64,000 nucleotides of DNA from Celeribacter ethanolicus (lineage in GTDB: Bacteria; Pseudomonadota; Alphaproteobacteria; Rhodobacterales; Rhodobacteraceae): assembly GCF_001550095.1 (NCBI RefSeq), contig NZ_LRUC01000052.1, positions 1 through 64,000 of the forward strand. Reading direction: 5' to 3'. The position numbers and the translations under genes are program-made. Below are positions 1 through 64,000 of this stretch, one piece after another. Position 1 is the first letter of the stretch. Each line of letters opens with the position of its first letter. The notes below the pieces were generated by a model. The model was not told where the DNA came from. It worked only from the letters and a program-made list of their open reading frames with translations, and did no database searches.

Positions 1-1890
1 TACGAGGATCTGTACCGCCGCTCGGTGGAGGATCCGGTGTCCTTCTGGGCCGAGCAGGGCAAGATCCTCGACTGGATGGAACCCTACACCCAGGTGAAGA
101 AGACCTGTTTCGATTTCGGTCGCGTCGACATCAAATGGTACGCCGACGGCGTTCTGAACGTCTCTGCCAACTGCATCGACCGCCATCTTGCGCGCAAATC
201 CTTGCAGACCGCGATCATTTTCGAGCCCGACGATCCCAACGAACCCGCCCGCCACATCACCTACAAGGAGCTCTCCGACAAGGTGAACCGCATGGCCAAC
301 GTGCTCCTGAGCCAAGGCGTCATGCGCGGCGATCGGGTTGTGATCTACCTGCCGATGATCCCCGAGGCCGCCTATGCCATGCTCGCCTGTGCCCGCATCG
401 GCGCGATCCACTCCATTGTTTTCGCAGGATTTTCCCCGGACGCGCTCGCCAACCGCATCAACGATTGCGGCGCAAAACTCGTCATCACCTCCGACACAGC
501 ACCCCGCGGCGGCCGTCGCACGCCTTTGAAGGCCAACACCGACGCCGCCCTGCTGCACTGTTCCGACAAGGTCCGCTGCCTCGTCGTCAAGCACACCGGC
601 GATCAGATCTCCTGGGTGCAGGGCCGCGATGTCGACGTCAAATACCTGATGGAACACGCCAGCCCCGATTGCCCGCCGCGCCCGATGAATGCCGAAGACC
701 CGCTCTTCATCCTCTACACCTCGGGCTCCACCGGCAAACCCAAAGGCGTCGTCCACAGCTCAGGCGGCTATCTGGCCTATGCAGCACTCACCCATAAATA
801 CGTCTTCGACTACCACGACGGCGACGTCTTCTGGTGCACCGCCGATGTCGGCTGGGTCACCGGCCACAGCTACATCGTCTACGGCCCGCTCGCCAACGGC
901 GCCACCACCGTGATGTTCGAAGGCGTGCCGACCTACCCCGACGCCGGCCGGTTCTGGGCCGTTTGCGAAAAGCACAAGGTCAACCAATTCTACACCGCCC
1001 CCACAGCGCTGCGCTCCCTCATGGGCCAGGGCAACGAATGGGTCGAGAAATACGACCTCTCCTCGCTCAAAGTGCTGGGCTCCGTCGGTGAGCCGATCAA
1101 CCCGGAGGCCTGGAACTGGTACAACGAGGTCGTCGGCAAGGGGAACTGCCCGATCGTCGACACCTGGTGGCAGACCGAAACCGGCGGGCATCTTCTGACC
1201 CCGCTGCCGGGCGCGATCCCGACCAAACCGGGCTCCGCCACCCTGCCCTTCTTCGGCGTGCAACCGGTCATTCTGGATGCCACCACCGGCGAGGAAATGA
1301 CCGAGACGGAGGCCGAAGGCGTCCTCTGCCTCAAGGACTCCTGGCCCGGCCAGATGCGCACCGTCTGGGGCGATCACGAACGCTTCCAAGAGACCTATTT
1401 CCAGCAATACAAAGGCTATTACTTCTCCGGCGACGGCTGCCGCCGCGATGCCGATGGCTATTACTGGATCACCGGCCGCGTCGACGACGTGATCAACGTG
1501 TCGGGCCACCGCATGGGCACCGCCGAGGTCGAAAGCGCCCTCGTCGCCCACGCCAAGGTCGCCGAAGCGGCGGTCGTCGGCATGCCGCACGAGCTCAAGG
1601 GCCAGGGCATCTACGCCTATGTGACGCTGATGAACGACGTCGAACCCTCCGACGCGCTGCGTGCGGAACTGGAGAAATGGGTCCGCACGGAAATCGGCCC
1701 GATCGCCAAACCGGACTTCATCCAATGGGCGCCGGGCCTGCCCAAGACCCGCTCCGGCAAAATCATGCGCCGCATCCTGCGCAAAATCGCCGAGAACGAC
1801 ACAGGCTCCCTCGGCGACATCTCAACCCTCGCCGAACCTCAGGTCGTCGACGAGCTCATTCAGAATTCGCTCTATCACCTCAAGAAGTGA
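1..1890 (+). CDS. acs: Acetyl-CoA synthetase (AMP-forming), 5' end missing
   Basis: Makes acetyl-CoA from acetate, ATP and CoA through an acetyl-adenylate. The reading frame is open from base 1, so the start lies outside the window; about 630 residues are present of a family length near 650. Visible motifs are the adenylation P-loop [11 protein letters not shown] near codon 240, [10 protein letters not shown] (substrate and ATP binding), [17 protein letters not shown], and the C-terminal [11 protein letters not shown], whose lysine after SG is the one needed for adenylation and regulated by acetylation in this family. A strong terminator follows 55 bases after the stop, so it is the last gene of its transcript. 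The call is secure; only the upstream context is unknown. Confidence 0.97.
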
Positions 1891-1944
1891 GGATGTACGA
1901 AACCGCAATAGAGTTCACATCACGAACAACCTCCGAAAAATCGC

Positions 1945-1976
1945 AAAGGTCGCCCACTCGGGCGGCCTTTCTTTTT
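1945..1976 (+). terminator. Rho-independent terminator after acs
   Basis: The stem AAAGGTCGCCC / GGGCGGCCTTT (one G-U pair) closes a 4-base loop and is followed by a T-rich run (CTTTTT). It sits 55 bases after the acs stop. Confidence 0.85.
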
Positions 1977-1993
1977 GCAGAAACGCCAGAGCC

Positions 1994-2110
1994 TCAGCAC
2001 CGCAGCACCTGATGCCATTCCGCCCGCAGCCCCGCTTGCGGAACAATATGCCAAACCAGCGTCAAAACCGCCGCCGCGCTCAGGTCTTTCGGAAATTTAT
2101 GACACTGCAT
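1994..2110 (-). CDS. Possible small protein, 38 aa, unknown
   Basis: A short frame on the minus strand, convergent with acs, starts MQCHKFPKDLSAAAVLTLVW and ends WHQVLRC. Its main support is a near-ideal ribosome binding site, AGGAGAG at 2117-2123, six bases before the ATG. The middle (about residues 11-23) is hydrophobic, but no domain is recognised. It lies in the otherwise geneless stretch 1891-2292, where the only other thing I see is the acs terminator. An alternative is a chance frame in GC-rich DNA. Confidence 0.4.
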   Translation of the reverse strand: MQCHKFPKDLSAAAVLTLVWHIVPQAGLRAEWHQVLRC

Positions 2111-2292
2111 GGCAGCCTCTCCTGTTTCAGACCACCAATGTCGCCCCTAAACCCCTTCCAAACGCTTAATTCCCGGGCTTGCCCCTGCAACATTTCATTA
2201 AAATTGTCGCAATCCCGGCTTCTCCACAAAAAAGCGCCCTCACAGAGCGCAACCTCCACAGAATCTTAACCTTGATCGGCCCAGCATCCGAC

Positions 2293-3179
2293 ATGGACAC
2301 ACGCGAGATCACAGACGAGATCCACTGGGAGGAGCTGGCCGACACGGTCGATGCGCCGCTGTCGCAGCGCTGGCTCTATGGCGAGGCCGCGAAACGCATC
2401 GGGCGCGACGCCCGCCGCTTTGTCATCTCGGACGCCCGCAGACCCGTGGCCCTTGCGCAGGTCCTGCATCGCCCTATCCTTGGTGCCAAGATCAGTGTCG
2501 CGCTCCGCGGCCCGCTGTTTCTCAACGCCGCGCCCGACAAGGCGACCGAACAAGCGGTGGTTCAAAGCCTGCGCGCCGCCCTGCCCTTTGGCCTCAAACT
2601 CATGAGCCCGGACAGCCGCCTGCCCGGCACACTCGGCCGTCTCGGCCTGACGCCCGCGCCCGAAGTGGTGGAACTGGACCTGCGCCCGCCGCTCTCCGAC
2701 ATGCGCCTAGGCCTCAATGGAAAATGGCGCAACGCCCTGAAAAAAGCCGAAAAATCAGACCTGCATGTGACCCGTCTCGCGCCCTCGCCCTCGGTCTTGC
2801 GGCCCTATCTCCTGTTGGAAAAACACCAACAGGCGCAGCGGCATTACCGCGGCCTGCCGCCCGAATTCGCCCTCGCTCTGCAAGATGTCGCGCCGAAATC
2901 CCTACGGTTGTTCGAGGTGGATGACGCCTTCATGCTGTTCATCCTGCACGGCACCTCGGCCACCTATCAGATCGGTCATACCGGCCCGCGCGGCCGCGCG
3001 GCCGCGCGGTGAACGCCCACAATCTGATCCTTTGGGAGGCGATCAAGCGGCTGAAACTCGAAGGCGTGCGCAAGCTCGATCTCGGAACGATCGACACAAG
3101 GCGCGCGCCCGATCTCGCCCGGTTCAAGCTGCGCACCGGGGCCACCGCCCGCGTCCTCTCCCCCGCCGCACTGATGTGA
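2293..3179 (+). pseudogene. GNAT/FemAB-like N-acetyltransferase, frameshifted by an 8-bp duplication
   Basis: The frame from ATG 2293 codes 239 residues and stops at 3010-3012, just after the GC-rich repeat 2992-3007. Removing one 8-bp repeat unit joins it to a second frame (GPRGRAVNAHN...) running to the TGA at 3177-3179 and restores a 292-residue protein. The restored protein looks like a BioF2/FemAB-type acetyltransferase of the GNAT fold: MDTREITDEIHWEELADTV at the N-terminus, GKWRNALKKAEKSDL near residue 145, and the terminal fold in the second frame (LILWEAIKRLK, LDLGTIDTRRAPDLARFK). Substrate is unknown. No clear ribosome binding site precedes the ATG. It could be a true mutation, a reversible slippage switch, or a sequencing error in a GC-only tract. 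Confidence 0.75.
2992..3007 (+). repeat. Tandem 8-bp duplication (GGCCGCGC x2)
   Basis: Two exact head-to-tail copies of GGCCGCGC at 2992-2999 and 3000-3007 lie inside the acetyltransferase gene. A single copy keeps the frame open; two copies bring in the stop at 3010. The copies are flanked by further CGCGC sequence that would favour slippage. Confidence 0.9.
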
Positions 3180-3198
3180 TCCCCCTCAGCCCAGCTCC

Positions 3199-3522
3199 TC
3201 AATCCCCTGTCCGGTAATATTTCCGCCGCGCTTCCACCTCGATGTCGAGCCGGAGCTGCACCTGCGCAATCCGCCGGATCAGCGCCTTACGAGCCTCCGC
3301 CTCCACCGTCTCCTTCAACTGCGCATTCAACGCCTCGATCTCTTTGCGCATTTCGAATTCGCGCGGCACCACACCTGCCTCCGCCATGATGCGAAACCCC
3401 GCCGCGTCCGTGTCATTGCCGCTGCGCGTGTTGAGCGGCTTGCCCGCCCCTTTCAGATTGTCGAGTTGTCCCTCGGCCTGCGCTTTGAGGATCTGACGTT
3501 CACTGAGAGAAGACCATTTCAT
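3199..3522 (-). CDS. DUF1992 domain protein (DnaJ-C28 conserved domain)
   Basis: A 107-residue cytoplasmic protein. The N-terminal signature (ISERQI-like LSERQILKAQAEGQLDNL, then GAGKPL and the glutamate-rich EFEMRKEIEALNAQL) is that of DUF1992, the conserved domain of DnaJ homolog subfamily C member 28. There is no J domain here, as usual for the bacterial forms, whose function is unknown. The rest is charged helix, probably coiled. It is transcribed divergently from the MarR gene at 3605 across an 82-base gap holding a perfect dyad, so the two may share control. Confidence 0.85.
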   Translation of the reverse strand: MKWSSLSERQILKAQAEGQLDNLKGAGKPLNTRSGNDTDAAGFRIMAEAGVVPREFEMRKEIEALNAQLKETVEAEARKALIRRIAQVQLRLDIEVEARRKYYRTGD

Positions 3523-3545
3523 CGCGCATCCTTTCGGCTCAATTC

Positions 3546-3560
3546 GTCAACTTAGTTGAC
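3546..3560. promoter_or_regulatory. Perfect dyad, probable MarR operator
   Basis: GTCAAC-TTA-GTTGAC is a perfect 15-base inverted repeat between the divergent DUF1992 and MarR genes. Its size and position suit a MarR dimer that represses its own gene. Assignment is by position only. Confidence 0.6.
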
Positions 3561-3604
3561 AATATAGGCCGCCTGTCGCACAACCGCAAGAAAAGGACGA
3601 CGCG

Positions 3605-4066
3605 ATGACAGACATGACAGAGATGAGCCTCGCCGATCAGCTTTACGCAGGCATTCAACTGACCCGACCGCTCCTGCGCAACATCACCGCGCGGGTCGAG
3701 CATGACCTCGCGGGCACCGGCATCACCGTCGGCCAGCGCGCCATCCTTGAGGCGCTGCTCACGCTCGGGAAGGCCACCGCACCGCAGATCACCGCGCATC
3801 TCGATGTGACGCGGCAATTCGTCGGGCGCGAGATCAAGATTCTGCATGATGAGGGCAAGCTCCTGCGCGTCGACAACCCGCGCCACCGCGCCTCGAAACT
3901 CTACCGTCTCTCGGAAGAGGCCCGCGCCATCATCACCGCCATCCGTATCCGCGAAGCCCGCGAGATCGCGGCGTTTTCCAAAGGCTTCACGGCAGAAGAA
4001 ATCCGGGGGTTCTACAAGATCCTGTCCACGCTCAACCGGGAGTTTTCCCAAATAAAAACCAAGTAA
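3605..4066 (+). CDS. MarR family transcriptional regulator
   Basis: A 153-residue winged helix-turn-helix regulator of the MarR/SlyA type. The N-terminal dimerisation helix (LADQLYAGIQLTRPLLRN) leads into the HTH (VGQRAILEALLTLGKATAPQ, then ITAHLDVTRQFVGREIKIL), and the wing carries the typical basic turn (VDNPRHRASKLYRLSEEA, about residues 90-107). The C-terminal helix completes the dimer interface. No ligand can be inferred. It is divergent from DUF1992 and has a perfect dyad 45 bases before its start. The downstream PRC-barrel gene is 126 bases away and probably has its own promoter. Confidence 0.9.
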   Translation: MTDMTEMSLADQLYAGIQLTRPLLRNITARVEHDLAGTGITVGQRAILEALLTLGKATAPQITAHLDVTRQFVGREIKILHDEGKLLRVDNPRHRASKLYRLSEEARAIITAIRIREAREIAAFSKGFTAEEIRGFYKILSTLNREFSQIKTK

Positions 4067-4192
4067 ATCATTGTTTAAAATTGGATAATTTCACACCCTG
4101 TCCGGATTTTTGAAATTTTCAGGAACCCTGCACGCGTCTCGTTCATTGTCTCTGCATACCACATGCCAACGCATGAGTGAGAGGAGAAAACG

Positions 4193-4786
4193 ATGAAAAC
4201 CCTGACGCAGAAACTGATGACCACCGCAACCGCGATCACCCTTCTGGCCACCCCGGCGCTTGCCGAGATGACCAGCCAGACAGAGGCAGAGGTCACTTCC
4301 GATGACGTCACCATCGAACAGAATGCAGAGGCCGGCGCAACCGCCGACACGGGCATCTGGCAGGAGACCCAGGACGGCGCTGCCGATCTGGCGGACGCCA
4401 CCGGCGAGGCCGCATCCGAGGCCTGGGATGCCACAAAATCCGGCGCCGAGAAACTTGCCGATGCGCTCGCGACCTTCGGCAATGAGACCGTGACCGAGAT
4501 CACCGGCACCAAGGTCGTGACCGAGAACGGCACGGACATCGGCGAGATCGACGCCATCGTCACCGCCGAGGGCGGCATTATGGCCGTCGTGGGCATGGGC
4601 GGCTTCCTTGGCATCGGCGAGCATGACGTGCTGATCCCGGTGGACGAATTCGCCATGGTCGACGACAGCACCGTGATGATCGAAGGCGCAACCGAGGCCG
4701 AGCTCGAGGCCATGCCGGATGTCGATGTCTCCGCCTACACCGAAGTGGAGGGCGACATGACCCTCGAACAAGCGATGAATTCGTAA
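4193..4786 (+). CDS. Exported PRC-barrel domain protein
   Basis: A 197-residue periplasmic protein with a clear Sec signal peptide ending in ATPALA (cleavage near residue 24). The mature N-terminal half is acidic and Ala/Thr-rich (about residues 25-95). A PRC-barrel-like domain follows at about 100-175 (VTEITGTKVVTENGTDIGEI, GGIMAVVGMGGFLGIG, DVLIPVDEFAMV). PRC barrels bind RNA or proteins; exported versions in alphaproteobacteria have no settled role. A good ribosome binding site (GAGAGGAG) precedes the ATG. It is a single-gene unit with a strong terminator just after it. Confidence 0.8.
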   Translation: MKTLTQKLMTTATAITLLATPALAEMTSQTEAEVTSDDVTIEQNAEAGATADTGIWQETQDGAADLADATGEAASEAWDATKSGAEKLADALATFGNETVTEITGTKVVTENGTDIGEIDAIVTAEGGIMAVVGMGGFLGIGEHDVLIPVDEFAMVDDSTVMIEGATEAELEAMPDVDVSAYTEVEGDMTLEQAMNS

Positions 4787-4807
4787 CACGCCCTTTCGCC
4801 TGAAGGC

Positions 4808-4846
4808 GACCCCCCCGCCCGGATGGTCCTCCGGGCGGGGTCTTTT
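4808..4846 (+). terminator. Terminator after the PRC-barrel gene
   Basis: CCCCGCCCGGA pairs with TCCGGGCGGGG around a 6-base loop, followed by TCTTTT. It lies between convergent genes and may also stop transcription of the transporter operon from the other side. Confidence 0.8.
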
Positions 4847-4863
4847 GTCAGAATGTCAAAGAC

Positions 4864-5847
4864 TTACTGAAGCGCCGCGTCGGTGATCTCAAGCGTATAG
4901 GCGCCTTCCGGCTCCTTGGTGATCACCGGATCGGAGCCGCCGGACAGGAGCGACGCCACCGTGCGTTCATAGTCCGCAACGTCCAGCGCGCCGTTCGAAC
5001 CGGCGGTCAGTTTGGCAACCTCGGTCATCATGCGCACCTGATGCTTCATGGTCTGCGCGCCAGTCTCGTCGTATTCGAGCACGATCTCGGCGGCCTCTTC
5101 CGGATTCTCCTCGGCGTATTTCCAGCCCTCCATGGAGGCCTTCACGAAACGCACCATCTTCTCCTTGAAGGCTTCGTCGGAGAGGTTCTCTTCGAGCACA
5201 TAAAGACCGTCTTCCAGCGTCGCCACGCCCTGATCCTCATACTTGAAGGTGATGAGATCGTCGGCGGAAATGCCCGCATCAATCACCTGCCAGTATTCGT
5301 TATAGGTCATGGTGGAGATACAGGCCGCCTGCTTCTGCAACAGCGGATCGACGTTGAAGCCCTGTTTGAGCACGGTCACACCGCCCTCGGAGCCATCGGT
5401 CGGGATGTCGAGTTTGCCCATCCAGGACAGGAACGGATATTCGTTGCCGTAGAACCAGACGCCCAGCGTCTTGCCCGGAAAATCTTCCGGACCGGTGATG
5501 CCCGTCTCTTTCAGGCAGGTCAGCATCATGCCGGAGCTCTTGTAAGGCTGGGCGATGTTCACAACCGGCGCACCGTTTTCACGCGCCGCCAGAGCCGACG
5601 GCATCCAGTCGACCATGACATCGGCCCCGCCGCCCAGGAGCACCTGCACAGGCGCAATGTCCGGGCCACCGGCCTTGATCGTCACATCGAGATCCTCGGC
5701 CTCGTAAAAGCCTTTCTCCAGCGCCACGTAATAGCCCGCGAACTGGGCCTGGGTGACCCATTTGAGCTGCAACGTCACCTCGTCGGCCGCAAAGGCACCG
5801 GAAGCCATGGCGGCGAGAGCGGCAGCGCTCGTCAGGAGTTTCTTCAT
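4864..5847 (-). CDS. ABC transporter substrate-binding protein, NMT1/THI5-like (probable pyrimidine importer)
   Basis: A 327-residue periplasmic binding protein with a Sec signal peptide (MKKLLTSAAALAAMASGAFA). The start at 5847 is set by the ribosome binding site GGAGG ten bases upstream. Family features are LQLKWVTQAQFAGYYVALEK, then EDLDVTIKAGGPD and GADVMVDWMPSAL, typical of NMT1/THI5 proteins that bind pyrimidine-like ligands. It is the last gene of the RutR-linked operon, after two permeases and an ATPase, and shares the operon with dihydropyrimidinase and the carbamoyl-beta-alanine hydrolase. Uracil, thymine, dihydropyrimidine or hydantoin import is therefore the best inference; the exact ligand cannot be read from sequence. 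Confidence 0.85.
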   Translation of the reverse strand: MKKLLTSAAALAAMASGAFAADEVTLQLKWVTQAQFAGYYVALEKGFYEAEDLDVTIKAGGPDIAPVQVLLGGGADVMVDWMPSALAARENGAPVVNIAQPYKSSGMMLTCLKETGITGPEDFPGKTLGVWFYGNEYPFLSWMGKLDIPTDGSEGGVTVLKQGFNVDPLLQKQAACISTMTYNEYWQVIDAGISADDLITFKYEDQGVATLEDGLYVLEENLSDEAFKEKMVRFVKASMEGWKYAEENPEEAAEIVLEYDETGAQTMKHQVRMMTEVAKLTAGSNGALDVADYERTVASLLSGGSDPVITKEPEGAYTLEITDAALQ

Positions 5848-5912
5848 CGTCTTACAACCTCCAAGTTGTGAATTTGGCCGGGGCGTTCCCCCCCGTGCCA
5901 TTGCAAATGCGG

Positions 5913-6749
5913 TTACCCGCGTTGGGACGGGTGCCAGAAGGTCACCCCCTTCTCGATCAACGACACCAGCCCGTAAAACGCCGATCCCGTGACAGCCGCC
6001 ACCGCAATCTCCGCCCAGACCATATCAAGGTTGAGACGTCCGACTTCGGTGGAAATCCGAAACCCCATGCCTTTGATGGGCGAGCCGAAGAATTCGGCGA
6101 CAATCGCGCCGATCAGCGCCAGGGTTGTCGCAATTTTAAGCCCGTTGAAAACAAAGGGCATGGCGGCCGGAAGCCGCAGTTTCAACAAGGTCTGACCATA
6201 GGACGCCGAATAGGTCCGCATCAGGTCGCGCTGCATCGAATCCGTCGCCTGCAACCCCGCCACCGTGTTCACCAGCACCGGGAAGAACACCATGACCACG
6301 ACCACGGCAGCCTTGGATTGCCAGTCGAAGCCGAACCACATCACAAGGATCGGTGCGATGCCGACGATCGGCAGGGCCGCGATGAAATTGCCGATCGGCA
6401 AGAGCCCGCGCTGCAAAAACGGCGAGCGGTCGATCAGCACCGCAGTGAGCACCGCAGCGCCGCAGCCGATAACATAGCCCGACAGTGCACCCTTGAAGAT
6501 CGTCTGTACGAAATCCTGCCACAGGATCGGCACGGAGGTCACGAGCCGGGCCCAGATCGCCGAGGGCGCCGGCAGGATGACGGGCGAGACCCCGAACAGC
6601 CGCACCACCATTTCCCACAAGAGAATCAAGGTGATGCCAAACAGAACTGGCACGACCCACTGGGTACTCTTGCGCATCGCGAACCGGGTATTGAGCCACC
6701 AGAGGCCCAACCAGACCGCAAGGACAAGAAGGACATAAAGCGGTTTCAT
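5913..6749 (-). CDS. ABC transporter permease (NMT1/SsuC type), second of a pair
   Basis: A 278-residue inner membrane permease with about seven hydrophobic segments. The EAA loop that contacts the ATPase is visible (YSASYGQTLLKLRLPAAMPF, about residues 192-211). Its start overlaps the stop of the preceding permease by four bases (ATGA), so the two are translationally coupled and presumably form a heterodimer. It has a longer N-terminal hydrophobic stretch than most SsuC-type permeases. It is predicted to import pyrimidines or reduced pyrimidines with the binding protein downstream and the ATPase upstream. Confidence 0.88.
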   Translation of the reverse strand: MKPLYVLLVLAVWLGLWWLNTRFAMRKSTQWVVPVLFGITLILLWEMVVRLFGVSPVILPAPSAIWARLVTSVPILWQDFVQTIFKGALSGYVIGCGAAVLTAVLIDRSPFLQRGLLPIGNFIAALPIVGIAPILVMWFGFDWQSKAAVVVVMVFFPVLVNTVAGLQATDSMQRDLMRTYSASYGQTLLKLRLPAAMPFVFNGLKIATTLALIGAIVAEFFGSPIKGMGFRISTEVGRLNLDMVWAEIAVAAVTGSAFYGLVSLIEKGVTFWHPSQRG

Positions 6750-7609
6750 TGCGCCATCCCCATCTTCTTGAGAACCACCCGTTCAAACACCCCCACCACG
6801 ATCACAAGCGCGGCCGCCAGCGCCGCGGCGGCGAACAGTGCCGACCAGATCTGGATCGTCTGACCGTAGTAAGACCCCGACAACAACCGTGCGCCAAGCC
6901 CGCGTGTCGCCCCGGACGGCAGTTCCGCCACGATGGTGCCCACCAGGGCCGCCGCCACGCCGACTTTCAGCGAGGCGAAGAGATAGGGCATCGAAGACGG
7001 CAGGCGCAGTTTCCAGAAGGTTTCCGCGCCGGAGGCATTGTAGGTCTTCATCAGGTCGAGCTGCATCTGATCCGGTGCGCGCAGCCCCTTCACCATGCCC
7101 ACCACGACCGGAAAGAACGACAGATAGGCCGCGATGATCGCCTTGGGGATCAGCCCGGAAATGCCCATCGAATTCAGAACCACGATGATCATCGGTGCAA
7201 TCGCCAGAATGGGAATGGTCTGCGATGCAATCGCCCAGGGCATCACCCCCAGATCCATCGCCTTGTTGTGCACGATCCCGACCGCCAGAGCGACGCCGCC
7301 CAGCGTGCCGATCCCGAAGCCCAGAAGCGTTGCCGACAGCGTGATCCAGCCATGGAACACGAGCGAGCGTTTCGAGGTGATCTTTTTCGCCACCGTCGTG
7401 TCCCAAAGCTCCGCCACCACCTGATGCGGTGCCGGAAGTTTCGGACGCTCCTGCGCCAGCGTGTCTGTCACCAGCGTGCCGAAGGTCACCTCCGTGCCCG
7501 CCCGCGCTGCCTGATCATAGGTCCACTGGCTGTTCATCTTGATCGCGGCACCATACCAGACGACCACGATCACGGCGAGAACGGTGAGAACCGGGACGAT
7601 CTTGTTCAT
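6746..7609 (-). CDS. ABC transporter permease (NMT1/SsuC type), first of a pair
   Basis: A 287-residue inner membrane protein. An N-terminal membrane anchor is followed by a roughly 60-residue periplasmic stretch, then the binding-protein-dependent transport domain. The EAA motif reads YNASGAETFWKLRLPSSMPY. It is paralogous to the permease it overlaps downstream. A 181-base gap separates it from the ATPase gene on the 5' side; I see no terminator there, so co-transcription is likely. Role: membrane half of the proposed pyrimidine importer. Confidence 0.88.
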   Translation of the reverse strand: MNKIVPVLTVLAVIVVVWYGAAIKMNSQWTYDQAARAGTEVTFGTLVTDTLAQERPKLPAPHQVVAELWDTTVAKKITSKRSLVFHGWITLSATLLGFGIGTLGGVALAVGIVHNKAMDLGVMPWAIASQTIPILAIAPMIIVVLNSMGISGLIPKAIIAAYLSFFPVVVGMVKGLRAPDQMQLDLMKTYNASGAETFWKLRLPSSMPYLFASLKVGVAAALVGTIVAELPSGATRGLGARLLSGSYYGQTIQIWSALFAAAALAAALVIVVGVFERVVLKKMGMAQ

Positions 7610-7790
7610 GCCAGGTTCTCCCCAAGACCCTCACGGCAAAGGGGGCTCAGCCACCATGCCTGCGGCAGTTTCCCATGATCAGCCCTGCGACATTTGGCGC
7701 CAAAAGAAGCATCGCGGTCGCCGACACGCCTCCGGCACATGTCCGGTGCTTTGCCACGTGGGCCAGGAGGGATTGTCTGTGCCAAATCTC

Positions 7791-8567
7791 TCATTCTGCA
7801 TGCCCCGCTCTGAGGCCCTCACGGACCCGGTGGGCGATCTTGATGAACTCTTCACTGTCGCGAATTTCGAGCGGTCGCTCTTTCGGCAGGGTGCTTTCGA
7901 TCACATCGGTGATCCGTCCGGGGCGTGGCGACATCACGACGATTTTGGTCGAGAGATACACCGCTTCGGGGATCGAGTGGGTCACGAAACCGATGGTCTT
8001 GTTGGTCGCCGCCCAGAGTTTCAGAACCTCTTCGTTCAGCTTGTCGCGGACGATCTCGTCCAAGGCGCCAAAGGGTTCATCCATCAGGAGAATTTCCGCA
8101 TCGAAGGCCAGCGCGCGGGCAATCGAGGCGCGTTGCTGCATGCCGCCGGACAATTGCCAAGGGTATTTCTTGCCAAAGCCCTTGAGGTCCACCAGATCGA
8201 GCACCTTCTCGACCCGGGCCGGGATATCCGGCTTCGGGAAATCCATGATTTCGAGCGGCAGGCGGATATTGCCCGCAATCGTGCGCCACGGGTACAGCCC
8301 CGCCGCCTGAAACACATATCCATAAGCCCTTGATTTTCTGGTCTCTTCCGGGGTCAACCCGTTGACCGTCAGCGTGCCGCCCGTCGGCGTCTCAAGCCCG
8401 GCGATACAGCGCAGAAACGTGGTCTTGCCGCAGCCCGACGGCCCGATGAAGGAGACGAACTCCCCCTTGTCGATCTGGAGATTGACGTCCTTGAGCGCAT
8501 GCACAGGCCCGTCGTTGGTCTGAAAGGTAAGATCGACGTTCTGCGCGTCGATGACTGGCTTTTTCAT
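7791..8567 (-). CDS. ABC transporter ATP-binding protein (SsuB/TauB type)
   Basis: A 258-residue ATPase for the importer downstream. Walker A is GPSGCGKTT (about residues 42-50), the Q-loop is [12 protein letters not shown], the signature is LSGGMQQR, Walker B is EILLMDEPF and the switch His is in FVTHSIPEA. The C-terminal [14 protein letters not shown] is typical of nitrate/sulfonate/taurine-type ATPases. It lies between dihydropyrimidinase (96 bases upstream) and the permeases. Confidence 0.92.
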
Positions 8568-8662
8568 TGGCTAATGTCTTTATACTCGCCGCGTTTTCGC
8601 GGTCTGTCCCCTGTTGTGCGGGCGGGCCTGAGACGGCCCCACCCTTTTCTTTGCCGTTTGGC

Positions 8663-10114
8663 TCAGACGCCGGTCACCGGAATGCCAGCGCGTTCCACCG
8701 GGCGCGGTGCGGTCAGTTCTTTCCACTTCGACAGCGCCTTGTTCACCGTCGCATTCGGGTCGCGGGCGATGAATTCGCCGTGGCCTTCCTTGGCCTTCAG
8801 CTCGCCCTTGTCGACCGCCACATAACCGCGGGTCAACACGTAGCGCGGCAGCGCCGTGACCTCGATCCCCTCAAAGACGTTGTAGTCGATGGAAGACGCC
8901 TGTGTCTCGGCGTTGATGGTTTTTGACATCGACGGGTCCATGACAATCAGGTCGGCATCCGCACCCACGAGAACCGCGCCCTTTTGCGGATAGCAGTTCA
9001 GGATTTTCGCGATATTAGTGGAGGTTACGGCTACAAATTCATTCATCGTGATGCGGCCCGTTTCTACCCCCATGGTCCAGAGCACCGGCAAGCGATCTTC
9101 CAAACCGCCCGTCCCGTTCGGGATTTTCGAGAAATCGCCAACCCCGTAGCGTTTCTGCTCTGTCGTGAAGGCACAGTGGTCGGTCGCCACACAGGACAGA
9201 GTGCCCGAGGCAAGCCCGGCCCAAAGGCTGTCCTGATGCTTTTTGTTGCGGAACGGCGGCGACATCACGCGGCGCGCGGCATGATCCCAGTCCTCGTTGA
9301 AATACTCGCTCTCGTCCAAGACAAGGTGCTGGATCAGCGGCTCGCCCCAGACCCGTTTGCCATTCATCTTGGCGCGGCGAATGGCCTCGTGGGCCTCTTC
9401 GCAGGAGGTGTGCACCACATAGAGCGGCGCGCCCGCCATGTCGGCGATCATGATCGCGCGGTTGGTGGCCTCGCCTTCCACTTGCGAGGGGCGTGAATAG
9501 GCATGTGCTTCCGGGCCGGTGTTGCCCTCGGCCAGCAATTTCGTCGTCATCTCGGCGACAAGATCGCCATTCTCGGCATGAACCAAAGGCGTCGCGCCCA
9601 GCTCGGCACAGCGTTTGAAAGAGGCGAACATCTCGTCATCGTTCACCATCAAAGAGCCCTTATAGGCCATGAAATGTTTGAACGTGTTGATGCCCTTTTC
9701 GGTCACGGTCTTCATCTCGTCAAAGACCTGCTCGCCCCACCAGGTGATCGCCATGTGGAAGGAATAATCGCAGCAAGCCCGCGCCGATTTGTTGTCCCAG
9801 ACCTTGATCGCATCCAAAAGCGACTGCCCCGGATCGGGCAGCGCGAAATCGACGACCATGGTAGTCCCGCCCGCCAGAGCCGCGCGCGTGCCGGCGTAGA
9901 AATCATCCGAGGAATGCGTGCCCATGAAAGGCATTTCCAAATGCGTATGCGGGTCGATCCCGCCCGGCATGACAAAACAGCCCTCCGCATCGAGGATTTC
10001 ATCGCCCGTCAGGTCCGACCCGATCTCGACGATCTTGCCATCCTCGATTTTCACATCGGCCTTATAGGTCAGATCGGCGGTGACAACCGTGCCGCCCTTG
10101 ATCACCTTGCTCAT
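8663..10114 (-). CDS. hydA: Dihydropyrimidinase
   Basis: Opens dihydrouracil and dihydrothymine to N-carbamoyl-beta-amino acids, step two of reductive pyrimidine breakdown. The protein has 483 residues, the usual length. The start at 10114 is chosen for the ribosome binding site AAGGAGAG just upstream. It is a cyclic amidohydrolase: metal ligands in GGIDPHTHLEMPF, the lysine to be carboxylated in NTFKHFMAYKGSL, histidines in PLVHAENGD and YVVHTSCEEA, and the catalytic Asp in CVATDHCAF. Some family members act on hydantoins instead, but the presence of preTA and the ureidopropionase-type hydrolase points to pyrimidines. Confidence 0.93.
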   Translation of the reverse strand: MSKVIKGGTVVTADLTYKADVKIEDGKIVEIGSDLTGDEILDAEGCFVMPGGIDPHTHLEMPFMGTHSSDDFYAGTRAALAGGTTMVVDFALPDPGQSLLDAIKVWDNKSARACCDYSFHMAITWWGEQVFDEMKTVTEKGINTFKHFMAYKGSLMVNDDEMFASFKRCAELGATPLVHAENGDLVAEMTTKLLAEGNTGPEAHAYSRPSQVEGEATNRAIMIADMAGAPLYVVHTSCEEAHEAIRRAKMNGKRVWGEPLIQHLVLDESEYFNEDWDHAARRVMSPPFRNKKHQDSLWAGLASGTLSCVATDHCAFTTEQKRYGVGDFSKIPNGTGGLEDRLPVLWTMGVETGRITMNEFVAVTSTNIAKILNCYPQKGAVLVGADADLIVMDPSMSKTINAETQASSIDYNVFEGIEVTALPRYVLTRGYVAVDKGELKAKEGHGEFIARDPNATVNKALSKWKELTAPRPVERAGIPVTGV

Positions 10115-10160
10115 CTCATCTCTCCTTGTCGGTCCGGCGGTGCCTTCCATGGGCGCCCTG

Positions 10161-10211
10161 CCTTCTTTTGTCTTCAAATATCCCGGGGAGCGCGAGGGGC
10201 TGGCCCCTCGC
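10161..10211 (-). repeat. REP-like palindromic element between two operon genes
   Basis: A hairpin GCGAGGGG-CTGG-CCCCTCGC (10192-10211) adjoins GCTCCCCGGGATATTTGAAG (minus strand). I recall very similar CCCGGG-ATATTTGAAGA modules as recurrent intergenic elements in Rhodobacteraceae, but that is memory, not a search. It sits between the hydrolase and dihydropyrimidinase genes and could affect mRNA stability or read-through. Confidence 0.5.
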
Positions 10212-10219
10212 CCTTTCTC

Positions 10220-11470
10220 TCACTCCACGATCTCAGCAGTCTCAAGCACCGCATGCAACAGCACATCGGTCCCCGCCGCCGCCCAATCCTGCGTGATCTC
10301 TTCGGCCTCATTGTGCGACAACCCGTCAACACAGGGGCACATGATCATCGTCGTGGGCGCCACAGCGGCGGCCCAGCACGCGTCGTGACCTGCGCCAGAA
10401 ACAATGTCCATATGCGAATAGCCCAGCGTTTCCGCAGCCTTGCGCACATTCGACACCAGCTCCGGCGTGAAGGTCACTGGGTCGAAATGGCCGACGGGTT
10501 CCACAGAACAGCCCACGCCGATCTCTTCGCAAATCTTCGCCGCACGCTCTTCGATCTGGCTGCGCATGGAGGTCAGTTTGGCGATGTCCGGCGTGCGGAT
10601 GTCGACCGTAAAGACCACTGTGCCCGGCAACACATTGCGCGAGTTCGGCGTGAATTGCATCTGGCCAACACCGCCCACGGCGTTCGGCTGGTGATCCATC
10701 GCCACCTCTTGCACCATCTCCAGAATTCGCGCCATGGCGAGGCCTGCGTTGGTGCGCATCGCCATCGGCGTAGACCCAGTGTGCGCCTCCTTGCCGGTGA
10801 GCGTGAATTCGAGCCACCACAGGCCCTGACAATGGGTGACGACCCCGATGTCCTTGCCCTCGGCCTCCAGAATCGGCCCTTGTTCGATGTGCAGCTCATA
10901 ATACGCATGCATCTTGCGCGCACCGACCTTTTCATCGCCTTTCCAGCCGATGCGAGCGAGCTCCTCGCCATAGGTCTTACCTTCGAGATCGGTGCGCCCG
11001 TAGGCATATTCCATCGTGTGCTTTCCGGCGAACACACCCGAGGCCAGCATGGCGGGCGCAAACCGCGCGCCCTCTTCGTTGGCCCAGTTGGTGACCACGA
11101 TCGGGTGTTTCGTCTTGATACCGAGATCGTTCATCGTCCGCACGGCCTCGAGCGCGCCCAGGACGCCCAGAACCCCGTCGTATTTCCCGCCCGTGGGCTG
11201 GGTGTCGAGGTGGGAGCCGACGTAGACCGGCAGCGCATCGGGGTCGGTGCCCTCGCGGGTCATAAACATCGTGCCCATGGCATCGACGCCCATCGTCAGC
11301 CCCGCCGCTTCACACCAGCTCTGGAACACTTTGCGCCCTTCGGCATCCTCGTCTGTCAGCGTCTGACGATTACAGCCGCCCGCGATGCCTGGCCCGATCT
11401 TCGCCATCTCCATCAGACTGTCCCAGAGACGTTCGGAGTTGATCTTGAGGTTTTCACCGGCGGCGGCCAT
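10220..11470 (-). CDS. Zn-dependent amidase of M20 family (N-carbamoyl-beta-alanine amidohydrolase type)
   Basis: Predicted to release beta-alanine or beta-aminoisobutyrate, CO2 and NH3 from the dihydropyrimidinase product. The protein has 416 residues from ATG 11470, which has AAAGGA eight bases upstream. It is an M20/HyuC-type allantoate-amidohydrolase-like enzyme: metal ligands in YVGSHLDTQPTGGKYDG, NEEGARF and ELHIEQGPILE, the dimer-domain substrate residues in AHTGSTPMAMR and NSRNVLPG, and the last metal His in GLSHNEAEE. It is the first gene of the six-gene RutR-linked operon, with the operator 114 bases upstream. Hydantoinase-linked carbamoylase activity is the alternative. Confidence 0.9.
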   Translation of the reverse strand: MAAAGENLKINSERLWDSLMEMAKIGPGIAGGCNRQTLTDEDAEGRKVFQSWCEAAGLTMGVDAMGTMFMTREGTDPDALPVYVGSHLDTQPTGGKYDGVLGVLGALEAVRTMNDLGIKTKHPIVVTNWANEEGARFAPAMLASGVFAGKHTMEYAYGRTDLEGKTYGEELARIGWKGDEKVGARKMHAYYELHIEQGPILEAEGKDIGVVTHCQGLWWLEFTLTGKEAHTGSTPMAMRTNAGLAMARILEMVQEVAMDHQPNAVGGVGQMQFTPNSRNVLPGTVVFTVDIRTPDIAKLTSMRSQIEERAAKICEEIGVGCSVEPVGHFDPVTFTPELVSNVRKAAETLGYSHMDIVSGAGHDACWAAAVAPTTMIMCPCVDGLSHNEAEEITQDWAAAGTDVLLHAVLETAEIVE

Positions 11471-11583
11471 GGGGTTTCCTTTCACATGTCTCATATCGGT
11501 CCTGCCAGCGACGGCCTCCCGGCCAGAGAACGGCATGAGGTCCGCACTTCAGCCCTCTCGCACTGCCCTCCCGCCTTGCAGGT

Positions 11584-11599
11584 TTGACCATTTGGTCAA
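11584..11599. promoter_or_regulatory. RutR operator
   Basis: TTGACCA-TT-TGGTCAA is a perfect 16-base palindrome identical in form to the known RutR box. It lies between the divergent hydrolase operon and rutR, 114 bases before the first gene of the operon and 156 before rutR, so it can serve both. RutR is known to release DNA when it binds uracil or thymine, which fits substrate-induced catabolism. Confidence 0.9.
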
Positions 11600-11755
11600 G
11601 GGAACCCTAGCAGCCCCCGGCGAAGATACAAAACCATGCACTTGCCGAAAAACCATGCAAACAGGCCCCAAGTGCGGTTTTAAGGCGATTCCCACTTATG
11701 TTTGGCGCTTTTTTTGGCAAACAATAAGCGGTAACGACAGCAGATCGGAGATGGA

Positions 11756-12388
11756 ATGGGAATCGAACGCCAGATGCCGGGACGACAACCACGGACGAGA
11801 ATCCAGAAAAAGAACACGGAAACCATTCTGGAAGCGGCTTTAGACGTGTTTTCCCAACACGGGTTTCGCGGCTCTACACTGGATCAGATCGCCAAGGCGG
11901 CGGGGCTCTCGAAACCCAATCTGCTGTATTATTTCCCTTCGAAAGTGGCGATTCACCGCGAGTTGATCGACGGTTTGATGCAAACTTGGCTCGATCCTTT
12001 GCGTAAAATGCAGGCAGAGGGGGAGCCGATCGAAGAGATCCTTGCCTATGTTTTGCGCAAACTTGAAATGGCCCGGGAATACCCCCGCGAGAGCCGCCTC
12101 TTTGCCAATGAGATCGTACAGGGCGCGCCCAATATCATGGACAAGATCGAGGGCGAGCTGAAGGATCTGGTCGACGAAAAGACCCAGGTGATCGAGGGCT
12201 GGATCTCCGCCGGGCGCATCGCTCCGGTCGACCCCTATCACCTGATCTTCTCGATCTGGGCCACCACCCAGCATTACGCCGATTTCGACGCCCAGATCCG
12301 CGGTATCCTCCATCCTGAGGGCGACAGCCATTTCGAAGCCGCCCGCGCCCATCTCGACACGCTGTTCCGCCGGATGCTGACACCGTGA
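11756..12388 (+). CDS. rutR: Pyrimidine-responsive TetR family repressor RutR
   Basis: A 210-residue regulator with the RutR layout: an N-terminal TetR HTH (ILEAALDVFSQHGFRGSTLD, then KAAGLSKPNLLYYFPSK) and a ligand domain with stretches shared with E. coli RutR (SRLFANEI, GAPNIMD, DLVDEKTQVIEGWI, FSIWATTQHYADF). GGAG lies five bases before the chosen ATG; another in-frame ATG follows at 11774. It is divergent from the hydrolysis/import operon and its cognate box is in the gap. The operon it controls here differs from the E. coli rut oxygenase genes: it is the reductive pathway. Confidence 0.94.
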   Translation: MGIERQMPGRQPRTRIQKKNTETILEAALDVFSQHGFRGSTLDQIAKAAGLSKPNLLYYFPSKVAIHRELIDGLMQTWLDPLRKMQAEGEPIEEILAYVLRKLEMAREYPRESRLFANEIVQGAPNIMDKIEGELKDLVDEKTQVIEGWISAGRIAPVDPYHLIFSIWATTQHYADFDAQIRGILHPEGDSHFEAARAHLDTLFRRMLTP

Positions 12389-12427
12389 GGCCCGACGCAT
12401 GGTCCCAGGCGTCTTTCGCGAACGCTA

Positions 12428-12454
12428 TTGGTTAACAACGCTCTCGTTAACCAA
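12428..12454. promoter_or_regulatory. Perfect 9-bp inverted repeat upstream of an unknown gene
   Basis: TTGGTTAAC-N9-GTTAACCAA, perfect arms and a 9-base spacer, starts 40 bases after rutR. It has no T-run, so it looks more like an operator than a terminator. The protein that would bind is unknown. Confidence 0.45.
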
Positions 12455-12497
12455 GAGCAAATATTCCCGCCGGTATTAACCCTTGAGATACCATAAC

Positions 12498-12540
12498 CCT
12501 TTATAAAGGAAGATGGTGGGGGCTCCTGAAAAGAAGGAGC
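12498..12540 (+). promoter_or_regulatory. Palindrome and hairpin that can hide the ribosome binding site
   Basis: The perfect palindrome CCTTTATAAAGG (12498-12509) is followed by a hairpin GCTCCT-gaaaaga-AGGAGC (12522-12540) whose 3' arm is the Shine-Dalgarno sequence of the gene starting at 12547. Folding would block translation. No ligand or temperature role can be inferred. Confidence 0.45.
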
Positions 12541-12546
12541 ACGAGC

Positions 12547-13113
12547 ATGACCAATGTAACGGGCGTGCCGGCTTTCGGCGGGGGTGGGTTTGCCTTTCGG
12601 CAACCTCCCGATCCACCGGAGCCCGCCGTGCCACAAGTCGCGGGAACCGCGCTGAACGGAACGGCAACTTATACCAAAGGGAACGAGCTTCCCGGTCAGA
12701 ACGGCACAGATGTCAGCTACAACAAGACGACTGCAACGTCTCAGACGCATGCGGTGAACAGCACGATTTCCGACACGGAAACCTTTGCCTTTGGCGAAGA
12801 CCTGCCGGAGGACATTCTCGTCGGTCCGACACCGGCCTTTCAGGCGTCTGTCCTCGAGGTCGAGTTGGATCTGCGCAATGCTCTGGCCGAGATCGCCGCG
12901 AAACGCAGCCAAACTGCCGACGAGGCGGCCATCGCTCCGGCCTCTGCGGCAACCGGAACGGTCCCGGCAGCCACGGCAGAGGGTGTGGATCGGGCCGAAA
13001 AGATCGCCAAAGACACCCAAACTGCTCTGACGGCCACACCGTCCGAGGCTCAGGACCCCGAAACCCGTTATGCCGGTCCCGCAGCGGTTCAGAGGACACC
13101 TTACGGCGGGTGA
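12547..13113 (+). CDS. Hypothetical protein, 188 aa
   Basis: I do not recognise this protein. It is Ala/Thr/Pro-rich and acidic, with a Gly-rich N-terminus (VPAFGGGGFAFRQPPDPPEP), a Thr/Ser/Asn-rich middle (about residues 35-80) and a predicted helix at about 98-115 (SVLEVELDLRNALAEIAA). No signal peptide or membrane segment is seen, and much of it looks disordered. The composition recalls filament- or surface-associated proteins but that is weak. It has its own leader with several dyads and a ribosome binding site inside a hairpin, and it lies between rutR and the convergent preTA operon without any evident link to pyrimidine breakdown. Confidence 0.6.
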   Translation: MTNVTGVPAFGGGGFAFRQPPDPPEPAVPQVAGTALNGTATYTKGNELPGQNGTDVSYNKTTATSQTHAVNSTISDTETFAFGEDLPEDILVGPTPAFQASVLEVELDLRNALAEIAAKRSQTADEAAIAPASAATGTVPAATAEGVDRAEKIAKDTQTALTATPSEAQDPETRYAGPAAVQRTPYGG

Positions 13114-13209
13114 TCCCGATCACGCGTCAGGATGGCGCGGCTTACACAGATGACCGGACATGGCAACAGGGACCCACGGTTCACTGACCGACCAGCGACG
13201 TCCAAAAGA

Positions 13210-13240
13210 AACCCCGCGCCAAGGGATAAAGCACGGGGTT
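13210..13240. terminator. Weak hairpin between convergent genes
   Basis: AACCCCG and CGGGGTT pair around a 17-base loop. A second hairpin with arms GCGCGGA/TCCGCGC lies at 13307-13330, right after preA on the minus strand. Neither has a good T-run. One or both may end the convergent transcripts from 12547 and preTA. The stretch 13114-13338 holds nothing else that I can support. Confidence 0.35.
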
Positions 13241-13338
13241 CAGTGAAACTTTGTCCGAATTTTGCCCCCCCCCCGACAGCCGTCGCTGTTTCGGGGTCTT
13301 GGTGCTGCGCGGAAGGTTTCCCCTCCGCGCCGGCTCCC

Positions 13339-14640
13339 TCATTCTGCGACGCAGGCCGCGACGTTGTTCGGATGGGTCGTCCAGTTGGCATAGTCCCCCA
13401 CCTTACGGCCCGTGCGCTCGTCCACCTCGCCTTTTTCCAGCGTTTTCATCGTGATACAGCCTTCGACCGGGCAGACATTGACACAAAGGTTGCAGGCGAC
13501 GCATTCGTCGTCCTTGACCGTGAAGGTCCGGTCCGCGCCCATTTCGATCGCCTGGTGCGAGGTGTCCTCGCAAGCCGCATAGCAGCGCCCGCATTTGATG
13601 CAGTCGTCCTGATTGATTACCGCCTTGGTGACATGGTTCAGGTTGAGATACTGCCAGTCGGTGACATTCGGAACCGCCCGCCCGGAAATCTCCGCGACCG
13701 AGGTGAACCCTTTCTCATCCATATACTGGCTCAGCCCCGAAATCATCTCCTGCACGATCTTGAACCCATAGGTCATCGCCGCCGTACAGACCTGCACGTT
13801 CGACGCGCCAAGGGCGAGGAACTCCGCCGCATCGCGCCATGTGGTCACGCCGCCGATGCCGGAGATCGGCAGACCCGCCGTTTCCGGATTGCGCGCGATC
13901 TCGGCCACCATATTGAGCGCGATGGGTTTCACCGCCGGGCCGCAATAGCCGCCATGGGTGCCTTTGCCGTCGATCATCGGCTCAGGGCTGAACGTGTCGA
14001 GGTTCACCGAGGTGATCGAATTGATCGTGTTGATCAGGCTGACCGCATCGGCGCCGCCGCGTTTGGCCGCCTCGGCCGGGTAGAGAATATTGGTGATGTT
14101 CGGCGTCAGCTTGACGATCACCGGCAGGTCGGTCGTCTCCTTGCACCAGCGCGTCACCATCTCGATATACTCGGGCACCTGCCCCACGGCAGAGCCCATG
14201 CCCCGCTCAGCCATGCCATGCGGACAGCCAAAGTTCAGCTCGAACCCGTCACAGCCGGTCTCGGCGATGCGCGGGATGATGCTCTTCCAGCTCTCCGCAT
14301 CACAAGGCACCATGACCGAGGCAATCAGCGCCCGGTCCGGGTAGTCCTTTTTCACCCGCGTCATCTCTTCGAGGTTCACCTCCAGCGGACGGTCGGTGAT
14401 CAGCTCGATGTTGTTGAGGCCCAGCAAACGCCGGTCGGCCCCAAAGATCGCGCCGTAACGCGGGCCGGAGACGTTGACCACGGGCGGACCTTCCTCGCCC
14501 AGCGTCTTCCAAACCACCCCGCCCCATCCGGCCTCGAAGGCGCGGCGGACGTTGTATTCCTTGTCGGTCGGCGGCGCGGAGGCCAGCCAGAAGGGGTTCG
14601 GGCTTTTGATGCCGCAAAAAGTGCTCGTCAGATCGGCCAT
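13339..14640 (-). CDS. preA: NAD-dependent dihydropyrimidine dehydrogenase, catalytic subunit PreA
   Basis: Reduces uracil and thymine to the dihydro forms, step one of the reductive pathway, using electrons from PreT. The 433-residue protein has an FMN-binding dihydroorotate dehydrogenase-like barrel (PNPFWLASAPPTD; the NFGCPHGMAERGMGSAVGQ region with the substrate loop Cys; VIVKLTPNI; ISGIGGVTTWRDA) and two C-terminal 4Fe-4S motifs, CIKCGRCYAAC (about residues 344-354) and CVACNLCVNVCP (about 380-391). It follows preT by three bases, so both are translated from one message, in the same direction as the hydrolase operon but beyond rutR. Confidence 0.95.
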   Translation of the reverse strand: MADLTSTFCGIKSPNPFWLASAPPTDKEYNVRRAFEAGWGGVVWKTLGEEGPPVVNVSGPRYGAIFGADRRLLGLNNIELITDRPLEVNLEEMTRVKKDYPDRALIASVMVPCDAESWKSIIPRIAETGCDGFELNFGCPHGMAERGMGSAVGQVPEYIEMVTRWCKETTDLPVIVKLTPNITNILYPAEAAKRGGADAVSLINTINSITSVNLDTFSPEPMIDGKGTHGGYCGPAVKPIALNMVAEIARNPETAGLPISGIGGVTTWRDAAEFLALGASNVQVCTAAMTYGFKIVQEMISGLSQYMDEKGFTSVAEISGRAVPNVTDWQYLNLNHVTKAVINQDDCIKCGRCYAACEDTSHQAIEMGADRTFTVKDDECVACNLCVNVCPVEGCITMKTLEKGEVDERTGRKVGDYANWTTHPNNVAACVAE

Positions 14641-14643
14641 GGC

Positions 14644-15981
14644 TCAGCCCTCCATCAGCTTAGCGTGGATGTCTTCTGCGGCGTCGCGACCCTCGGCCAC
14701 CGCCGTCACGGTCAGGTCTTCGCCGCCCGAGGCGCAATCGCCCCCGGCCCAGACGCCCGCCACGGACGTGCGGCCCACGGCATCGACCGCGATCTTGCCG
14801 TCGGTGATTTCGAGCCCTTCCGGCGCGCCATCCAGCGTCTGGCCGATGGCCTTGAACACCTGATCTGCCGGCAGGCGGAAGGTCTCGCCCGTGCCCTTCA
14901 GGCTGCCGCCCTCCTCGGAGGTGTATTCGAATTCGACCTCGGCCACCGCCCCGTTGCCGTAGACCGCCACAGGGGCGGCATTATAGAAAATCTGCACGCC
15001 TTTCGAGGTCGCGAAATCCTGTTCGTACTCGGAGGCGGACATGCGCGCCCGGCCCCGGCGATAGACCATGGAGACGTTCTGCGCGCCCAAGAGTTTCGCC
15101 TGAACAGCGGCATCCACGGCAGTCATGCCGCCGCCGATCACCACGACATTGCGCCCAACGGGCAGTTTCGACAGGTCTGCGGCCTGACGCAACTCGGAGA
15201 TGAAATCCACCGCATCCAGAACGCCGGGTTTGTCTTCGCCCTCGGCCCGAAGCGCATTGACGCCCGCCAGACCGATCGCGAGGAACACCGCGTCATACTC
15301 GGCCTTCAAAGCGTCGAGCGACAGACCGTCACCCAGCTTCTTGCCGTTGACGACGGAAATCCCGCCGATCTGCATCAGCCAGTCGACCTCTTTCTGGGCA
15401 TAGCCATCGGGCGCCTTGTAAGACGCGATGCCATATTCGTTGAGACCGCCGGATTTGGGCCGGGCGTCAAACATGGTCACGTCATGGCCTTTCATCGCCA
15501 AACGGTGCGCAGCCGACAGACCCGCAGGCCCCGCGCCCACCACGGCCACCGTCTTGCCGGTCGGCTCGGCGCGGGCAAACGGATGCACTCCCGCCGCCAT
15601 CAGCGTATCCGTGGCGTAGCGTTGCAGACGACCGATCTCCACCGGCTTACCTTCCGCCACTTCGCGCACACAGACCTCTTCGCAGAGCGTCTCCGTCGGA
15701 CAGACGCGGGCGCACATCCCGCCCAGAATGTTCTGTTCGAAAATGGTCTTCGCCGCCGCTTCGGGCGTGCCGGTCAGGATCTGACGGATGAACAAAGGCA
15801 CGTCGATCGAGGTCGGACAGGCGGTCATGCAGGGCGCATCGTGGCAAAAGTAACAACGATCTGCGGCGACCAGCGCCTCATGGTGATCGAGCACCGGATG
15901 CAGATCGGAAAACTGCGCCGGATAGCTTTCCGCAGGCAGGCGTCCGGGCTGAATACCGGGCGTCAACGGCGTGTTGGACAT
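14644..15981 (-). CDS. preT: Dihydropyrimidine dehydrogenase, NADH/FAD subunit PreT
   Basis: The electron-input partner of PreA, 445 residues. The N-terminal double 4Fe-4S domain of the GltD type is seen in CYFCHDAPCMTACPTSIDVP and GGMCARVCPTETLCEEVC. The FAD site is VAVVGAGPAGLSAAHRLA and the NAD(P) site is VVVIGGGMTAVDAAVQAKLL. The C-terminal VWAGGDCASGGEDLTVTAVA closes the FAD fold. GGGA lies about ten bases before the ATG. In eukaryotes PreT and PreA are fused as DPYD. No RutR box is seen upstream; an AT-rich dyad is present instead. Confidence 0.95.
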   Translation of the reverse strand: MSNTPLTPGIQPGRLPAESYPAQFSDLHPVLDHHEALVAADRCYFCHDAPCMTACPTSIDVPLFIRQILTGTPEAAAKTIFEQNILGGMCARVCPTETLCEEVCVREVAEGKPVEIGRLQRYATDTLMAAGVHPFARAEPTGKTVAVVGAGPAGLSAAHRLAMKGHDVTMFDARPKSGGLNEYGIASYKAPDGYAQKEVDWLMQIGGISVVNGKKLGDGLSLDALKAEYDAVFLAIGLAGVNALRAEGEDKPGVLDAVDFISELRQAADLSKLPVGRNVVVIGGGMTAVDAAVQAKLLGAQNVSMVYRRGRARMSASEYEQDFATSKGVQIFYNAAPVAVYGNGAVAEVEFEYTSEEGGSLKGTGETFRLPADQVFKAIGQTLDGAPEGLEITDGKIAVDAVGRTSVAGVWAGGDCASGGEDLTVTAVAEGRDAAEDIHAKLMEG

Positions 15982-16036
15982 AGGGCTTGCTCCCTGTTGG
16001 CTTGCTTTTTATTGTGACTCACCGTGACAGCGGCAG

Positions 16037-16060
16037 AAATTTTATCAAGCGGTAAAATTT
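16037..16060. promoter_or_regulatory. AT-rich inverted repeat upstream of preTA
   Basis: AAATTTTA-tcaagcgg-TAAAATTT, two perfect 8-base arms with an 8-base spacer, lies 56 bases before the preT start. It is a good operator candidate for a regulator other than RutR. The region 15982-16276 between preT and accB otherwise shows no gene. Confidence 0.5.
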
Positions 16061-16276
16061 AAGCCCGGTCATTTTCGGTCTTTTCCCAAAGCCCGCGCCA
16101 CATAATGATGCGCAAGCGCCCAAAACATGAGCAGAGTTTGCCTCGCCGCAACGGCATCTCCCCCCGAAATCGGGTTTTCACGCAACGTCACAGGCCCTAT
16201 ATACGGAGGACAGAAAAGACCAAACCGGGCCCACGAGAAAACAAGAACCGGGCGGGCCATAATCCGAGTGGAACAT

Positions 16277-16765
16277 ATGACAAAGCAAAACGACGCCGAC
16301 GTGGCTTTCATCCAGGCGCTTGCCGAACTCCTCACCGCCAATGATCTCACCGAACTCGAAGTCATGCGTGAATATGGCGACAACGACAGCCTCAACGTCC
16401 GCGTGAGCCGCGCCGCGCCGCAGGCCATCGTTCAGACCGTGGCCGCCCCGGCCGCCGTCGCCGCCGCTCCCGTGGCCGCCGCCCCCGCAGCGGTTTCCGT
16501 CGCAGCCAACGCTCCCGATCCGTCTGAAGACCCGAACGCCGTGGCCTCGCCGATGGTCGGCACCGCCTACCTGTCGCCGGAACCGGGTGCCGCCGCCTTT
16601 GTGAAAATCGGCGATCAGGTCTCCGAAGGTCAGACGCTTCTGATCGTCGAGGCGATGAAGACCATGAACCACATTCCGGCCCCGAAATCCGGCACTGTGA
16701 AGCGTATCCTCGTGGATGACGGCCAGCCGGTCGAATTCGGCGCGCCCTTGATGATCATCGAATAA
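16277..16765 (+). CDS. accB: Biotin carboxyl carrier protein of acetyl-CoA carboxylase
   Basis: Carries the carboxylated biotin between AccC and the AccAD carboxyltransferase in the first step of fatty acid synthesis. The protein has 162 residues; the start is ATG 16277 with GAGTGG upstream, though the frame is open further. An N-terminal helix region leads to an Ala/Pro/Val-rich linker (about residues 52-88) and the biotinyl domain ([20 protein letters not shown], then the EAMKTMN motif with biotinyl Lys128). It is 11 bases ahead of accC, the standard operon. Confidence 0.97.
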
Positions 16766-16776
16766 GGGGCACCCCG

Positions 16777-18123
16777 ATGTTCGATAAAATCCTCATTGCC
16801 AACCGTGGCGAGATTGCCCTTCGGGTGATCCGCGCCTGTCGCGAGATGGGCATCCAGTCGGTTGCGGTCCATTCCACCGCCGATGCGAACGCCATGCATG
16901 TGCGCATGGCCGACGAGGCCGTGTGCATCGGCCCGAACAGCTCGGCCCAGTCCTACCTGAACTTTCCGGCGATCATCGCGGCCTGCGAAATCACCGGCGC
17001 GCAGGCGATCCACCCGGGCTATGGCTTCCTGTCGGAAAACGCCGCCTTCGTGCAGATCGTCGAGGACCACGACCTGACCTTCATCGGCCCCTCCGCCGAG
17101 CACATCCGCCAAATGGGCGACAAGATCACTGCGAAAGTCACCGCTGAAAAGCTTGGCATTCCGGTCGTTCCGGGCTCCAAGGGCGGTGTGCCCGATGTCG
17201 ACACGGCGAAGAAAACCGCCGCCGAGATGGGCTATCCGGTGATCATCAAGGCAACCGCCGGTGGCGGTGGTCGTGGCATGAAAGTGGCACTGAACGAGGC
17301 CGAGCTGGAAGTCGCTTTCCGCACTGCGCGCTCGGAGGCCAAGGCCGCCTTCGGCAATGACGAGGTTTACATGGAGAAATATCTCCAGAAACCGCGTCAC
17401 ATCGAGGTTCAGGTCTTCGGCGACGGCCAGGGCGGCGGCGTCCACCTTGGCGAGCGCGATTGTTCGCTCCAGCGTCGGCACCAGAAAGTGTTCGAAGAGG
17501 CCCCCGGCCCCTGCATCACGCCCGAAGAGCGCGCCCGCATTGGCGGCATCTGTGCCAAGGCCATCGCCGAGATGGGCTATAAGGGCGCGGGCACCATCGA
17601 ATTCCTCTACGAGGACGGAGAGTTCTATTTCATCGAGATGAACACCCGTCTTCAGGTGGAACACCCGGTGACCGAGGCGATCTTCGGTCAGGACCTCGTG
17701 CGCGAACAGATCCTCGTGGCCTCTGGCGAAAAGCTGTCCTTCTCGCAGGACGATCTGAAGATCAACGGCCACGCCATCGAAGTGCGGATCAATGCCGAGC
17801 GCCTGCCGAATTTCGCCCCCTGCCCCGGCAAGGTGACGCAATACCACGCGCCCGGCGGTCTTGGCGTGCGGATGGATTCGGCGCTCTACACCGGCTATTC
17901 GATCCCACCCTATTACGACAGCCTGATCGGCAAGCTGATCGTGCACGGGCGCGACCGGGACGAAGCGCTGGCGCGGCTCAACCGCGCGCTTGGCGAGTTG
18001 ATCGTCGACGGTGTGGACACCACATTGCCGCTGTTCAACGCGCTGTTGCAGGACAAGGACATCCAGTCCGGGGATTACAACATCCACTGGCTGGAAAAAT
18101 GGCTCGCTGCCCAGTTCGGCTGA
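16777..18123 (+). CDS. accC: Biotin carboxylase subunit of acetyl-CoA carboxylase
   Basis: ATP-dependent carboxylation of the biotin on AccB. The 448-residue protein is full length. It has the N-terminal [19 protein letters not shown], the ATP-grasp glycine loop ([11 protein letters not shown], about residues 165-175), the bicarbonate and metal site ([16 protein letters not shown], with the catalytic Arg) and the C-terminal [20 protein letters not shown] strong terminator follows about 20 bases after the stop. Confidence 0.98.
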
Positions 18124-18142
18124 GTTCTACCCTTCCGGGATC

Positions 18143-18174
18143 AAAGGCCGCCTCACCGGGCGGCCTTTTCTTTT
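18143..18174 (+). terminator. Terminator after accBC
   Basis: AAAGGCCGCC-tcaccg-GGCGGCCTTT, a perfect 10-base stem with T-rich tail CTTTT. It ends 27 bases before the aat start, so aat needs its own promoter or partial read-through. Confidence 0.9.
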
Positions 18175-18200
18175 GCCCGAAACCGCGTCAAATTCGCGTC

Positions 18201-18839
18201 ATGAACCACATCGAACTGACCCCGGAGCTGATCCTGCAAGCCTATGCCAATGGCGTCTTTCCCATGGCCGAAAGTCGCGACGACGACAGCCTGTTCTGGG
18301 TCGATCCCCGCGACCGGGGCATCCTTCCGCTGGACGGCTTCCACATTTCGCGCTCGCTCGCGCGGCTGATCCGACAGGACCGATACCGGGTAACGCTCAA
18401 CCGCGATTTCATCGGCGTAATGGAAGGCTGCGCCGACCGGGAGGAAACCTGGATCAACGCCACAATCTTCGATCTCTACTGTGAACTTCACGACATGGGC
18501 TTTGGCCATTCGGTCGAGCTATGGGACGAGGACCGTCTTGTCGGCGGCACCTATGGCCTTGCGCTTGGCACGGCGTTTTTCGGCGAAAGCATGTTCTCGC
18601 GCGTGCCCAGTGCCTCGAAAATCGTGTTGGCCTATCTCGTGGCCCGGCTGCGCCTCACCGGCTTTACCCTGTTCGACACGCAATTCCTGACCGAGCATCT
18701 CGCCAGCCTCGGCGGCATCGAGATTTCCCGCGCCGAGTACCGCGTGCGGCTGCGCAAAGCCTTGGAAACACGCGCGGATTTGACGGTGCTTCCGGCCCCG
18801 CTCACTCCTGAGCTTGTGCTGTCGGAATGTCGCAGGTGA
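18201..18839 (+). CDS. aat: Leucyl/phenylalanyl-tRNA--protein transferase
   Basis: Adds Leu or Phe to N-terminal Arg or Lys of proteins and so marks them for ClpAP (N-end rule). The 212-residue protein begins at ATG 18201, after the accC terminator. Family motifs are LILQAYANGVFPM, FWVDPRDRGILPL, FHISRSLARLIR, EETWI, GTAFFGESMFSR, ASKIVLAYLVARL and FDTQFLTEHLASLGG. The last 38 bases overlap the end of the convergent DUF2155 gene. The ClpXP genes lie 1.5 kb further on. Confidence 0.96.
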   Translation: MNHIELTPELILQAYANGVFPMAESRDDDSLFWVDPRDRGILPLDGFHISRSLARLIRQDRYRVTLNRDFIGVMEGCADREETWINATIFDLYCELHDMGFGHSVELWDEDRLVGGTYGLALGTAFFGESMFSRVPSASKIVLAYLVARLRLTGFTLFDTQFLTEHLASLGGIEISRAEYRVRLRKALETRADLTVLPAPLTPELVLSECRR

Positions 18840-19362
18840 GCGGCCAGATGTCGTAACGCGGGTGATCCATGGCGTTGAGCGCTGGCGAGGACGCGATCAT
18901 CCAGCCGGAAAACACCGGCGCCTCGATGCCTTGCGCGCGCACGACGAGATAGGCGTAGGCATTCCCCGAGGGGTTGTCCGCCGGGTAGCGGCAATCGCCC
19001 AGAAACACCTCAATCCGGCCGAAGCTGGCGCTCTGCCCGGTCTCGAGCGTCAAATCCCTGACCGCGCCGGTGAGCTTGTCGAGCGCCCGCACCGCCGCCC
19101 CGGAAGAGGAAACGACATGCTCCTGAATTTCGGTGGTGATGTCGCGCAGCTCCTGCTGGAAATCACCGTTCGGGAGATTTTGCAGATCCTCGAGAGACAG
19201 CCCCCCCGCGCCGAACCCACCGACATTATCGCCCTCGTCGAGCGGCTGGATGGTGATCTGGTCGAGCCCGGTTTCGAGATCGTCGTCAAACCCGCCCTCC
19301 TGCGCAAACGCCGGAGCGGTCGCGATCAGAGCCACCCCGATGACAGCCACCCAACGCGTCAT
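18802..19362 (-). CDS. DUF2155 domain exported protein
   Basis: A 186-residue protein with a Sec signal peptide (MTRWVAVIGVALIATAPAFA). The C-terminal half (about residues 95-180) is the DUF2155 fold: RALDKLTGAVRDLTLETGQ, FLGDCRYPADNPSGNAYAYL and FSGWMIASSPALNAMDHPRY. Function is unknown; it is conserved across alphaproteobacteria next to aat. Its start overlaps the end of mlaD by four bases, so it is the last gene of a NDUFA12-mlaD-DUF2155 unit. Confidence 0.9.
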   Translation of the reverse strand: MTRWVAVIGVALIATAPAFAQEGGFDDDLETGLDQITIQPLDEGDNVGGFGAGGLSLEDLQNLPNGDFQQELRDITTEIQEHVVSSSGAAVRALDKLTGAVRDLTLETGQSASFGRIEVFLGDCRYPADNPSGNAYAYLVVRAQGIEAPVFSGWMIASSPALNAMDHPRYDIWPLTCDIPTAQAQE

Positions 19363-19820
19363 TCCGCACTCCCCTCATCACTGCCGGTGACGAATTTCAG
19401 CAAGAGGTTGATCAGGCTGACCGAGCCCTGTGTGTCGGCGATCACCTGACCGTCCTCGAAATTGAACATCGAGCCGCCCGGCACCAGTTCGACGAAATTG
19501 CCGCCCAGAAGCCCTTCGGAGGAAATCATCGCCGCCGTGTCATCGGGCAACAGCACATCGCCATCGAGCGTCAGTTGCGCCTCGGCGCGAAACGTGTCGC
19601 GGTTGAGATCGAGCCCGGATACCGTGCCGATCTTGACCCCCGCCAGCCGCACATCCGTGCCGGTGGAAATCCCCTCGGCGGAGCGGAAGGAGGCGGTCAG
19701 GTTGTAGTGATCGGGAGCGGAGACGCCAAAGCCAGTGACCTGTCCGGCGTAGACCAGAAAGCCAAGCGCGAGCGCGATAACGCCCGCACCGACCGCGACC
19801 TCTGTCGGATTCTCGGCCAT
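19359..19820 (-). CDS. mlaD: MlaD family lipid-transport protein
   Basis: A 153-residue protein with one N-terminal membrane helix (about residues 8-26) and an MCE/MlaD domain (LTASFRSAEGISTGTDVRLA, GVKIGTVSGLDLN, then the ISSEGLLGGNFVELVPGG loop). In the Mla pathway MlaD hexamers on the inner membrane pass phospholipid between the membranes. No mlaE, mlaF, mlaB or mlaC gene is next to it, so it is an orphan here and its partners must be elsewhere. Its start overlaps the NDUFA12 stop (TAATG). Confidence 0.9.
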   Translation of the reverse strand: MAENPTEVAVGAGVIALALGFLVYAGQVTGFGVSAPDHYNLTASFRSAEGISTGTDVRLAGVKIGTVSGLDLNRDTFRAEAQLTLDGDVLLPDDTAAMISSEGLLGGNFVELVPGGSMFNFEDGQVIADTQGSVSLINLLLKFVTGSDEGSAE

Positions 19821-20203
19821 TATTCCGGCTGCCAGGCCTCGTAGTCACGCCGCTCGACAGGCTGGGCGCGACGGATGGAGCCAGCGGGCGCATAGGCGGC
19901 GGGCGTACCGGTCAGGTTCTCGACATGCTCCTTTTCCCACGGTTTGTGGGCGAGCGGTTCGTGACCGGGGTGGTTCGCAAACGTATGGTGCAGCCAGCCA
20001 TGCCAGTCGGGGCTGATGCGGGAGGCTTCGATTTCGCCATTGTAGACCACCCAGCGGCGGGTATCGGCCTCATTGCGGTAGAATTTGTTGCCCTGAGCGT
20101 CTTCACCGACCTTGACGCCGTGACGCCAGGTGAAGAATTGGGTGCCGATGGTCCCGTCTTTCCACCAGATGAGAGAGCGCAGAGCCGTGTTCAAAATCCC
20201 CAT
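19820..20203 (-). CDS. NADH:ubiquinone oxidoreductase accessory subunit, NDUFA12 type
   Basis: A 127-residue homologue of the mitochondrial complex I accessory subunit NDUFA12 (B17.2), kept in alphaproteobacteria. Diagnostic stretches are [40 protein letters not shown] and [11 protein letters not shown]. The chosen start, 20203, gives [17 protein letters not shown], which fits the family. The gene is away from the nuo operon, which is not in the window. It begins the unit NDUFA12-mlaD-DUF2155. Confidence 0.93.
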
Positions 20204-20312
20204 GACGTCGTCACCTTTCGAATGTCGCTTGGTCTTTCTATGGACCATCCGGGCGCGGAGGTCCAGAGGGGAGCGCCACGCCTTGCGGGTTTTCGAAACG
20301 GCCCGCCCCGCC

Positions 20313-20344
20313 AAAGCAAAACCCCGCCGATCGGGGCGGGGTTT
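20313..20344 (-). terminator. Terminator after clpX
   Basis: AAACCCCGCC and GGCGGGGTTT form a perfect 10-base stem with a 6-base loop; on the minus strand it is followed by TTGCTTTGG. It separates clpX from the NDUFA12 unit. Confidence 0.8.
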
Positions 20345-20350
20345 CAGATC

Positions 20351-21622
20351 TCAGGACGCGGTCGCTTCCTTGCTCTTTTCCTCGTCGGAATAGATCATCA
20401 GCGGCTTCGCGGGCGAGGTCACCGCTTCTTCGTTGACCACCACCTCGGTTACATTGTCCATGCCCGGAAGTTCGAACATCGTGTCGAGCAGGATGTCCTC
20501 GAGAATGGAGCGCAGCCCCCGCGCGCCGGTCTTGCGCTCGATTGCGCGTTTGGCAATGGCCGTGAGCGCCTCTTCCGTGAAGGACAGTTTCGCATCTTCC
20601 AGTTCGAACAGGCGCTGATACTGTTTCACCAGCGCGTTTTTCGGCTCTGTCAGGATGGTGACCAGCGCGTCTTCGTCAAGGTCTTCGAGCGTGGCGAGCA
20701 CCGGCAGACGTCCGACGAATTCCGGGATCAGGCCGAATTTCAGCAGATCTTCGGGCTCGAGTTCCTTGAACAGCTCACCGACGCCGCGGCTGTCATTGTC
20801 CTTCACATCGGCGCCAAAGCCCATCGCCGTGCCCTTGTTGCGCTGCGCGATGATGCGGTCGAGACCGGCAAAGGCACCGCCACAGATGAACAGGATGTTC
20901 GTCGTGTCGACCTGGAGGAATTCCTGCTGCGGGTGTTTGCGCCCACCCTGCGGCGGCACGGAGGCGACGGTGCCTTCCATGATTTTCAAGAGCGCCTGCT
21001 GCACGCCCTCGCCCGACACGTCGCGGGTGATCGAGGGGTTGTCGGATTTGCGGGTGATCTTGTCGACCTCGTCGATATAGACGATGCCGCGCTGCGCGCG
21101 CTCGACGTTATATTCGGACGCCTGCAAAAGCTTGAGAATGATGTTTTCCACATCCTCGCCCACATAACCGGCTTCGGTCAGCGTGGTTGCGTCGGCCATG
21201 GTGAAGGGCACGTCGAGGATGCGTGCCAGCGTCTGGGCCAAAAGCGTCTTGCCGCAACCGGTCGGGCCGATCAGCAGAATGTTCGACTTGGCAAGCTCGA
21301 TGTCCCCCGCGCCTTTCGCGGCGTGGTTGAGACGTTTGTAATGGTTGTGCACGGCCACCGAGAGCACGCGTTTGGCGCGCGCCTGACCGATCACGTAATC
21401 GTCCAGAACCTGGCAGATTTCCTGCGGCGAGGGCACGCCTTCGGAGGATTTCAGCCCGGAGGTCTTGGTCTCTTCGCGGATGATATCCATGCAAAGTTCG
21501 ACGCATTCGTCACAGATGAAAACGGTCGGACCCGCAATCAGCTTGCGCACCTCGTGCTGGCTCTTGCCGCAGAACGAGCAGTAGAGCGTATTTTTGCTGT
21601 CGCCACTGGACGAATTGCTCAT
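20351..21622 (-). CDS. clpX: ATP-dependent protease unfoldase ClpX
   Basis: The AAA+ unfoldase that feeds proteins to ClpP. At 423 residues it is family length; the start is ATG 21622. The N-terminal zinc finger has Cys15, Cys18, Cys37 and Cys40. Walker A is GPTGCGKT, the pore loop is [10 protein letters not shown], Walker B is [10 protein letters not shown], the ClpP-docking loop is near [11 protein letters not shown] and sensor 2 is in [10 protein letters not shown]. It is 265 bases after clpP on the same strand. Confidence 0.98.
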
Positions 21623-21887
21623 CACATTCCCCTGAGCCCGGGCGGGCTCTCTAACGTTGCCTCTCCGACCGGTGCGACCCGGACGGGTATTCTCGTCACG
21701 GCTCAGGTCCCCTTGAGCCGCAGGCCTCCCGAAGGGAGACCGAATTTCGCATTTGTCCCCGAAAGTGTAGGACAGCGGTTTTTCAGGCACAATGGCAAAA
21801 TCCCATTCGCCTTAATCACCGCGCCTTGACGGGCGAAGCGCGCCGGACTGTTTCAGCCCGCCGCGCCGTTTGTTTTCAAAGCCCGTC

Positions 21888-22511
21888 TCAGTCCTCGACC
21901 GGCGCGCGGCTTTCGACGATCTCGTCGATCAGGCCGAAGTCTTTCGCATCCTCGGGCGACATGAAATTGTCGCGCTCGAGCGCATCGACCACGGTCTGGA
22001 GTTCCTGCCCCGTGTGCTTCACATAAATCTGGTTGAGGCGATCCTTGAGCTTTTGCGTCTCTTGCGCATGGATCATGATGTCGGTCGCCTGACCTTGGTA
22101 GCCCCCCGAAGGCTGGTGCACCATGACGCGGGAGTTCGGCAGCGAGAAGCGCATGCCCTTCTCGCCAGCGGTCAGGAGAAGCGAGCCCATGGAGGCCGCC
22201 TGCCCCATCACGAGCGTCGAGACCTTCGGACGGATGTATTGCATCGTGTCGTAGATCGACAGACCGGAGGTCACGACACCGCCCGGGCTGTTGATATACA
22301 TGGCGATTTCTTTTTTCGGGTTCTCGGCCTCGAGAAACAGCAACTGGGCGCAGATCAGCGAGGACATGCCGTCATGCACCGGGCCGTTGAGAAAGATGAT
22401 ACGCTCTTTCAGGAGCCGCGAGAAGATGTCATAGGCCCGCTCACCACGGCTCGTCTGTTCGACCACCATGGGAACGAGGGTGTTCATGTAGGTATCAATC
22501 GGATCTTTCAT
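21888..22511 (-). CDS. clpP: ATP-dependent Clp protease proteolytic subunit
   Basis: The serine protease core of ClpXP, 207 residues. The catalytic Ser107 lies in GQAASMGS and His132 in VMVHQPSGG; the Asp follows in the FGLIDEIVE region. The N-terminal [20 protein letters not shown] includes the processed propeptide of the family. The 265-base gap before clpX suggests clpX also has its own promoter, as is common. Confidence 0.97.
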
Positions 22512-22817
22512 CGGGCCCTGCCTGTTGTGTCAACTGATGTGTTAGCGCGGAAGTGTTACCTGAGTCTTAGTGTTGGACCGGGGGGGCTGCAAGAGCGCCT
22601 GAACCTTGGGCGAACGCCGCTGTGTGCCAGAGCCCCCGCCTTTGCCGGGGGCCAGCCGGAACGAATCCGATATTTAATTTTAAAAACAATGCATTAATGA
22701 TCTATTGCATCACAGAACACTGCCCCGGACACAATTACTTGCGTCCGGTGTTGCCGCTTTGCCTCAAATTTGGACAAAATTTTTGCAAATTTTTATCGAC
22801 CGGGTCTGACAGACAGT
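22512..22817. other. Intergenic region with hairpins and phased A/T tracts
   Basis: This 306-base stretch between clpP and the DUF1513 gene holds no gene I can support. It contains a GC hairpin GCCCCCG/CGGGGGC (22632-22652), a second CCGGAC/GTCCGG dyad (22725-22748) and three AAATTT tracts starting at 22766, 22777 and 22787, one helical turn apart. The clpP promoter must lie here but I cannot place it with confidence. Confidence 0.5.
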
Positions 22818-23909
22818 TCAGGCCGCCAGCTCCGGAAGCGCCACGAGATGATTGTCCCACGCCAGCCCCGGAACCGCATTCAGAGGCCGCATGTCCTCTT
22901 TCATCGCCAGAAGCGCGCCGAACCCGTCGGAGCCGAGATAGCCATCGCCCATTGGCGCGAGCCCGCAGACATCGCCGCGCACCACAGCCCCAAGAAAATT
23001 CCCCCCGGCATCGAACCGGTGAATGCGCCCGCCACGCGGCGAACTGATCGCCACCTCGGTGCCATCGCCGGAATGCGACACGGATCCCGCGTAGCCCTTC
23101 ATCGCATATTGCTCGCCAAGATCGGCCTCCGCCAGCACCACCGCTTCTCCGCGCCGGTGCAGACCGAGTAAGGGCACGGTTTCGCTCTCGTCGCCTTCCC
23201 ACTGCATGGCAAAGGCGACCTGCTCGTCGGGGGCAAGCGACAGGTGGCGGATCGAATTCTGATGCAGCTCGGGCGCCAGAACATGTTTTTCGACCAGTGC
23301 ATAGTCCGGCGAGAGATAAACCAGCGACGGCTCCATCACGTCGATGTTGAGCTTCTGTCGCCCCTCGCCGATGTCGGGATGCGTAAAGATGCCGCCATTG
23401 GCAACCACAAGCGTGCCATCGGAGAGTTGTTTCACGTCATGCGGCCCGATGCCATGGGTCGGAACCTCGCCAACGCGGGCATAGTTTTTGCGTCGGTCCC
23501 AGATGCCCAGAATGCCGCGTTTCTCGGCATAATGGTTCTCCGGCGTCAGCAACAGATCGCCATTCTGAACAAACAACCCATGCCCCATGAAATGCCGCCC
23601 CTCCGGCGCATCCAGCCGGTGGGTGATCCGCCCGGTGGCGCAATTGACCACCACGGCGAAGGTGCCGGGACGACGGGCAAAGGCCACGGCCTCGGGTTTC
23701 AAAGGGTGCGCGGCGGCGGCGTGTCCCCGGGCCGGGAGCGGCGCGCGGAACAGGATCTGCGCCTGCGCATCGAGCCCGTAAAGCACGTAATCGCCAGAGG
23801 CGTCCTTGGCCGCACCAAGATAGGCGGGCGATCCGGCATCGGCCCAGCTCAGGCGCGGCACAACGGTGGCGGCCAATGCGGCTTTAAGGAAGGTACGGCG
23901 GGATGTCAT
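22818..23909 (-). CDS. DUF1513 protein, periplasmic beta-propeller-like, last gene of the iron cluster
   Basis: A 363-residue protein with a twin-arginine-like signal (MTSRRTFLKAALAATVV), so probably exported folded through Tat. The mature protein shows repeated four-strand patterns of a propeller (GHGLFVQNGDLLLTPEN, HDVKQLSDGTLVVANGG, IRHLSLAPDEQVAFAMQ) and matches DUF1513 as I know it. It follows an imelysin gene by 56 bases in an operon with a di-heme protein. This grouping recurs in alphaproteobacteria and is linked with iron acquisition; the protein's own role is unknown. Confidence 0.85.
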   Translation of the reverse strand: MTSRRTFLKAALAATVVPRLSWADAGSPAYLGAAKDASGDYVLYGLDAQAQILFRAPLPARGHAAAAHPLKPEAVAFARRPGTFAVVVNCATGRITHRLDAPEGRHFMGHGLFVQNGDLLLTPENHYAEKRGILGIWDRRKNYARVGEVPTHGIGPHDVKQLSDGTLVVANGGIFTHPDIGEGRQKLNIDVMEPSLVYLSPDYALVEKHVLAPELHQNSIRHLSLAPDEQVAFAMQWEGDESETVPLLGLHRRGEAVVLAEADLGEQYAMKGYAGSVSHSGDGTEVAISSPRGGRIHRFDAGGNFLGAVVRGDVCGLAPMGDGYLGSDGFGALLAMKEDMRPLNAVPGLAWDNHLVALPELAA

Positions 23910-23965
23910 GGTCTGTTGTCCAGTATCTTTTTGTTTTTGTGTCGGTTTTGTGTCAGTCGTGTCGC

Positions 23966-24991
23966 TCAGTCGCCATCGGAGGCGTTGAACCCGGCGGAGA
24001 CGCCCAGAGGCGCGCCAACCTCATTGGCGAGATGGCCAAGGATCGTGGTGATGTTCTGGCCGATGATCTCGACCTTGAGCCGCCCCATCGGGTCCGCAAC
24101 GCCTGCGAAGGCGGGATCGTCCAGCTCCTCCACCAGCGCGATGGTCTTCTCGAAAGCGGCCTCGGACAGGGGCATCTCGCCGGGGGCAAGCTTGCGGGCC
24201 AGATCGCGGGTCGCCATCAGGATCAGTTCCACGTTGCGCTGGGAGCGCTCGGAGCGATAGGCCTCGGCCCGTGCCGGGCGGGGTTTCTCGAACGTGCCGA
24301 TCGACCGCCCGATGCGCTGATCGCGGGTGACTTCAAGCGCGGAGGTCAGCATGGTATAAAGCGCCTGAACGCTCTCCATCCTGGAGAGATAAAGCGGATG
24401 AGGCGCCTCGCCCGCCAGCAACAGCGTCAGGGCAAAGCCGTCGTCGGCGGTCCATTCCGCCTCGATCGCCTGCCCCATCCGGCCCAGATCATGGGCAATC
24501 GCCTGCACCAGATGGCAGGAATAGCTGCCGTCTTCATAGCCGTCGAACTGATCGTCATAAAGCATGTATTCCAGCGCAAACAGCCCGCGCACCGCGATGG
24601 AGGCCTGGGCAAAGGCCTCGGGATCGTCGATCACCGGGTCTTCATCCGCGATGTACCCGGACAGGGTGCGCGGGATCAGCCCCTTCTTGTCGGGCCAGAA
24701 GGCGATGGCGAGGATACGCCCGTTGGCCTCGACCGGCCCCATATGCAGATGCTGAAGCCCCATCCAGGCGTCGAACGCCGCGTTATAGGCCGGTTTCACC
24801 GCCTCCGGCAGGCAGTTGTCCGCCGCCGTGTAGGACAGGGCATGGCTGGCCCCGGCAAAGCGCTCGACTGCGGGCACCGTATGCGTGTTCACCGCGCGCT
24901 GCAAAGCGTCGTTCAGCGGATCGGCGGCCATGGGGCTGGCGAAAGGCACGGCCAGCATGAGCGGGAAACAGAGAGCGGCCAGTCTGCGCAT
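23966..24991 (-). CDS. Imelysin family protein, divergent (His of GxHxxE replaced)
   Basis: A 341-residue exported protein with a Sec signal (MRRLAALCFPLMLAVPFASP). Imelysins are EfeO/IrpA-type periplasmic proteins tied to iron uptake. Helical repeats are visible, with LQHLHMGPVEANGR and GLFALEYMLYDD. The last aligns with the family GxHxxE motif but has Phe for His, unlike the second imelysin at 27406, so metal binding may differ or be lost. It is 11 bases after the di-heme gene and 56 before DUF1513. Confidence 0.87.
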   Translation of the reverse strand: MRRLAALCFPLMLAVPFASPMAADPLNDALQRAVNTHTVPAVERFAGASHALSYTAADNCLPEAVKPAYNAAFDAWMGLQHLHMGPVEANGRILAIAFWPDKKGLIPRTLSGYIADEDPVIDDPEAFAQASIAVRGLFALEYMLYDDQFDGYEDGSYSCHLVQAIAHDLGRMGQAIEAEWTADDGFALTLLLAGEAPHPLYLSRMESVQALYTMLTSALEVTRDQRIGRSIGTFEKPRPARAEAYRSERSQRNVELILMATRDLARKLAPGEMPLSEAAFEKTIALVEELDDPAFAGVADPMGRLKVEIIGQNITTILGHLANEVGAPLGVSAGFNASDGD

Positions 24992-25002
24992 TTTGTGCTC
25001 CT

Positions 25003-26601
25003 TCAGAGACTTTCGAGAAACCGGATCAGCGCGGTACGGTCTTCCGGCGGCAACTCCACCACGGCGTCGCGCGCGGCCTCAGCCTCGCCCCCGTGCCAGA
25101 GCACCGCTTCCAGAAGGCTGCGTGCCCGTCCGTCGTGCAGGTAGGTGGTATGCCCTGAAACCCGCGCCGTCAAACCGATCCCCCAGAGCGGCGCCGTGCG
25201 CCATTCGCGCCCGGTGGCGCGGTGCTCGGGTCGGTCGTCCGCCAGCCCCGCCCCCATGTCGTGCAGGAGCAGGTCGGTATAGGGCCAGATCAACTGAAAC
25301 GACTGCGGCGCATGGTCCGTGCCTTCGAGCCGGGCGGTCACATGTTTCGGCACATGGCAGGAGGCGCATCCGATGTCATGGAACAACGCCTTGCCCCAGA
25401 GCACCGCCGGCGCGTCGAGATCGCGGCGCTCCGGTACGCCGAGGTTGCGGGCGTAAAAGGTCACGAGATCCATACCGGTCTGGTCGATCTCGTCACCGCG
25501 GGCATCTCCAGCCCCGTTCGGCGCGTTCAGACACGCGACCTGCTCCACCGTGCAATCGCCCGCAGGCTCCGGGAAGAGCGGCGAGGAAATCCCGATGTCG
25601 CCATGAAAGGCGGCGGCGGATTGTTCTTCGACGGTCGGCTCGCCCGCCTTCCAGCCGAAGCGTCCGAGCATAACCTGATCGTACCGCTTCGACCAGACAA
25701 GGTTCGGGCGGCCGGAAATGCCGTCGCCATCGGCATCGTCGGGATCGGCCAGCGCCAGAATATCTTCCGCCGGGATCGCCTCCAGAAGGCCCAGACCGAT
25801 CATCTGATTGGCCACGCGCGGAGAGATTTGCACCTCTCCGGGCAACGCCCCGAAAGACGGATTCGAAATCGAATACAAAGGTTTGCGCAGTGATGCTGCC
25901 TCTCCGCCCGAAAGCGTGACGGGGATCTCCTCATAGGCGATCTCCATCCGCCCCTCGGGCGCGAATCCCGCAAGCGACAGATCCTGCAACTGGGTGCCAT
26001 ATCCCGGCACGGGGCGCGTGCGCGGGGTGGCATCGTCCCCGTCGAGATGGGCGAGATAGGCCTCAAGCGCCGTCAGAGGCGCATCCCCCGCAGGCACGGA
26101 AAGGCGCAGAAACATCGAGGTCCGGTCGTCGTCCGGGTGCTCCGGCGGATGGCCCCGCCCGTCGTTCACATGACAGCGCTGACACGACCGCGCATTATAA
26201 AGCGGCCCAAGCCCGTCGGAGGCCTTGGTCGAGGACGGCGACGAGACCCAGAGCTTGGCAAAAAGCGCATTGCCCAGCTCGAAATCGAGCTTGCTCTCGA
26301 AGGGTAGGTTGGCGGGCGGCAGGGTAAAGGCCGTGTCGTCGCCGGTGTCCGTCACGGTGCCCGCGCCGCCCGGATGAGTCTCGAAGGCTTCGGGGGCCAT
26401 GAAGCTGTCCGGCGTTGCGGTGACACTGGCGACGCGCGCGCGTTCCTCCTGCGTGCGCGGCACGGTCGGCAGGTGCGGATCGGATGTCGGCAGCCCCTCT
26501 GCCCCTTCCTGAGCCCAAACACCCTGCCCCATGAGGGACAGGGCCAGAACCGAAGCGAGGGCTTGAGCGGCCTTACTCGGCTTCGTCCATCGGTGCCGCA
26601 T
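25003..26601 (-). CDS. Di-heme c-type cytochrome, 'thiol oxidoreductase' family
   Basis: A periplasmic cytochrome-peroxidase-like protein of about 532 residues. Two c-heme sites are seen, CQRCH in the N-terminal part and CASCH in the C-terminal part ([13 protein letters not shown]). The start is uncertain: ATG 26601 gives [20 protein letters not shown] with a proper signal peptide, ATG 26613 is four codons earlier, and both overlap the end of bfr. Proteins of this family are often encoded with imelysins, and a role in oxidising iron or its ligand in the periplasm is a plausible inference. It is not a classical MauG: the fit is to the di-haem oxidoreductase family of unknown substrate. Confidence 0.87.
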
Positions 26602-27058
26602 TGAGCAGCGCATAGCCTTGCTCGCCAAGACGGGCGTAGAGGTCGAGCTGGGTTTCGAGAAAATCAACATGGCCTTCCTCGTCGGTGATCAGCTCTTCGA
26701 AGAGGTTCTTGGAAACCGTATCGCCGACAGATTCGCAATAGAGCCGCGCCTCACGATAGAGTGTGAGCGCGTCGTGTTCGCCCGCCAGATCCGCTTCCAT
26801 CGTCTCTTTCGGGGTTTCGCCGATCCGGAGCGGATCCAGTTTCTGGAGGTTCGGGTGGCCTTCGAGAAACAGAATGCGCTCGATCAGCTTGTCGGCGTGG
26901 TTCATCTCCTCGATGCTCTCCTCGCGCGACTTCTTCGCCATCTTCGCGAGGCCCCAGTCCTCCTGGAGCCGGAAATGCACCCAATACTGGGAAATCGCGG
27001 TCAGTTCCGACCGGAGTGCTGCGTTCAGGTACTCGATGACCTTCGCGTCGCCTTTCAT
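26573..27058 (-). CDS. bfr: Bacterioferritin
   Basis: A 161-residue iron-storage protein forming 24-mers. All diiron ferroxidase ligands are present: Glu18, Glu51, His54, Glu94, Glu127 and His130. The heme ligand Met52 is also present ([14 protein letters not shown]). It follows bfd by three bases and its 3' end overlaps the di-heme gene by about 29 bases. Confidence 0.96.
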
Positions 27059-27061
27059 GGC

Positions 27062-27301
27062 TTATCCTCTCTGCAAACGGTAATCCTTGAGCCCGCGCAA
27101 CTCGGCGGGCACTTCAAGGTTAGCATTCTGGCGCATGGTGGAAAGGAAAAGCGACATACAGCCGCCGCAATCCGCCGCCTTGCCCAAAGCGCGGTACACC
27201 TTACCCGGCGTGATGATCGTTTCCGGGTCGGACGCCCGCATCCAGTCGATCGCGGCATGAATGTCGCGATCCGTGATGACATTGCAGGAACAGACGATCA
27301 T
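27062..27301 (-). CDS. bfd: Bacterioferritin-associated ferredoxin
   Basis: A 79-residue [2Fe-2S] protein that reduces iron in Bfr so that it can be released. The cluster ligands are the CxC near the N-terminus (MIVCSCNVITD) and CGGC at about residues 38-41 (AADCGGCMSLF). ATG 27301 is chosen over the GTG two codons upstream because GGAG is then six bases away. It is paired with bfr. Confidence 0.93.
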   Translation of the reverse strand: MIVCSCNVITDRDIHAAIDWMRASDPETIITPGKVYRALGKAADCGGCMSLFLSTMRQNANLEVPAELRGLKDYRLQRG

Positions 27302-27364
27302 ATGCACCTCCGAGAAACGACGGCAAAAGAACTGCCCGACAGGTTGCCTCCAGCCTCGAAAGGA

Positions 27365-27395
27365 ACAGGCCGGAAGGAGGTCACCCCCGGCCTGT
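27365..27395 (-). terminator. Hairpin between imelysin and bfd
   Basis: ACAGGCCGG and CCGGCCTGT form a perfect 9-base stem around a 13-base loop. On the minus strand the T-run after it is weak (TTCCTTTCG), so it may act as an attenuator, giving the imelysin gene higher expression than the genes behind it. Confidence 0.5.
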
Positions 27396-27405
27396 CCGCC
27401 AAGAT

Positions 27406-28659
27406 TTACTGGAAGACGGCTTCCGGGTTGTCGAGGCTGTCGGAGCCTTCGACTTCAATCTCACTCGCGGTTAGCACAGCCACAGCACGTTCGATTACAC
27501 GGGTCTGCGCGACCAAGGCATCGACAGCGGTCATGATCAGCTCTTCACCGGCCTCGTTGCCACGGCCCAGCATCTGGTCATAGGAGAACCCGGCTTCGGC
27601 GGCAGCCTTGATCTGGCCCAGCTCGGCCACGGAATGATCCACCGCGGCGGTCAGATCGGCGGCCAGCGCCGGATCTTTCGAGGCCAGCAGGTCCTCAAGG
27701 CTCTCGCCCTTCACCAGCGTGCCGTCGACGCGGACATATTGCCCGGTGTAGACGTTGTGAATGCCCACGCCGTCATAGAAATGCGAGTTGTGGGTGTTGT
27801 CGGAGAAACAATCATGCTCTTCCTCCGGGTCGTTCAGCATCAGGCCGAGCTTCATGCGTTCGCCCGCCTGCTCGCCATAGGACAGCGATCCCATGCCGGT
27901 GAGCATCGCGGTCACGCCCGCCGCCGGATCGGCCAGAACGGTCTCGCGCGCCTCACCGCCTTCGGACCATTGCGCCACCATATATTCCAGATCGGAGACC
28001 AGCAGTTTGGACGCCGCCGTCAGATACTGGCCCCGACGGTCGCAATGGCCGCCGGTGCACTCGTCGCCGGTCAGGTAGTCGGTGTAGGACCGCGTACCAG
28101 CCCCGTGATCGGTGCCGTTCAGATCCTGCCCCCAGAGCAGGAATTCGATGGCGTGATAGCCGGTCGAGACGTTGGCCTCAACCTCATCGGCCTCGTGCAG
28201 CGTCTCGGCCAGAAGCTCGGGCGTGATCTCGGTCGCGTCGATCTCTTCGCCGGAAATCTCGATGGTCGGGTTGGCGATCACGTTGAGGACCGCCAGCGGG
28301 TTCTCGTCGGTGGCGCCGCCATAGGAACCGTCGACATAGTCGATCAGCCCCTCGTCGAGCGGCCAGGCGTTCACCTTGCCCTCCCAGTCGTCGACGATCG
28401 GATTGCCGAAACGGAAGACCTCGGATTGCTGATAGGGCACGCGCGCCGCGATCCAGGCGGTTTTCGCAGCCAGAAGCGTGTGCTCGGACGGTTTGGCGAT
28501 CAGATCGGCGATGGCCGCATCCAGCTCCTGTGCCTTGATCAGCGCGTCGCCATAGGTGGCTTCGGCGATATTGGCATAGTTGGTCACCACTTCGGCTTCG
28601 CCCGCGAAGGCGGTGGCAGGCAGGGCGGCGGCGATCACGGCCGTCATCATACGTTTCAT
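27406..28659 (-). CDS. Imelysin family iron-uptake protein (IrpA-like)
   Basis: A 417-residue exported protein with a Sec signal (MKRMMTAVIAAALPATAFA). It has the canonical imelysin motif GxHxxE in STGYHAIEFLLWGQD (about residues 165-179) and the conserved RVPYQQSEVFRFGNPIVDDW. Family members are iron-regulated periplasmic proteins, sometimes listed as insulin-cleaving peptidases from the founding member, but a role in iron capture is better supported. First gene of the cluster, with a dyad 92 bases before its start and bfd-bfr behind a hairpin. Confidence 0.92.
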   Translation of the reverse strand: MKRMMTAVIAAALPATAFAGEAEVVTNYANIAEATYGDALIKAQELDAAIADLIAKPSEHTLLAAKTAWIAARVPYQQSEVFRFGNPIVDDWEGKVNAWPLDEGLIDYVDGSYGGATDENPLAVLNVIANPTIEISGEEIDATEITPELLAETLHEADEVEANVSTGYHAIEFLLWGQDLNGTDHGAGTRSYTDYLTGDECTGGHCDRRGQYLTAASKLLVSDLEYMVAQWSEGGEARETVLADPAAGVTAMLTGMGSLSYGEQAGERMKLGLMLNDPEEEHDCFSDNTHNSHFYDGVGIHNVYTGQYVRVDGTLVKGESLEDLLASKDPALAADLTAAVDHSVAELGQIKAAAEAGFSYDQMLGRGNEAGEELIMTAVDALVAQTRVIERAVAVLTASEIEVEGSDSLDNPEAVFQ

Positions 28660-28750
28660 CAGGTCTTGTCCCTATTCTGGCATCCGCAGCCCGTGGCGCG
28701 GACAGGTCTTCCGATCCGCGTGATCTTGTGTCACGCACTCCCGAAGTAAC

Positions 28751-28774
28751 TGACTTCTTTGGTCGGATAAGTCA
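28751..28774. promoter_or_regulatory. Inverted repeat in the imelysin promoter region
   Basis: TGACTT-N12-AAGTCA lies 92 bases before the imelysin start. An iron regulator (RirA, Irr or Fur type) would be expected here, but the sequence does not clearly match a consensus I can name. Confidence 0.35.
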
Positions 28775-28865
28775 ATCCTGATTGTTTTGATAGGGATATG
28801 AAACTTCCGTGACCCGACGACAACCGGTCGCCCCACACCGCATGGATCTCGGAAAATTCCCGAAC

Positions 28866-30011
28866 TCAATCAAGCGTTTGCCGATACCGCCGCAGCGCCA
28901 CCACCACCACGACCAGCAGGATCACCGCAATCGCCGCCATGTTGGAGGCAACCTCGGGGAAGCCCGCCCCCTTGAGCATCACCTTGCGCACGAGACGCAG
29001 GAAATGCGTCGCGGGAATCGCCGTCCCCAGAGCCTGCGCCCAACCGGGCATGGCCGCGAAGGGGAACATGAAGCCGGACAAAAGCACGGTCGGCAGGATG
29101 GTGAAGAACGACAGCTGCATGGCCTGCATCTGGGTCCGTGCCACAGTGGAAACCAGAAAGCCGATGGCCAGATTGACCACGATATAAAGGTTGAACCCGG
29201 CGAAAAACGCCAGAAACGACCCGGAGAAGGGCACATCGAACAATGCCCGCGCCGCCAGCAGGAACACGAAGGTCTGGACATAGCCGACAAAGACATAGGG
29301 CAGGATTTTGCCCAACATCACTTCGGCAGCCAGGACTGGCGTCGCAATCAGGCTTTCCATCGTGCCCTTCTCGCTTTCGCGCACGATAGCGACGGCGGTG
29401 ATCAGGATCATCGTCATCGACAGGATGATCGCCAAAAGCCCCGGCACGATATTGGTCGAGGTCTGCTGTTCGGCATTGAACGCCCGATGCACGACCAGAT
29501 CGAAGGGCGCAGGCGTCGCCGCCGCACCTGCGAGCGGCCCGGTGAGGCTCTGCGCCATGGCGGTTTCCACCACGCCACTCATCGCCCCGATCGCCCCGCC
29601 TGCCGCCACCGGGTCGGAGGCATCGACGGTCAACAGGATCTCGGGCGTGAGGCCACGGATCATGTCGCGCTCGAACTCCGGCGGGACGGTCAGAACGACA
29701 GAGGCTGTGCCATCCTTGAGCGCCTCTTCACCCTCGTCCGCCGAGGTCACAATACCGATGAAATCAAAGTAATCCGAGGTGTCCATCGCCGCCGTCAGGC
29801 TGCGCACCACCGGGCTTTCGTCCGCCACCTCCACGAGCGTCGGCAGGTTGTGCGGGTCGGTGTCGATGGCATAGCCGAAAAGCAGAAGCTGCATCACCGG
29901 AATGCCGATCATCATGCCGAAGGTCACCCGGTCACGTTTCATCTGGATGAACTCTTTCACCAGAACGCCAAGAAAGCGCGCGAAAGAAAAGAGATCACCT
30001 TTGCGGGTCAT
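28866..30011 (-). CDS. ABC-2 type transporter permease (drug/lipid efflux)
   Basis: A 381-residue inner membrane protein: one N-terminal helix (about residues 30-50), a large periplasmic domain (about 55-180), then five or six helices, the YbhS/YhhJ arrangement. Typical stretches are VIVPGLL-like NIVPGLLAIILSMTMILITA, IVRESEKGTMESLIATPV and MFPFAAMPGWAQALG. The start at 30011 overlaps the ATPase stop by four bases. Together with the HlyD-type protein and ATPase it should form an export pump; substrate unknown. Confidence 0.9.
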   Translation of the reverse strand: MTRKGDLFSFARFLGVLVKEFIQMKRDRVTFGMMIGIPVMQLLLFGYAIDTDPHNLPTLVEVADESPVVRSLTAAMDTSDYFDFIGIVTSADEGEEALKDGTASVVLTVPPEFERDMIRGLTPEILLTVDASDPVAAGGAIGAMSGVVETAMAQSLTGPLAGAAATPAPFDLVVHRAFNAEQQTSTNIVPGLLAIILSMTMILITAVAIVRESEKGTMESLIATPVLAAEVMLGKILPYVFVGYVQTFVFLLAARALFDVPFSGSFLAFFAGFNLYIVVNLAIGFLVSTVARTQMQAMQLSFFTILPTVLLSGFMFPFAAMPGWAQALGTAIPATHFLRLVRKVMLKGAGFPEVASNMAAIAVILLVVVVVALRRYRQTLD

Positions 30012-30949
30012 GCCAAGACCTCCGCACCGAAATTGTCCTTCGCCCCCGCCATCAGATAGATAAACGCCTCTTCGAGTCCCGCCTTTTTCTCCCCCCACTC
30101 ATGCGTGCCCAGCGCGCGCTCCCGCTCCGCCAGCGCCTGAAGCGCCGCGCGATCCGTGCCGGAGACATGCAACTCTGCGCCGAAGCGGATCACCTGCCCC
30201 GCTGCGCCCTCGGCCTCAAGCCGATCTTCCAGCGCGGTCAGCTCCGGCCCGGTGACGACAAAGGTCGAAAGGCCGATCTGGCCGGGAATGTCACCCGCCG
30301 CCCCGTCGATCAGCTTCTTGCCATAGGCGATATAGGCGATGTGGTCGCATTGCACCGCCTCGTCCATGTAATGCGTCGAGACCAGCACCGTGACACCCCT
30401 GGCCGCCAACCGCCGGATTTCATTCCAGAAATCGCGCCGCGCCTTCGGGTCAACGCCTGCCGTCGGCTCGTCCAAAAGCAACAGATCGGGGTCGTGGATC
30501 ATGCAGGCCGCCAGTGCCAGCCGCTGCTTCCAGCCGCCCGAGAGCGTCCCCGCCAATTGCCCCGCCCGCCCCTCGAGCCCGAGATCGCGCACCGCCTCGG
30601 CAACAATCGCCTTGCGGTTCTTCATCCCGAACATCCGCGCCACGAAGTCGAGATTTTCTGCGATGGTGAGGTCCTCATAGAGCGAGAACTTCTGCGTCAT
30701 GTAGCCGACACGTTTCTTGATCGCCCGACTGTCGCGGATGATGTCGAGACCGAGGCAGTGCCCTTCGCCCCCGTCCGGCGTCAGAAGCCCGCACATCATG
30801 CGGATCGTCGTCGTCTTGCCCGATCCGTTCGGTCCGAGAAAGCCATAGATCGTGCCCTTCTCGACCTCCATGTCGAAGCCGTCCACGACCTTGCGATCCC
30901 CGAAAATCTTGGTCAGCCCTTTGACCGATATGGCCAGATCGCGGCTCAT
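30008..30949 (-). CDS. ABC exporter ATP-binding protein (YbhF type)
   Basis: A 313-residue ATPase. Walker A is GPNGSGKTTT, the signature is LSGGWKQRLALA, Walker B is LLLLDEPTAGVDP and the switch His is in VLVSTHYMDEA. The C-terminal extension after residue 220 is typical of ABC-2 exporters. Unlike E. coli YbhF it carries only one ATPase domain. It overlaps its neighbours on both sides by four bases. Confidence 0.93.
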   Translation of the reverse strand: MSRDLAISVKGLTKIFGDRKVVDGFDMEVEKGTIYGFLGPNGSGKTTTIRMMCGLLTPDGGEGHCLGLDIIRDSRAIKKRVGYMTQKFSLYEDLTIAENLDFVARMFGMKNRKAIVAEAVRDLGLEGRAGQLAGTLSGGWKQRLALAACMIHDPDLLLLDEPTAGVDPKARRDFWNEIRRLAARGVTVLVSTHYMDEAVQCDHIAYIAYGKKLIDGAAGDIPGQIGLSTFVVTGPELTALEDRLEAEGAAGQVIRFGAELHVSGTDRAALQALAERERALGTHEWGEKKAGLEEAFIYLMAGAKDNFGAEVLA

Positions 30950-31908
30950 TCCTGCACCGCCGCCCGGGCATCAACCGTCACTGGCTGACCGGGCAGAACG
31001 CCTTCCGGGTCGACCACCTCCGCTTCGACGCGGTAGACCAGACGCCCGCGCTGATCGCTCGTGTAGAGGATCGGCGGGGTGTATTGCGGGTCGGATGCCA
31101 GCCGGGTGATCTTCGCGGTCAGATCCGGAGGACAGCCCTCGCAGGAGATCTCCACGATGCCCCCCGGCGAGAGGTCCGCGCGTTCGGCCTCCGGCACGAA
31201 AAACAGCGCCGTCATCTGATCGGGCGGCAGGATCGAGACCACCGGCGTGCCCGCGCCTGCGACTTCGCCAATCTCGTAGAACACCTTCTCCACCTGCCCT
31301 GTCACGGGGGCGTAGACCTGCCGGTCATCGAGATCGGAGCGCGCCAGATCGACCTGCGCCTGAGCCGCCGCCACCGCCGCCTCCGCCGCGCGCTGTTCGG
31401 CATCGCGGGCCGGAAGTTCCGAGACCGTCAACTGTGCCTCAAGCTGGGCGACCGCCGCCTGCGCCTCATCCACGGCGGCCTGCAAATCGTCCACCCCCGC
31501 CTGCGTCGTCGCCCCCCGCGCCAAAAGCGCCTGCCCGCGCTCCAGCCGGGTCGTCGCGATGTCCTCCGCCACCCGCGCCTGATCGAGAGAGGCGCGCGTC
31601 ACCGCGATCTCCGCCTCGCGCGAGCCGGTCGACAGGTTGTCCAAAGTCGCCTCTGCCTGCGCCAGTTGCGCCTGAGCCGCACGCAGCGCCGCCGCAGCCT
31701 GTTTGCTTTCCAGCGCGAAAAGCAACGCCCCCTTGCCGACCTGATCGCCTTCGGTCACGCCGATGCCCTCGATCCGCCCCGCCGTCGCGGCGGCGGCATA
31801 GGTGAACTCACCCTCGATATAGCCATCGTAGACATGCGCGGGCGGCGGGTTGAAGCCCGGATAAATCGCCGCAACAATGGACACGAACCAGCTCGGAAGA
31901 TCAGCCAT
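30946..31908 (-). CDS. HlyD-type membrane fusion protein
   Basis: A 320-residue periplasmic adaptor that would link the ABC-2 pump to an outer membrane channel. A short N-terminal hydrophobic segment leads to the biotinyl-lipoyl half (ATAGRIEGIGVTEGDQVGKG), a long Ala/Gln-rich coiled coil (about residues 70-190) and the second lipoyl half plus beta-barrel (VYAPVTGQVEKVFYEIGEVA, PVTVDARAAVQE). Similar to YbhG/YhiI. It overlaps the upstream TetR gene by eight bases and the ATPase gene by four. Confidence 0.9.
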   Translation of the reverse strand: MADLPSWFVSIVAAIYPGFNPPPAHVYDGYIEGEFTYAAAATAGRIEGIGVTEGDQVGKGALLFALESKQAAAALRAAQAQLAQAEATLDNLSTGSREAEIAVTRASLDQARVAEDIATTRLERGQALLARGATTQAGVDDLQAAVDEAQAAVAQLEAQLTVSELPARDAEQRAAEAAVAAAQAQVDLARSDLDDRQVYAPVTGQVEKVFYEIGEVAGAGTPVVSILPPDQMTALFFVPEAERADLSPGGIVEISCEGCPPDLTAKITRLASDPQYTPPILYTSDQRGRLVYRVEAEVVDPEGVLPGQPVTVDARAAVQE

Positions 31909-32584
31909 GGGGGGCCTCCTGTACGGGAGCGGGATCGAGCCCCGCGCAGAAAATGGTCAGATGGGTGTCGAACAGCCGCGCGAGGCCGATGTCCCCGGGT
32001 GTCACCCCCTCGGCCCGAATGCCGAAGACATCGGCCAGAATCACATGCATGAGCACCGGCCCCAGAAGGCTGCGCACCGCCATCTCAGGGTCGACGGGAC
32101 GGATATGACCACCCGCGACGCCCTGTCTGAACAGCGTGGCGAGCGCGGGCAGAACGCGTCCGATCACCCGCTCGCGATACATCTCGGCAAGGCGCGGATG
32201 CGACACCGCCTCGCGCACCACGAGCTTCGGCACGGCCACGATGCGCGGGTCCGACAGGCGGGCTGCAAAGAGTGGCACGAAGCGTTTCAGAAGCACGCGC
32301 GGATCGCCTTCGAAGCGCTCGATCTGGATCACCACCTCGCCCACAACAGGGCCGACGGCGCGGTCCACCAGCGCTTCAATCACCGCATCCTTCGACGGGA
32401 AATAGAGATAGAGCGCACCTTTCGAAACGCCTGCCCGGCGCGCGATCTGTTCCACCGTGGTGCGGTCGAACCCCTGTTCTGTGAAAAGATCGAGAGCCGC
32501 GTCCAGAAGCTCGTCGGGCCGCGCCTCCTTGCGGCGACGAAATTTCGGGGAAGCCTCCCCGCCTGCCTCTTCCCGATCCGACAT
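31901..32584 (-). CDS. TetR/AcrR family regulator of the efflux operon
   Basis: A 227-residue repressor. The N-terminal HTH is LLDAALDLFTEQGFDRTTVE followed by ARRAGVSKGALYLYFPSKDA; the C-terminal ligand domain is of the general TetR_C type. It is the first gene of the TetR-HlyD-ATPase-permease operon, the same arrangement as E. coli cecR-ybhGFS, so it most likely represses its own operon and responds to the exported compound. A TGAC/GTCA dyad is 37 bases before the start. Confidence 0.9.
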   Translation of the reverse strand: MSDREEAGGEASPKFRRRKEARPDELLDAALDLFTEQGFDRTTVEQIARRAGVSKGALYLYFPSKDAVIEALVDRAVGPVVGEVVIQIERFEGDPRVLLKRFVPLFAARLSDPRIVAVPKLVVREAVSHPRLAEMYRERVIGRVLPALATLFRQGVAGGHIRPVDPEMAVRSLLGPVLMHVILADVFGIRAEGVTPGDIGLARLFDTHLTIFCAGLDPAPVQEAPHG

Positions 32585-32620
32585 GAGTGCGCCCCTCCGA
32601 GTCGCATCTGAAAAACTAAC

Positions 32621-32630
32621 TGACCAGTCA
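32621..32630. promoter_or_regulatory. Putative TetR operator
   Basis: TGAC-CA-GTCA with AT-rich flanks (ACTAAC on the left, TTTATTT on the right) is the usual core of AcrR-type operators. It is placed to repress the operon starting at 32584. Confidence 0.5.
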
Positions 32631-32794
32631 TTTATTTAATTTCACCCCAAAAGTAAAGAGCGGTCGCGATCCCGACCTGTCACGCAAGTTTCATGCGCGA
32701 CGCCTAAAAGTTGCCCACCCGATGCGACATTTCGTTTCAAAGAAAAGTGAGATAAAATCATAGAGTTGCGGGACGGTGCAAACCCATGCAAAGC

Positions 32795-32808
32795 TTGATA
32801 TATATCAA
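32795..32808 (+). promoter_or_regulatory. FNR/FnrL-type binding site
   Basis: TTGATATATATCAA is a perfect match to the FNR consensus TTGAT-N4-ATCAA. It lies 104 bases before the flavoprotein-PFOR operon. The gap 32585-32912 also holds the TetR dyad and no gene. An FNR activator at about -41 would put the transcript start near 32850, leaving a leader of roughly 65 bases. Confidence 0.8.
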
Positions 32809-32912
32809 CGCCCCGGGCACGGTTCCCCGCAATGGTGCCCCAAAGTCGCGACACCCGTCGCATAACGCATAAGATCGCACACGAAGCGCCAGACTCTATT
32901 AAAGGCCAAGCC

Positions 32913-34580
32913 ATGACTCAGAACGCCGAGAAGAAGCCCGGCACCAAACGCGCCGATTTCACGCCGCTGGTGGATCAGACCAAGACCACGGGCACAGGTC
33001 CGATCCGCAGCCAGATCCCCGCCTATGTCACCCTGACCCCGCCCTGTGCGGCGGCCTGTCCGGCGGGCGAGAATATCCGCGAATGGCTGGCGGAGGCGAC
33101 CGCCGGGCGTTATCGCGAGGCCTGGGAGATCCTGACCGCGCAAAACCCGATGCCCGCCGTGCATGGCCGGGTCTGCTATCATCCCTGCGAAACCGGCTGC
33201 AACCGCGGCGAAGTCGACACCTCCGTGTCGATCCACGCCGTCGAGCGGTTCCTGGGCGACATGGCCAATGAAAAAGGCTGGCAATTCAAAGCGGTGAACC
33301 CACCCTCGGGCAAGAAGGTCTTGGTCGTGGGCGCAGGTCCGTCGGGCCTGTCCTGCGCCTATCACCTCGCGCGGCTCGGTCACGCGGTTGAAATCCGCGA
33401 GGCCGGTCCGGTCGCGGGTGGCATGATGCATTTCGGCATTCCCGCCTACCGTATGCCGCGCGAAGAGCTGGCCCAAGATGTGTCCCGGATCGAGGCTCTC
33501 GGCGTCAAGATCACGCTGAACCACAAGGTCACCGACCTGATGGCCGAGAAATCCGAAGGCGGTTTCGATGCCGTCTATCTCGCCATAGGCGCGGGCGCGG
33601 GCAAACATGTCGACATCCCGGCCAAGGAAGCGCCAAAAATCCTCGACGCCGTCAACCTCCTGTCCGACGCCTCGAAAGGCGAAGCCCCGCTTCTGGGCCG
33701 CCGCGTCGTAGTTTACGGCGGCGGCAACACTGCGATGGACGCGGCGCGAACCGCCAAACGCCTGGGTGCCACGGAAACCCTCATCGTCTACCGCCGCGAC
33801 CGTGAGCACATGCCCGCCCATGAGTTCGAGGCCGACGAGGCCATGGCCGAGGGCGTTAAAATCAAATGGCTGACCACGATCAAGGAGATCGACGGCGATG
33901 AATTGAAGGTCGAGCGCATGGAGATTGGCGCCGACGGCAAGGCACATCCCACAGGCGAGTTCGAGACGCTGACCGCCGATGCCGTGGTTCTGGCCCTGGG
34001 TCAGGAGACCGACAGCACCTTCCTCAAATCCGTCCCCGGACTGGAGTTTAGCTGGAACGGCACCGTCGAGGTGAATGAGAACCGCATGACCGGCTGCGAA
34101 GGCGTGTTTGCCGGTGGCGACATGGTGCCGGATCAGCAATCGGTCACCATCGCCACCGGTCACGGCAAACTCGCCGCACGCCATATCGACGCCTGGCTTG
34201 CGGGCACCACCTATGTCGCAGAAGAGCCACCCGCACTCGTCACCGCCGACATGCTGCACCTGCCGGTCTACTCGGATGTGGACCCGAAAGAACAAGCGGC
34301 GTTGGCCACCAGCAAACGCGAAGGGTTCGACGAGGTTCTGAGCGGCCTGTCGGAAAAAGAAGCCCGCTATGAGGCGTCGCGCTGCTATTCCTGCGGGTCC
34401 TGTTACGAATGCGACAACTGCTATGCCGCCTGCCCCGAGGACGCCATCGTCAAACTCGGCACCGGCAAGGGCTATGAGATCGACCCGGAAAAATGCACGG
34501 GCTGCCAGTCCTGCTTCGATCAATGCCCCTGCCACGCCCTCGAAATGATTGCTGATACCGCGGAGATCTCCCATGCTTGA
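32913..34580 (+). CDS. NAD(P)H-dependent FeS flavoprotein, GltD/NfnB-like, PFOR partner
   Basis: A 555-residue cytoplasmic protein. The N-terminal GltD-type cysteine domain (Cys45, Cys49, then CYHPCETGC at about 88-96) would bind 4Fe-4S clusters. The FAD site is VLVVGAGPSGLSCAYHLARL and the NAD(P) site is VVVYGGGNTAMDAARTAKRL. The C-terminus carries an extra Cys-rich ferredoxin domain (CYSCGSCYECDNCYAACP, then CTGCQSCFDQCPCHALEM). It overlaps the PFOR start by eight bases, so the two are coupled. Likely role: passing electrons between PFOR and NAD(P)H. It is a paralogue of the flavoprotein part of the gene at 49846. Confidence 0.88.
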   Translation: MTQNAEKKPGTKRADFTPLVDQTKTTGTGPIRSQIPAYVTLTPPCAAACPAGENIREWLAEATAGRYREAWEILTAQNPMPAVHGRVCYHPCETGCNRGEVDTSVSIHAVERFLGDMANEKGWQFKAVNPPSGKKVLVVGAGPSGLSCAYHLARLGHAVEIREAGPVAGGMMHFGIPAYRMPREELAQDVSRIEALGVKITLNHKVTDLMAEKSEGGFDAVYLAIGAGAGKHVDIPAKEAPKILDAVNLLSDASKGEAPLLGRRVVVYGGGNTAMDAARTAKRLGATETLIVYRRDREHMPAHEFEADEAMAEGVKIKWLTTIKEIDGDELKVERMEIGADGKAHPTGEFETLTADAVVLALGQETDSTFLKSVPGLEFSWNGTVEVNENRMTGCEGVFAGGDMVPDQQSVTIATGHGKLAARHIDAWLAGTTYVAEEPPALVTADMLHLPVYSDVDPKEQAALATSKREGFDEVLSGLSEKEARYEASRCYSCGSCYECDNCYAACPEDAIVKLGTGKGYEIDPEKCTGCQSCFDQCPCHALEMIADTAEISHA

Positions 34581-37500
34581 CCATGAACATATCACGCCGC
34601 CGTCCAATGAGACCCGCGAGGCCACGCACAGCCATGCCACGATGGACGGCAACGCCGCCGTGGCCCATATCGCCTACCGGGTGAATGAGGTCTGCTCGAT
34701 CTACCCGATCACGCCGTCGTCGCCGATGGCGGAGCTTGCCGATGACTGGACCGCGCAGGGTGTGCACAACATCTGGGGCGACATTCCGGTCATCCAGGAG
34801 ATGCAATCCGAAGGCGGCGCGGCAGGGACCGTTCACGGCTCCCTGCAAGCGGGCGCTTTGACCACGACCTTCACCGCGTCTCAGGGCCTCATGCTGATGC
34901 TGCCCAATATGTTCAAGATCGCGGGCGAGTTGACGCCCACGGTGTTCCACGTCGCAGCGCGCTCTCTGGCGACACACGCGCTCTCGATCTTCGGCGATCA
35001 TGCCGATGTGATGGCGGCGCGCTCAACGGGCTTTGCCATGCTCGCCGCCTCTTCCGTTCAGGAAGCCCATGACATGGCGCTGGTGGCCCATGCCGCCACG
35101 CTCAAGGCGCGCATTCCCTTCATCCATTTCTTCGACGGCTTCCGCACCTCGCACGAGGTCAACACGCTCGATCTCATCCCCGACACGCAAATCCGCACCA
35201 TGATCGACGACGATCTGGTCCGCGCGCATCGCAAACGTGCGCTTTCTCCGGAAAACCCGTTCATCCGCGGCACCGCGCAGAACCCCGACGTGTTCTTCCA
35301 GTCGCGCGAAGCCGCCAACCCTTTTTACGCCGCCGTGCCGGACATCGTCGACAGCGAGATGCTCAAGCTCGGCCAGATGACCGGCCGCAAATATCGCCCC
35401 TTCGACTATACCGGCGCGCCCGATGCGACCCGCCTGGTGATCGCCATGGGTTCGGGCACCGATGTGATCCGCGAGACCGTCGAGGACCTCACGGCCAAGG
35501 GCGAGAAGATCGGCATGATCGCGGTGCGGCTCTACCGGCCCTTCTCCGCCAAACATCTGTTTGCCGTTCTGCCCGACACGGTCGAGAAAATCGCCGTGCT
35601 CGACCGCTCGAAAGAGCCGGGCACCACAGGCGAGCCTTTGTATCTCGATGTGGTTTCGGCCCTCGCGGAAGCCGTCGCGATCGGCACGCGGGACACCATG
35701 CCACGCGTGATCGGCGGGCGTTATGGCCTGTCGTCCAAGGATTTCACCCCGGCACAGGTCAAAGCCGTGTTCGACAACCTGTTGAAAGACAAACCGAAAA
35801 CCAATTTCACCGTCGGCATCCATGATGATGTCTCCTTCACCTCTTTGAAGGTCGATCCGACCTACGACATCGAAAAAGACAACGTGGTCCGCGCGGTCTT
35901 CTACGGTCTCGGGGCCGACGGCACGGTCGGAGCCAACAAGAACTCGGTCAAGATCATCGCCGCCGAACCGGACCACTATGCGCAGGGCTATTTCGTCTAT
36001 GACAGCCACAAATCCGGCGCCGTCACCGAAAGCCATCTGCGCTTTGGCCCGGAACCGATCGAGGCGCCCTATCTGATCGCCTCCGCGAATTTCGTCGCCT
36101 GTCACCAGTTCCATTTCCTGATGAAAATGGATGTTTTGAAACTCGCGAAACCCGGTGCGACCTTCCTCCTGAATTCGCCCTATGGCGCCGAGGCCACATG
36201 GGATCGGCTGCCGCGTTCCGTGCAGCAGGGGATCATCGACAAGGGGCTGAAACTCTACACCATCGACGCCACAACGGCGGCGCGCGAGCTGGGGCTTGGC
36301 GGGCGCACCAATACGATCCTTCAGACCTGTTTCTTTGCGCTGTCCGGCGTCTTGCCGCGCGACGAAGCCATCGCGAAAATCAAATACGCGATTGAAAAGA
36401 CCTACGCGAAAAAAGGCCGCGAGGTGGTCGAGAAAAACTTCGCCGCCGTCGATGGCGCGCTGGCCGGGTTGCACGAAATCCCCGTGCCCGCCGCGCCCAC
36501 CAGCGTGATCGAACGTCCCTCGCTCGTCCCCGACGACGCGCCCACATTCGTGCGCGACGTGACCGCCAAGATGATGGAAGGCATCGGCGATGACATCCCC
36601 GTCTCCGCCCTGCCTGTCGATGGCACCTTCCCCTCCGGCACCGCCGCCTGGGAAAAACGCAATGTCGCCGACGAGGTCCCGGTCTGGATCGCCGACGAAT
36701 GCATCCAATGCGGCCAATGTTCCTTCGTCTGCCCGCATTCCGTCATCCGCGCGAAATACTTCGACGAAGAATTGTTGGCAAACGCGCCCGAGGGCTTCAA
36801 ATCCGCGCCGGTCAACGCCCGCGGCTATCCGGACGCGGAATTCGCGCTGGAATTCTACCTCGAAGACTGCACCGGCTGCGGTCTCTGCATCGAGGCCTGC
36901 CCGGCGATTTCCGAAGACGACCCGACGCATAAAGCCATCAACCTGCACCTGAAAGAAGACCTGCCCGAGCGCGAGCGCGAAAATATCGCCTTCTTCGAAA
37001 GCCTACCGGTCAACGACCGCTCCCGCGTCGATTTCGCCAATGTGCGCGGCGTTCAGTTCCTCGAACCGCTGTTCGAATTCCCCGGCGCCTGCGCGGGCTG
37101 CGGCGAGACACCTTATGTCAAACTGCTGTCGCAGCTTTTCGGCGACCGGCTCATGGTCGCCAACGCCACCGGCTGTTCCTCGATCTACGGCGGCAACCTT
37201 CCGGTGACGCCATGGACCGTCAACGCCGAGGGCCGTGGTCCGGCCTGGGCCAACTCGCTTTTTGAGGACAACGCCGAGTTCGGCCTTGGTTTCCGCCTTG
37301 CCGCCGACAAACAAACCGCTCTGGCGCAGGACATTCTCAAACGGCTCGCCCCCGATGTGGGCCAAGAGCTTGTCGATGCCATCCTCACCGCCCCGCAGGT
37401 CCGCGAATCCGAGATTCGCACCCAGCGCGAGCGTGTCGGGCTTTTGAAAACCAAGCTCCTTGCACTCCCCCGGACTGAAGACATCGAACACCTCCTGTCG

Positions 37501-38208
37501 CTCTCCGACCATCTCGTCAAACGCGCCATCTGGCTCGTCGGCGGCGATGGCTGGGCCTATGACATCGGCTATGGCGGGCTCGATCACGTCCTCGCCTCGG
37601 GCCGCAACGTCAACATCCTCGTGATGGACACGGAGGTCTATTCCAACACCGGCGGGCAGGCCTCCAAAGCCACGCCTCTGGGCGCCATCGCCAAATTCGC
37701 CGCCGCCGGCAAGCGCACCAACCGCAAAGACATGGCACTGCAAGCCATCGCTTACGGCAATGTCTACGTCGCGCAGGTCGCTCTGGGCGCCAATCCGCAG
37801 CAAACGCTCCGCGCCTTCCGCGAAGCCGAAGCATGGGACGGTCCCTCGATCATCCTCGCCTATTCGCATTGCATCGCCCATGGCATCGACATGCGCAAAG
37901 GTCTGAACCAACAGCAAAAAGCGGTGAAATCCGGCTATTGGCCTCTGCTGCGCTACGACCCGGCGCTGCATGGATCGGGCACGCCGCCCTTCATGCTCGA
38001 CAGCCCGCGCCCGACCTTGCCGTTCAAGGATTACGCTTACGGCGAACTGCGCTACCGCCAGCTCACGCAATCGCGCCCCGAGGAAGCCGCCGAGCTTCTG
38101 GAAATGGCGCAATCCGGCATCCTGGACAAATACCGCACCTATGAGGAATTTGCCGAGATGGAAAAAGGCCCGGACCCGAGCCGGGTGATGGGAACCGGAT
38201 CGTTCTGA
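34573..38208 (+). CDS. nifJ: Pyruvate:ferredoxin (flavodoxin) oxidoreductase, single chain
   Basis: Interconverts pyruvate + CoA and acetyl-CoA + CO2 with ferredoxin or flavodoxin. The 1211-residue chain has the order of the homodimeric bacterial enzyme: N-terminal pyruvate-binding domain (YPITPSSPMAELADDW), the central gamma-like domain (GADGTVGANKNS), two 4Fe-4S motifs (CIQCGQCSFVCP near residue 712 and CTGCGLCIEACPA near 766), the third-cluster Cys in CAGCG (near 838) and the TPP site GDGWAYDIGYGGLDH (near 992) with VYSNTGGQASKATP. It is oxygen-sensitive in most organisms, which fits the FNR-type box ahead of the operon. A long terminator follows. Confidence 0.96.
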   Translation: MLDHEHITPPSNETREATHSHATMDGNAAVAHIAYRVNEVCSIYPITPSSPMAELADDWTAQGVHNIWGDIPVIQEMQSEGGAAGTVHGSLQAGALTTTFTASQGLMLMLPNMFKIAGELTPTVFHVAARSLATHALSIFGDHADVMAARSTGFAMLAASSVQEAHDMALVAHAATLKARIPFIHFFDGFRTSHEVNTLDLIPDTQIRTMIDDDLVRAHRKRALSPENPFIRGTAQNPDVFFQSREAANPFYAAVPDIVDSEMLKLGQMTGRKYRPFDYTGAPDATRLVIAMGSGTDVIRETVEDLTAKGEKIGMIAVRLYRPFSAKHLFAVLPDTVEKIAVLDRSKEPGTTGEPLYLDVVSALAEAVAIGTRDTMPRVIGGRYGLSSKDFTPAQVKAVFDNLLKDKPKTNFTVGIHDDVSFTSLKVDPTYDIEKDNVVRAVFYGLGADGTVGANKNSVKIIAAEPDHYAQGYFVYDSHKSGAVTESHLRFGPEPIEAPYLIASANFVACHQFHFLMKMDVLKLAKPGATFLLNSPYGAEATWDRLPRSVQQGIIDKGLKLYTIDATTAARELGLGGRTNTILQTCFFALSGVLPRDEAIAKIKYAIEKTYAKKGREVVEKNFAAVDGALAGLHEIPVPAAPTSVIERPSLVPDDAPTFVRDVTAKMMEGIGDDIPVSALPVDGTFPSGTAAWEKRNVADEVPVWIADECIQCGQCSFVCPHSVIRAKYFDEELLANAPEGFKSAPVNARGYPDAEFALEFYLEDCTGCGLCIEACPAISEDDPTHKAINLHLKEDLPERERENIAFFESLPVNDRSRVDFANVRGVQFLEPLFEFPGACAGCGETPYVKLLSQLFGDRLMVANATGCSSIYGGNLPVTPWTVNAEGRGPAWANSLFEDNAEFGLGFRLAADKQTALAQDILKRLAPDVGQELVDAILTAPQVRESEIRTQRERVGLLKTKLLALPRTEDIEHLLSLSDHLVKRAIWLVGGDGWAYDIGYGGLDHVLASGRNVNILVMDTEVYSNTGGQASKATPLGAIAKFAAAGKRTNRKDMALQAIAYGNVYVAQVALGANPQQTLRAFREAEAWDGPSIILAYSHCIAHGIDMRKGLNQQQKAVKSGYWPLLRYDPALHGSGTPPFMLDSPRPTLPFKDYAYGELRYRQLTQSRPEEAAELLEMAQSGILDKYRTYEEFAEMEKGPDPSRVMGTGSF

Positions 38209-38211
38209 CGC

Positions 38212-38251
38212 AATGGCCCCCGGTCAGGTCATTCTGACCGGGGGCCATTTT
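38212..38251 (+). terminator. Strong terminator after the PFOR operon
   Basis: A perfect 16-base stem (38212-38227 with 38234-38249) around a 6-base loop, ending in a short T-run. It starts four bases after the PFOR stop. Confidence 0.85.
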
Positions 38252-38432
38252 GAAATCCGCGTGTCCGCGCCAGGGCTTGCGTCCAACCGATTGCATCCTT
38301 GAAGTCACGCTCGTCGATACATTCCCGACACCTCCCCGGAACAACTTGCGTTTTCGCGGGTTTCCCCTAGGTATGATCCAATGCGGAAAGCTGCTCTTCC
38401 GCCCAGAAAGATGTCTTAAAAAGGACCCTGCC

Positions 38433-39104
38433 ATGTTGACACGCCGCCATTTCATCCAGACCTCCACCGCGCTGTTTTCTGCCACGGCGCTCGGGACGGT
38501 GGCGGGCTCCCCCGCGATGGCCGCCGGGAAAGGCGACTGGGATGCCTGGGACGCGCAGGTGACGCCCGCAGGCTTCGATCTCGAAACCACCAACCCCTGG
38601 GGGCTGCACACCCGCTTCCTGCCGCGCCGGGTCGAGGCGAAATCCGGTCTGACGCCGGGCGACATCCATGTCGATGCCGTGGCGCGCTATCTCTACCTCG
38701 TCGAGGACGGTGGCACTGCGATGCGCTACGGCGTGGCGATCGGGCGCGACGGACTTTACACGCCGGGCACCTACACGATCAAGCGCAAGGCGAAATGGCC
38801 GACCTGGACGCCGACCGCCAACATGATCAAGCGCGAGCCGGAGATTTATGCGCAATACGCGAACGGTATGGAGCCGGGGCCGCGCAACGCGCTCGGCTCG
38901 CGCGCGCTCTATCTTTATGTCGGCAATCGCGACACCTACCTGCGCATCCACGGCACGCCCTACCCGCGTTCCATCGGCACGCGGGCCAGCTCCGGCTGTG
39001 TGCGCATGGTCATGGCCCATGTCATCGACCTCTACGAGCGTGTCGACACCGGTTCTGTGGCGCATCTTTACCCGGCCGAACATTACGTGACGGCGACGAG
39101 CTGA
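38433..39104 (+). CDS. L,D-transpeptidase, Tat/Sec exported
   Basis: A 223-residue periplasmic YkuD-type enzyme that crosslinks peptidoglycan or attaches proteins to it. It starts at ATG 38433 with AAAGGA upstream. The signal (MLTRRHFIQTSTALFSATAL) begins with an RR-x-F pattern typical of Tat export. The catalytic motif is HGTPYPRSIGTRASSGCVRM (His near 172, nucleophile Cys near 188). The domain begins at about residue 70 (DIHVDAVARYLYLVEDGGTA). It is a single-gene unit between two terminators. Confidence 0.93.
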   Translation: MLTRRHFIQTSTALFSATALGTVAGSPAMAAGKGDWDAWDAQVTPAGFDLETTNPWGLHTRFLPRRVEAKSGLTPGDIHVDAVARYLYLVEDGGTAMRYGVAIGRDGLYTPGTYTIKRKAKWPTWTPTANMIKREPEIYAQYANGMEPGPRNALGSRALYLYVGNRDTYLRIHGTPYPRSIGTRASSGCVRMVMAHVIDLYERVDTGSVAHLYPAEHYVTATS

Positions 39105-39145
39105 GCCGCATCCCGCGCGCGAAAGCTCACGAACCAGACCTGCGA

Positions 39146-39175
39146 AAAAGGCGGTGGATTGCTCCACCGCCTTTT
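39146..39175. terminator. Terminator between convergent genes
   Basis: AAAAGGCGGTGGA and TCCACCGCCTTTT pair perfectly around a 4-base loop, with A-run and T-run on either side, so it can work in both directions. Confidence 0.88.
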
Positions 39176-39222
39176 CATTTCTCCCGCGCCATAGCGCCCG
39201 GTTCATGCCCGCCGGACAAGGC

Positions 39223-39504
39223 TCACATCGCCGTCTCAAGCTTCTCCGGAGCCTGCGCACAGATCACGCGGCCATCCTCGGCGCGCAGCGGCAGCATCGT
39301 GTTCTCGACCGGCCCCTCATGCGAATACCAATAGCAGCCATCCGCCGGATTGAGTTGCACGGCGGAGAGATTCTGATAGGGCGCGGCCAGCGCGATCACA
39401 GCCTCCGGCACCTCTGTCAAAAATCCGTCCGCCGTCGTTTTCGGCATCGGCGTCGCGCAGCCCGCCAAGGCCAGAAGCCCGCCAAGCACCAGAAGATGTT
39501 TCAT
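39223..39504 (-). CDS. Small lipoprotein, unknown function
   Basis: A 93-residue precursor with a lipobox LAGC (signal MKHLLVLGGLLALAGC, lipidation at Cys16), so a membrane-anchored periplasmic protein. ATG 39504 is preferred to the upstream frame because it begins the signal. The mature part contains DGCYWYSHEGPVENTMLPL and a final Cys in VICAQ, probably disulfide-bonded. I do not recognise a family. It is convergent with the L,D-transpeptidase, which suggests no direct link. Confidence 0.75.
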   Translation of the reverse strand: MKHLLVLGGLLALAGCATPMPKTTADGFLTEVPEAVIALAAPYQNLSAVQLNPADGCYWYSHEGPVENTMLPLRAEDGRVICAQAPEKLETAM

Positions 39505-39659
39505 CCGATCTGTTCCTTTCGTGATCGTCATACCCGGTCTTACCCCTTATGTTTTATATGTTTTGCCAGTTCTGTTGCCCAGTCAAACCTCTTCCCTCGC
39601 CCCACCTCATGGTCCGGGAAAACGGTCGGAAGCGTTGCCGTCAGGCCGCGCCCTCAGGA

Positions 39660-40613
39660 TCAATTCACCGCAGAGGGAAAAGGTTCCCCATCGAAATAGG
39701 CTTTGAGATTGGCACATTGCGCAATCGACATGGCGCGCCGGGTTTCCACTGTCGACGAGGCCTGATGCGGTTGCAAAAGCACATTCGGAAGCGCGATCAG
39801 CCGGGCATCGACATTGGGCTCGTTATAGAACACATCGAGCCCCGCCCCCGCGATCCGGCCCGCCTCCAGCGCTTCGATCAAGGCCTCCTCGTCGAGACAG
39901 GTGCCGCGCGCGATGTTGATCACCACGCCACGCGGTCCGAGGGCGTCAATCGCGGCGCGGGACAGGTAGCCCCTGGTCTTCTCGCCCCCGACGACAGCCA
40001 CGACCATCCATTCGACAGCTTTCGCCAGCGACACCACATCCTCACCGTGATAGGTCCAGCCCTCTGGCGTGTCCTTGGCACGGCGCGAGGTATAATGCAC
40101 CTCCATGCCGAAGGCGGCACAGCGATCCGCGATGGCGCGCCCGATCCGGCCCATGCCCGCAATCCCCACGGTCGCGCCCGACATCTTACGATTGAGCGGA
40201 AGCTCCTTGCCCGAGGCCCATGTGCCGTTTCGCACCCAGCCGTCCCCCTTTACGATCTCCCGCGACCAAGCGAGCATCATCGCCAGCGCCAGATCGGCCA
40301 CATCCTCATTGAGCACATCGGGCGTGTTGGTCACGGTGATGCCGCGTGCACTGGCCGCCGCCACGTCGATGGCGTCATAGCCCACGCCGAATTGCGCAAT
40401 CACCCTGAGGTTCGGAAACAGGTCCATCGCCGCTCCGTCGATCGGCTTGTGCCCCTTGTTGGCAATCGCCCGGATCGCCAGACGCGCCGCCTCCGGCATC
40501 GCCGCGCGCGCCTCGGGCGTTCCGGCCAGCACCGCCGGCCCCACCGCCTCGATCCGGGCCTTTTCATCTTCGGTGAAATACGGGGCGGAAATCAGAATCG
40601 CGGGATGTGTCAT
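39660..40613 (-). CDS. D-2-hydroxyacid dehydrogenase (GhrB/hydroxypyruvate reductase-like)
   Basis: A 317-residue NAD(P)-dependent dehydrogenase, probably acting on glyoxylate, hydroxypyruvate or a related 2-ketoacid. The start is ATG 40613. The catalytic domain has FGVGYDAIDVAAASARGI; the nucleotide site is GIAGMGRIGRAIADRC; the catalytic Arg is in NIARGTCLDEEAL, the Glu in GLDVFYNEP and the His in LLQPHQASST. The position after RR in HYTSRRAKDTPEG suggests NADPH preference, a guess from family habits. It stands alone between the lipoprotein and the Mrp/Mbx-like operon, which is divergent. Confidence 0.9.
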   Translation of the reverse strand: MTHPAILISAPYFTEDEKARIEAVGPAVLAGTPEARAAMPEAARLAIRAIANKGHKPIDGAAMDLFPNLRVIAQFGVGYDAIDVAAASARGITVTNTPDVLNEDVADLALAMMLAWSREIVKGDGWVRNGTWASGKELPLNRKMSGATVGIAGMGRIGRAIADRCAAFGMEVHYTSRRAKDTPEGWTYHGEDVVSLAKAVEWMVVAVVGGEKTRGYLSRAAIDALGPRGVVINIARGTCLDEEALIEALEAGRIAGAGLDVFYNEPNVDARLIALPNVLLQPHQASSTVETRRAMSIAQCANLKAYFDGEPFPSAVN

Positions 40614-40929
40614 GGCGCAGCCTCTCTGTCGTCCGGCGCAACAGCGCCATGTGCATTTTCCTAAGCGATCCCGACGCCTATGGAAACCGATGCCGACAGG
40701 CAGAGCGAAAAAACCGTCCGAAAACACCTCTCCGGGGGCAAAAAACCGCATTTCTTTGTCCGAAGTCAAATTAAGATCTTTGAATATGTGGTCTAACCGC
40801 CGCAGGACAGCGCGAACACTCCTCCCACGTCATGGTCTCTGTCTGCAACATGCCATGTTTTCGGATCGCACCGGTCGCAGCCCCGCGACACCGGGTGGAG
40901 AAGGTTTGCCCCATTCGGAGGCCGCTTTC
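40614..40929. other. Divergent promoter region of the Mrp/Mbx-like operon
   Basis: This 316-base gap separates the divergent dehydrogenase and the antiporter-oxidoreductase operon. It holds no supported gene. The dyad TCAAA-N8-TTTGA at 40766-40783, with AGATCT inside, is the only operator-like structure I see. I find no FNR-type box here. The ribosome binding site GGAGG at 40917-40921 fixes the start of the first gene. Confidence 0.4.
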
Positions 40930-41469
40930 ATGAGCGACACGGACATTTCCCTACCGGGCCCGACCACCCCCCCGCCGCTCAGACGGCTGGCGACACGGCT
41001 TTTCACGACGCTTCTGCTGTTCTGGCTGATGCTGAACGGCTCCCTCTCTCCCGCGACCCTTGTCACTGGCGTGATCGTCGCCGGGCTGATCGCGATGGTC
41101 TTCGCCCGTGATCTGTCCTTTCTGTCCGGCTTCAATTTGACGCCCGCGGGGATTGGCGCGGCGTTTCTGTTCATCGGGTATTTCCTCAAGGAGTTGGTGA
41201 AGGCCAATCTGGCCCTTGCCCGGCTGGTCCTCACCCCGTCGCTCCCCATCGCACCCGCCATCGTGAAAGTGCGCACCAAGCTCACCGATCCGGTCGGGCG
41301 GCTTTTGCTCGCCAACGCGATCACGCTGACGCCGGGCACGCTGACCTGCGAGATCAAGGGCGATCACCTCTATATCCACTGGGTCGTCGCCAAAGACACC
41401 GACCACGAGGTCGCCACGCAAGAGATCGTCGCGGGCTTCGAACATTATCTGGAGAAGATGTATGGCTGA
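40930..41469 (+). CDS. Mrp antiporter subunit E homologue (MbxA position)
   Basis: A 179-residue membrane protein with an MnhE/MrpE domain: two close N-terminal helices (RLFTTLLLFWLMLNGSL onward), then a cytoplasmic part with NAITLTPGTLTCEIKGDHLY and the TPGT motif of the family. Start fixed by GGAGG eight bases upstream. It is the first gene of a run in which nearly every stop overlaps the next start. In Mrp systems this subunit is needed for Na+/H+ antiport; in archaeal Mbh/Mbx it is the A subunit. Confidence 0.92.
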   Translation: MSDTDISLPGPTTPPPLRRLATRLFTTLLLFWLMLNGSLSPATLVTGVIVAGLIAMVFARDLSFLSGFNLTPAGIGAAFLFIGYFLKELVKANLALARLVLTPSLPIAPAIVKVRTKLTDPVGRLLLANAITLTPGTLTCEIKGDHLYIHWVVAKDTDHEVATQEIVAGFEHYLEKMYG

Positions 41470-41725
41470 CCTCCTCCTCTCGCTTGCAGCTCTCATCGCC
41501 GCCGTAGCCTTTGGCCTTGCCGCGTGGCGCTTCATCAAAGGCCCCCGCGCCACCGACCGCGTCGTGGCCTTCGATGCGCTCACGATCATCTCCGTCACTG
41601 GCATCGTGCTCGCCGCGCTGATCACCGGGCGGTCGATCTATCTCGACGTGGCGCTGGTATATGCGCTCCTGTCCTTCCTCGGCGTCATTACCGCCGCCCG
41701 CTATCTGGAAGGAGGCGAAGAATGA
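41462..41725 (+). CDS. Mrp antiporter subunit F homologue (MbxB position)
   Basis: An 87-residue protein with three membrane helices, MnhF/PhaF type. The helix pair around FGLAAWRFIKGPRATDRVVA and FDALTIISVTGIVLAALITG is the family signature. It overlaps the preceding gene by eight bases and the following one by four. Confidence 0.92.
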   Translation: MADLLLSLAALIAAVAFGLAAWRFIKGPRATDRVVAFDALTIISVTGIVLAALITGRSIYLDVALVYALLSFLGVITAARYLEGGEE

Positions 41726-42060
41726 TCCTGTCCGGCTTTCTCGACACATTGGGCGCGCTGGTTCTCTTGGGCGGCACCCTGTTTCTGGCCCTGGGCGGTC
41801 TGGGCCTTGTCCGCATGCCCGATGTCTACAACCGCATTCAGGCCGGCACCAAAGCGACCACTCTGGGCACGCTTCTCGTGCTTCTGGGCGCGGCGCTCAT
41901 TTCCCCCGCGTGGTCCGTCAAGCTCCTGCTGATCATGCTGTTCCTGATGTTCACCAACCCGCTGAGTTCTCAGGTTCTCGCCCGTGCCGCGCATCGTGCC
42001 GGTGTCGCACCCGTGGCCTCGAAAGACGCGCTCGCGGACGATGCGGAGGATCTGGCATGA
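41722..42060 (+). CDS. Mrp antiporter subunit G homologue (MbxC position)
   Basis: A 112-residue, three-helix MnhG/PhaG protein with LFLALGGLGLVRMPDVYNRI and AGTKATTLGTLLVLLGAAL. The ATG at 41722 is preceded by GGAGG. Four-base overlap with the next gene (ATGA). Confidence 0.92.
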   Translation: MILSGFLDTLGALVLLGGTLFLALGGLGLVRMPDVYNRIQAGTKATTLGTLLVLLGAALISPAWSVKLLLIMLFLMFTNPLSSQVLARAAHRAGVAPVASKDALADDAEDLA

Positions 42061-42308
42061 CGCTTCTGACCTTCATGGCAGCACTTCTGGCCGTCGCCAG
42101 CCTCGGCGCGGCGGTGATCGCGCTTGTCACCCGCTCCACCGTGGTCGCAGTATTGTCCGCCGGGTTGGTGTCCCTCTTCGCATCTGTGATGTTCCTGCTT
42201 CTGGCCGCGCCCGATGTGGCGATGACAGAGGCCGCCATCGGCTCTGGCCTCACCACCTTCCTCTTCTTCTTCGTCCTCGGGCGCATCCGCAGGGAGGGCA
42301 CGAAATGA
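42057..42308 (+). CDS. MbhD/DUF4040-like membrane subunit (MbxD position)
   Basis: An 83-residue protein of about three helices. VVAVLSAGLVSLFASVMFLL and APDVAMTEAAIGSG are the DUF4040/MbhD signature (the latter is also found in the C-terminal part of MrpA). In canonical bacterial Mrp this piece is part of MrpA; a separate gene is the archaeal Mbh/Mbx arrangement. Confidence 0.88.
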   Translation: MTLLTFMAALLAVASLGAAVIALVTRSTVVAVLSAGLVSLFASVMFLLLAAPDVAMTEAAIGSGLTTFLFFFVLGRIRREGTK

Positions 42309-43018
42309 ATTTCACCACCCGCAAAGCCATCCCCCTCGTTCTTCTGCTCCTTCTTGGCTCAGTCTTCTACGCGCTGTTCGCAGGATACACGCCGGACGAG
42401 ACCCTGAACCGTTCCGCCAGTTATTACGCCAGCCAGACGGTTCAGGACACCGGCGCGCAGAACGTGGTGACGGCGATCATCGTCACCTATCGCGGCCTTG
42501 ATACGCTGGGCGAGGTGACGGTTCTGTTCCTGACCGCCGCCATCGTCGGGCTGGTTCTGGCGCATTCGAAAGCGCCGAAAGGCCGCTCCGGCTCCGGCTT
42601 CCTGCCCTCGGGCGAATTGCTCACGACCGGCACGCGGATGCTCGTCCCCGTCATCCTGCTCTTCGGTGCTTACGTCTTCCTCAACGGCCACCTGACCCCC
42701 GGCGGCGGCTTTCAGGGCGGCGCGATCGTGGCTTCGGCCATGCTCCTGATGCTTTTGTCCGACTCGGCAGAGCGCTTCTCGCACCGGCTGATCTCCCGGA
42801 TCGAAAGCTCCGCAGGCCTCACCTATGTGATCCTCGGCCTTCTCGGCATGCTCTTCGCCGGAGGCTTTCTGGACAACCGCATCCTGCCTTTGGGCAGCTT
42901 CGGCTCGATCCTTTCGGCCGGGGCGATCCCGTTGATCTATGCCCTGATCGGGCTGAAAGTGGGGGCGGAGTTTTCCTCCATCCTGACTTCGCTCGAAGCA
43001 ACGGAGGACTCGCAATGA
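42305..43018 (+). CDS. MrpB-type subunit with MbhE-like N-terminus (MbxF position)
   Basis: A 237-residue membrane protein. The first 90 residues resemble MbhE (GAQNVVTAIIVTYRGLDTLG, EVTVLFLTAAIVGLVL); the rest is the MnhB domain (TRMLVPVILLFGAYVFLNGH, LTPGGGFQGGAIVASAMLLM). The merging of E and F matches the archaeal mbx set, which lacks a separate E gene. Confidence 0.9.
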   Translation: MNFTTRKAIPLVLLLLLGSVFYALFAGYTPDETLNRSASYYASQTVQDTGAQNVVTAIIVTYRGLDTLGEVTVLFLTAAIVGLVLAHSKAPKGRSGSGFLPSGELLTTGTRMLVPVILLFGAYVFLNGHLTPGGGFQGGAIVASAMLLMLLSDSAERFSHRLISRIESSAGLTYVILGLLGMLFAGGFLDNRILPLGSFGSILSAGAIPLIYALIGLKVGAEFSSILTSLEATEDSQ

Positions 43019-43374
43019 ACCTCGTTCAAATCTCCCTTGCGACCGGATTTCTGCTCATTCTTCTCGGGCTTTACGGCGCGTTGACGAACCGCGACATCCT
43101 CCGCATGATCGTCAGCTTCACCATCGCCGACACCGGCGTCAACGTGGTGCTGGTGGCCGTCGGCTACCTGCCCGGACGCGAAGCCCCGATCCTCGACACC
43201 ATCCCCGTCGCGGAGGCCGCAAGCCGCATCACCGACCCGGTGCCGCAAGCCTTGGTCCTCACCGCCATCGTCATCGGCCTCGGCGTCACCGCCCTGATGC
43301 TCGCCTACGCCTACCGGCTGTTCCGCGCCCGCGGCAGCCTCGACATCTCTGAGTTTACGGAGCTGAAATGGTAA
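43015..43374 (+). CDS. MrpC/NuoK-like subunit (MbxG position)
   Basis: A 119-residue, three-helix protein homologous to NuoK and MrpC, with GLYGALTNRDILRMIVSFTI and DPVPQALVLTAIVIGLGVTA. NuoK-type subunits carry buried acidic residues for ion passage. It overlaps the next gene by seven bases. Confidence 0.92.
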   Translation: MNLVQISLATGFLLILLGLYGALTNRDILRMIVSFTIADTGVNVVLVAVGYLPGREAPILDTIPVAEAASRITDPVPQALVLTAIVIGLGVTALMLAYAYRLFRARGSLDISEFTELKW

Positions 43375-46300
43375 GCCCTCTTCTGATCCTTGTGGCCGGC
43401 TTGGGGGCGGCCTTCCTCCTCGGGCTTCTGCGCGACACCTCCGAACGCGTGGCCTTTTACGTGACCGTGGCCGCGCTTGGCTTCATGAGCTTCGTGGCCC
43501 TGTCCTGGACCGTCTCTCTGGCGCTTGGACAGGTGCAGCCGGTTGACATCTATACAGCAGACGCCCGTCCGCCCTTTGCGATCAACCTGCGCATGGGCTT
43601 GCCGGAGGCAACCCTTGCCTCCGTTGTCGCCCTCATCGGGCTCCTGTCCGCCGTCTTCATGCGCCGCGATCTGATGCGGCTCGGGCGGCAGTCGATGGCG
43701 GTTCTTCTGGTGCTGATCATGGCGCTGTCGGGCCTGATCATGACGCGCGATCTGTTCAACCTTTTCGTCTTCATCGAGCTGATCGTCATTGCCTCCGCCG
43801 GGCTGGTTTTGCTGTCGCAGGACACCCGCGCGCTGGGAGCCGGGTTCAAATACCTGATCGTGTCGCAGGTCATCTCGATCCTGTTGCTGATCGGCGTGAT
43901 CTTTACCTATCATGCCAACGGCTCGCTCAACATCGACGACATCGCCGCCACACCGATGGGCTTCACCGGGGCTTCTCTGGCGATGTTCCTCGTGCTGATC
44001 GCGCTGGTCCTCGAACTCAAACCCTTCCCTGCCAATGGCTGGGCCCTGGACATTTACGAATCCGCCCATCCTGGCTTTTCGGCGCTGTTTTCCGCCGCCT
44101 CCGGAACGGCCACGCTCTTTGCCGTTCTGAAACTGTTCGAAGCCTCCGGTCCCGACTGGGCGCCGCTTGCGACCGGCATCGGCCTTGTAACCTTCGTCGG
44201 CGCGAATGTCCTCGCGCTGGCCCAGGATCACGGCCGCCGCCTGCTGGGCTATTCCTCCGTCGGCCAGATCGGGCTTGTGCTCATGGTCGTGGGCTATGGG
44301 GCCGACTGGGGCGTGGGGCTGTATTATGTCGCGGGTGGTCTGTTGATCTCGCATGCCATCGCCAAGGCCGGGTTGTTCTGGCTTTCCGGCATGGTCAAAG
44401 CGCGGCAGCTCACCGATTGGGCAGCGCTGCGACAGAACCCGGTTCTGGTCGTGGCCTTTGCCACATTCATCGCCATGCTCTCGGGCCTGCCGCCCTTCCC
44501 CGCCTTCTATGCCAAATGGACGCTGGTCCATGCCATGGCGGAGTATGCCGACTACCCGCTGATGGCGATCTTCCTGATCGCGGCGCTCATTGAGGCCGCC
44601 GTGCTGTTTCGCTGGTTCGGCATGGCGATCAAACGCGAAGCCACCCTCCCGCTCGCCTATAACCTCAGCCATGAAACCGTCGTTCTGATCGCCATGACGG
44701 CGGGTTGGGTTTTGAGCTTTGTCTGGGGGCCCCTGTCAGGCTTCGACAATCTGGTGACAGTTGTACCTTTCCTCTTTGCGCTTCTGTTCCTGCCGCTCGA
44801 CATCCTGCCCGCGCGGATCAAAAACGTGATCGCGATTGCCGGGCTGGTGGTCTGGTACGTCACCTCGACTGGCGGGCTCGATCCGCTGCGGATGATCTTC
44901 CTGACCATCATGGTTCTGGGCGGCGCACTTTTGCTTTTGGCCTCCTTCCACGCCAAGGGCCGTCGCATGGGGTTCTACACACCCGCGATGCTGATGTTCG
45001 CCGGCATGGCGCTTCTGGTCACCTCAACCACCAGTTTTCAGTTCTTCGCGGCCTGGGAATTCCTCACCGTCGGGTCCTATTTCCTGATCCTGCGCGGGGC
45101 TAACAGCGAACCCCATGCGCTCTCTTATATCACCTTCTCCTTAGGCGGCGCTTTCGCCCTGCTCGCAGGCTTCGCCATCGCGGCGGAAGGCCATTACACC
45201 TTCTATCTCGAAGACCTCTCCGAAGTGGCCCCCGAGCTTGCGCCCTATGTCTTTGTCCTGCTGGCGGCGGGGTTCCTGACGAAAACCGCCACCATGGGGC
45301 TTCACATCTGGCTTCCGGGCGCGCATGCCGAGGCCGAGACAGACGTCTCGCCGATGGTCTCCGGTATCTTGCTCAAAGCCGGTCTCTTCGGGCTCTTCGT
45401 TCTGGTCATGGAAATGGGACGGCAAGAGCTTTACGGCGTAGACCTCACGGTCGTTTTGGTCTGGCTGGGTGCCATCTCTGCCTTCATCGGCGCGGTGCTC
45501 GCGGCCTTTCAGGAAGACGCCAAACGGCTTCTGGCCTATAGCTCGATTTCCCAGATGGGCTATGCACTTTTCGGTCTCGCGCTGATGAACCATCTCGGCT
45601 GGCTTCTGGCCATGATGTTCGCGATCAACCATTTCGTCTACAAGAGCATGCTCTTCCTCGCCGTCGGCGGCGTGAAAGAACGCACCCACACCAAGCTCAT
45701 GTACAAAATGGGCGGGCTGATCACGCTCATGCCCTATAGCTTTGTCTCCGTCCTCGTCGGCATCATCGCCATGTCGGGCGTGCCGCCGCTGTCGGGGTTT
45801 GGCGGGCGCTGGATTTTCTACAATGCGATCATGACCACCGATCTGCGCCTGCCGATGATCCTGATCTTCATGGCCGGTCCCGTGGGCTTTCTCTATCTCT
45901 TCCGGCTGATCCACACGATCTTCCTCGGTCAGCCGAAAGACGAGCTGCGCAAGGTGAAAGAAGCCCCGTTCTGGATCCTCCTGCCGCAGATGATTTTCGT
46001 CGCCTTCCTGATCGCCTTCGCAGCCCTCCCCGGCATGATCCTCCAGCGCGTCGATGGCTATATCGGCACGCTCTTTGGCGACCGGCCGCTGGTCTGGACG
46101 GGGCGGATCATCGACAGCCAATACGGCACATGGAACCCGGTGGCGATCTGGGGCGTGATCATCGCGGTCTTCGTCACAGTGCTCCTGCTGCTCGTCTGGA
46201 TGAACCACAACGCCCAGCGCGTGAAGCAATTCAACATCGTCTTCTCGGCGGAACGTCCGTTCAAACCGCAGACCACGCATTTCGCATGGAACTTCTTTGC

Positions 46301-46493
46301 GCCCTATCGCAAAGCCATGGGGTTCCTTGAGATGCCCGTGTCCACGAGCTTTTGGACCGGCGTGTCGAACGCACTTCATGGCACCGCCGAATTCGCTCGT
46401 AAATTCTATACTGGCAACGGCCAGACCTATGCCGTGCAGCTCCTGCTCTTCGTCATCGCCGTCTACCTGATCAGCATGGGAGCCTCGTCATGA
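43368..46493 (+). CDS. Fused two-domain antiporter-like subunit (MbxH-H' fusion)
   Basis: A 1041-residue membrane protein made of two proton-translocating antiporter domains in one chain. The first half (about 1-500) is MrpD-like, with the channel Glu in NLFVFIELIVIAS and Lys in LVLELKPFPANGW. The second (about 530-1041) is HyfB/MbhH-like, with Glu in FFAAWEFLTVGSYF, Lys in LTKTATMGLHIWLPGAHAEA and DVSPMVSGILLKAGLFG, and DAKRLLAYSSISQMGYALFG. In archaeal mbx the two are separate genes H and H'. It is neither a canonical MrpA nor a NuoL/M pair. Its stop overlaps the next start. Confidence 0.88.
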   Translation: MVSPLLILVAGLGAAFLLGLLRDTSERVAFYVTVAALGFMSFVALSWTVSLALGQVQPVDIYTADARPPFAINLRMGLPEATLASVVALIGLLSAVFMRRDLMRLGRQSMAVLLVLIMALSGLIMTRDLFNLFVFIELIVIASAGLVLLSQDTRALGAGFKYLIVSQVISILLLIGVIFTYHANGSLNIDDIAATPMGFTGASLAMFLVLIALVLELKPFPANGWALDIYESAHPGFSALFSAASGTATLFAVLKLFEASGPDWAPLATGIGLVTFVGANVLALAQDHGRRLLGYSSVGQIGLVLMVVGYGADWGVGLYYVAGGLLISHAIAKAGLFWLSGMVKARQLTDWAALRQNPVLVVAFATFIAMLSGLPPFPAFYAKWTLVHAMAEYADYPLMAIFLIAALIEAAVLFRWFGMAIKREATLPLAYNLSHETVVLIAMTAGWVLSFVWGPLSGFDNLVTVVPFLFALLFLPLDILPARIKNVIAIAGLVVWYVTSTGGLDPLRMIFLTIMVLGGALLLLASFHAKGRRMGFYTPAMLMFAGMALLVTSTTSFQFFAAWEFLTVGSYFLILRGANSEPHALSYITFSLGGAFALLAGFAIAAEGHYTFYLEDLSEVAPELAPYVFVLLAAGFLTKTATMGLHIWLPGAHAEAETDVSPMVSGILLKAGLFGLFVLVMEMGRQELYGVDLTVVLVWLGAISAFIGAVLAAFQEDAKRLLAYSSISQMGYALFGLALMNHLGWLLAMMFAINHFVYKSMLFLAVGGVKERTHTKLMYKMGGLITLMPYSFVSVLVGIIAMSGVPPLSGFGGRWIFYNAIMTTDLRLPMILIFMAGPVGFLYLFRLIHTIFLGQPKDELRKVKEAPFWILLPQMIFVAFLIAFAALPGMILQRVDGYIGTLFGDRPLVWTGRIIDSQYGTWNPVAIWGVIIAVFVTVLLLLVWMNHNAQRVKQFNIVFSAERPFKPQTTHFAWNFFAPYRKAMGFLEMPVSTSFWTGVSNALHGTAEFARKFYTGNGQTYAVQLLLFVIAVYLISMGASS

Positions 46494-47407
46494 CCGACTT
46501 CCCGAATTTCCAATGGGCGCAGGTCGGCTATGCCCTTTTGACCCTCTTCATCGTGATCAACTACGGCATGGTGATGACCGCCGTTGTGCGCAAAATCGGC
46601 GCGCGGGTCGGCGGGCGCTATGGCATCCCGGTCTGGCAGAACTACGTCGATTTGCTCAAGAACATCGCGCTCCGGTCCAAGATTTCCCATGGCGTAATGT
46701 ATTACCTCGGGCCGGTCTTCCGGCTGACCGGCGGCGTGGGCCTTCTGATGTTCGTGCCGACGATCTACGGCTCCGAGTGGCATCAGAATTTCTCCTATGC
46801 GGGCGATCTGATCCTTGCCTTGTACTTCGTGTTCTTCGGCACGCTGGGCATGGCCTTGGGCGCGGGCGAAAGCGGCCATCCGCATTCGGCCATCGGCGTC
46901 TCTCGCGGCCTCGCGCAAGTCACCATGGCCGAACTGCCGCTCGCTTTGGGTGTCTATGCGCTCTCGCTCCAGTATGGCACGCTCGACATCACCAAAATCG
47001 TCGCCGCCCAGCAGGGCTCGATCTTTAACTGGACGCTGTTCACCAACCCGATTGCCACCGTCGCTGCGATGATCGCCTTTGTCGGCACGATGATGCGCTC
47101 GCCCTTTGACGTAGCGATGGCGCCGCAGGAAATCCCCATCGGCCCGCCCACCGAGTATCATTCGTCCTATCTTGCCCTGATGCAGACCAACCGCGCGCTT
47201 TTCCCGGTCGCCAAGGTGGTCATCTACATGAACCTGTTCTTCGGTGGCGCCACAAGCTGGGCCGAGTTCGCGATCAAGGTGTTCTGCCTCTACATGGTCT
47301 CCGTCGTGATCGGCGTCGTGCACCCGCGTTTCCGGGTCGAACAGAGCATCCGTTTCTTCCTCAAATGGGGGCTGCCGATCGGCGTCCTCGCCATTCTGGT
47401 GGTGTAA
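46490..47407 (+). CDS. NuoH-like membrane subunit (MbxM position)
   Basis: A 305-residue protein with about eight helices. It links the antiporter modules to the hydrophilic arm. Family stretches are IPVWQNYVDLLKNIALRSKI, FGTLGMALGAGESGHPHSA and FVGTMMRSPFDVAMAPQEIP, equivalent to the NuoH region that contacts the B and D subunits. The gene comes before the B, C and D-like genes, the mbx order; in mbh it comes after them. Confidence 0.9.
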   Translation: MTDFPNFQWAQVGYALLTLFIVINYGMVMTAVVRKIGARVGGRYGIPVWQNYVDLLKNIALRSKISHGVMYYLGPVFRLTGGVGLLMFVPTIYGSEWHQNFSYAGDLILALYFVFFGTLGMALGAGESGHPHSAIGVSRGLAQVTMAELPLALGVYALSLQYGTLDITKIVAAQQGSIFNWTLFTNPIATVAAMIAFVGTMMRSPFDVAMAPQEIPIGPPTEYHSSYLALMQTNRALFPVAKVVIYMNLFFGGATSWAEFAIKVFCLYMVSVVIGVVHPRFRVEQSIRFFLKWGLPIGVLAILVV

Positions 47408-47411
47408 TCTC

Positions 47412-48101
47412 ATGAAAGACGTTGACGACAAGTTCCGCAAGAACACCGACCCGGTCCCGATGCGCGAGGAGTTAAAACCCCGTTCGGTTACGACCCCCGA
47501 TGGGCAAACCATCGAGATCGAGCCTCTGCGCGATTACTTCTGTGACGCGCGGCCGAAAGTGCATCCGAAAGCCTATTCGAAAATCGTCGAGGATTTCTAC
47601 AACTGGGCGCGGTCCAATTCGCTCTGGATTCTGGGCTTTGGCACCGGCTGCGGCGCGATTGAGATGCGCCCGCTGATGACGCCCCGGTTTGACGCCTATC
47701 GCTATGGCATCCAATGGCGCCCGACCCCGCGTCAGGCCAGCCTTTTGGTGATCTCCGGCTATCTCTCGGTCAAAACCCTCAAACGTGCCATCCGCGCCTA
47801 TGAGCAGATGCCGCAGCCGAAATATGTCATGGGGCTTGGGTCGTGCACGATCAACGGCGGCATGTATTGGGACAGCTACAACACCATCAAACAGCTCGAC
47901 GATTACCTGCCTGTGGACATGTATGTCGCGGGCTGCATGCCCCGCCCAGAGGCCTTGCTGCACGGGTTCATGGAACTGAAAAAACGCATCCGCTCCGGCA
48001 AGGCCGAGGGCGCGAATGACTATGCCGAGAACTTCGATCGCTACAAAGCCAACCAGAAGGCGGTGATCAAGGACTGGGACATGCCGGATTACAATTGGTG
48101 A
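47412..48101 (+). CDS. NuoB-like FeS subunit (MbxJ position), one cluster Cys replaced
   Basis: A 229-residue subunit that should hold the terminal 4Fe-4S cluster (N2 position). Matching motifs are GFGTGCGAIEMRPLM, YVMGLGSCTINGG and AGCMPRPEA. Cys80, Cys145 and Cys175 are present, but the tandem CC of NuoB reads Cys80-Gly81, so one of the four usual ligands is missing and no other Cys is close by. The C-terminal 45 residues are a charged extension. It is directly downstream of the NuoH-like gene. Confidence 0.9.
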   Translation: MKDVDDKFRKNTDPVPMREELKPRSVTTPDGQTIEIEPLRDYFCDARPKVHPKAYSKIVEDFYNWARSNSLWILGFGTGCGAIEMRPLMTPRFDAYRYGIQWRPTPRQASLLVISGYLSVKTLKRAIRAYEQMPQPKYVMGLGSCTINGGMYWDSYNTIKQLDDYLPVDMYVAGCMPRPEALLHGFMELKKRIRSGKAEGANDYAENFDRYKANQKAVIKDWDMPDYNW

Positions 48102-48103
48102 GC

Positions 48104-48661
48104 ATGATGAGAGAGATTCTATACCGCCTCAAAGATCGCTACCATTTCGGGACGCCGACGTTCCAGCGTGATGATCTGTGTTTCGTGACCGTGAAACGCG
48201 ATGAGCTGCGTGCCATTCTCACGGAACTGCGCGATGTCGAGGGCTTCACCCATCTGACGCTTTTGACCGCCGTCGACTGGTTGGAAGAGCGGCTGTTTCA
48301 GCTCACCTATCTGATCAACAACCGCGAGGCCAATCTGACGCTGGGCCTGCGGGTCATGCTGGAGCGCGAGGACGAGCCGGGCGCCACCACGGGCGACACG
48401 ATCCACGATCTCTGGCCGACGGCTGCGACCTATCAACGGGAGCTGAACGAGATGTTCGGCATCAACTTCCCCGGCTCCCCCCGCGTCGACGAGGAATTCA
48501 TCCTGGAGGGCTGGACCGACCTGCCCCCCTACCGGCGCGATTTCGACAGTCTCGCCTATAGCCAGCAGACCTATAACGACCTGCCCGGCCGCAAGACCCA
48601 TGACCCGCGCGATCACATGAAGAAAGCGCTTTATCCGAACTATCTGAAGGAGGCCGAGTGA
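48104..48661 (+). CDS. NuoC-like subunit (MbxK position)
   Basis: A 185-residue homologue of NuoC, a scaffold between the B- and D-like subunits. Signature: TYQRELNEMFGINFPGSPRV, then LPPYRRDFDS. Start is uncertain: ATG 48104 is used, but GTG 48098 or ATG 48107 are possible. Its stop overlaps the next ATG. Confidence 0.9.
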   Translation: MMREILYRLKDRYHFGTPTFQRDDLCFVTVKRDELRAILTELRDVEGFTHLTLLTAVDWLEERLFQLTYLINNREANLTLGLRVMLEREDEPGATTGDTIHDLWPTAATYQRELNEMFGINFPGSPRVDEEFILEGWTDLPPYRRDFDSLAYSQQTYNDLPGRKTHDPRDHMKKALYPNYLKEAE

Positions 48662-49839
48662 TGTTTTCCTTCCAACCCGACCGCTCGCAATACCCCCAGC
48701 CCGGCCCCGACGGCAAGCTTGAGATTGATCTTGAGACCGGCAAATATCTGAAACTCTGGCACGGGCCGAACCACCCGGGCATCACCGGCAATATGTCGGT
48801 CGAACTCACCGTCTGCGGCGATGAGGTCGTGGACGGCAAAACCCATGTCGGCTATCTGCACCGCGGCTTTGAGAAACTCATGGAACGGCGGACCTTTATT
48901 CAGGTCTTCCCCATCGTCTGCCGCGTCTGTGTCCCGGAGCCGGATTTCAACGAATATTGCTATGCCGCCGCCGTCGAAGAACTGGCGGGCATCGAAGTGC
49001 CGGAGCTGGCCAACTGGATCCGCACGCTCATCCTCGAGATGGGCCGCTTCAACAGCTACATGATGGCCATGGGCGGCATTTCCGGCGCGCTGGGGCTTGG
49101 CGTTGTCGGGCAATGGCTGACCTATGTGCGCGACCTGATGCTGGATCGGTTCGAGGAACTGACCGGCGCGCGGGTCTATCACATGTTCATCCTGCCGGGC
49201 GGCGTGCGCGGGCATCTGCCCGAGGGCTTCGAGGCCCGGATGGAAGAGGTGCTTCAGATCGCCGAGAAATACCTCGCGGATTCCGAGAATCTGATGTTCC
49301 ACAGCTCCGTGTTCAAAACCCGGACACAGGGCGTCGGCGTGATCGACCCGGCCTTGTTCGAGCGCTACGGCGTCACCGGCCCCAATGCCCGCGCCGGCGG
49401 TGTGGCGAAAGACGTGCGCAAGGACAGTCCTTACCTTGTCTATGATCATCTCGATTTCACGGTTCACACGGAGACGAAATCCGACATCTACGCCCGCACC
49501 TTGGTGCGCTATAAAGACCTGCATGAAAGCATTCGCCTCATCCGGCAAATCTTTGAAAAAATGCCGAAATCCGGCCCGGTGATGAGCAAGCTTCCGAATG
49601 TGCTGCATTGGAAAATCCCGCGTGGCGAGACCTATATCAAGGGCGAAAGCTCGCGTGGTGAATTCGGCTATTATCTGGTGACCGACGGCTCCGGCTATCC
49701 GCGCCGGATCAATGTCAGGGGGCCCTCATACACCCATGCCATGGCGCTTTTGGAGCACCTGATCCCTGGCACCAATATTTCCGACGTCGCGGCCCTCATG
49801 GTGTCGCTGCACACCTATCCGCCCGAGATAGAGAGGTAA
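48661..49839 (+). CDS. NuoD/MbxL-like catalytic subunit with N-terminal CxxC only
   Basis: A 392-residue homologue of NuoD and of the NiFe-hydrogenase large subunit. It begins at ATG 48661 with AAGGAGG nine bases upstream. The N-terminal motif reads FPIVCRVCVPEPDFN (Cys87 and Cys90), the place of the first NiFe-binding CxxC. The C-terminus ends SLHTYPPEIER with no CxxC, so a NiFe centre cannot form. This half-set is what archaeal Mbx/Mbs has, where the retained Cys pair is proposed as the sulfane sulfur site; NuoD has neither pair. HGPNHPGITGN and GYLHRGFEKLMERR are in the family positions for cluster N2 and quinone contacts. Confidence 0.9.
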   Translation: MFSFQPDRSQYPQPGPDGKLEIDLETGKYLKLWHGPNHPGITGNMSVELTVCGDEVVDGKTHVGYLHRGFEKLMERRTFIQVFPIVCRVCVPEPDFNEYCYAAAVEELAGIEVPELANWIRTLILEMGRFNSYMMAMGGISGALGLGVVGQWLTYVRDLMLDRFEELTGARVYHMFILPGGVRGHLPEGFEARMEEVLQIAEKYLADSENLMFHSSVFKTRTQGVGVIDPALFERYGVTGPNARAGGVAKDVRKDSPYLVYDHLDFTVHTETKSDIYARTLVRYKDLHESIRLIRQIFEKMPKSGPVMSKLPNVLHWKIPRGETYIKGESSRGEFGYYLVTDGSGYPRRINVRGPSYTHAMALLEHLIPGTNISDVAALMVSLHTYPPEIER

Positions 49840-49845
49840 CCCGAC

Positions 49846-51654
49846 ATGTCATTGCGTGACGCACTCTCCCCCTTCACCGCGTGGAAACACGTGATCAGCG
49901 ACCCGGTCACCATCAAGGATCCGTTCACCCGCGAAGCCGCCGATCGCTACCGGGGCTTTCACAAGAACGATATGGACAGCTGCATCGGATGTGGCTCCTG
50001 CGAGGCGATCTGTCAGAACGCCGCCATCGACATGGTGCCGGTCTCTGACCCGAAAAACGGCGACAGCGGGCTTAGGCCCATGATCGACTATGGCCGCTGC
50101 TGCTGGTGCGCGCTCTGCGTCGATGTCTGCATGACTGGCTCGCTCACCATGTCGAACGAATACACATGGGTGGACAGCGACCCGAACGCCTTCCGATTCA
50201 TCCCCGGGGTCGACAAGAAATCCTGGGACGATGCGGAAAAAGGCTATCACCGCGAAGACAACATCCGCCATCTGACGGGAGTCGAGCGCATCGACATGCC
50301 GACCATGGAGCCCGAAGTGCGGATCGACAGCTTCGCCGAGATGATCCACGGCTACGAGCGCGCCGAAGCCATGGCCGAAGCCGACCGCTGCGTCGAATGC
50401 GGGCTCTGCGTCTCCACCTGCCCGGCCCACATGGACATCCCCAATTACATCGCCGCCGTGCGCGACGGGGATTACGACAAGGGCGTGGAACTTCTCTATG
50501 AAACCAACCCGTTCTCGGAGGTCTGTGGCCGCGTTTGTACCCATAAATGCGAAGAAACCTGCGCCGCCGTGCATGAGGGCGACCCGATCGCCATCCGCTG
50601 GCTCAAACGCCACATCATCGACGAGGTGCCGCTGGAGCACCGGCTTGAGCTGATCAGGAAACCCGACATGCCGGAGAGCGGTCAATCGGTGGCGGTGATC
50701 GGTGCGGGGCCCGGCGGTCTGACCGCCGCCTACGATCTGGCACGTTCAGGTCACAAGGTCGTGGTCTTCGAGGCGCTCGATGAACCCGGCGGCATGATGC
50801 GTCACGGCATCCCGGAATACCGCCTGCCCTATGATGCGTTGGATCGCGACATTGCGGTCATCCGTGAAATGGGCGTCGAAATCCGCACGAATACCCGCGT
50901 CGGCACCGACATCTCGATGGAGGATCTCAAACGCGATTACGATGCGGTGGTCATGGCCATCGGTCTGCAATCCAGCCGTTCGACCCGCATTCCGGGCTGT
51001 GACGCGCCGGGGGCGGAAAACGCCATCGACCTGTTGCGCCGCGTGACCGAGGGCAAGGACATCCCTGTCCCCGAACAGGCCGTGGTCATCGGCGCCGGGA
51101 ACGTGGCGATGGACATCGCCCGCACCATGGCACGGTTGCAGAAACAGAAATACGGTCAGGTCGGCACCACGGTCTGTGCCCGCAAAGACATCTCCATGTT
51201 CCGCGCCGACCCCGAAGAGATCGAGGAAGCGCTGGAAGAAGGCGTCGAAATCATCGAACTGCGCGCGCCGCAGGAGATGACCCTGCATGAAGAGGGCGAC
51301 AACGCGGGCTGTGTCTGCGGGTTGCGGACCTGGCAAGTGGTGCCCGGTTGGGACGAAAAAGGCCGGTTCGATCCGAGTTATGAGCAGGACAACGTCGTGC
51401 TCCCCGCCGGGATGGTCGTCGAGGCCACGGGCCAGCAAGCCGATATCTCGCTTCTGGGTGAGGCGCTGACCGAAGCGCTGGACTGGAACCGCGGTTCTCT
51501 GAAAACCGATGCAGCGGGACGCACGTCCGAGCCGTGGCTCTGGGCCGGGGGCGATGCAGTCAACGGGCCGGACGTGATCAACGCGGTGGCCGACGGGCAC
51601 CGGATCGCCGCCAGCATCAACCTGTATCTGCAAGCCGGGAGGACCGTGCAATGA
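49846..51654 (+). CDS. Ferredoxin domain fused to GltD/NfnB-like NAD(P)H flavoprotein (MbxN-fusion)
   Basis: A 602-residue protein. Residues 1-100 match the MbxN/NuoI-type 8Fe ferredoxin (Cys46, 49, 52, 56 and Cys85, 88, 91, 95; an extra Cys86). Residues about 175-245 are a second FeS domain of the GltD type (CVECGLCVSTCP; CGRVCTHKCEETC). The FAD site follows at about 282 (VAVIGAGPGGLTAAYDLARS) and the NAD(P) site at about 407 (VVIGAGNVAMDIARTMARL); AGGDAVNGPDVINAVADGH ends the FAD fold. In archaeal mbx the N subunit is only a ferredoxin, so the fusion adds a direct NAD(P)H port. It overlaps the ferritin-like gene that follows. Confidence 0.88.
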   Translation: MSLRDALSPFTAWKHVISDPVTIKDPFTREAADRYRGFHKNDMDSCIGCGSCEAICQNAAIDMVPVSDPKNGDSGLRPMIDYGRCCWCALCVDVCMTGSLTMSNEYTWVDSDPNAFRFIPGVDKKSWDDAEKGYHREDNIRHLTGVERIDMPTMEPEVRIDSFAEMIHGYERAEAMAEADRCVECGLCVSTCPAHMDIPNYIAAVRDGDYDKGVELLYETNPFSEVCGRVCTHKCEETCAAVHEGDPIAIRWLKRHIIDEVPLEHRLELIRKPDMPESGQSVAVIGAGPGGLTAAYDLARSGHKVVVFEALDEPGGMMRHGIPEYRLPYDALDRDIAVIREMGVEIRTNTRVGTDISMEDLKRDYDAVVMAIGLQSSRSTRIPGCDAPGAENAIDLLRRVTEGKDIPVPEQAVVIGAGNVAMDIARTMARLQKQKYGQVGTTVCARKDISMFRADPEEIEEALEEGVEIIELRAPQEMTLHEEGDNAGCVCGLRTWQVVPGWDEKGRFDPSYEQDNVVLPAGMVVEATGQQADISLLGEALTEALDWNRGSLKTDAAGRTSEPWLWAGGDAVNGPDVINAVADGHRIAASINLYLQAGRTVQ

Positions 51655-52145
51655 GTGAAGCCAACAAGGAAAAACTGCGCGACGTGACCACCGTGCGCGA
51701 GATCATGACCACGGCCACGCAATTCGAGATCGTGGCACGCGATTTCTACACCGCGCTCGCCCCGAAAGTGTCGAAGAACTTCCGCTGGCTGGTCGAAGAA
51801 CTGGCCGAGGAGGAACAGGGCCACGTCGATCTCTTCACCAAGCTCGCCAATGATCCGAAAGTCTCGGAGGTGATGTCGCAAAAGATCGACCGTCCGAGTG
51901 CCGACACCAAATTCTCCGATTGCGTGCACTCCCCCGATCTGGGCGAAGCGCCGGACGATCAGGCTGTGTTGCAATACGCGCTCTGGCGCGAGAATGCGGC
52001 GATGGAGCAATATACCGAACTGGCCGAAACCGCACCTGAAGGTCCGCTGAAAGACGCTTTTGTCTTTCTCGCCAAGGAGGAAGCAGAGCACAAGGCAGAG
52101 CTTGAAAAAATCTACGACGATCTGGTGCATTCGGGCGAGGCGTGA
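51651..52145 (+). CDS. Rubrerythrin/ferritin-like diiron protein
   Basis: A 164-residue four-helix protein. Two ExxH motifs are seen (EEEQGHVDLF and KEEAEHKAELEK), with the extra glutamates in QFEIVARDFY and ENAAMEQYTEL, a full diiron set. There is no rubredoxin-type CxxC domain. In this operon it could protect the oxygen-sensitive clusters by reducing peroxide, with electrons from the preceding flavoprotein. Its start overlaps the preceding stop by four bases. Confidence 0.87.
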   Translation: MSEANKEKLRDVTTVREIMTTATQFEIVARDFYTALAPKVSKNFRWLVEELAEEEQGHVDLFTKLANDPKVSEVMSQKIDRPSADTKFSDCVHSPDLGEAPDDQAVLQYALWRENAAMEQYTELAETAPEGPLKDAFVFLAKEEAEHKAELEKIYDDLVHSGEA

Positions 52146-52164
52146 GCCCCACCCGGTTCAGCAG

Positions 52165-53391
52165 TCAGGCGAGTTCCACGCCCATCACCGGCACGGATTT
52201 CAGAGACACGCCCATGTCCGCCAAGGCGGCTTTCTCCGGCGATTGTCCGGCCTCGATCCAGCGCTTGCCCTGCATATAGGCGCGCGGGTCGTTCATCGCA
52301 TCGACCGCGAGCAGTTCCGCCCCTTTGAAATACCAATGGCTTTGCGTCCCCGGTTTGTCGCCGGGGCGCACCACAACATCGTCGAACCCGGTATTGAGTC
52401 CGGCGATCTGCAATTTGACGTCATATTGATCCGACCAGAACCACGGCTTTGCGACATAAGGCGCACCTTGGCCCAGCATGCTGGCCGCCGTCGCCTCCGC
52501 CTGTTCGATTGCGTTCGGCACGCTCTCTAGCCGGATGCGCGCGCCCTTCCACGGGAAGGAGGCGCAATCGCCCGCCGCAAAAATCTTGGGATGCGAGGTT
52601 CGGCCAAACTCGTCCACTTTGATGCCGTTGTCGATCTCGACCCCCGTCCTCTCCGCCAGCGCAGTTCCGGGCCGCACGCCGATGCCGCAGATCACGAAAT
52701 CGACCTCCAAGGCTGTGCCGTCGGATAGGGTCGCAGAGAAGCTCGCGGCGCTTTTGCTCAGTCCCTGAAGGCCACAGCCCTCCCGAATATCCACACCGTG
52801 CGATCCGTGCATGGTTTTGATCCAGTCGGCGGTCTCTTCGGAGGCCACCCGCGCCAGAATGCGCGGCGCCATTTCGACCAAAGTGACCTCAAGCCCCTTG
52901 AGCGCCGCGACCGCCGCCGCCTCCAGCCCGATATAACCGCCGCCGACGATCAACACGCGCCGTCCGGGGGTGAATTCATGCGCCATGGCGTCCGCATCCG
53001 CAAGCGAGCGCATGGTATAAACGCCCTCCCCGCCGCCCATGACAGGCGGCAGGCAGATCGGGTCAGCCCCGGTGGTCAACGCAATCTGATCGACCGGCAT
53101 CTCCGTCCCGTCCGCAAAGGTGATCACCATCGTCTCGGGATCAATGCCGCTCACCCGCGTGCCGGTCAGGAGATCAATCCCCTGCTCCGCATAGAAACTT
53201 TCGGGCCGCAGGAACAACCGCTCCAACTCCATCTCGCCGGACATGTATTTCTTTGACAAAGGCGGGCGTTGATAGGGCGGCACAGGTTCCGCGCCGATGA
53301 GGCTCAACCGCCCCTCATAGCCCAAAGCCCGCAGTTTGGCGGCCAGCGCAGACCCGGCCTGCCCCGCTCCGATCACGGCGATATGCGTCAT
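52165..53391 (-). CDS. NAD(P)H-dependent ferredoxin/rubredoxin reductase
   Basis: A 408-residue FAD protein of the AlkT/BphA4 type. FAD site HIAVIGAGQAGSALAAKLRA, YQRPPLSKKY, NAD site VLIVGGGYIGLEAAAVAA, and GDCASFPW. The C-terminal domain FWSDQYDVKLQIAGL is the family ending. It is the last gene of the cyanase operon and could supply electrons to a partner in it or feed a flavoprotein. The start is ATG 53391. Confidence 0.9.
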   Translation of the reverse strand: MTHIAVIGAGQAGSALAAKLRALGYEGRLSLIGAEPVPPYQRPPLSKKYMSGEMELERLFLRPESFYAEQGIDLLTGTRVSGIDPETMVITFADGTEMPVDQIALTTGADPICLPPVMGGGEGVYTMRSLADADAMAHEFTPGRRVLIVGGGYIGLEAAAVAALKGLEVTLVEMAPRILARVASEETADWIKTMHGSHGVDIREGCGLQGLSKSAASFSATLSDGTALEVDFVICGIGVRPGTALAERTGVEIDNGIKVDEFGRTSHPKIFAAGDCASFPWKGARIRLESVPNAIEQAEATAASMLGQGAPYVAKPWFWSDQYDVKLQIAGLNTGFDDVVVRPGDKPGTQSHWYFKGAELLAVDAMNDPRAYMQGKRWIEAGQSPEKAALADMGVSLKSVPVMGVELA

Positions 53392-53442
53392 GGTTTTTCC
53401 TCGGATAGAAAGGGGCGCGGATTGCCCCGCGCCCCGCAAAAA

Positions 53443-53895
53443 TCAGTACATTTTGTAGGGCAGGAATTTGCCGTCGAGCACGATCTTCACCCGGTCGCCC
53501 TTCGGATCCTCGGTGCGGGAGATGTCCATGGTGAAGTCGATGGCGGACATGATGCCGTCGCCGAATTCCTCTTCGATCAGCGCTTTCATCGTGGTGCCGT
53601 AGACGTTCACCACCTCGTAAAGGCGATAGATGAGCGGATCGGTCGGAACGGCGCTCGGCAGAGAGCCGCGGTAAGGCACGGTCATCAAAAGGGCGACTTC
53701 CTCGTCCGAGAAATTGATCCCCATGGCGTTGTCGACCTTGGCAATTTGGTCTTTGGTCAGGGAAATCTGGCCCATCAGCGCGGCGGTGGTCCATTCCTTG
53801 GACTGGCCGACAGCCGCGGCCACATCGGCCCATTTGATGTCGTTGAACACCTTGTGGGCGATAATTTTCTCGGTGAGTTCTGCACGGGTGGTCAT
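53443..53895 (-). CDS. cynS: Cyanate hydratase (cyanase)
   Basis: Turns cyanate and bicarbonate into ammonia and CO2. The 150-residue protein starts at ATG 53895. Catalytic residues are Arg91 and Glu94 (YRLYEVVNVYGTTMKALI) and Ser117 (GDGIMSAIDF). The N-terminal helical domain is HTH-like as usual. It is embedded after the acyl-CoA dehydrogenase-like gene, not in a simple cynABDS arrangement. Confidence 0.95.
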   Translation of the reverse strand: MTTRAELTEKIIAHKVFNDIKWADVAAAVGQSKEWTTAALMGQISLTKDQIAKVDNAMGINFSDEEVALLMTVPYRGSLPSAVPTDPLIYRLYEVVNVYGTTMKALIEEEFGDGIMSAIDFTMDISRTEDPKGDRVKIVLDGKFLPYKMY

Positions 53896-53984
53896 GTGTT
53901 TTCTCCGTCTTGAGACACAGGTTGAGAGAGGGCGGACACGGGGGGGGGGCGTCCGACCGGGTGTAGAAAGTCTTTGGAAGGGGT

Positions 53985-55097
53985 TCAGGCGGATTCCATT
54001 TGCGCGATCAGCATTTTGAGGTGCTTGGTCGCGGGGGTGACGATGCCGACGAAATAGGCCTCGCGCAGGCGGCGTTGCGCGGCACCGTTGGTGACGTATC
54101 CACGCGCGCCCATGTGAAGCTGCGCCCAATGCGCGGTCTCCATGGCCAACTCGCCGCCGCGCAAACGCGCCTTGAGCACACGCAAGTAGAAGGCATCGGA
54201 CAGGTCATAGGGCGTTTTACACAGCTCCAAGACCTCAGCCACCAGCGCGTCATACTCGGCGCGCAGGTCAGAGGCCTGTTTGTCGAGATACTGGTTCACA
54301 TGACCCAAAGGCGCCTCGACCTGTTCGATCAGCTCAATGCAATTCTTGATGATCCCCGCCGCCATACCGCATTGCAGGATGGTGAAACCGGGGCGGATGC
54401 GTTTGACGAACTCCATCGCCGGATCGCCGAGGATATACTCATCCGGCACAAACACGTCGCGGCATTGCACGTTGCAAGTGGCGGTGCCGCCCATGGCGAC
54501 GAAGTCGTGGTCGAGTTTGAGCTTGATCCCCTCCCACCCGGCATGGAAAATCGCCATGACGCGTTTCGGGACGTCCTCGCCCTCGACATCCACATGGAAC
54601 ATCGAGCCGAAATAACCATCTTCGACCAGATTGGAGACCCAAGGCAAGAGGCCCTTGACGGTATAACCGCCCTCGACCTTGGTGCCTTTGAGGCGCATCT
54701 TTTCGATCTCGCCCATGGCCTTCATAGGGTTGGACATGCCAGTGCCGCCGAGGGCTTCACCCTTGATCACCTTGGCCAGGATCTCGGATTTGAGAAATTC
54801 GTTGTCAGACGAGGAAATATACCAGGCCAGCGTGTCCTGACACCAGACACAGAAGCCGGTCGAAAGACATTCCTCAGAGGTCCGCGCCATGGACAGAACC
54901 GCCGAGGTCAGATCGACATTGCCGTCAATCCCGCCCACATGGGTGCCGTAAGCGCCGGCCTTGCCGTATGCGCGCATGATGTCTTCGGCGTAGATCCGTT
55001 CGTCGTCGATCTTTTGGACGATGCTTGCGAGATCTTCGCGGGAAATACGGTCGATCTCATCGAAATCGTAAGCCGTGAGGGAGGTGGCGACGTTCAT
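53985..55097 (-). CDS. Acyl-CoA dehydrogenase-like flavoprotein without the usual catalytic Glu
   Basis: A 370-residue protein of the acyl-CoA dehydrogenase fold (GGTGMSNPMKAMGEIEKMRL, GGYTVKGLLPWVSN, GARGYVTNGAAQRRLREAYF). The place of the family YEGT motif reads YFVGIVTPAT, so the catalytic Glu is absent by eye. Members without it include flavin monooxygenases of the DszC type and other non-classical enzymes. Placed between OsmC and cyanase, it may act on the nitrogen or sulfur compound imported by this operon. Start ATG 55097. Confidence 0.8.
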   Translation of the reverse strand: MNVATSLTAYDFDEIDRISREDLASIVQKIDDERIYAEDIMRAYGKAGAYGTHVGGIDGNVDLTSAVLSMARTSEECLSTGFCVWCQDTLAWYISSSDNEFLKSEILAKVIKGEALGGTGMSNPMKAMGEIEKMRLKGTKVEGGYTVKGLLPWVSNLVEDGYFGSMFHVDVEGEDVPKRVMAIFHAGWEGIKLKLDHDFVAMGGTATCNVQCRDVFVPDEYILGDPAMEFVKRIRPGFTILQCGMAAGIIKNCIELIEQVEAPLGHVNQYLDKQASDLRAEYDALVAEVLELCKTPYDLSDAFYLRVLKARLRGGELAMETAHWAQLHMGARGYVTNGAAQRRLREAYFVGIVTPATKHLKMLIAQMESA

Positions 55098-55170
55098 CTC
55101 ATCTCTCCAGAGGTTGGGTTTCAAAGCGGGGGCCGCCCTATGCGCGTCTCTCGGACGGCCCCCGGATGCG

Positions 55171-55728
55171 TCAGACGCTTTCGGCGATCATGTTCACAGG
55201 GCGCGAGAAGGTGTTGAACACCGGCGACCATTGCGTGACATGGGCGATCAGGGCGTCGATTTCCTCTTGCGGGCAATCGGCTTCCATATCGACCTTGATG
55301 CGCACATCGGTGAATCCGACGGGTTTCTCGGACACGTCGCCCGTGCCCCAGACGGCGGTGATGTTCAGATCGCCTTCAAGTTCGAGTTCAAGCTTCTGAA
55401 TCTTGATGCCGCGGGCGATGGCGTTGGCGTGGAGACCCACGGCCACACAGGAGCCCAGAGCGGCCAGAGACGCCTCGGACGGGTTCGGCGCGGTGTCGTC
55501 GCCCAGAAGCCCCGGCGGCTCGTCCACGATGTAGGGTTCGAGATCGCGGATGTAGTTGGCGTGACGGAAACGACCTTCCGCGACGGTTTTACATTTCAGC
55601 GTCTTGATCGCCTTCGGGTTGGCCTTGCCAGAGGCGATCAGCGCCTCCAGCCCCTCTTTCGAGATCGGGTCCAGCCCGTCAACATCCGGCGCAAGACAGC
55701 CGGTGAGAGCGGTTACGGGTTCAGACAT
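55171..55728 (-). CDS. OsmC family protein
   Basis: A 185-residue protein of the OsmC/Ohr group, thiol-dependent peroxidases and related proteins. The conserved Cys positions appear in IKTLKCKTVAEGRF and LAALGSCVAVGLHANAIARG. GDDTAPNPSEASL is the usual loop before the second Cys. It lies 46 bases after the permease gene. It could deal with reactive sulfur or peroxides made by the neighbouring flavoprotein. Confidence 0.88.
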   Translation of the reverse strand: MSEPVTALTGCLAPDVDGLDPISKEGLEALIASGKANPKAIKTLKCKTVAEGRFRHANYIRDLEPYIVDEPPGLLGDDTAPNPSEASLAALGSCVAVGLHANAIARGIKIQKLELELEGDLNITAVWGTGDVSEKPVGFTDVRIKVDMEADCPQEEIDALIAHVTQWSPVFNTFSRPVNMIAESV

Positions 55729-55773
55729 GGGAATTCCTTTCGTCTGGTGGGTTAAAGGTTGCGGGTGCGGGGT

Positions 55774-56607
55774 TTAGTGCCAATCGGAGCGCACCCAGTT
55801 GAATTTCCTGATGAGCTGGCCTGCGAGGGCATCAAGGGCGAAACCGATCACCCCGATCACCACCACCGTGGCGGCCAGCCGGTCATATTCGAGCGTGTCC
55901 CGCGCATCGTTGATCGCGTAGCCAAGCCCGGAGGTGACGCCGAGATATTCAGCGGGCACCAGCACCACCCAGGCCACCCCGAGCGCGAGGCGAATGCCCG
56001 AGAGAACATCGACGGCAATGGCCGGAAGAATGACCGAGAACAGCATATGGAGCGGGTTTGCCCCCAGATTGCGCGCCACCTTGAGCCATGCGGGATCAAT
56101 CCGACGCACACCTCCTGCGGTGGAGAAGAGGATCGGCCAAACGGCGGCCATACCGATCAGGAAAATGATCGCCCCGTCCCAAGTGGCAAAGGCCATGACC
56201 GCAATCGGCATCCAGGATAGCGGCGAGATCATCCGCAGGAACTGGAACGGGACGTTGGCGACCTCGTTGAGGCGCTTCATCCGCCCGATCATGATCCCGA
56301 CAGGCACGCCGATGACGATGGCGTAGAACAAGCCTAGCCCCACCCTCATCAGCGAGGGCCCCGACATCGCCACGACCTCGCCGTCCATCAGCATTTCCCA
56401 GAGACGGGAAAGCGTCGGGACCGGAGCGAAATCGGCGAAGGCGAAAAGATCGTCGCTGGTCTCGACGATCCACCCGCCGATCCACCACAGCACCAGCAAC
56501 AGGCCAATGCCGAGCGCCCCGTTCACAAGGCCGCGGAAGCGGCCCAGCTTCGGCAGGGAGAAACCTGTCCGGGCCATTTGCCCTGAAAGCTGGGTCACAT
56601 CGCTCAT
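55774..56607 (-). CDS. ABC transporter permease (SsuC/NrtB/CynB type)
   Basis: A 277-residue inner membrane permease. The EAA-type loop reads VARNLGANPLHMLFSVILPA. Its start overlaps the binding-protein stop by four bases. It is the single permease of this importer, presumably working as a homodimer. Confidence 0.9.
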   Translation of the reverse strand: MSDVTQLSGQMARTGFSLPKLGRFRGLVNGALGIGLLLVLWWIGGWIVETSDDLFAFADFAPVPTLSRLWEMLMDGEVVAMSGPSLMRVGLGLFYAIVIGVPVGIMIGRMKRLNEVANVPFQFLRMISPLSWMPIAVMAFATWDGAIIFLIGMAAVWPILFSTAGGVRRIDPAWLKVARNLGANPLHMLFSVILPAIAVDVLSGIRLALGVAWVVLVPAEYLGVTSGLGYAINDARDTLEYDRLAATVVVIGVIGFALDALAGQLIRKFNWVRSDWH

Positions 56608-57884
56608 AGCTCGAAGATCTCCTCACGGGTGTAGGGATCACCGCCGGTGGCGACCGAGGGGTCGTTCTTCCACTCCGGGTATTTTTCGAGCGCGGCTTTG
56701 ACGTAATCGTAATTGACCAGATCGTCGGCCACGAACTGCGGATCGAGCCCTTCGAGGAAGGTCGTCTCCCCCGACACAACCGTCTCGTTCATCGCCTCGA
56801 CGATGAGCTTGGTCGCCGACGGGTACGGCCAGGGCTGGAAGTCGATCCGGCCATTGTGGAACTCACCCTGGTGCTTGATCGCCTCCGAGGCGATGTAATC
56901 CGGGTTGTTCTCGTAAAGCGTCATGGCGCGTTTCACCACGGGCGCTGGCGCTGGCAGATACCCTGCCCCGTCTTTTGACAGAAGCTCCGCCACTTCCTCT
57001 TTGTTCTGAGAGGCATAGATCGAGGCGCGCACCACGGCGTTCATCACGCCCTGGGTCCATTCCGGTTTCGCGGTGGTCGCTTCTTCATGCATGCAGACCA
57101 CGCAGCACGGGTGGTTTTTCCAGATGTCGCCGGTAAAGCGCAGCATCCGCGCGCCGGCTTTCAATTCGCCAAGCGCGTTGAACGGTTCGGCGACGATATA
57201 AGCGTCGATTTTCTTGGCCGCGAGCGCGGGGGGCATTTCGGGCGGCGGCAGCACCTGAAGGTTGCATTCGTCAGCGGCGATCGGCTCCCCCTGCGGCTTG
57301 ATCACGGCTTTGATCCCGTTGGCGCGCAGCGCGTATTGCAGCACGATATTGTGCATCGAGTACCAGAACGGCACCGCGACCTGTTTGCCGCCCAGACCCG
57401 CGAAATCTGCGATGTCCGTGTGACGACCGACCACCAGAGCGGAGCCGTTGGTATGCGCCCAGGACATGATCTTGACCGGGAAATTGTTGTTGTAGCGCAT
57501 CCAGACCGGGATCGGTTTCAGGAAGTGTACGAGGTTGAACTTGCCGGAGGCAAAGCCCTCGATCAGTGGCGACCAGCCGCGCATCAGGGTCGGTTGCTCG
57601 GCCTTGATACCCTCTTCCTCGAAATAGCCCTTGGCATGGGCGACCAGAAGCGGCGTGGCGTCGGTGATCGGCAGATAGCCGATGCGCAATACATCGTCGT
57701 CCTGCGCCTGCGCCATGCGCGGCAACATCGCCGGTATGCCGCCCAAAAGAGCCGCCAGACCGCCTTTTGCCAGAAGATCGAGCGTCGAACGACGGCCCGG
57801 GTCGAAATCGGTGTTGCCGCCACAGCAAGCGCCGTGGAGATCGTGATGGCCGTGGCCGCAAGCTGTCTTGTGGTCGTCAGTCAT
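56604..57884 (-). CDS. ABC transporter substrate-binding protein (NrtA/SsuA type) with His/Cys-rich N-terminus
   Basis: A 426-residue periplasmic protein. The N-terminus has a His/Cys-rich stretch (CGHGHHDLHGACCGG, residues 9-23) ahead of a twin-arginine-like signal (GRRSTLDLLAKGGLAALLGG). The binding domain starts DDDVLRIGYLPITDATPLLV and includes VAVPFWYSMHNIVLQYALRA and DAYIVAEPFNALGELKAG, the NrtA/CynA/SsuA pattern. Ligand unknown; in this operon cyanate, or a compound that releases cyanate, is likely. The metal-binding-looking leader is unusual for the family. Confidence 0.87.
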   Translation of the reverse strand: MTDDHKTACGHGHHDLHGACCGGNTDFDPGRRSTLDLLAKGGLAALLGGIPAMLPRMAQAQDDDVLRIGYLPITDATPLLVAHAKGYFEEEGIKAEQPTLMRGWSPLIEGFASGKFNLVHFLKPIPVWMRYNNNFPVKIMSWAHTNGSALVVGRHTDIADFAGLGGKQVAVPFWYSMHNIVLQYALRANGIKAVIKPQGEPIAADECNLQVLPPPEMPPALAAKKIDAYIVAEPFNALGELKAGARMLRFTGDIWKNHPCCVVCMHEEATTAKPEWTQGVMNAVVRASIYASQNKEEVAELLSKDGAGYLPAPAPVVKRAMTLYENNPDYIASEAIKHQGEFHNGRIDFQPWPYPSATKLIVEAMNETVVSGETTFLEGLDPQFVADDLVNYDYVKAALEKYPEWKNDPSVATGGDPYTREEIFEL

Positions 57885-57922
57885 GTCAGGTCCCTGTTGA
57901 TGTTCGGTTGGTCTTGTTCGGA

Positions 57923-58801
57923 TTATTCGGAAAGGCGGGTGAAATCGTTCTCGGTGGGCGCATTTCCCATCTCGGCGACCTCGGCATAAATCCCCATGAG
58001 GCGGGCGTGTTCGCGAGCAAAGGCATCGGTCCCGCCACCGCGCTCTTCCTCGGTGAGCGCGATCTGCGTGTCCTCGGCGATCCGTCCCGGATTGGCCTTG
58101 AGCACCAGCACCCGATCCGCCATGCGCACCGCCTCGCCCACGTCATGGGTCACGATCACAAGCGTCAGGCCGAGGTCCTTGGCGATCTTGCGCACATCCT
58201 GCTGAAGCGAGCGGCGGGTGAAGGCATCGAGCGCGGAGAAGGGTTCGTCGAGCAAAAGCATCTCCGGGCGCGGCGCCAGAGAGCGGGCCAAAGCCACACG
58301 CTGTTGCTGGCCGCCGGAAAGCTCCTGCGCATTGCGGTTGGCGAAGGCCCCCAGATCGACCAGATCGAGCACTTCCGGCACGCGTTTGGCGATCTCATAG
58401 CCCCGGCGAGTGAATTTCAGGCCAAGGCCTGCGTTCTGCGCCACGGTCATCCACGGGTAAAGCGACGGCGCCTGAAACATCATCACCCATTTGGGCGAGG
58501 GATGTTCGACCACATTGCCATTGATCACCACCTGCCCCTCGGAGGGATGCGTGAGCCCCGCGAGCATGTGCAGCAGTGTGGACTTGCCACAGCCGGACCG
58601 CCCCAGAAGGGCCACGACCTCGCCCTGATGAATTTCGAAATCCATGTCCTCAAGCACATGACCATCGGCCTTGCGATAACTGTGGCTCAGCCCTTTGACG
58701 GCCACATGCGCACCGATCAGCACACGCGGATGCGCCGGCTCCTGCACCTGTCCTTCGGACGGCTGGGAAGGGGTCTGATCTTTCATTCTGGTCACGGCCA
58801 T
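57923..58801 (-). CDS. ABC transporter ATP-binding protein (SsuB/NrtD type)
   Basis: A 292-residue ATPase. Walker A GRSGCGKSTLL, Q-loop MMFQAPSLYPW, signature LSGGQQQRVALA, Walker B MLLLDEPFSALD, switch His IVTHDVGEA. A 25-residue polar N-terminal extension precedes the domain; ATG 58786 is an alternative start. First gene of the cyanase operon, divergent from the TetR gene across a 365-base region. Confidence 0.92.
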   Translation of the reverse strand: MAVTRMKDQTPSQPSEGQVQEPAHPRVLIGAHVAVKGLSHSYRKADGHVLEDMDFEIHQGEVVALLGRSGCGKSTLLHMLAGLTHPSEGQVVINGNVVEHPSPKWVMMFQAPSLYPWMTVAQNAGLGLKFTRRGYEIAKRVPEVLDLVDLGAFANRNAQELSGGQQQRVALARSLAPRPEMLLLDEPFSALDAFTRRSLQQDVRKIAKDLGLTLVIVTHDVGEAVRMADRVLVLKANPGRIAEDTQIALTEEERGGGTDAFAREHARLMGIYAEVAEMGNAPTENDFTRLSE

Positions 58802-58832
58802 CTCTTCTCACTCCGGGTTGTTTGCACGAACC

Positions 58833-58850
58833 ATACAAACCGTTCTGTAT
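58833..58850. promoter_or_regulatory. Imperfect dyad, probable operator of the cyanase operon
   Basis: ATACAaACC-GTTcTGTAT, seven of nine arm positions matching, lies 32 bases before the ATPase gene. Its ACA...TGT core resembles the perfect dyad at 59050-59065 nearer to tetR, so one regulator may bind both. Apart from these two sites the gap 58802-59166 shows nothing I can support. Confidence 0.45.
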
Positions 58851-59049
58851 TATCGAGACGGAAAGAAGACCCGGTCGTCAACGCCCGAATGCGAGAAAAG
58901 ATGACTCTTATTTTCCTGTTCATTTATTCGGCAAAAATTGAGGTAGACTGCCCGTATCCAGGCGAAATCCGGGTGATTTCCCGCCATCTCTCCGCTCTCT
59001 GCCTTCACATATGCAAGAATATCGCAGCCGAGAAATTCGCCAACAGAAC

Positions 59050-59065
59050 AAGACAGACCTGTCTT
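59050..59065. promoter_or_regulatory. Perfect dyad upstream of tetR
   Basis: AAGACAG-AC-CTGTCTT, perfect 7-base arms, followed by a T-run. It is 102 bases before the tetR start; likely the autoregulatory operator. Confidence 0.55.
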
Positions 59066-59166
59066 TTTTTTTGCGGTATATATGAGAGGCAGGTGACACA
59101 TTTCACGGCAGAGCGATTCTCCGCCCCGCCGGATGTCTCGCGTTTCAGAGTGCAGGAGATTGCCAG

Positions 59167-59796
59167 ATGGATGACAGCCCTCAAGAGTTTTGCCACCAGC
59201 AAACCTCCGGCTGGAGCTTTGCCGCAACGGAGCCGAAGACCGCGCGCGACAGGATCATGACCGCCGCTTCGCATTTGTTCTGCAACCATGGGTTCGCGGC
59301 CACTGGCATCGACACGATCCTGTCCCGTGCCGGCACCGCGAAGGCCACGCTCTATCACCACTTCAAATCGAAAGAAGAGTTGATCGCCGCCGTCCTGGAA
59401 GCCGAGGGCACCACATGGCGCGGCTGGTTCTTCGGGCGGCTGGCCGAAACACAGGGCCCCGCCCGCACGCGCATGCTCGCCGTGTTCGACGTGCTCGAAG
59501 AGTGGTTTGCGGACCCCGGCTTCTACGGCTGCCCCTTCATCAACGCTGTGGCGGAGTTCGACACCGGCAACGACGCGGTGCGCAAGGCCGCCGAAAAGCA
59601 CAAGGAGCACATCCTGACCTGGCTCAAGGCACAGGCGATCGAGCTCAAAGTCCCCGATGTGACCGAAACCGCGCGCTCTTTCGCCGTGTTGCTCGATGGC
59701 GCCATCGTCGCCGCCCAACACACCCGTGATCCGAGCTTTGCCCGCACGGCCCGGAACATGGCCGAATGCCATCTCGATGCGGTTCTGGGCGCTTGA
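59167..59796 (+). CDS. TetR family regulator divergent from the cyanase operon
   Basis: A 209-residue repressor. HTH: IMTAASHLFCNHGFAATGID followed by SRAGTAKATLYHHFKSKEEL. The C-terminal domain includes DPGFYGCPFINAVAEFD, a pattern of the YxaF/LmrA-like TetR subgroup. It probably controls the operon that starts at 58801 as well as its own gene, given the two related dyads between them. Confidence 0.9.
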   Translation: MDDSPQEFCHQQTSGWSFAATEPKTARDRIMTAASHLFCNHGFAATGIDTILSRAGTAKATLYHHFKSKEELIAAVLEAEGTTWRGWFFGRLAETQGPARTRMLAVFDVLEEWFADPGFYGCPFINAVAEFDTGNDAVRKAAEKHKEHILTWLKAQAIELKVPDVTETARSFAVLLDGAIVAAQHTRDPSFARTARNMAECHLDAVLGA

Positions 59797-59845
59797 CCCC
59801 TGCCCGCCCGGCGGACAATCCGTCCGAAAATTCCTTTCCGCGCCC

Positions 59846-59880
59846 TTGACCCCGCTCTGAGACTGTATATACATCGTATA
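59846..59880 (+). promoter_or_regulatory. Promoter with embedded dyad for the RHH-ParA pair
   Basis: A -35 box TTGACC (59846-59851) and a -10-like TATACA (59868-59873) are 16 bases apart. The -10 lies inside the dyad TATAC-ATC-GTATA (59868-59880), so a protein bound there would block the promoter. The small ribbon-helix-helix protein just downstream is the natural candidate. Confidence 0.6.
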
Positions 59881-59911
59881 GGCAGGAACGCGGGATGGTC
59901 GAGAGGGGAAC

Positions 59912-60076
59912 ATGGCACCGAAAAACAAGAAGGACAGTTCGCTGATCATCCGCCTGCCCAAGGAGGACCGCGACGCATTCGTGACGCTTTGCGAGGAAAT
60001 GGACACCTCCGCCTCGCGCGAATTGCGCGACCATATCCGCAAGTTTTTGAAGAAAAATTCCAAGAAAGGGTCGTAA
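59912..60076 (+). CDS. Small ribbon-helix-helix protein, ParA partner
   Basis: A 54-residue protein with a lysine-rich tail at both ends. The core SLIIRLPKEDRDAFVTLCEE then MDTSASRELRDHIRKFLKK fits the RHH (CopG/MetJ) fold: a short strand for the DNA groove and two helices. GAGAGGGG lies upstream of the ATG. Only three bases separate it from the ParA-type gene, the arrangement of ParG-ParF and similar segregation pairs, in which the RHH protein binds the centromere-like site and represses its own promoter. Confidence 0.8.
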   Translation: MAPKNKKDSSLIIRLPKEDRDAFVTLCEEMDTSASRELRDHIRKFLKKNSKKGS

Positions 60077-60079
60077 GCC

Positions 60080-60709
60080 GTGAAAACGCTTCTCGTTGCC
60101 AACAGCAAGGGTGGATCCGGCAAGACGATGACAGCGATCACCCTGGCCGCCGCGCTGCGCGCCTCCGGCAAACGGGTCACGATCGCCGATGCCGATCCGC
60201 AGCAATCCGCACGGATGTGGGGCAAACGACGCTCGGCCTATGCGGCGCATATCCCGGTGCTGGACTGGTCCGGCGCGGCACGCCCCTCGGCGCCGAAGAA
60301 AACCGACTGGCTGGTGATCGACAGCGGCGCAGGACTTGAGAGCGCGGCGGCAAAAGCGCTTTTGCAGGACGCGGACGTGATGGTGACGCCGGTCATGGCC
60401 TCGATGTTCGACGAACTGGCGGTGAAGGGGTTTCTCAAATCCCTGCGCGAACTCAAGCGCATCCGCAAGGAAAAGGTCGATATCCTGCCCATAGGCTCAC
60501 GTATCGACCCGCGGCGCAAGGACGGACGGCTCCTGAAGGAGTTTCTCGAAGCCAACGGGCAGGAACTCGTGACGATGATCTCCGAACGCGCCGCCTATAT
60601 CGACCTCGCCCGCGAGGGCCTGTCGATCTTCGATCAAAGCCAGGCGAAATTCGCTCCGATGAAAGCCCAGTGGCAGCCGGTGCTCAAACGCCTTGGCGTA
60701 AAGATCTGA
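60080..60709 (+). CDS. ParA/VirC1-like partition ATPase
   Basis: A 209-residue P-loop ATPase of the ParA superfamily with the deviant Walker A KGGSGKTMT (residues 10-18), switch I IADADPQQSARMW and Walker B DWLVIDSGAG. At this length, with no N-terminal HTH, it fits ParF, VirC1 or the orphan ParAs that place protein clusters. The partner is the RHH protein just upstream, not a ParB. No replication gene is near, so it is either chromosomal cargo positioning or a remnant or part of an integrated element. Confidence 0.9.
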   Translation: MKTLLVANSKGGSGKTMTAITLAAALRASGKRVTIADADPQQSARMWGKRRSAYAAHIPVLDWSGAARPSAPKKTDWLVIDSGAGLESAAAKALLQDADVMVTPVMASMFDELAVKGFLKSLRELKRIRKEKVDILPIGSRIDPRRKDGRLLKEFLEANGQELVTMISERAAYIDLAREGLSIFDQSQAKFAPMKAQWQPVLKRLGVKI

Positions 60710-60713
60710 ACCG

Positions 60714-60749
60714 GGTTCGGCGAGTTCTCCCAAGCAGTTCTCCCGAACC
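60714..60749. terminator. Possible hairpin between convergent parA and ridA genes
   Basis: GGTTCGG pairs with CCGAACC over a 22-base loop. No T-run; weak as a terminator. Confidence 0.3.
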
Positions 60750-60803
60750 AGACCCGAAGAACGCAGAAAAAACAGGCAAATGGGAAGGGAATCCCCGGCG
60801 CAA

Positions 60804-61199
60804 TCAACCCTGCGTCACGGCGGTCACTTCGACCTCGACCTCGAATTCCGCGCGGGTGAATCCGGTGACGATGATCAGGGTCGAGGCCGGTTTGACCGCC
60901 ACCTCCGCAAGCCAGGCATCGCGCACCGCCATATAGGTCGGGAAATCCTCGCGCCTGGTCACAAAGGCGCTGATCCGGATCACCGCATCGCGCCCCGCCC
61001 CCGCCTCGGCCAGAATGGCGTCGATATTGGCGAAACACTGTTCCGCCTGTGCCTTGACGCCCGCCGCGCAGGTTCCGTCCGGAGCGAGCCCAAGCTGACC
61101 CGAGGTCACGATGACCCGCCCGCCGGAAGGCCCCATGACCCCGTGGCTATAGGCCCCGAACGGAGCGGCGATGGAGCTGGGCGTGAGCGGCGTGTTCAT
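60804..61199 (-). CDS. RidA family protein lacking the deaminase Arg
   Basis: A 131-residue YjgF/YER057c/UK114-type protein, starting at ATG 61199. YSHGVMGPSGGRVIVTSGQL and FANIDAILAEAGAGRDAVIR are the family motifs. The region that carries Arg105 of the enamine deaminase (PARS) reads PAST, so the key Arg is replaced by Ser. It therefore probably belongs to one of the Rid subgroups that lack imine deaminase activity and are often placed in catabolic operons. It is divergent from the ABC importer at 61452. Confidence 0.9.
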   Translation of the reverse strand: MNTPLTPSSIAAPFGAYSHGVMGPSGGRVIVTSGQLGLAPDGTCAAGVKAQAEQCFANIDAILAEAGAGRDAVIRISAFVTRREDFPTYMAVRDAWLAEVAVKPASTLIIVTGFTRAEFEVEVEVTAVTQG

Positions 61200-61451
61200 G
61201 GTGGAGACCTTCGTGTCGAGATTCGTTTGTCGCCTTCTCCATGCCATTTCACGGCGGGATGCGCGTCCATTGTGTACAATGTCGCATCCGATATTGCCGA
61301 CACCTGCGTTAATTTTGACCACGCGGCCAGATTTCCGCCCTCTAATTGGGCATCTGAAGATTGTATGCAATTTCCCGCAACTCCCCCCTGTGCGTCCCCC
61401 CTGATGATCTCGCTAACGTGGTCTGCGGAATTTCACCCACGGAGAGTTTAC

Positions 61452-62459
61452 ATGACCTTGAATCGCGTTCTCGCGGGGCTTGCCCTTGCCGCGACCACAT
61501 CCACCGCGGCCCTCACTGGCGCACTGGCTGCCGATCTGACGCCGGTGTCCTTCGGCACCAACTGGCTCGCCCAGGCCGAGCACGGCGGGTACTATCAGGC
61601 GGTGGCCGATGGCACCTATGCCGCCTGCGGCCTCGACGTCACGATCCAGCCGGGCGGCCCGCAGGTCAACAACCGTGCCCTGATGATGGCGGGCAAGATC
61701 CAGTTCCACATGGGCGGCGATCTTCTTCAGGCGTTCAACGCCGCCAAGGAAGGCATCCCGGTCGTGGCCGTGGCCGCCACCTTCCAGAAACACCCGCAGG
61801 TGATCATCGCGCATCCGGGCAAGGCGAAGACCTTCGAGGACCTGAAGAACCTGACACTGCTGATCGGTGACAACGGCTTCGCCTCCTACTACCAGTGGAT
61901 GATCGCCGCCTACGGTTTCACCGCCGAGCAGCGCCAGCCCTATACGTTCAACCCGGCGCCGTTCCTGGCCGATGAGAACATGGCGATGCAGGGTTTCCTG
62001 TCCTCCGAGCCCTATGTGATCGAGAAAGAGGGCGGCTTCACCCCCGACGTCTTCCTGATCGCCGACGCCGGTTACTCGACCTATGCAACCACCATCGAGA
62101 CGATGCAGAAGACCATCGACGAAGCCCCCGAGGCGGTGAAATGTTTTGTCGATGGCTCCGCGATCGGCTGGTACAACTACCTCTACAACGACAACTCGGC
62201 GGCGAACGAGATGATCATGGCGGACAACCCCGACATGACGCAGGACAAGATTGATTTCGCCATCGAGAAGATGAAATCCGAGGGCATCGTCGACAGCGGC
62301 GATGCGCTTGAACTCGGCATCGGCGCGATGACCGACGAGAAGATCGCGGATTTCTACGGCAAGATGGTCGACGCAGGCGTGATCGAGGCCGGCCTGGATT
62401 ATTCCTCCGCCTACACGCTGGACTTCACCAACCAGAAAGTTGGCATGGACCTGAAATAA
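61452..62459 (+). CDS. ABC transporter substrate-binding protein, SsuA/THI5-like
   Basis: A 335-residue periplasmic protein with a Sec signal (MTLNRVLAGLALAATTSTAA, cleavage after GALA). GGAGAG lies upstream of ATG 61452. The binding domain has FGTNWLAQAEHGGYYQAVAD, CGLDVTIQPGGPQVNNRALM and LIGDNGFASYYQWMIAAYGF. It is similar in shape to the binding protein at 4864 (same NMT1/THI5 layout) but clearly a different protein. Ligand unknown. Followed by its ATPase and permease genes. Confidence 0.9.
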   Translation: MTLNRVLAGLALAATTSTAALTGALAADLTPVSFGTNWLAQAEHGGYYQAVADGTYAACGLDVTIQPGGPQVNNRALMMAGKIQFHMGGDLLQAFNAAKEGIPVVAVAATFQKHPQVIIAHPGKAKTFEDLKNLTLLIGDNGFASYYQWMIAAYGFTAEQRQPYTFNPAPFLADENMAMQGFLSSEPYVIEKEGGFTPDVFLIADAGYSTYATTIETMQKTIDEAPEAVKCFVDGSAIGWYNYLYNDNSAANEMIMADNPDMTQDKIDFAIEKMKSEGIVDSGDALELGIGAMTDEKIADFYGKMVDAGVIEAGLDYSSAYTLDFTNQKVGMDLK

Positions 62460-62527
62460 GGCCCGCCCGAAGGACACGCGGGGGCGGCATTTTCCGGCCC
62501 CGCGCGCTTTACTCCGAGACAACGCAC

Positions 62528-63334
62528 ATGACCCCTCCCACCTCCATCCCCCCCATGGGCCAGCGCGCAAAGCTTTTGGACATGTCCAATGTGGACAAGG
62601 TTTTCAACGGCAATGTGGTGGCGCTCAAGGATATGAACCTGACCGTCAATCAGGGCGATTTCATCTCGCTCCTGGGCCCCTCGGGCTGCGGCAAATCCAC
62701 GGCCCTGCGGCTGATTTCCGGGTTGATGCGCCCGACCTCGGGCCATATCGCCTGGGACGGCGGCATGAAGACCGGCGATCTTGGCGTGGTGTTCCAGGAA
62801 CCCACCCTGATGCCCTGGGCGACCGTCGAAGAAAACGTCTGGCTGCCGTTCCGGCTTCGGGGCAAATCGCTCCGCGACGTGCAGGACGAGATCATGTGGG
62901 CGCTCAAGATGGTGGGGCTGGAAAAATTCCAGCGCGCCTATCCGCGCGAGCTCTCGGGCGGCATGAAAATGCGGGTTTCCATCGCGCGCTCTCTGGTGAC
63001 CGAGCCGCGGCTGATCCTGATGGACGAACCTTTCGCGGCCTTGGACGAAATCACCCGCCACAAGTTGAACAACGACCTGCTTGAGCTGCGCGAAAAGCTC
63101 AAATGCACGGTGATTTTCGTCACCCACTCGGTGTTTGAGAGCGTCTTTCTTTCCGACCGGATCGTCGTCATGGCGGCACGCCCCGGACGGGTGTCCTCCG
63201 AAGTCACGGTCGATGCGCCCTACCCGCGCACCGAGGAATTCCGCACTTCGGCAGATTATGCCGAGCTGTGCCGCAAAGCCTCCGATGCGCTTCATGCGGC
63301 GATGAACGAACATGGCGCGAGGGCCTCGGCATGA
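62528..63334 (+). CDS. ABC transporter ATP-binding protein
   Basis: A 268-residue ATPase. Walker A GPSGCGKSTALR, Q-loop VVFQEPTLMPW, signature LSGGMKMRVSIARS, Walker B LILMDEPFAALDE and switch His FVTHSVFES. RPGRVSSEVTVDAPYPR at the C-terminus is usual for the nitrate/taurine/pyrimidine-type group. It overlaps the permease start by four bases. Confidence 0.92.
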   Translation: MTPPTSIPPMGQRAKLLDMSNVDKVFNGNVVALKDMNLTVNQGDFISLLGPSGCGKSTALRLISGLMRPTSGHIAWDGGMKTGDLGVVFQEPTLMPWATVEENVWLPFRLRGKSLRDVQDEIMWALKMVGLEKFQRAYPRELSGGMKMRVSIARSLVTEPRLILMDEPFAALDEITRHKLNNDLLELREKLKCTVIFVTHSVFESVFLSDRIVVMAARPGRVSSEVTVDAPYPRTEEFRTSADYAELCRKASDALHAAMNEHGARASA

Positions 63335-64000
63335 GCACAACCGATATGAACACCGCGCTTGTTGTGGACGAGGAAGAACTTCGTTACGCCCGCGCGCAAA
63401 AACGCGAGAAGATCGCCAAATGGGTTCTGCCCGTGGTGGTGATCGCACTGGCGATTTTCCTCTGGGATCGTCTGGTGGTGTGGAACGAAATCCCGCACTA
63501 TATCCTGCCGGGACCGGGGCTTGTGCTCAAGACCTTAGTTCAGGACTGGGGCATGCTGTCCTCGGCGCTTTTGGTAACGCTCAAGATCACGCTGGCGGCC
63601 CTCGCCGTGGCGGTGATTGGCGGCGTGGGTCTGGCGATCCTCTTCACCCAGTCGCGCTATTTCGAGATGTCGTTTTACCCCTTCGCGGTGATCCTTCAGG
63701 TGACGCCGGTGGTGTCCATCGCGCCCCTGATCTTCATCTATGTCGACAACCGGCTGGCGGCGCTTTTGCTCTGTGCCTGGATCGTGGCCTTCTTCCCGAT
63801 CCTTTCCAACACCACGCTGGGCCTCAATTCGACCGATCATAACCTGCGCGATCTCTATAAAATCTACGGCGCCACGCGCTGGCAACGGCTGCGCTATTTG
63901 CAACTGCCGACCGCTCTGCCCTATTTCTTGGGCGGGCTTCGCATCGCGGGTGGCCTGTCCCTGATCGGCGCCGTTGTGGCCGAATATGTCGCGGGCACCG
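63331..64000 (+). CDS. ABC transporter permease, truncated by the window end
   Basis: The first 223 residues of an SsuC-type permease that is still open at base 64000. Hydrophobic helices start at about residue 32. The EAA loop is YGATRWQRLRYLQLPTALPY near residue 190. It is the third importer of the same general class in this window. A second permease gene may follow, as in the importer at 5913-7609. Confidence 0.9.
   Translation, partial: MSTTDMNTALVVDEEELRYARAQKREKIAKWVLPVVVIALAIFLWDRLVVWNEIPHYILPGPGLVLKTLVQDWGMLSSALLVTLKITLAALAVAVIGGVGLAILFTQSRYFEMSFYPFAVILQVTPVVSIAPLIFIYVDNRLAALLLCAWIVAFFPILSNTTLGLNSTDHNLRDLYKIYGATRWQRLRYLQLPTALPYFLGGLRIAGGLSLIGAVVAEYVAGT

Follow-up and report, generated by a model that had tools for sequence, protein, structure and literature searches.

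The closest characterised relative of the operon described here is the membrane-bound sulfane reductase (MBS) of Pyrococcus furiosus, formerly called Mbx (PDB 6u8y). In the available part of its description, the enzyme reduces sulfane sulfur, the chemistry at its three-cysteine cluster is set out, and coupling in the complex I superfamily is placed in the chamber next to that cluster (PMC7684303). Clusters of 12 or 13 mbx genes are known in the bacteria Thermotoga maritima, Thermoanaerobacter and Caldanaerobacter, where spread by transfer is suspected. A further 'Mrp-Mbx' has been named in the Riftia symbiont Endoriftia, a gammaproteobacterial sulfur oxidiser, in whose co-expression network it shares, like the V-type ATPases, first neighbours with the rTCA cycle; the excerpt available mentions it by name only (PMC11636981). 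Mbx has also been named as a ferredoxin:NADP+ oxidoreductase in passages of two other papers (PMC3608648, PMC4596419). Bacterial Mbx is already known, and an operon carrying a NuoI–GltD fusion appears to be a new form of it.

The window (the whole 64,000-nucleotide stretch of Celeribacter ethanolicus DNA that was analysed) holds 13 intact ORFs on the plus strand between positions 40930 and 52145, in the gene order of archaeal mbx/mbs (Table 1). The mbx gene letters used here are those that we take to apply to this order, and ORF identities come from Pfam and NCBIfam profile matches. Nine of the 12 junctions are overlaps of 1 to 8 bases and three are gaps of at most 6. No NuoE, NuoF, NuoG, NuoA or NuoJ occurs among the 13 ORFs. 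The genes for NuoH, B, C and D come straight after the Mrp genes, overlapping them or lying a few bases apart, which rules out a stand-alone Mrp antiporter.

Table 1. The operon, the FNR-type sites and the neighbouring ferredoxin-related genes in the window.
Feature	Position	Strand	Basis
MrpE-like subunit (MbxA), 179 aa	40930..41469	+	PF01899 MNHE 128 bits, longer ORF reading scored; start revised
MrpF-like subunit (MbxB), 87 aa	41462..41725	+	PF04066 64 bits
MrpG-like subunit (MbxC), 112 aa	41722..42060	+	PF03334 89 bits
MbhD-like subunit (MbxD), 83 aa	42057..42308	+	PF13244 61 bits
MbhE-MrpB fusion, 237 aa	42305..43018	+	PF20501 37 bits, PF04039 91 bits
MrpC/NuoK-like subunit (MbxG), 119 aa	43015..43374	+	PF00420 85 bits
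Fused double antiporter-like MbxH-H', 1041 aa	43368..46493	+	PF00361, two stretches
NuoH-like membrane anchor (MbxM), 305 aa	46490..47407	+	PF00146 156 bits
NuoB-like (MbxJ), 229 aa, three proximal-cluster Cys	47412..48101	+	PF01058 79 bits; MBS 6u8y_J 214 bits
NuoC-like subunit (MbxK), 184 aa	48107..48661	+	PF00329 81 bits, slightly longer reading scored; start revised
NuoD-like (MbxL), 392 aa, without quinone His	48661..49839	+	PF00346 222 bits; MBS 6u8y_L 315 bits
NuoI-type ferredoxin (MbxN) + NfnL/GltD-type FAD/NAD(P)H fusion, 602 aa	49846..51654	+	Fer4_7, Fer4_20, Pyr_redox_2
Ferritin-like/rubrerythrin-like protein, 164 aa, two E...ExxH motifs	51651..52145	+	PF02915 55 bits
FNR/CRP-family-type site TTGTCCGAAGTCAA, one mismatch, 160 bp 5' of mrpE	40756..40769	.	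motif match
Perfect FNR-type box ahead of GltD-like/PFOR operon (probable partner)	32795..32808	.	motif match
GltD-like FAD/NAD(P)H protein, ferredoxin domain, 555 aa (probable partner)	32913..34580	+	
Pyruvate:ferredoxin oxidoreductase NifJ, 1211 aa	34573..38208	+	TIGR02176 1757 bits, above cut-off

Among 83 loci examined through tblastn-anchored ORFs, 53 have all 12 core genes and all 53, drawn from several phyla, keep them in the identical order, so the operon is not a chance arrangement. The earlier note on this DNA had described thirteen tightly packed genes in mbx (mbs) order, with NuoH ahead of B, C and D and no separate NuoI gene; the intact, closely spaced ORFs, the uniform order in complete loci, the succession MbxM, MbxJ, MbxK, MbxL and the placing of NuoI as half of a longer ORF bear it out. 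Its proviso that the order might be that of an already characterised enzyme applies in part: bacterial mbx is in print, and the order is that of MBS as given in the available part of the MBS paper (PMC7684303).

The other 30 loci are without one or more core genes, and many touch a contig edge; L054, L079 and L086 have room upstream, yet the missing genes were not detected there. Carriers include isolates (Celeribacter, Tropicimonas and Thiothrix); genome G634, with a distant MbxL, owes its place among the carriers to that protein alone. Flanking genes vary among most proteobacterial-type loci, with two Celeribacter loci resembling the window. Directly 3' of the operon in L032 and L034 are V-type ATPase genes, a link that is local; none of 52 genomes has a V-type ATPase above the curated cut-off, strong sub-cut-off matches being confined to G1027, G1032 and G1033, and a general partnership is ruled out. 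A plasmid copy was likewise rejected by tblastn of MbxL against plasmids, a search that may have excluded records very close to the window's genome and in which all 246 records fall below 60% identity; 132 of them are from Sinorhizobium, Rhizobium or Ensifer, and the annotated rows among the matches listed are nuoD.

Judged by sequence, the operon is of the MBS/Mbx type, its catalytic subunits resembling those of MBS more closely than those of complex I or Mbh. Against PDB sequences, MbxL scores 315 bits with MBS compared with at most 224 for complex I and 135 for Mbh, and MbxJ scores 214 bits compared with at most 143 for complex I/NDH and 99 for Mbh. Cysteines C28, C93 and C123 of the MbxJ proximal cluster are each conserved in 72 of 73 bacterial sequences, and Gly takes the fourth position (C25) in 71 of 73; the NuoB of the genome's own complex I has the adjacent CC. 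In MbxL, Thr replaces the quinone-site His in all 83 bacterial members, and this His is retained in 14/14 complex I NuoD from carrier genomes; the quinone-site Tyr is Val in the window's MbxL (pairwise alignment with Thermus Nqo4 alone). Against an MBS-like reaction, the window has Tyr in place of MbsL C385, a cysteine that 29 of 83 bacterial members retain, and C85 is kept in 65 of 83, though in the available part of the MBS paper both cysteines are dispensable (PMC7684303). With three conserved cysteines at the proximal cluster and no quinone His, the sequences suggest that electrons go on to an additional, MBS-like acceptor.

The operon has B, C, D, H, I, K and L/M/N-type parts in common with complex I. 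A complex I paralogue is nevertheless ruled out by bit scores, residues and tree, and the earlier view that this is not complex I holds: a complex I nuoD lies elsewhere in the genome, flanked by nuoB and nuoF motifs, and the operon is without NuoE/F/G, the quinone His and the adjacent Cys pair. In a tree of MbxL, where a single fragment represents the archaea and Mbh and Fpo are absent, all 89 MBX/MBS sequences stand together, separated by a branch of 1.2 from the 14 NuoD of complex I, with a joint-node support of 0.36; neither there nor in the bit scores do the NuoD- or NuoB-like proteins fall inside complex I, as the earlier note had suggested checking. The NuoD sequences come from 16 loci scanned, of which L110 and L112 were left out as having no ORF that passed the motif filter. 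NuoD was reported as not monophyletic in this tree, which we read as a rooting artefact. Mbh and other group 4 [NiFe] hydrogenases are ruled out by scores under those of MBS and by an incomplete set of two CxxC pairs, MbxL having the N-terminal CRVC in the window and lacking the C-terminal pair.

The likeness to MBS thus comprises gene order, the best PDB match of the NuoD- and NuoB-like subunits, the three-cysteine cluster and the absent quinone His, and the departures from it lie elsewhere. One is the gene that the earlier note had called ferredoxin, which does have a NuoI-type half but is a fusion whose NfnL/GltD flavoprotein half had been overlooked. Both halves share one ORF in 78 of 79 loci (L094 is the exception), and 17 cysteines are invariant in 74/74 relatives. 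The MbsN chain of MBS has 208 residues and matches only residues 7–120 of the fusion protein, for which PDB matches are 9n5u, 4ylf, 5vj7 and 1h7x. Common to it and the NfnL/GltD-type flavoproteins (Nfn, Stn, AegA and DPD) are the Fer4_20 clusters and the FAD/NAD(P)H domain; the difference is that here the module is joined to the NuoI-type arm of an ion-pump operon, and no NfnS-type gene is found among the 13 ORFs. The protein scores 809 bits with NF010590, under the cut-off of 946, a profile that is above cut-off in one of 14 control genomes (T. maritima is among the 14; the matching genome is not specified). In the literature searched, within the limits of library and search terms, we found no description of a NuoI–GltD fusion on Mbx and no report of enzymatic activity for a fused member. 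The fused module fits an NAD(P)H site, in keeping with that part of the earlier label 'ferredoxin/NAD(P)H oxidoreductase'; the overall reaction which that label implies is less well supported, given the three-cysteine cluster and the missing quinone His.

Forming the second departure is the antiporter arm. Two antiporter domains had been predicted and both are present, but in a single ORF, as in all 68 loci where both halves were found; in the accessible description of MBS, H and H' are two subunits. The Glu and Lys residues of both halves (E137, K218, K255; E564, K639, K670) are kept in 58–60 of 60 aligned sequences, so that the arm, in line with the earlier note, bears the residues of ion-translocating subunits. 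The H-H' fusion and the enlarged MbsN are not counted as catalytic features, hence we regard the operon as a variant of MBS/Mbx.

The third departure is the added ferritin-like gene. Its product is modelled as helical (mean pLDDT of 87), with PDB fold matches that are mostly ferritin/Dps-like, every one at E above 0.001, and its two E...ExxH motifs would form a diiron site. Upstream of mrpE, FNR-type sites occur in 8 of 17 proteobacterial-type loci (a set that includes L027, titled merely 'bacterium') against 0.56 expected, in 4 of 35 other loci against 2.8, and in 12 of all 52 against 3.3, where expectations derive from simple base shuffles and related loci are non-independent. G241 has no such site ahead of its operon, and the window as a whole shows no enrichment, with 6 such sites where 4.3 are expected. 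The box ahead of the GltD-like/PFOR operon is the sole perfect match in the window (0.14 expected; 12 of 100 shuffles gave one), and has an equivalent at the corresponding position in two Celeribacter genomes. NifJ, encoded there, is a probable source of reduced ferredoxin.

Co-occurrence was counted without correction for relatedness. A 2-oxoacid:ferredoxin oxidoreductase (E ≤ 1e-30) is present in 17 of 19 carriers and, inside the family, in 5 of 6, compared with 5 of 33 same-family non-carriers; G003 has the operon without a match, and G1032 a weak match at most. In the phylum sample, dsrA is found in 5/6 carriers versus 46/392 others (Fisher p 1.6e-4), and inside the family in 2/6 versus 4/33 (p 0.22, non-significant). 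No dsrA match was obtained in the four carriers of other phyla. The window's genome likewise gave none, nor did its relatives Tropicimonas and two Celeribacter, so that the sulfur link is indirect in this group.

We infer substrates, direction and pumped ion as follows, and give an even chance to a complex that passes electrons from NAD(P)H and ferredoxin to a non-quinone, probably sulfane, acceptor while the Mrp-like arm pumps H+ or Na+. Electrons from NAD(P)H would enter at the FAD of the fused module, with ferredoxin reduced by the neighbouring pyruvate:ferredoxin oxidoreductase as the probable second input, and would reach the three-cysteine cluster of MbxJ by way of some four [4Fe-4S] clusters in the fusion protein. 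What is reduced in the MbxJ/L/M chamber would be a small molecule other than a quinone, most likely sulfane sulfur in the form of polysulfide or of organic tri- or polysulfides, and this reaction would drive H+ or Na+ movement through the Mrp/NuoL-like arm. In the complex I superfamily, coupling passes via a chamber of this type. The transfer from NADPH to sulfur is weakly downhill, judged by redox potentials, and therefore NADPH alone could pump little. Low oxygen probably induces the operon, whose ferritin-like product probably shields the exposed cluster against O2 or peroxide.

A less probable reading, which we consider unlikely, follows the earlier note and the older view of Mbx: ferredoxin reduced by PFOR would deliver electrons to NADP+ at the fused module while the arm pumps, making the complex an ion-coupled ferredoxin:NADP+ oxidoreductase and a substitute for Rnf. 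The fused NAD(P)H/FAD module and the nearby, co-occurring PFOR are consistent with it, as are the activity named for Mbx in the passages available (PMC3608648, PMC4596419) and the lack of any RnfC above cut-off in the window's genome, G003, G241 and two Celeribacter. It would, however, place both electron sites in the fusion protein and leave the conserved MbxJ cluster (72/73) and MbxL chamber residue (83/83) without a task, and RnfC is above cut-off in Tropicimonas and in 10 of the 13 carriers outside Rhodobacteraceae.

Lower again we rate the same architecture acting on another non-quinone chamber substrate, such as a low-molecular-weight disulfide or some other organic acceptor. Carriers without dsrA, the window's genome among them, would accord with this, and 12 loci with Bacteroidota or Chlorobi titles have dihydroorotate-dehydrogenase-like genes directly 3' of the operon, a hint of organic substrates in those bacteria; a candidate substrate is lacking, however, and the closest characterised relative reduces sulfane sulfur according to the available part of its description (PMC7684303). 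There is a slim chance that the fused NfnL-type FAD is bifurcating or confurcating, with NADPH and ferredoxin meeting at one flavin and a third branch leading to sulfane sulfur in the pumping chamber. Slimmest is the chance of reverse use, in which an ion gradient would push electrons from NAD(P)H onto ferredoxin to serve biosynthesis or nitrogen fixation: its parts are reversible in principle and NifH is above cut-off in 6 of 19 carriers, but none of the window's genome, G003, G241 and the two Celeribacter has a NifH match at E ≤ 1e-60, which leaves nitrogenase supply unsupported for this host, and PFOR already supplies reduced ferredoxin in the window's and both Celeribacter genomes.

With this operon, the MBS branch of the complex I superfamily reaches isolates like Celeribacter, Tropicimonas and Thiothrix; to our knowledge, the structure and chemistry of MBS are known only from a hyperthermophilic archaeon. 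Its fused NAD(P)H module opens the question of how a complex-I-type machine gains pyridine-nucleotide input. Were the fused flavin to bifurcate, flavin-based bifurcation and ion pumping would lie on one electron wire, a combination for which we know of no earlier complex-I-type machine, and its hosts would include mesophilic, partly oxygen-tolerant bacteria. The operon also raises the question of whether bacteria that store sulfur, or that are facultative anaerobes, conserve energy by reducing sulfur at low oxygen.

The Mbx/MBS-type operon (MBS being the membrane-bound sulfane reductase of P. furiosus, formerly Mbx) is closely packed, with 9 of the 12 junctions among its 13 ORFs overlapping by 1–8 bases and the remaining 3 being gaps of at most 6 bases. 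Profile searches identify MrpE, MrpF, MrpG, MbhD, MbhE-MrpB, MrpC and a double antiporter subunit at the start of the operon, followed by NuoH, NuoB, NuoC, NuoD, a NuoI–GltD fusion and a rubrerythrin/ferritin-like protein. The coordinates and gene order given in the earlier note agree with these ORFs and profile matches; its two antiporter domains are present, within one 1041-residue ORF rather than as separate genes, and the last redox gene, described there simply as a ferredoxin, encodes a 602-residue fusion of NuoI-like and FAD/NAD(P) parts.

Coordinates of the operon and of other genes noticed in the window, its genome (G000) and the compared loci (L) and genomes (G)
Location	Strand	Feature
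Window 40930–52145	plus	Mbx/MBS-type operon
Window 52165–53391	convergent	Ferredoxin-reductase-like flavoprotein (Pyr_redox_2 + Reductase_C), right after the ferritin-like gene
Window 25003–28659		Clustered di-haem oxidoreductase, ferritin-domain and imelysin genes; perhaps iron uptake
Window 53443–58801	minus	Cyanate lyase, then acyl-CoA-dehydrogenase-like and OsmC-like genes, then ABC transporter permease and substrate-binding protein; a further gene at 57923–58801
G000:C6 and G000:C30		F-type ATP synthase alpha and beta genes, apparently present as two pairs
L007 9926–10983 (G241)		Both halves of a thiamine-diphosphate enzyme (one, the first, under Pfam's cut-off) immediately upstream of mrpE; presumably resembling paired subunits of a sulfopyruvate or phosphonopyruvate decarboxylase
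G634:C10:14652–15740 (L013)		Distant MbxL (48% identity) of an alphaproteobacterium of another family, retaining the Cys equivalent to MbsL C385
L032 13781–20721; also L034		V-type ATPase genes directly after the ferritin-like gene; hosts a gammaproteobacterial MAG and Ca. Thiosymbion
L046, L051, L056, L058, L059, L061, L063, L064, L072, L076, L079, L094		Dihydroorotate-dehydrogenase-like gene

Scans for relatives of the NuoD-like subunit, MbxL, with the window's own genome counted each time, give 3 carriers among 295 family genomes (limit 1e-60), 2 among 385 class genomes and 6 among 398 phylum genomes (limit 1e-80); the family scan finds none in the same-genus genome G260 at 1e-60. From the named-genome scan the best 80 of at least 565 confirmed stretches were used, headed by Celeribacter (2), Aliiruegeria, Tropicimonas, Thiothrix, Sedimenticola, Thiosymbion, Propionivibrio, Rhodoferax and Magnetococcales and continuing with Bacteroidales, Spirochaetes, Cloacimonadota, Neomarinimicrobiota and others. 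Together with the window and the carrier genomes G241 and G003 these give 83 loci, 53 of which, among the matches listed, have all 12 core genes, in a single order (53/53).

In comparisons with PDB sequences, MBS (6u8y) gives the NuoD-like protein 315 bits, as against 224 for Thermus complex I and 135 for Mbh; the corresponding values for the NuoB-like protein, MbxJ, are 214 bits for MBS, at most 143 for complex I/NDH chains and 99 for Mbh. The earlier note had proposed NuoD, NuoB and NuoH trees; a FastTree of MbxL (103 sequences, complex I NuoD drawn from carrier genomes, Mbh and Fpo absent), places 89/89 Mbx/MBS proteins together on a branch of 1.2 from 14 complex I NuoD, with joint node support of 0.36 and NuoD scored non-monophyletic under the script's rooting. 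Grouping with the window's MbxL are both Celeribacter. The window's genome has one further PF00346 gene and no third; this is nuoD, on another contig, with nuoB and nuoF motifs nearby, and a second NuoD match of at least 324 bits is found in 15/15 proteobacterial carriers of the set examined. As for earlier description, which the note had left to be checked, published sources report up-regulation of the T. maritima MBX by S0 (PMC9431562), Mbx in Thermoanaerobacter (PMC3608648) and Caldanaerobacter (PMC4596419), an mbx operon that reached Thermotoga by transfer (PMC2246101), a bacterial MBS with 10/13 archaeal orthologs in strain 3DAC (PMC10356935) and Mrp-Mbx in Endoriftia (PMC11636981); bacterial, even proteobacterial, Mbx is therefore already known.

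MBS, according to PMC7684303, is without the quinone His/Tyr, has three Cys only at its proximal cluster, where sulfane sulfur is reduced, and can dispense with both MbsL C85 and C385. Among the matches listed, the quinone-site His position is Thr in 83/83 bacterial MbxL, and bacterial MbxJ retains each of C28, C93 and C123 in 72/73, with Gly in place of the fourth proximal-cluster Cys in 71/73. The Tyr position is Val in the single pairwise alignment inspected. As controls, all 14 complex I NuoD that 16 loci yielded have the quinone His, and the genome's own NuoB has the adjacent CC. Equivalents of MbsL C85 and C385 are kept in 65 and 29 of the 83 bacterial MbxL among the matches listed, the latter being Tyr in 53, window included. 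Glu and Lys residues are conserved in both antiporter halves.

Following the NuoI-like N terminus of the fusion protein are two further cluster motifs and FAD and NAD(P) domains, the C-terminal part resembling NfnL, DPD and GltD; the MbsN chain of MBS (208 residues), by comparison, matches fusion residues 7–120 only. The protein scores 809 bits with NF010590 (PRK13984, 'putative oxidoreductase'), under the model cut-off of 946. Among the matches listed, the NuoI and GltD halves share one ORF in 78 of the 79 loci with both found (the sole exception is L094), and 17 Cys are invariant in 74/74 full-length members, sufficient for four [4Fe-4S] clusters. In the 12 of 29 passages covered of PMC8097209, which reviews GltD-like modules, the fusion goes unmentioned. 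Neither for it nor for a ferritin-like gene in an mbx operon was an account found in the literature searched; some reviews lay outside it and may hold a description.

The ferritin-like protein carries two E...ExxH motifs and is modelled as helical (mean pLDDT 87); its PDB matches, all with E >0.001, are mainly ferritin-like, Dps and COG1633-type, with some others. Its gene comes next after the fusion gene in 35 of the 70 loci where this is visible among the matches listed, a count that leaves out 13/83 loci (one without the fusion gene, twelve ending early downstream) and includes five admitted on visual inspection, as their open frame begins within the fusion gene. Loci with the gene include all of L018–L034 (17/17), the window, G241 and G003. 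Directly 3' of the fusion gene instead, in 12 loci titled Bacteroidota/Chlorobi among the matches listed, is the dihydroorotate-dehydrogenase-like gene.

A NifJ and GltD-like gene pair lies 2.7 kb upstream of the operon in the window and ~3 kb upstream in both Celeribacter, and is preceded in all three by a putative FNR-type box, perfect in the window (0.14 expected; 12/100 shuffles with one). Another site, with one mismatch, is found 160 bp before mrpE; window-wide, sites of this kind show no enrichment (6 versus 4.3 expected). Among the matches listed, sites precede mrpE in 8/17 proteobacterial-type loci versus 0.56 expected, and in 4/35 remaining loci versus 2.8. Crp/FNR-type regulator genes are matched in 15/80 loci (best 80 of at least 565), often upstream of mrpE.

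Co-occurrence counts, which ignore relatedness and for TIGR02176, RnfC and dsrA take 33 non-carriers of one family (from the family, class and phylum scans) as controls, cover several genes. TIGR02176 at E<=1e-30, which also picks up related 2-oxoacid:ferredoxin oxidoreductases, matches 17/19 carriers versus 5/33 non-carriers, with no match in carrier G003 and a weak one in G1032; above the curated cut-off it matches 7/19 versus 0/33, and within the family, counting Celeribacter and Tropicimonas as members by name, 5/6 versus 5/33 (p 0.002). Above cut-off, RnfC is found in 11/19 carriers versus 0/33 and NifH in 6/19, neither in the window's genome. dsrA is found in 11/19 versus 4/33, and in 5/6 carriers versus 46/392 others of a phylum sample taken to be that of MbxL because size and handles agree; it has no match in the window's genome, both Celeribacter, Tropicimonas or the four carriers from other phyla.

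Ranked second among the possible functions, because the conserved chamber would stand idle, is a pure ferredoxin:NADP+ reaction, which we consider improbable; the boldest reading, suggested by the similarity to NfnL, in which the pump would be connected to a flavin that bifurcates electrons, is more doubtful still. In the reading that we prefer, itself evenly poised, NAD(P)H and ferredoxin would be the electron donors, a sulfane-type acceptor would be reduced at the open proximal cluster, direction and acceptor being taken by analogy from MBS, and the Mrp-like arm would pump ions.
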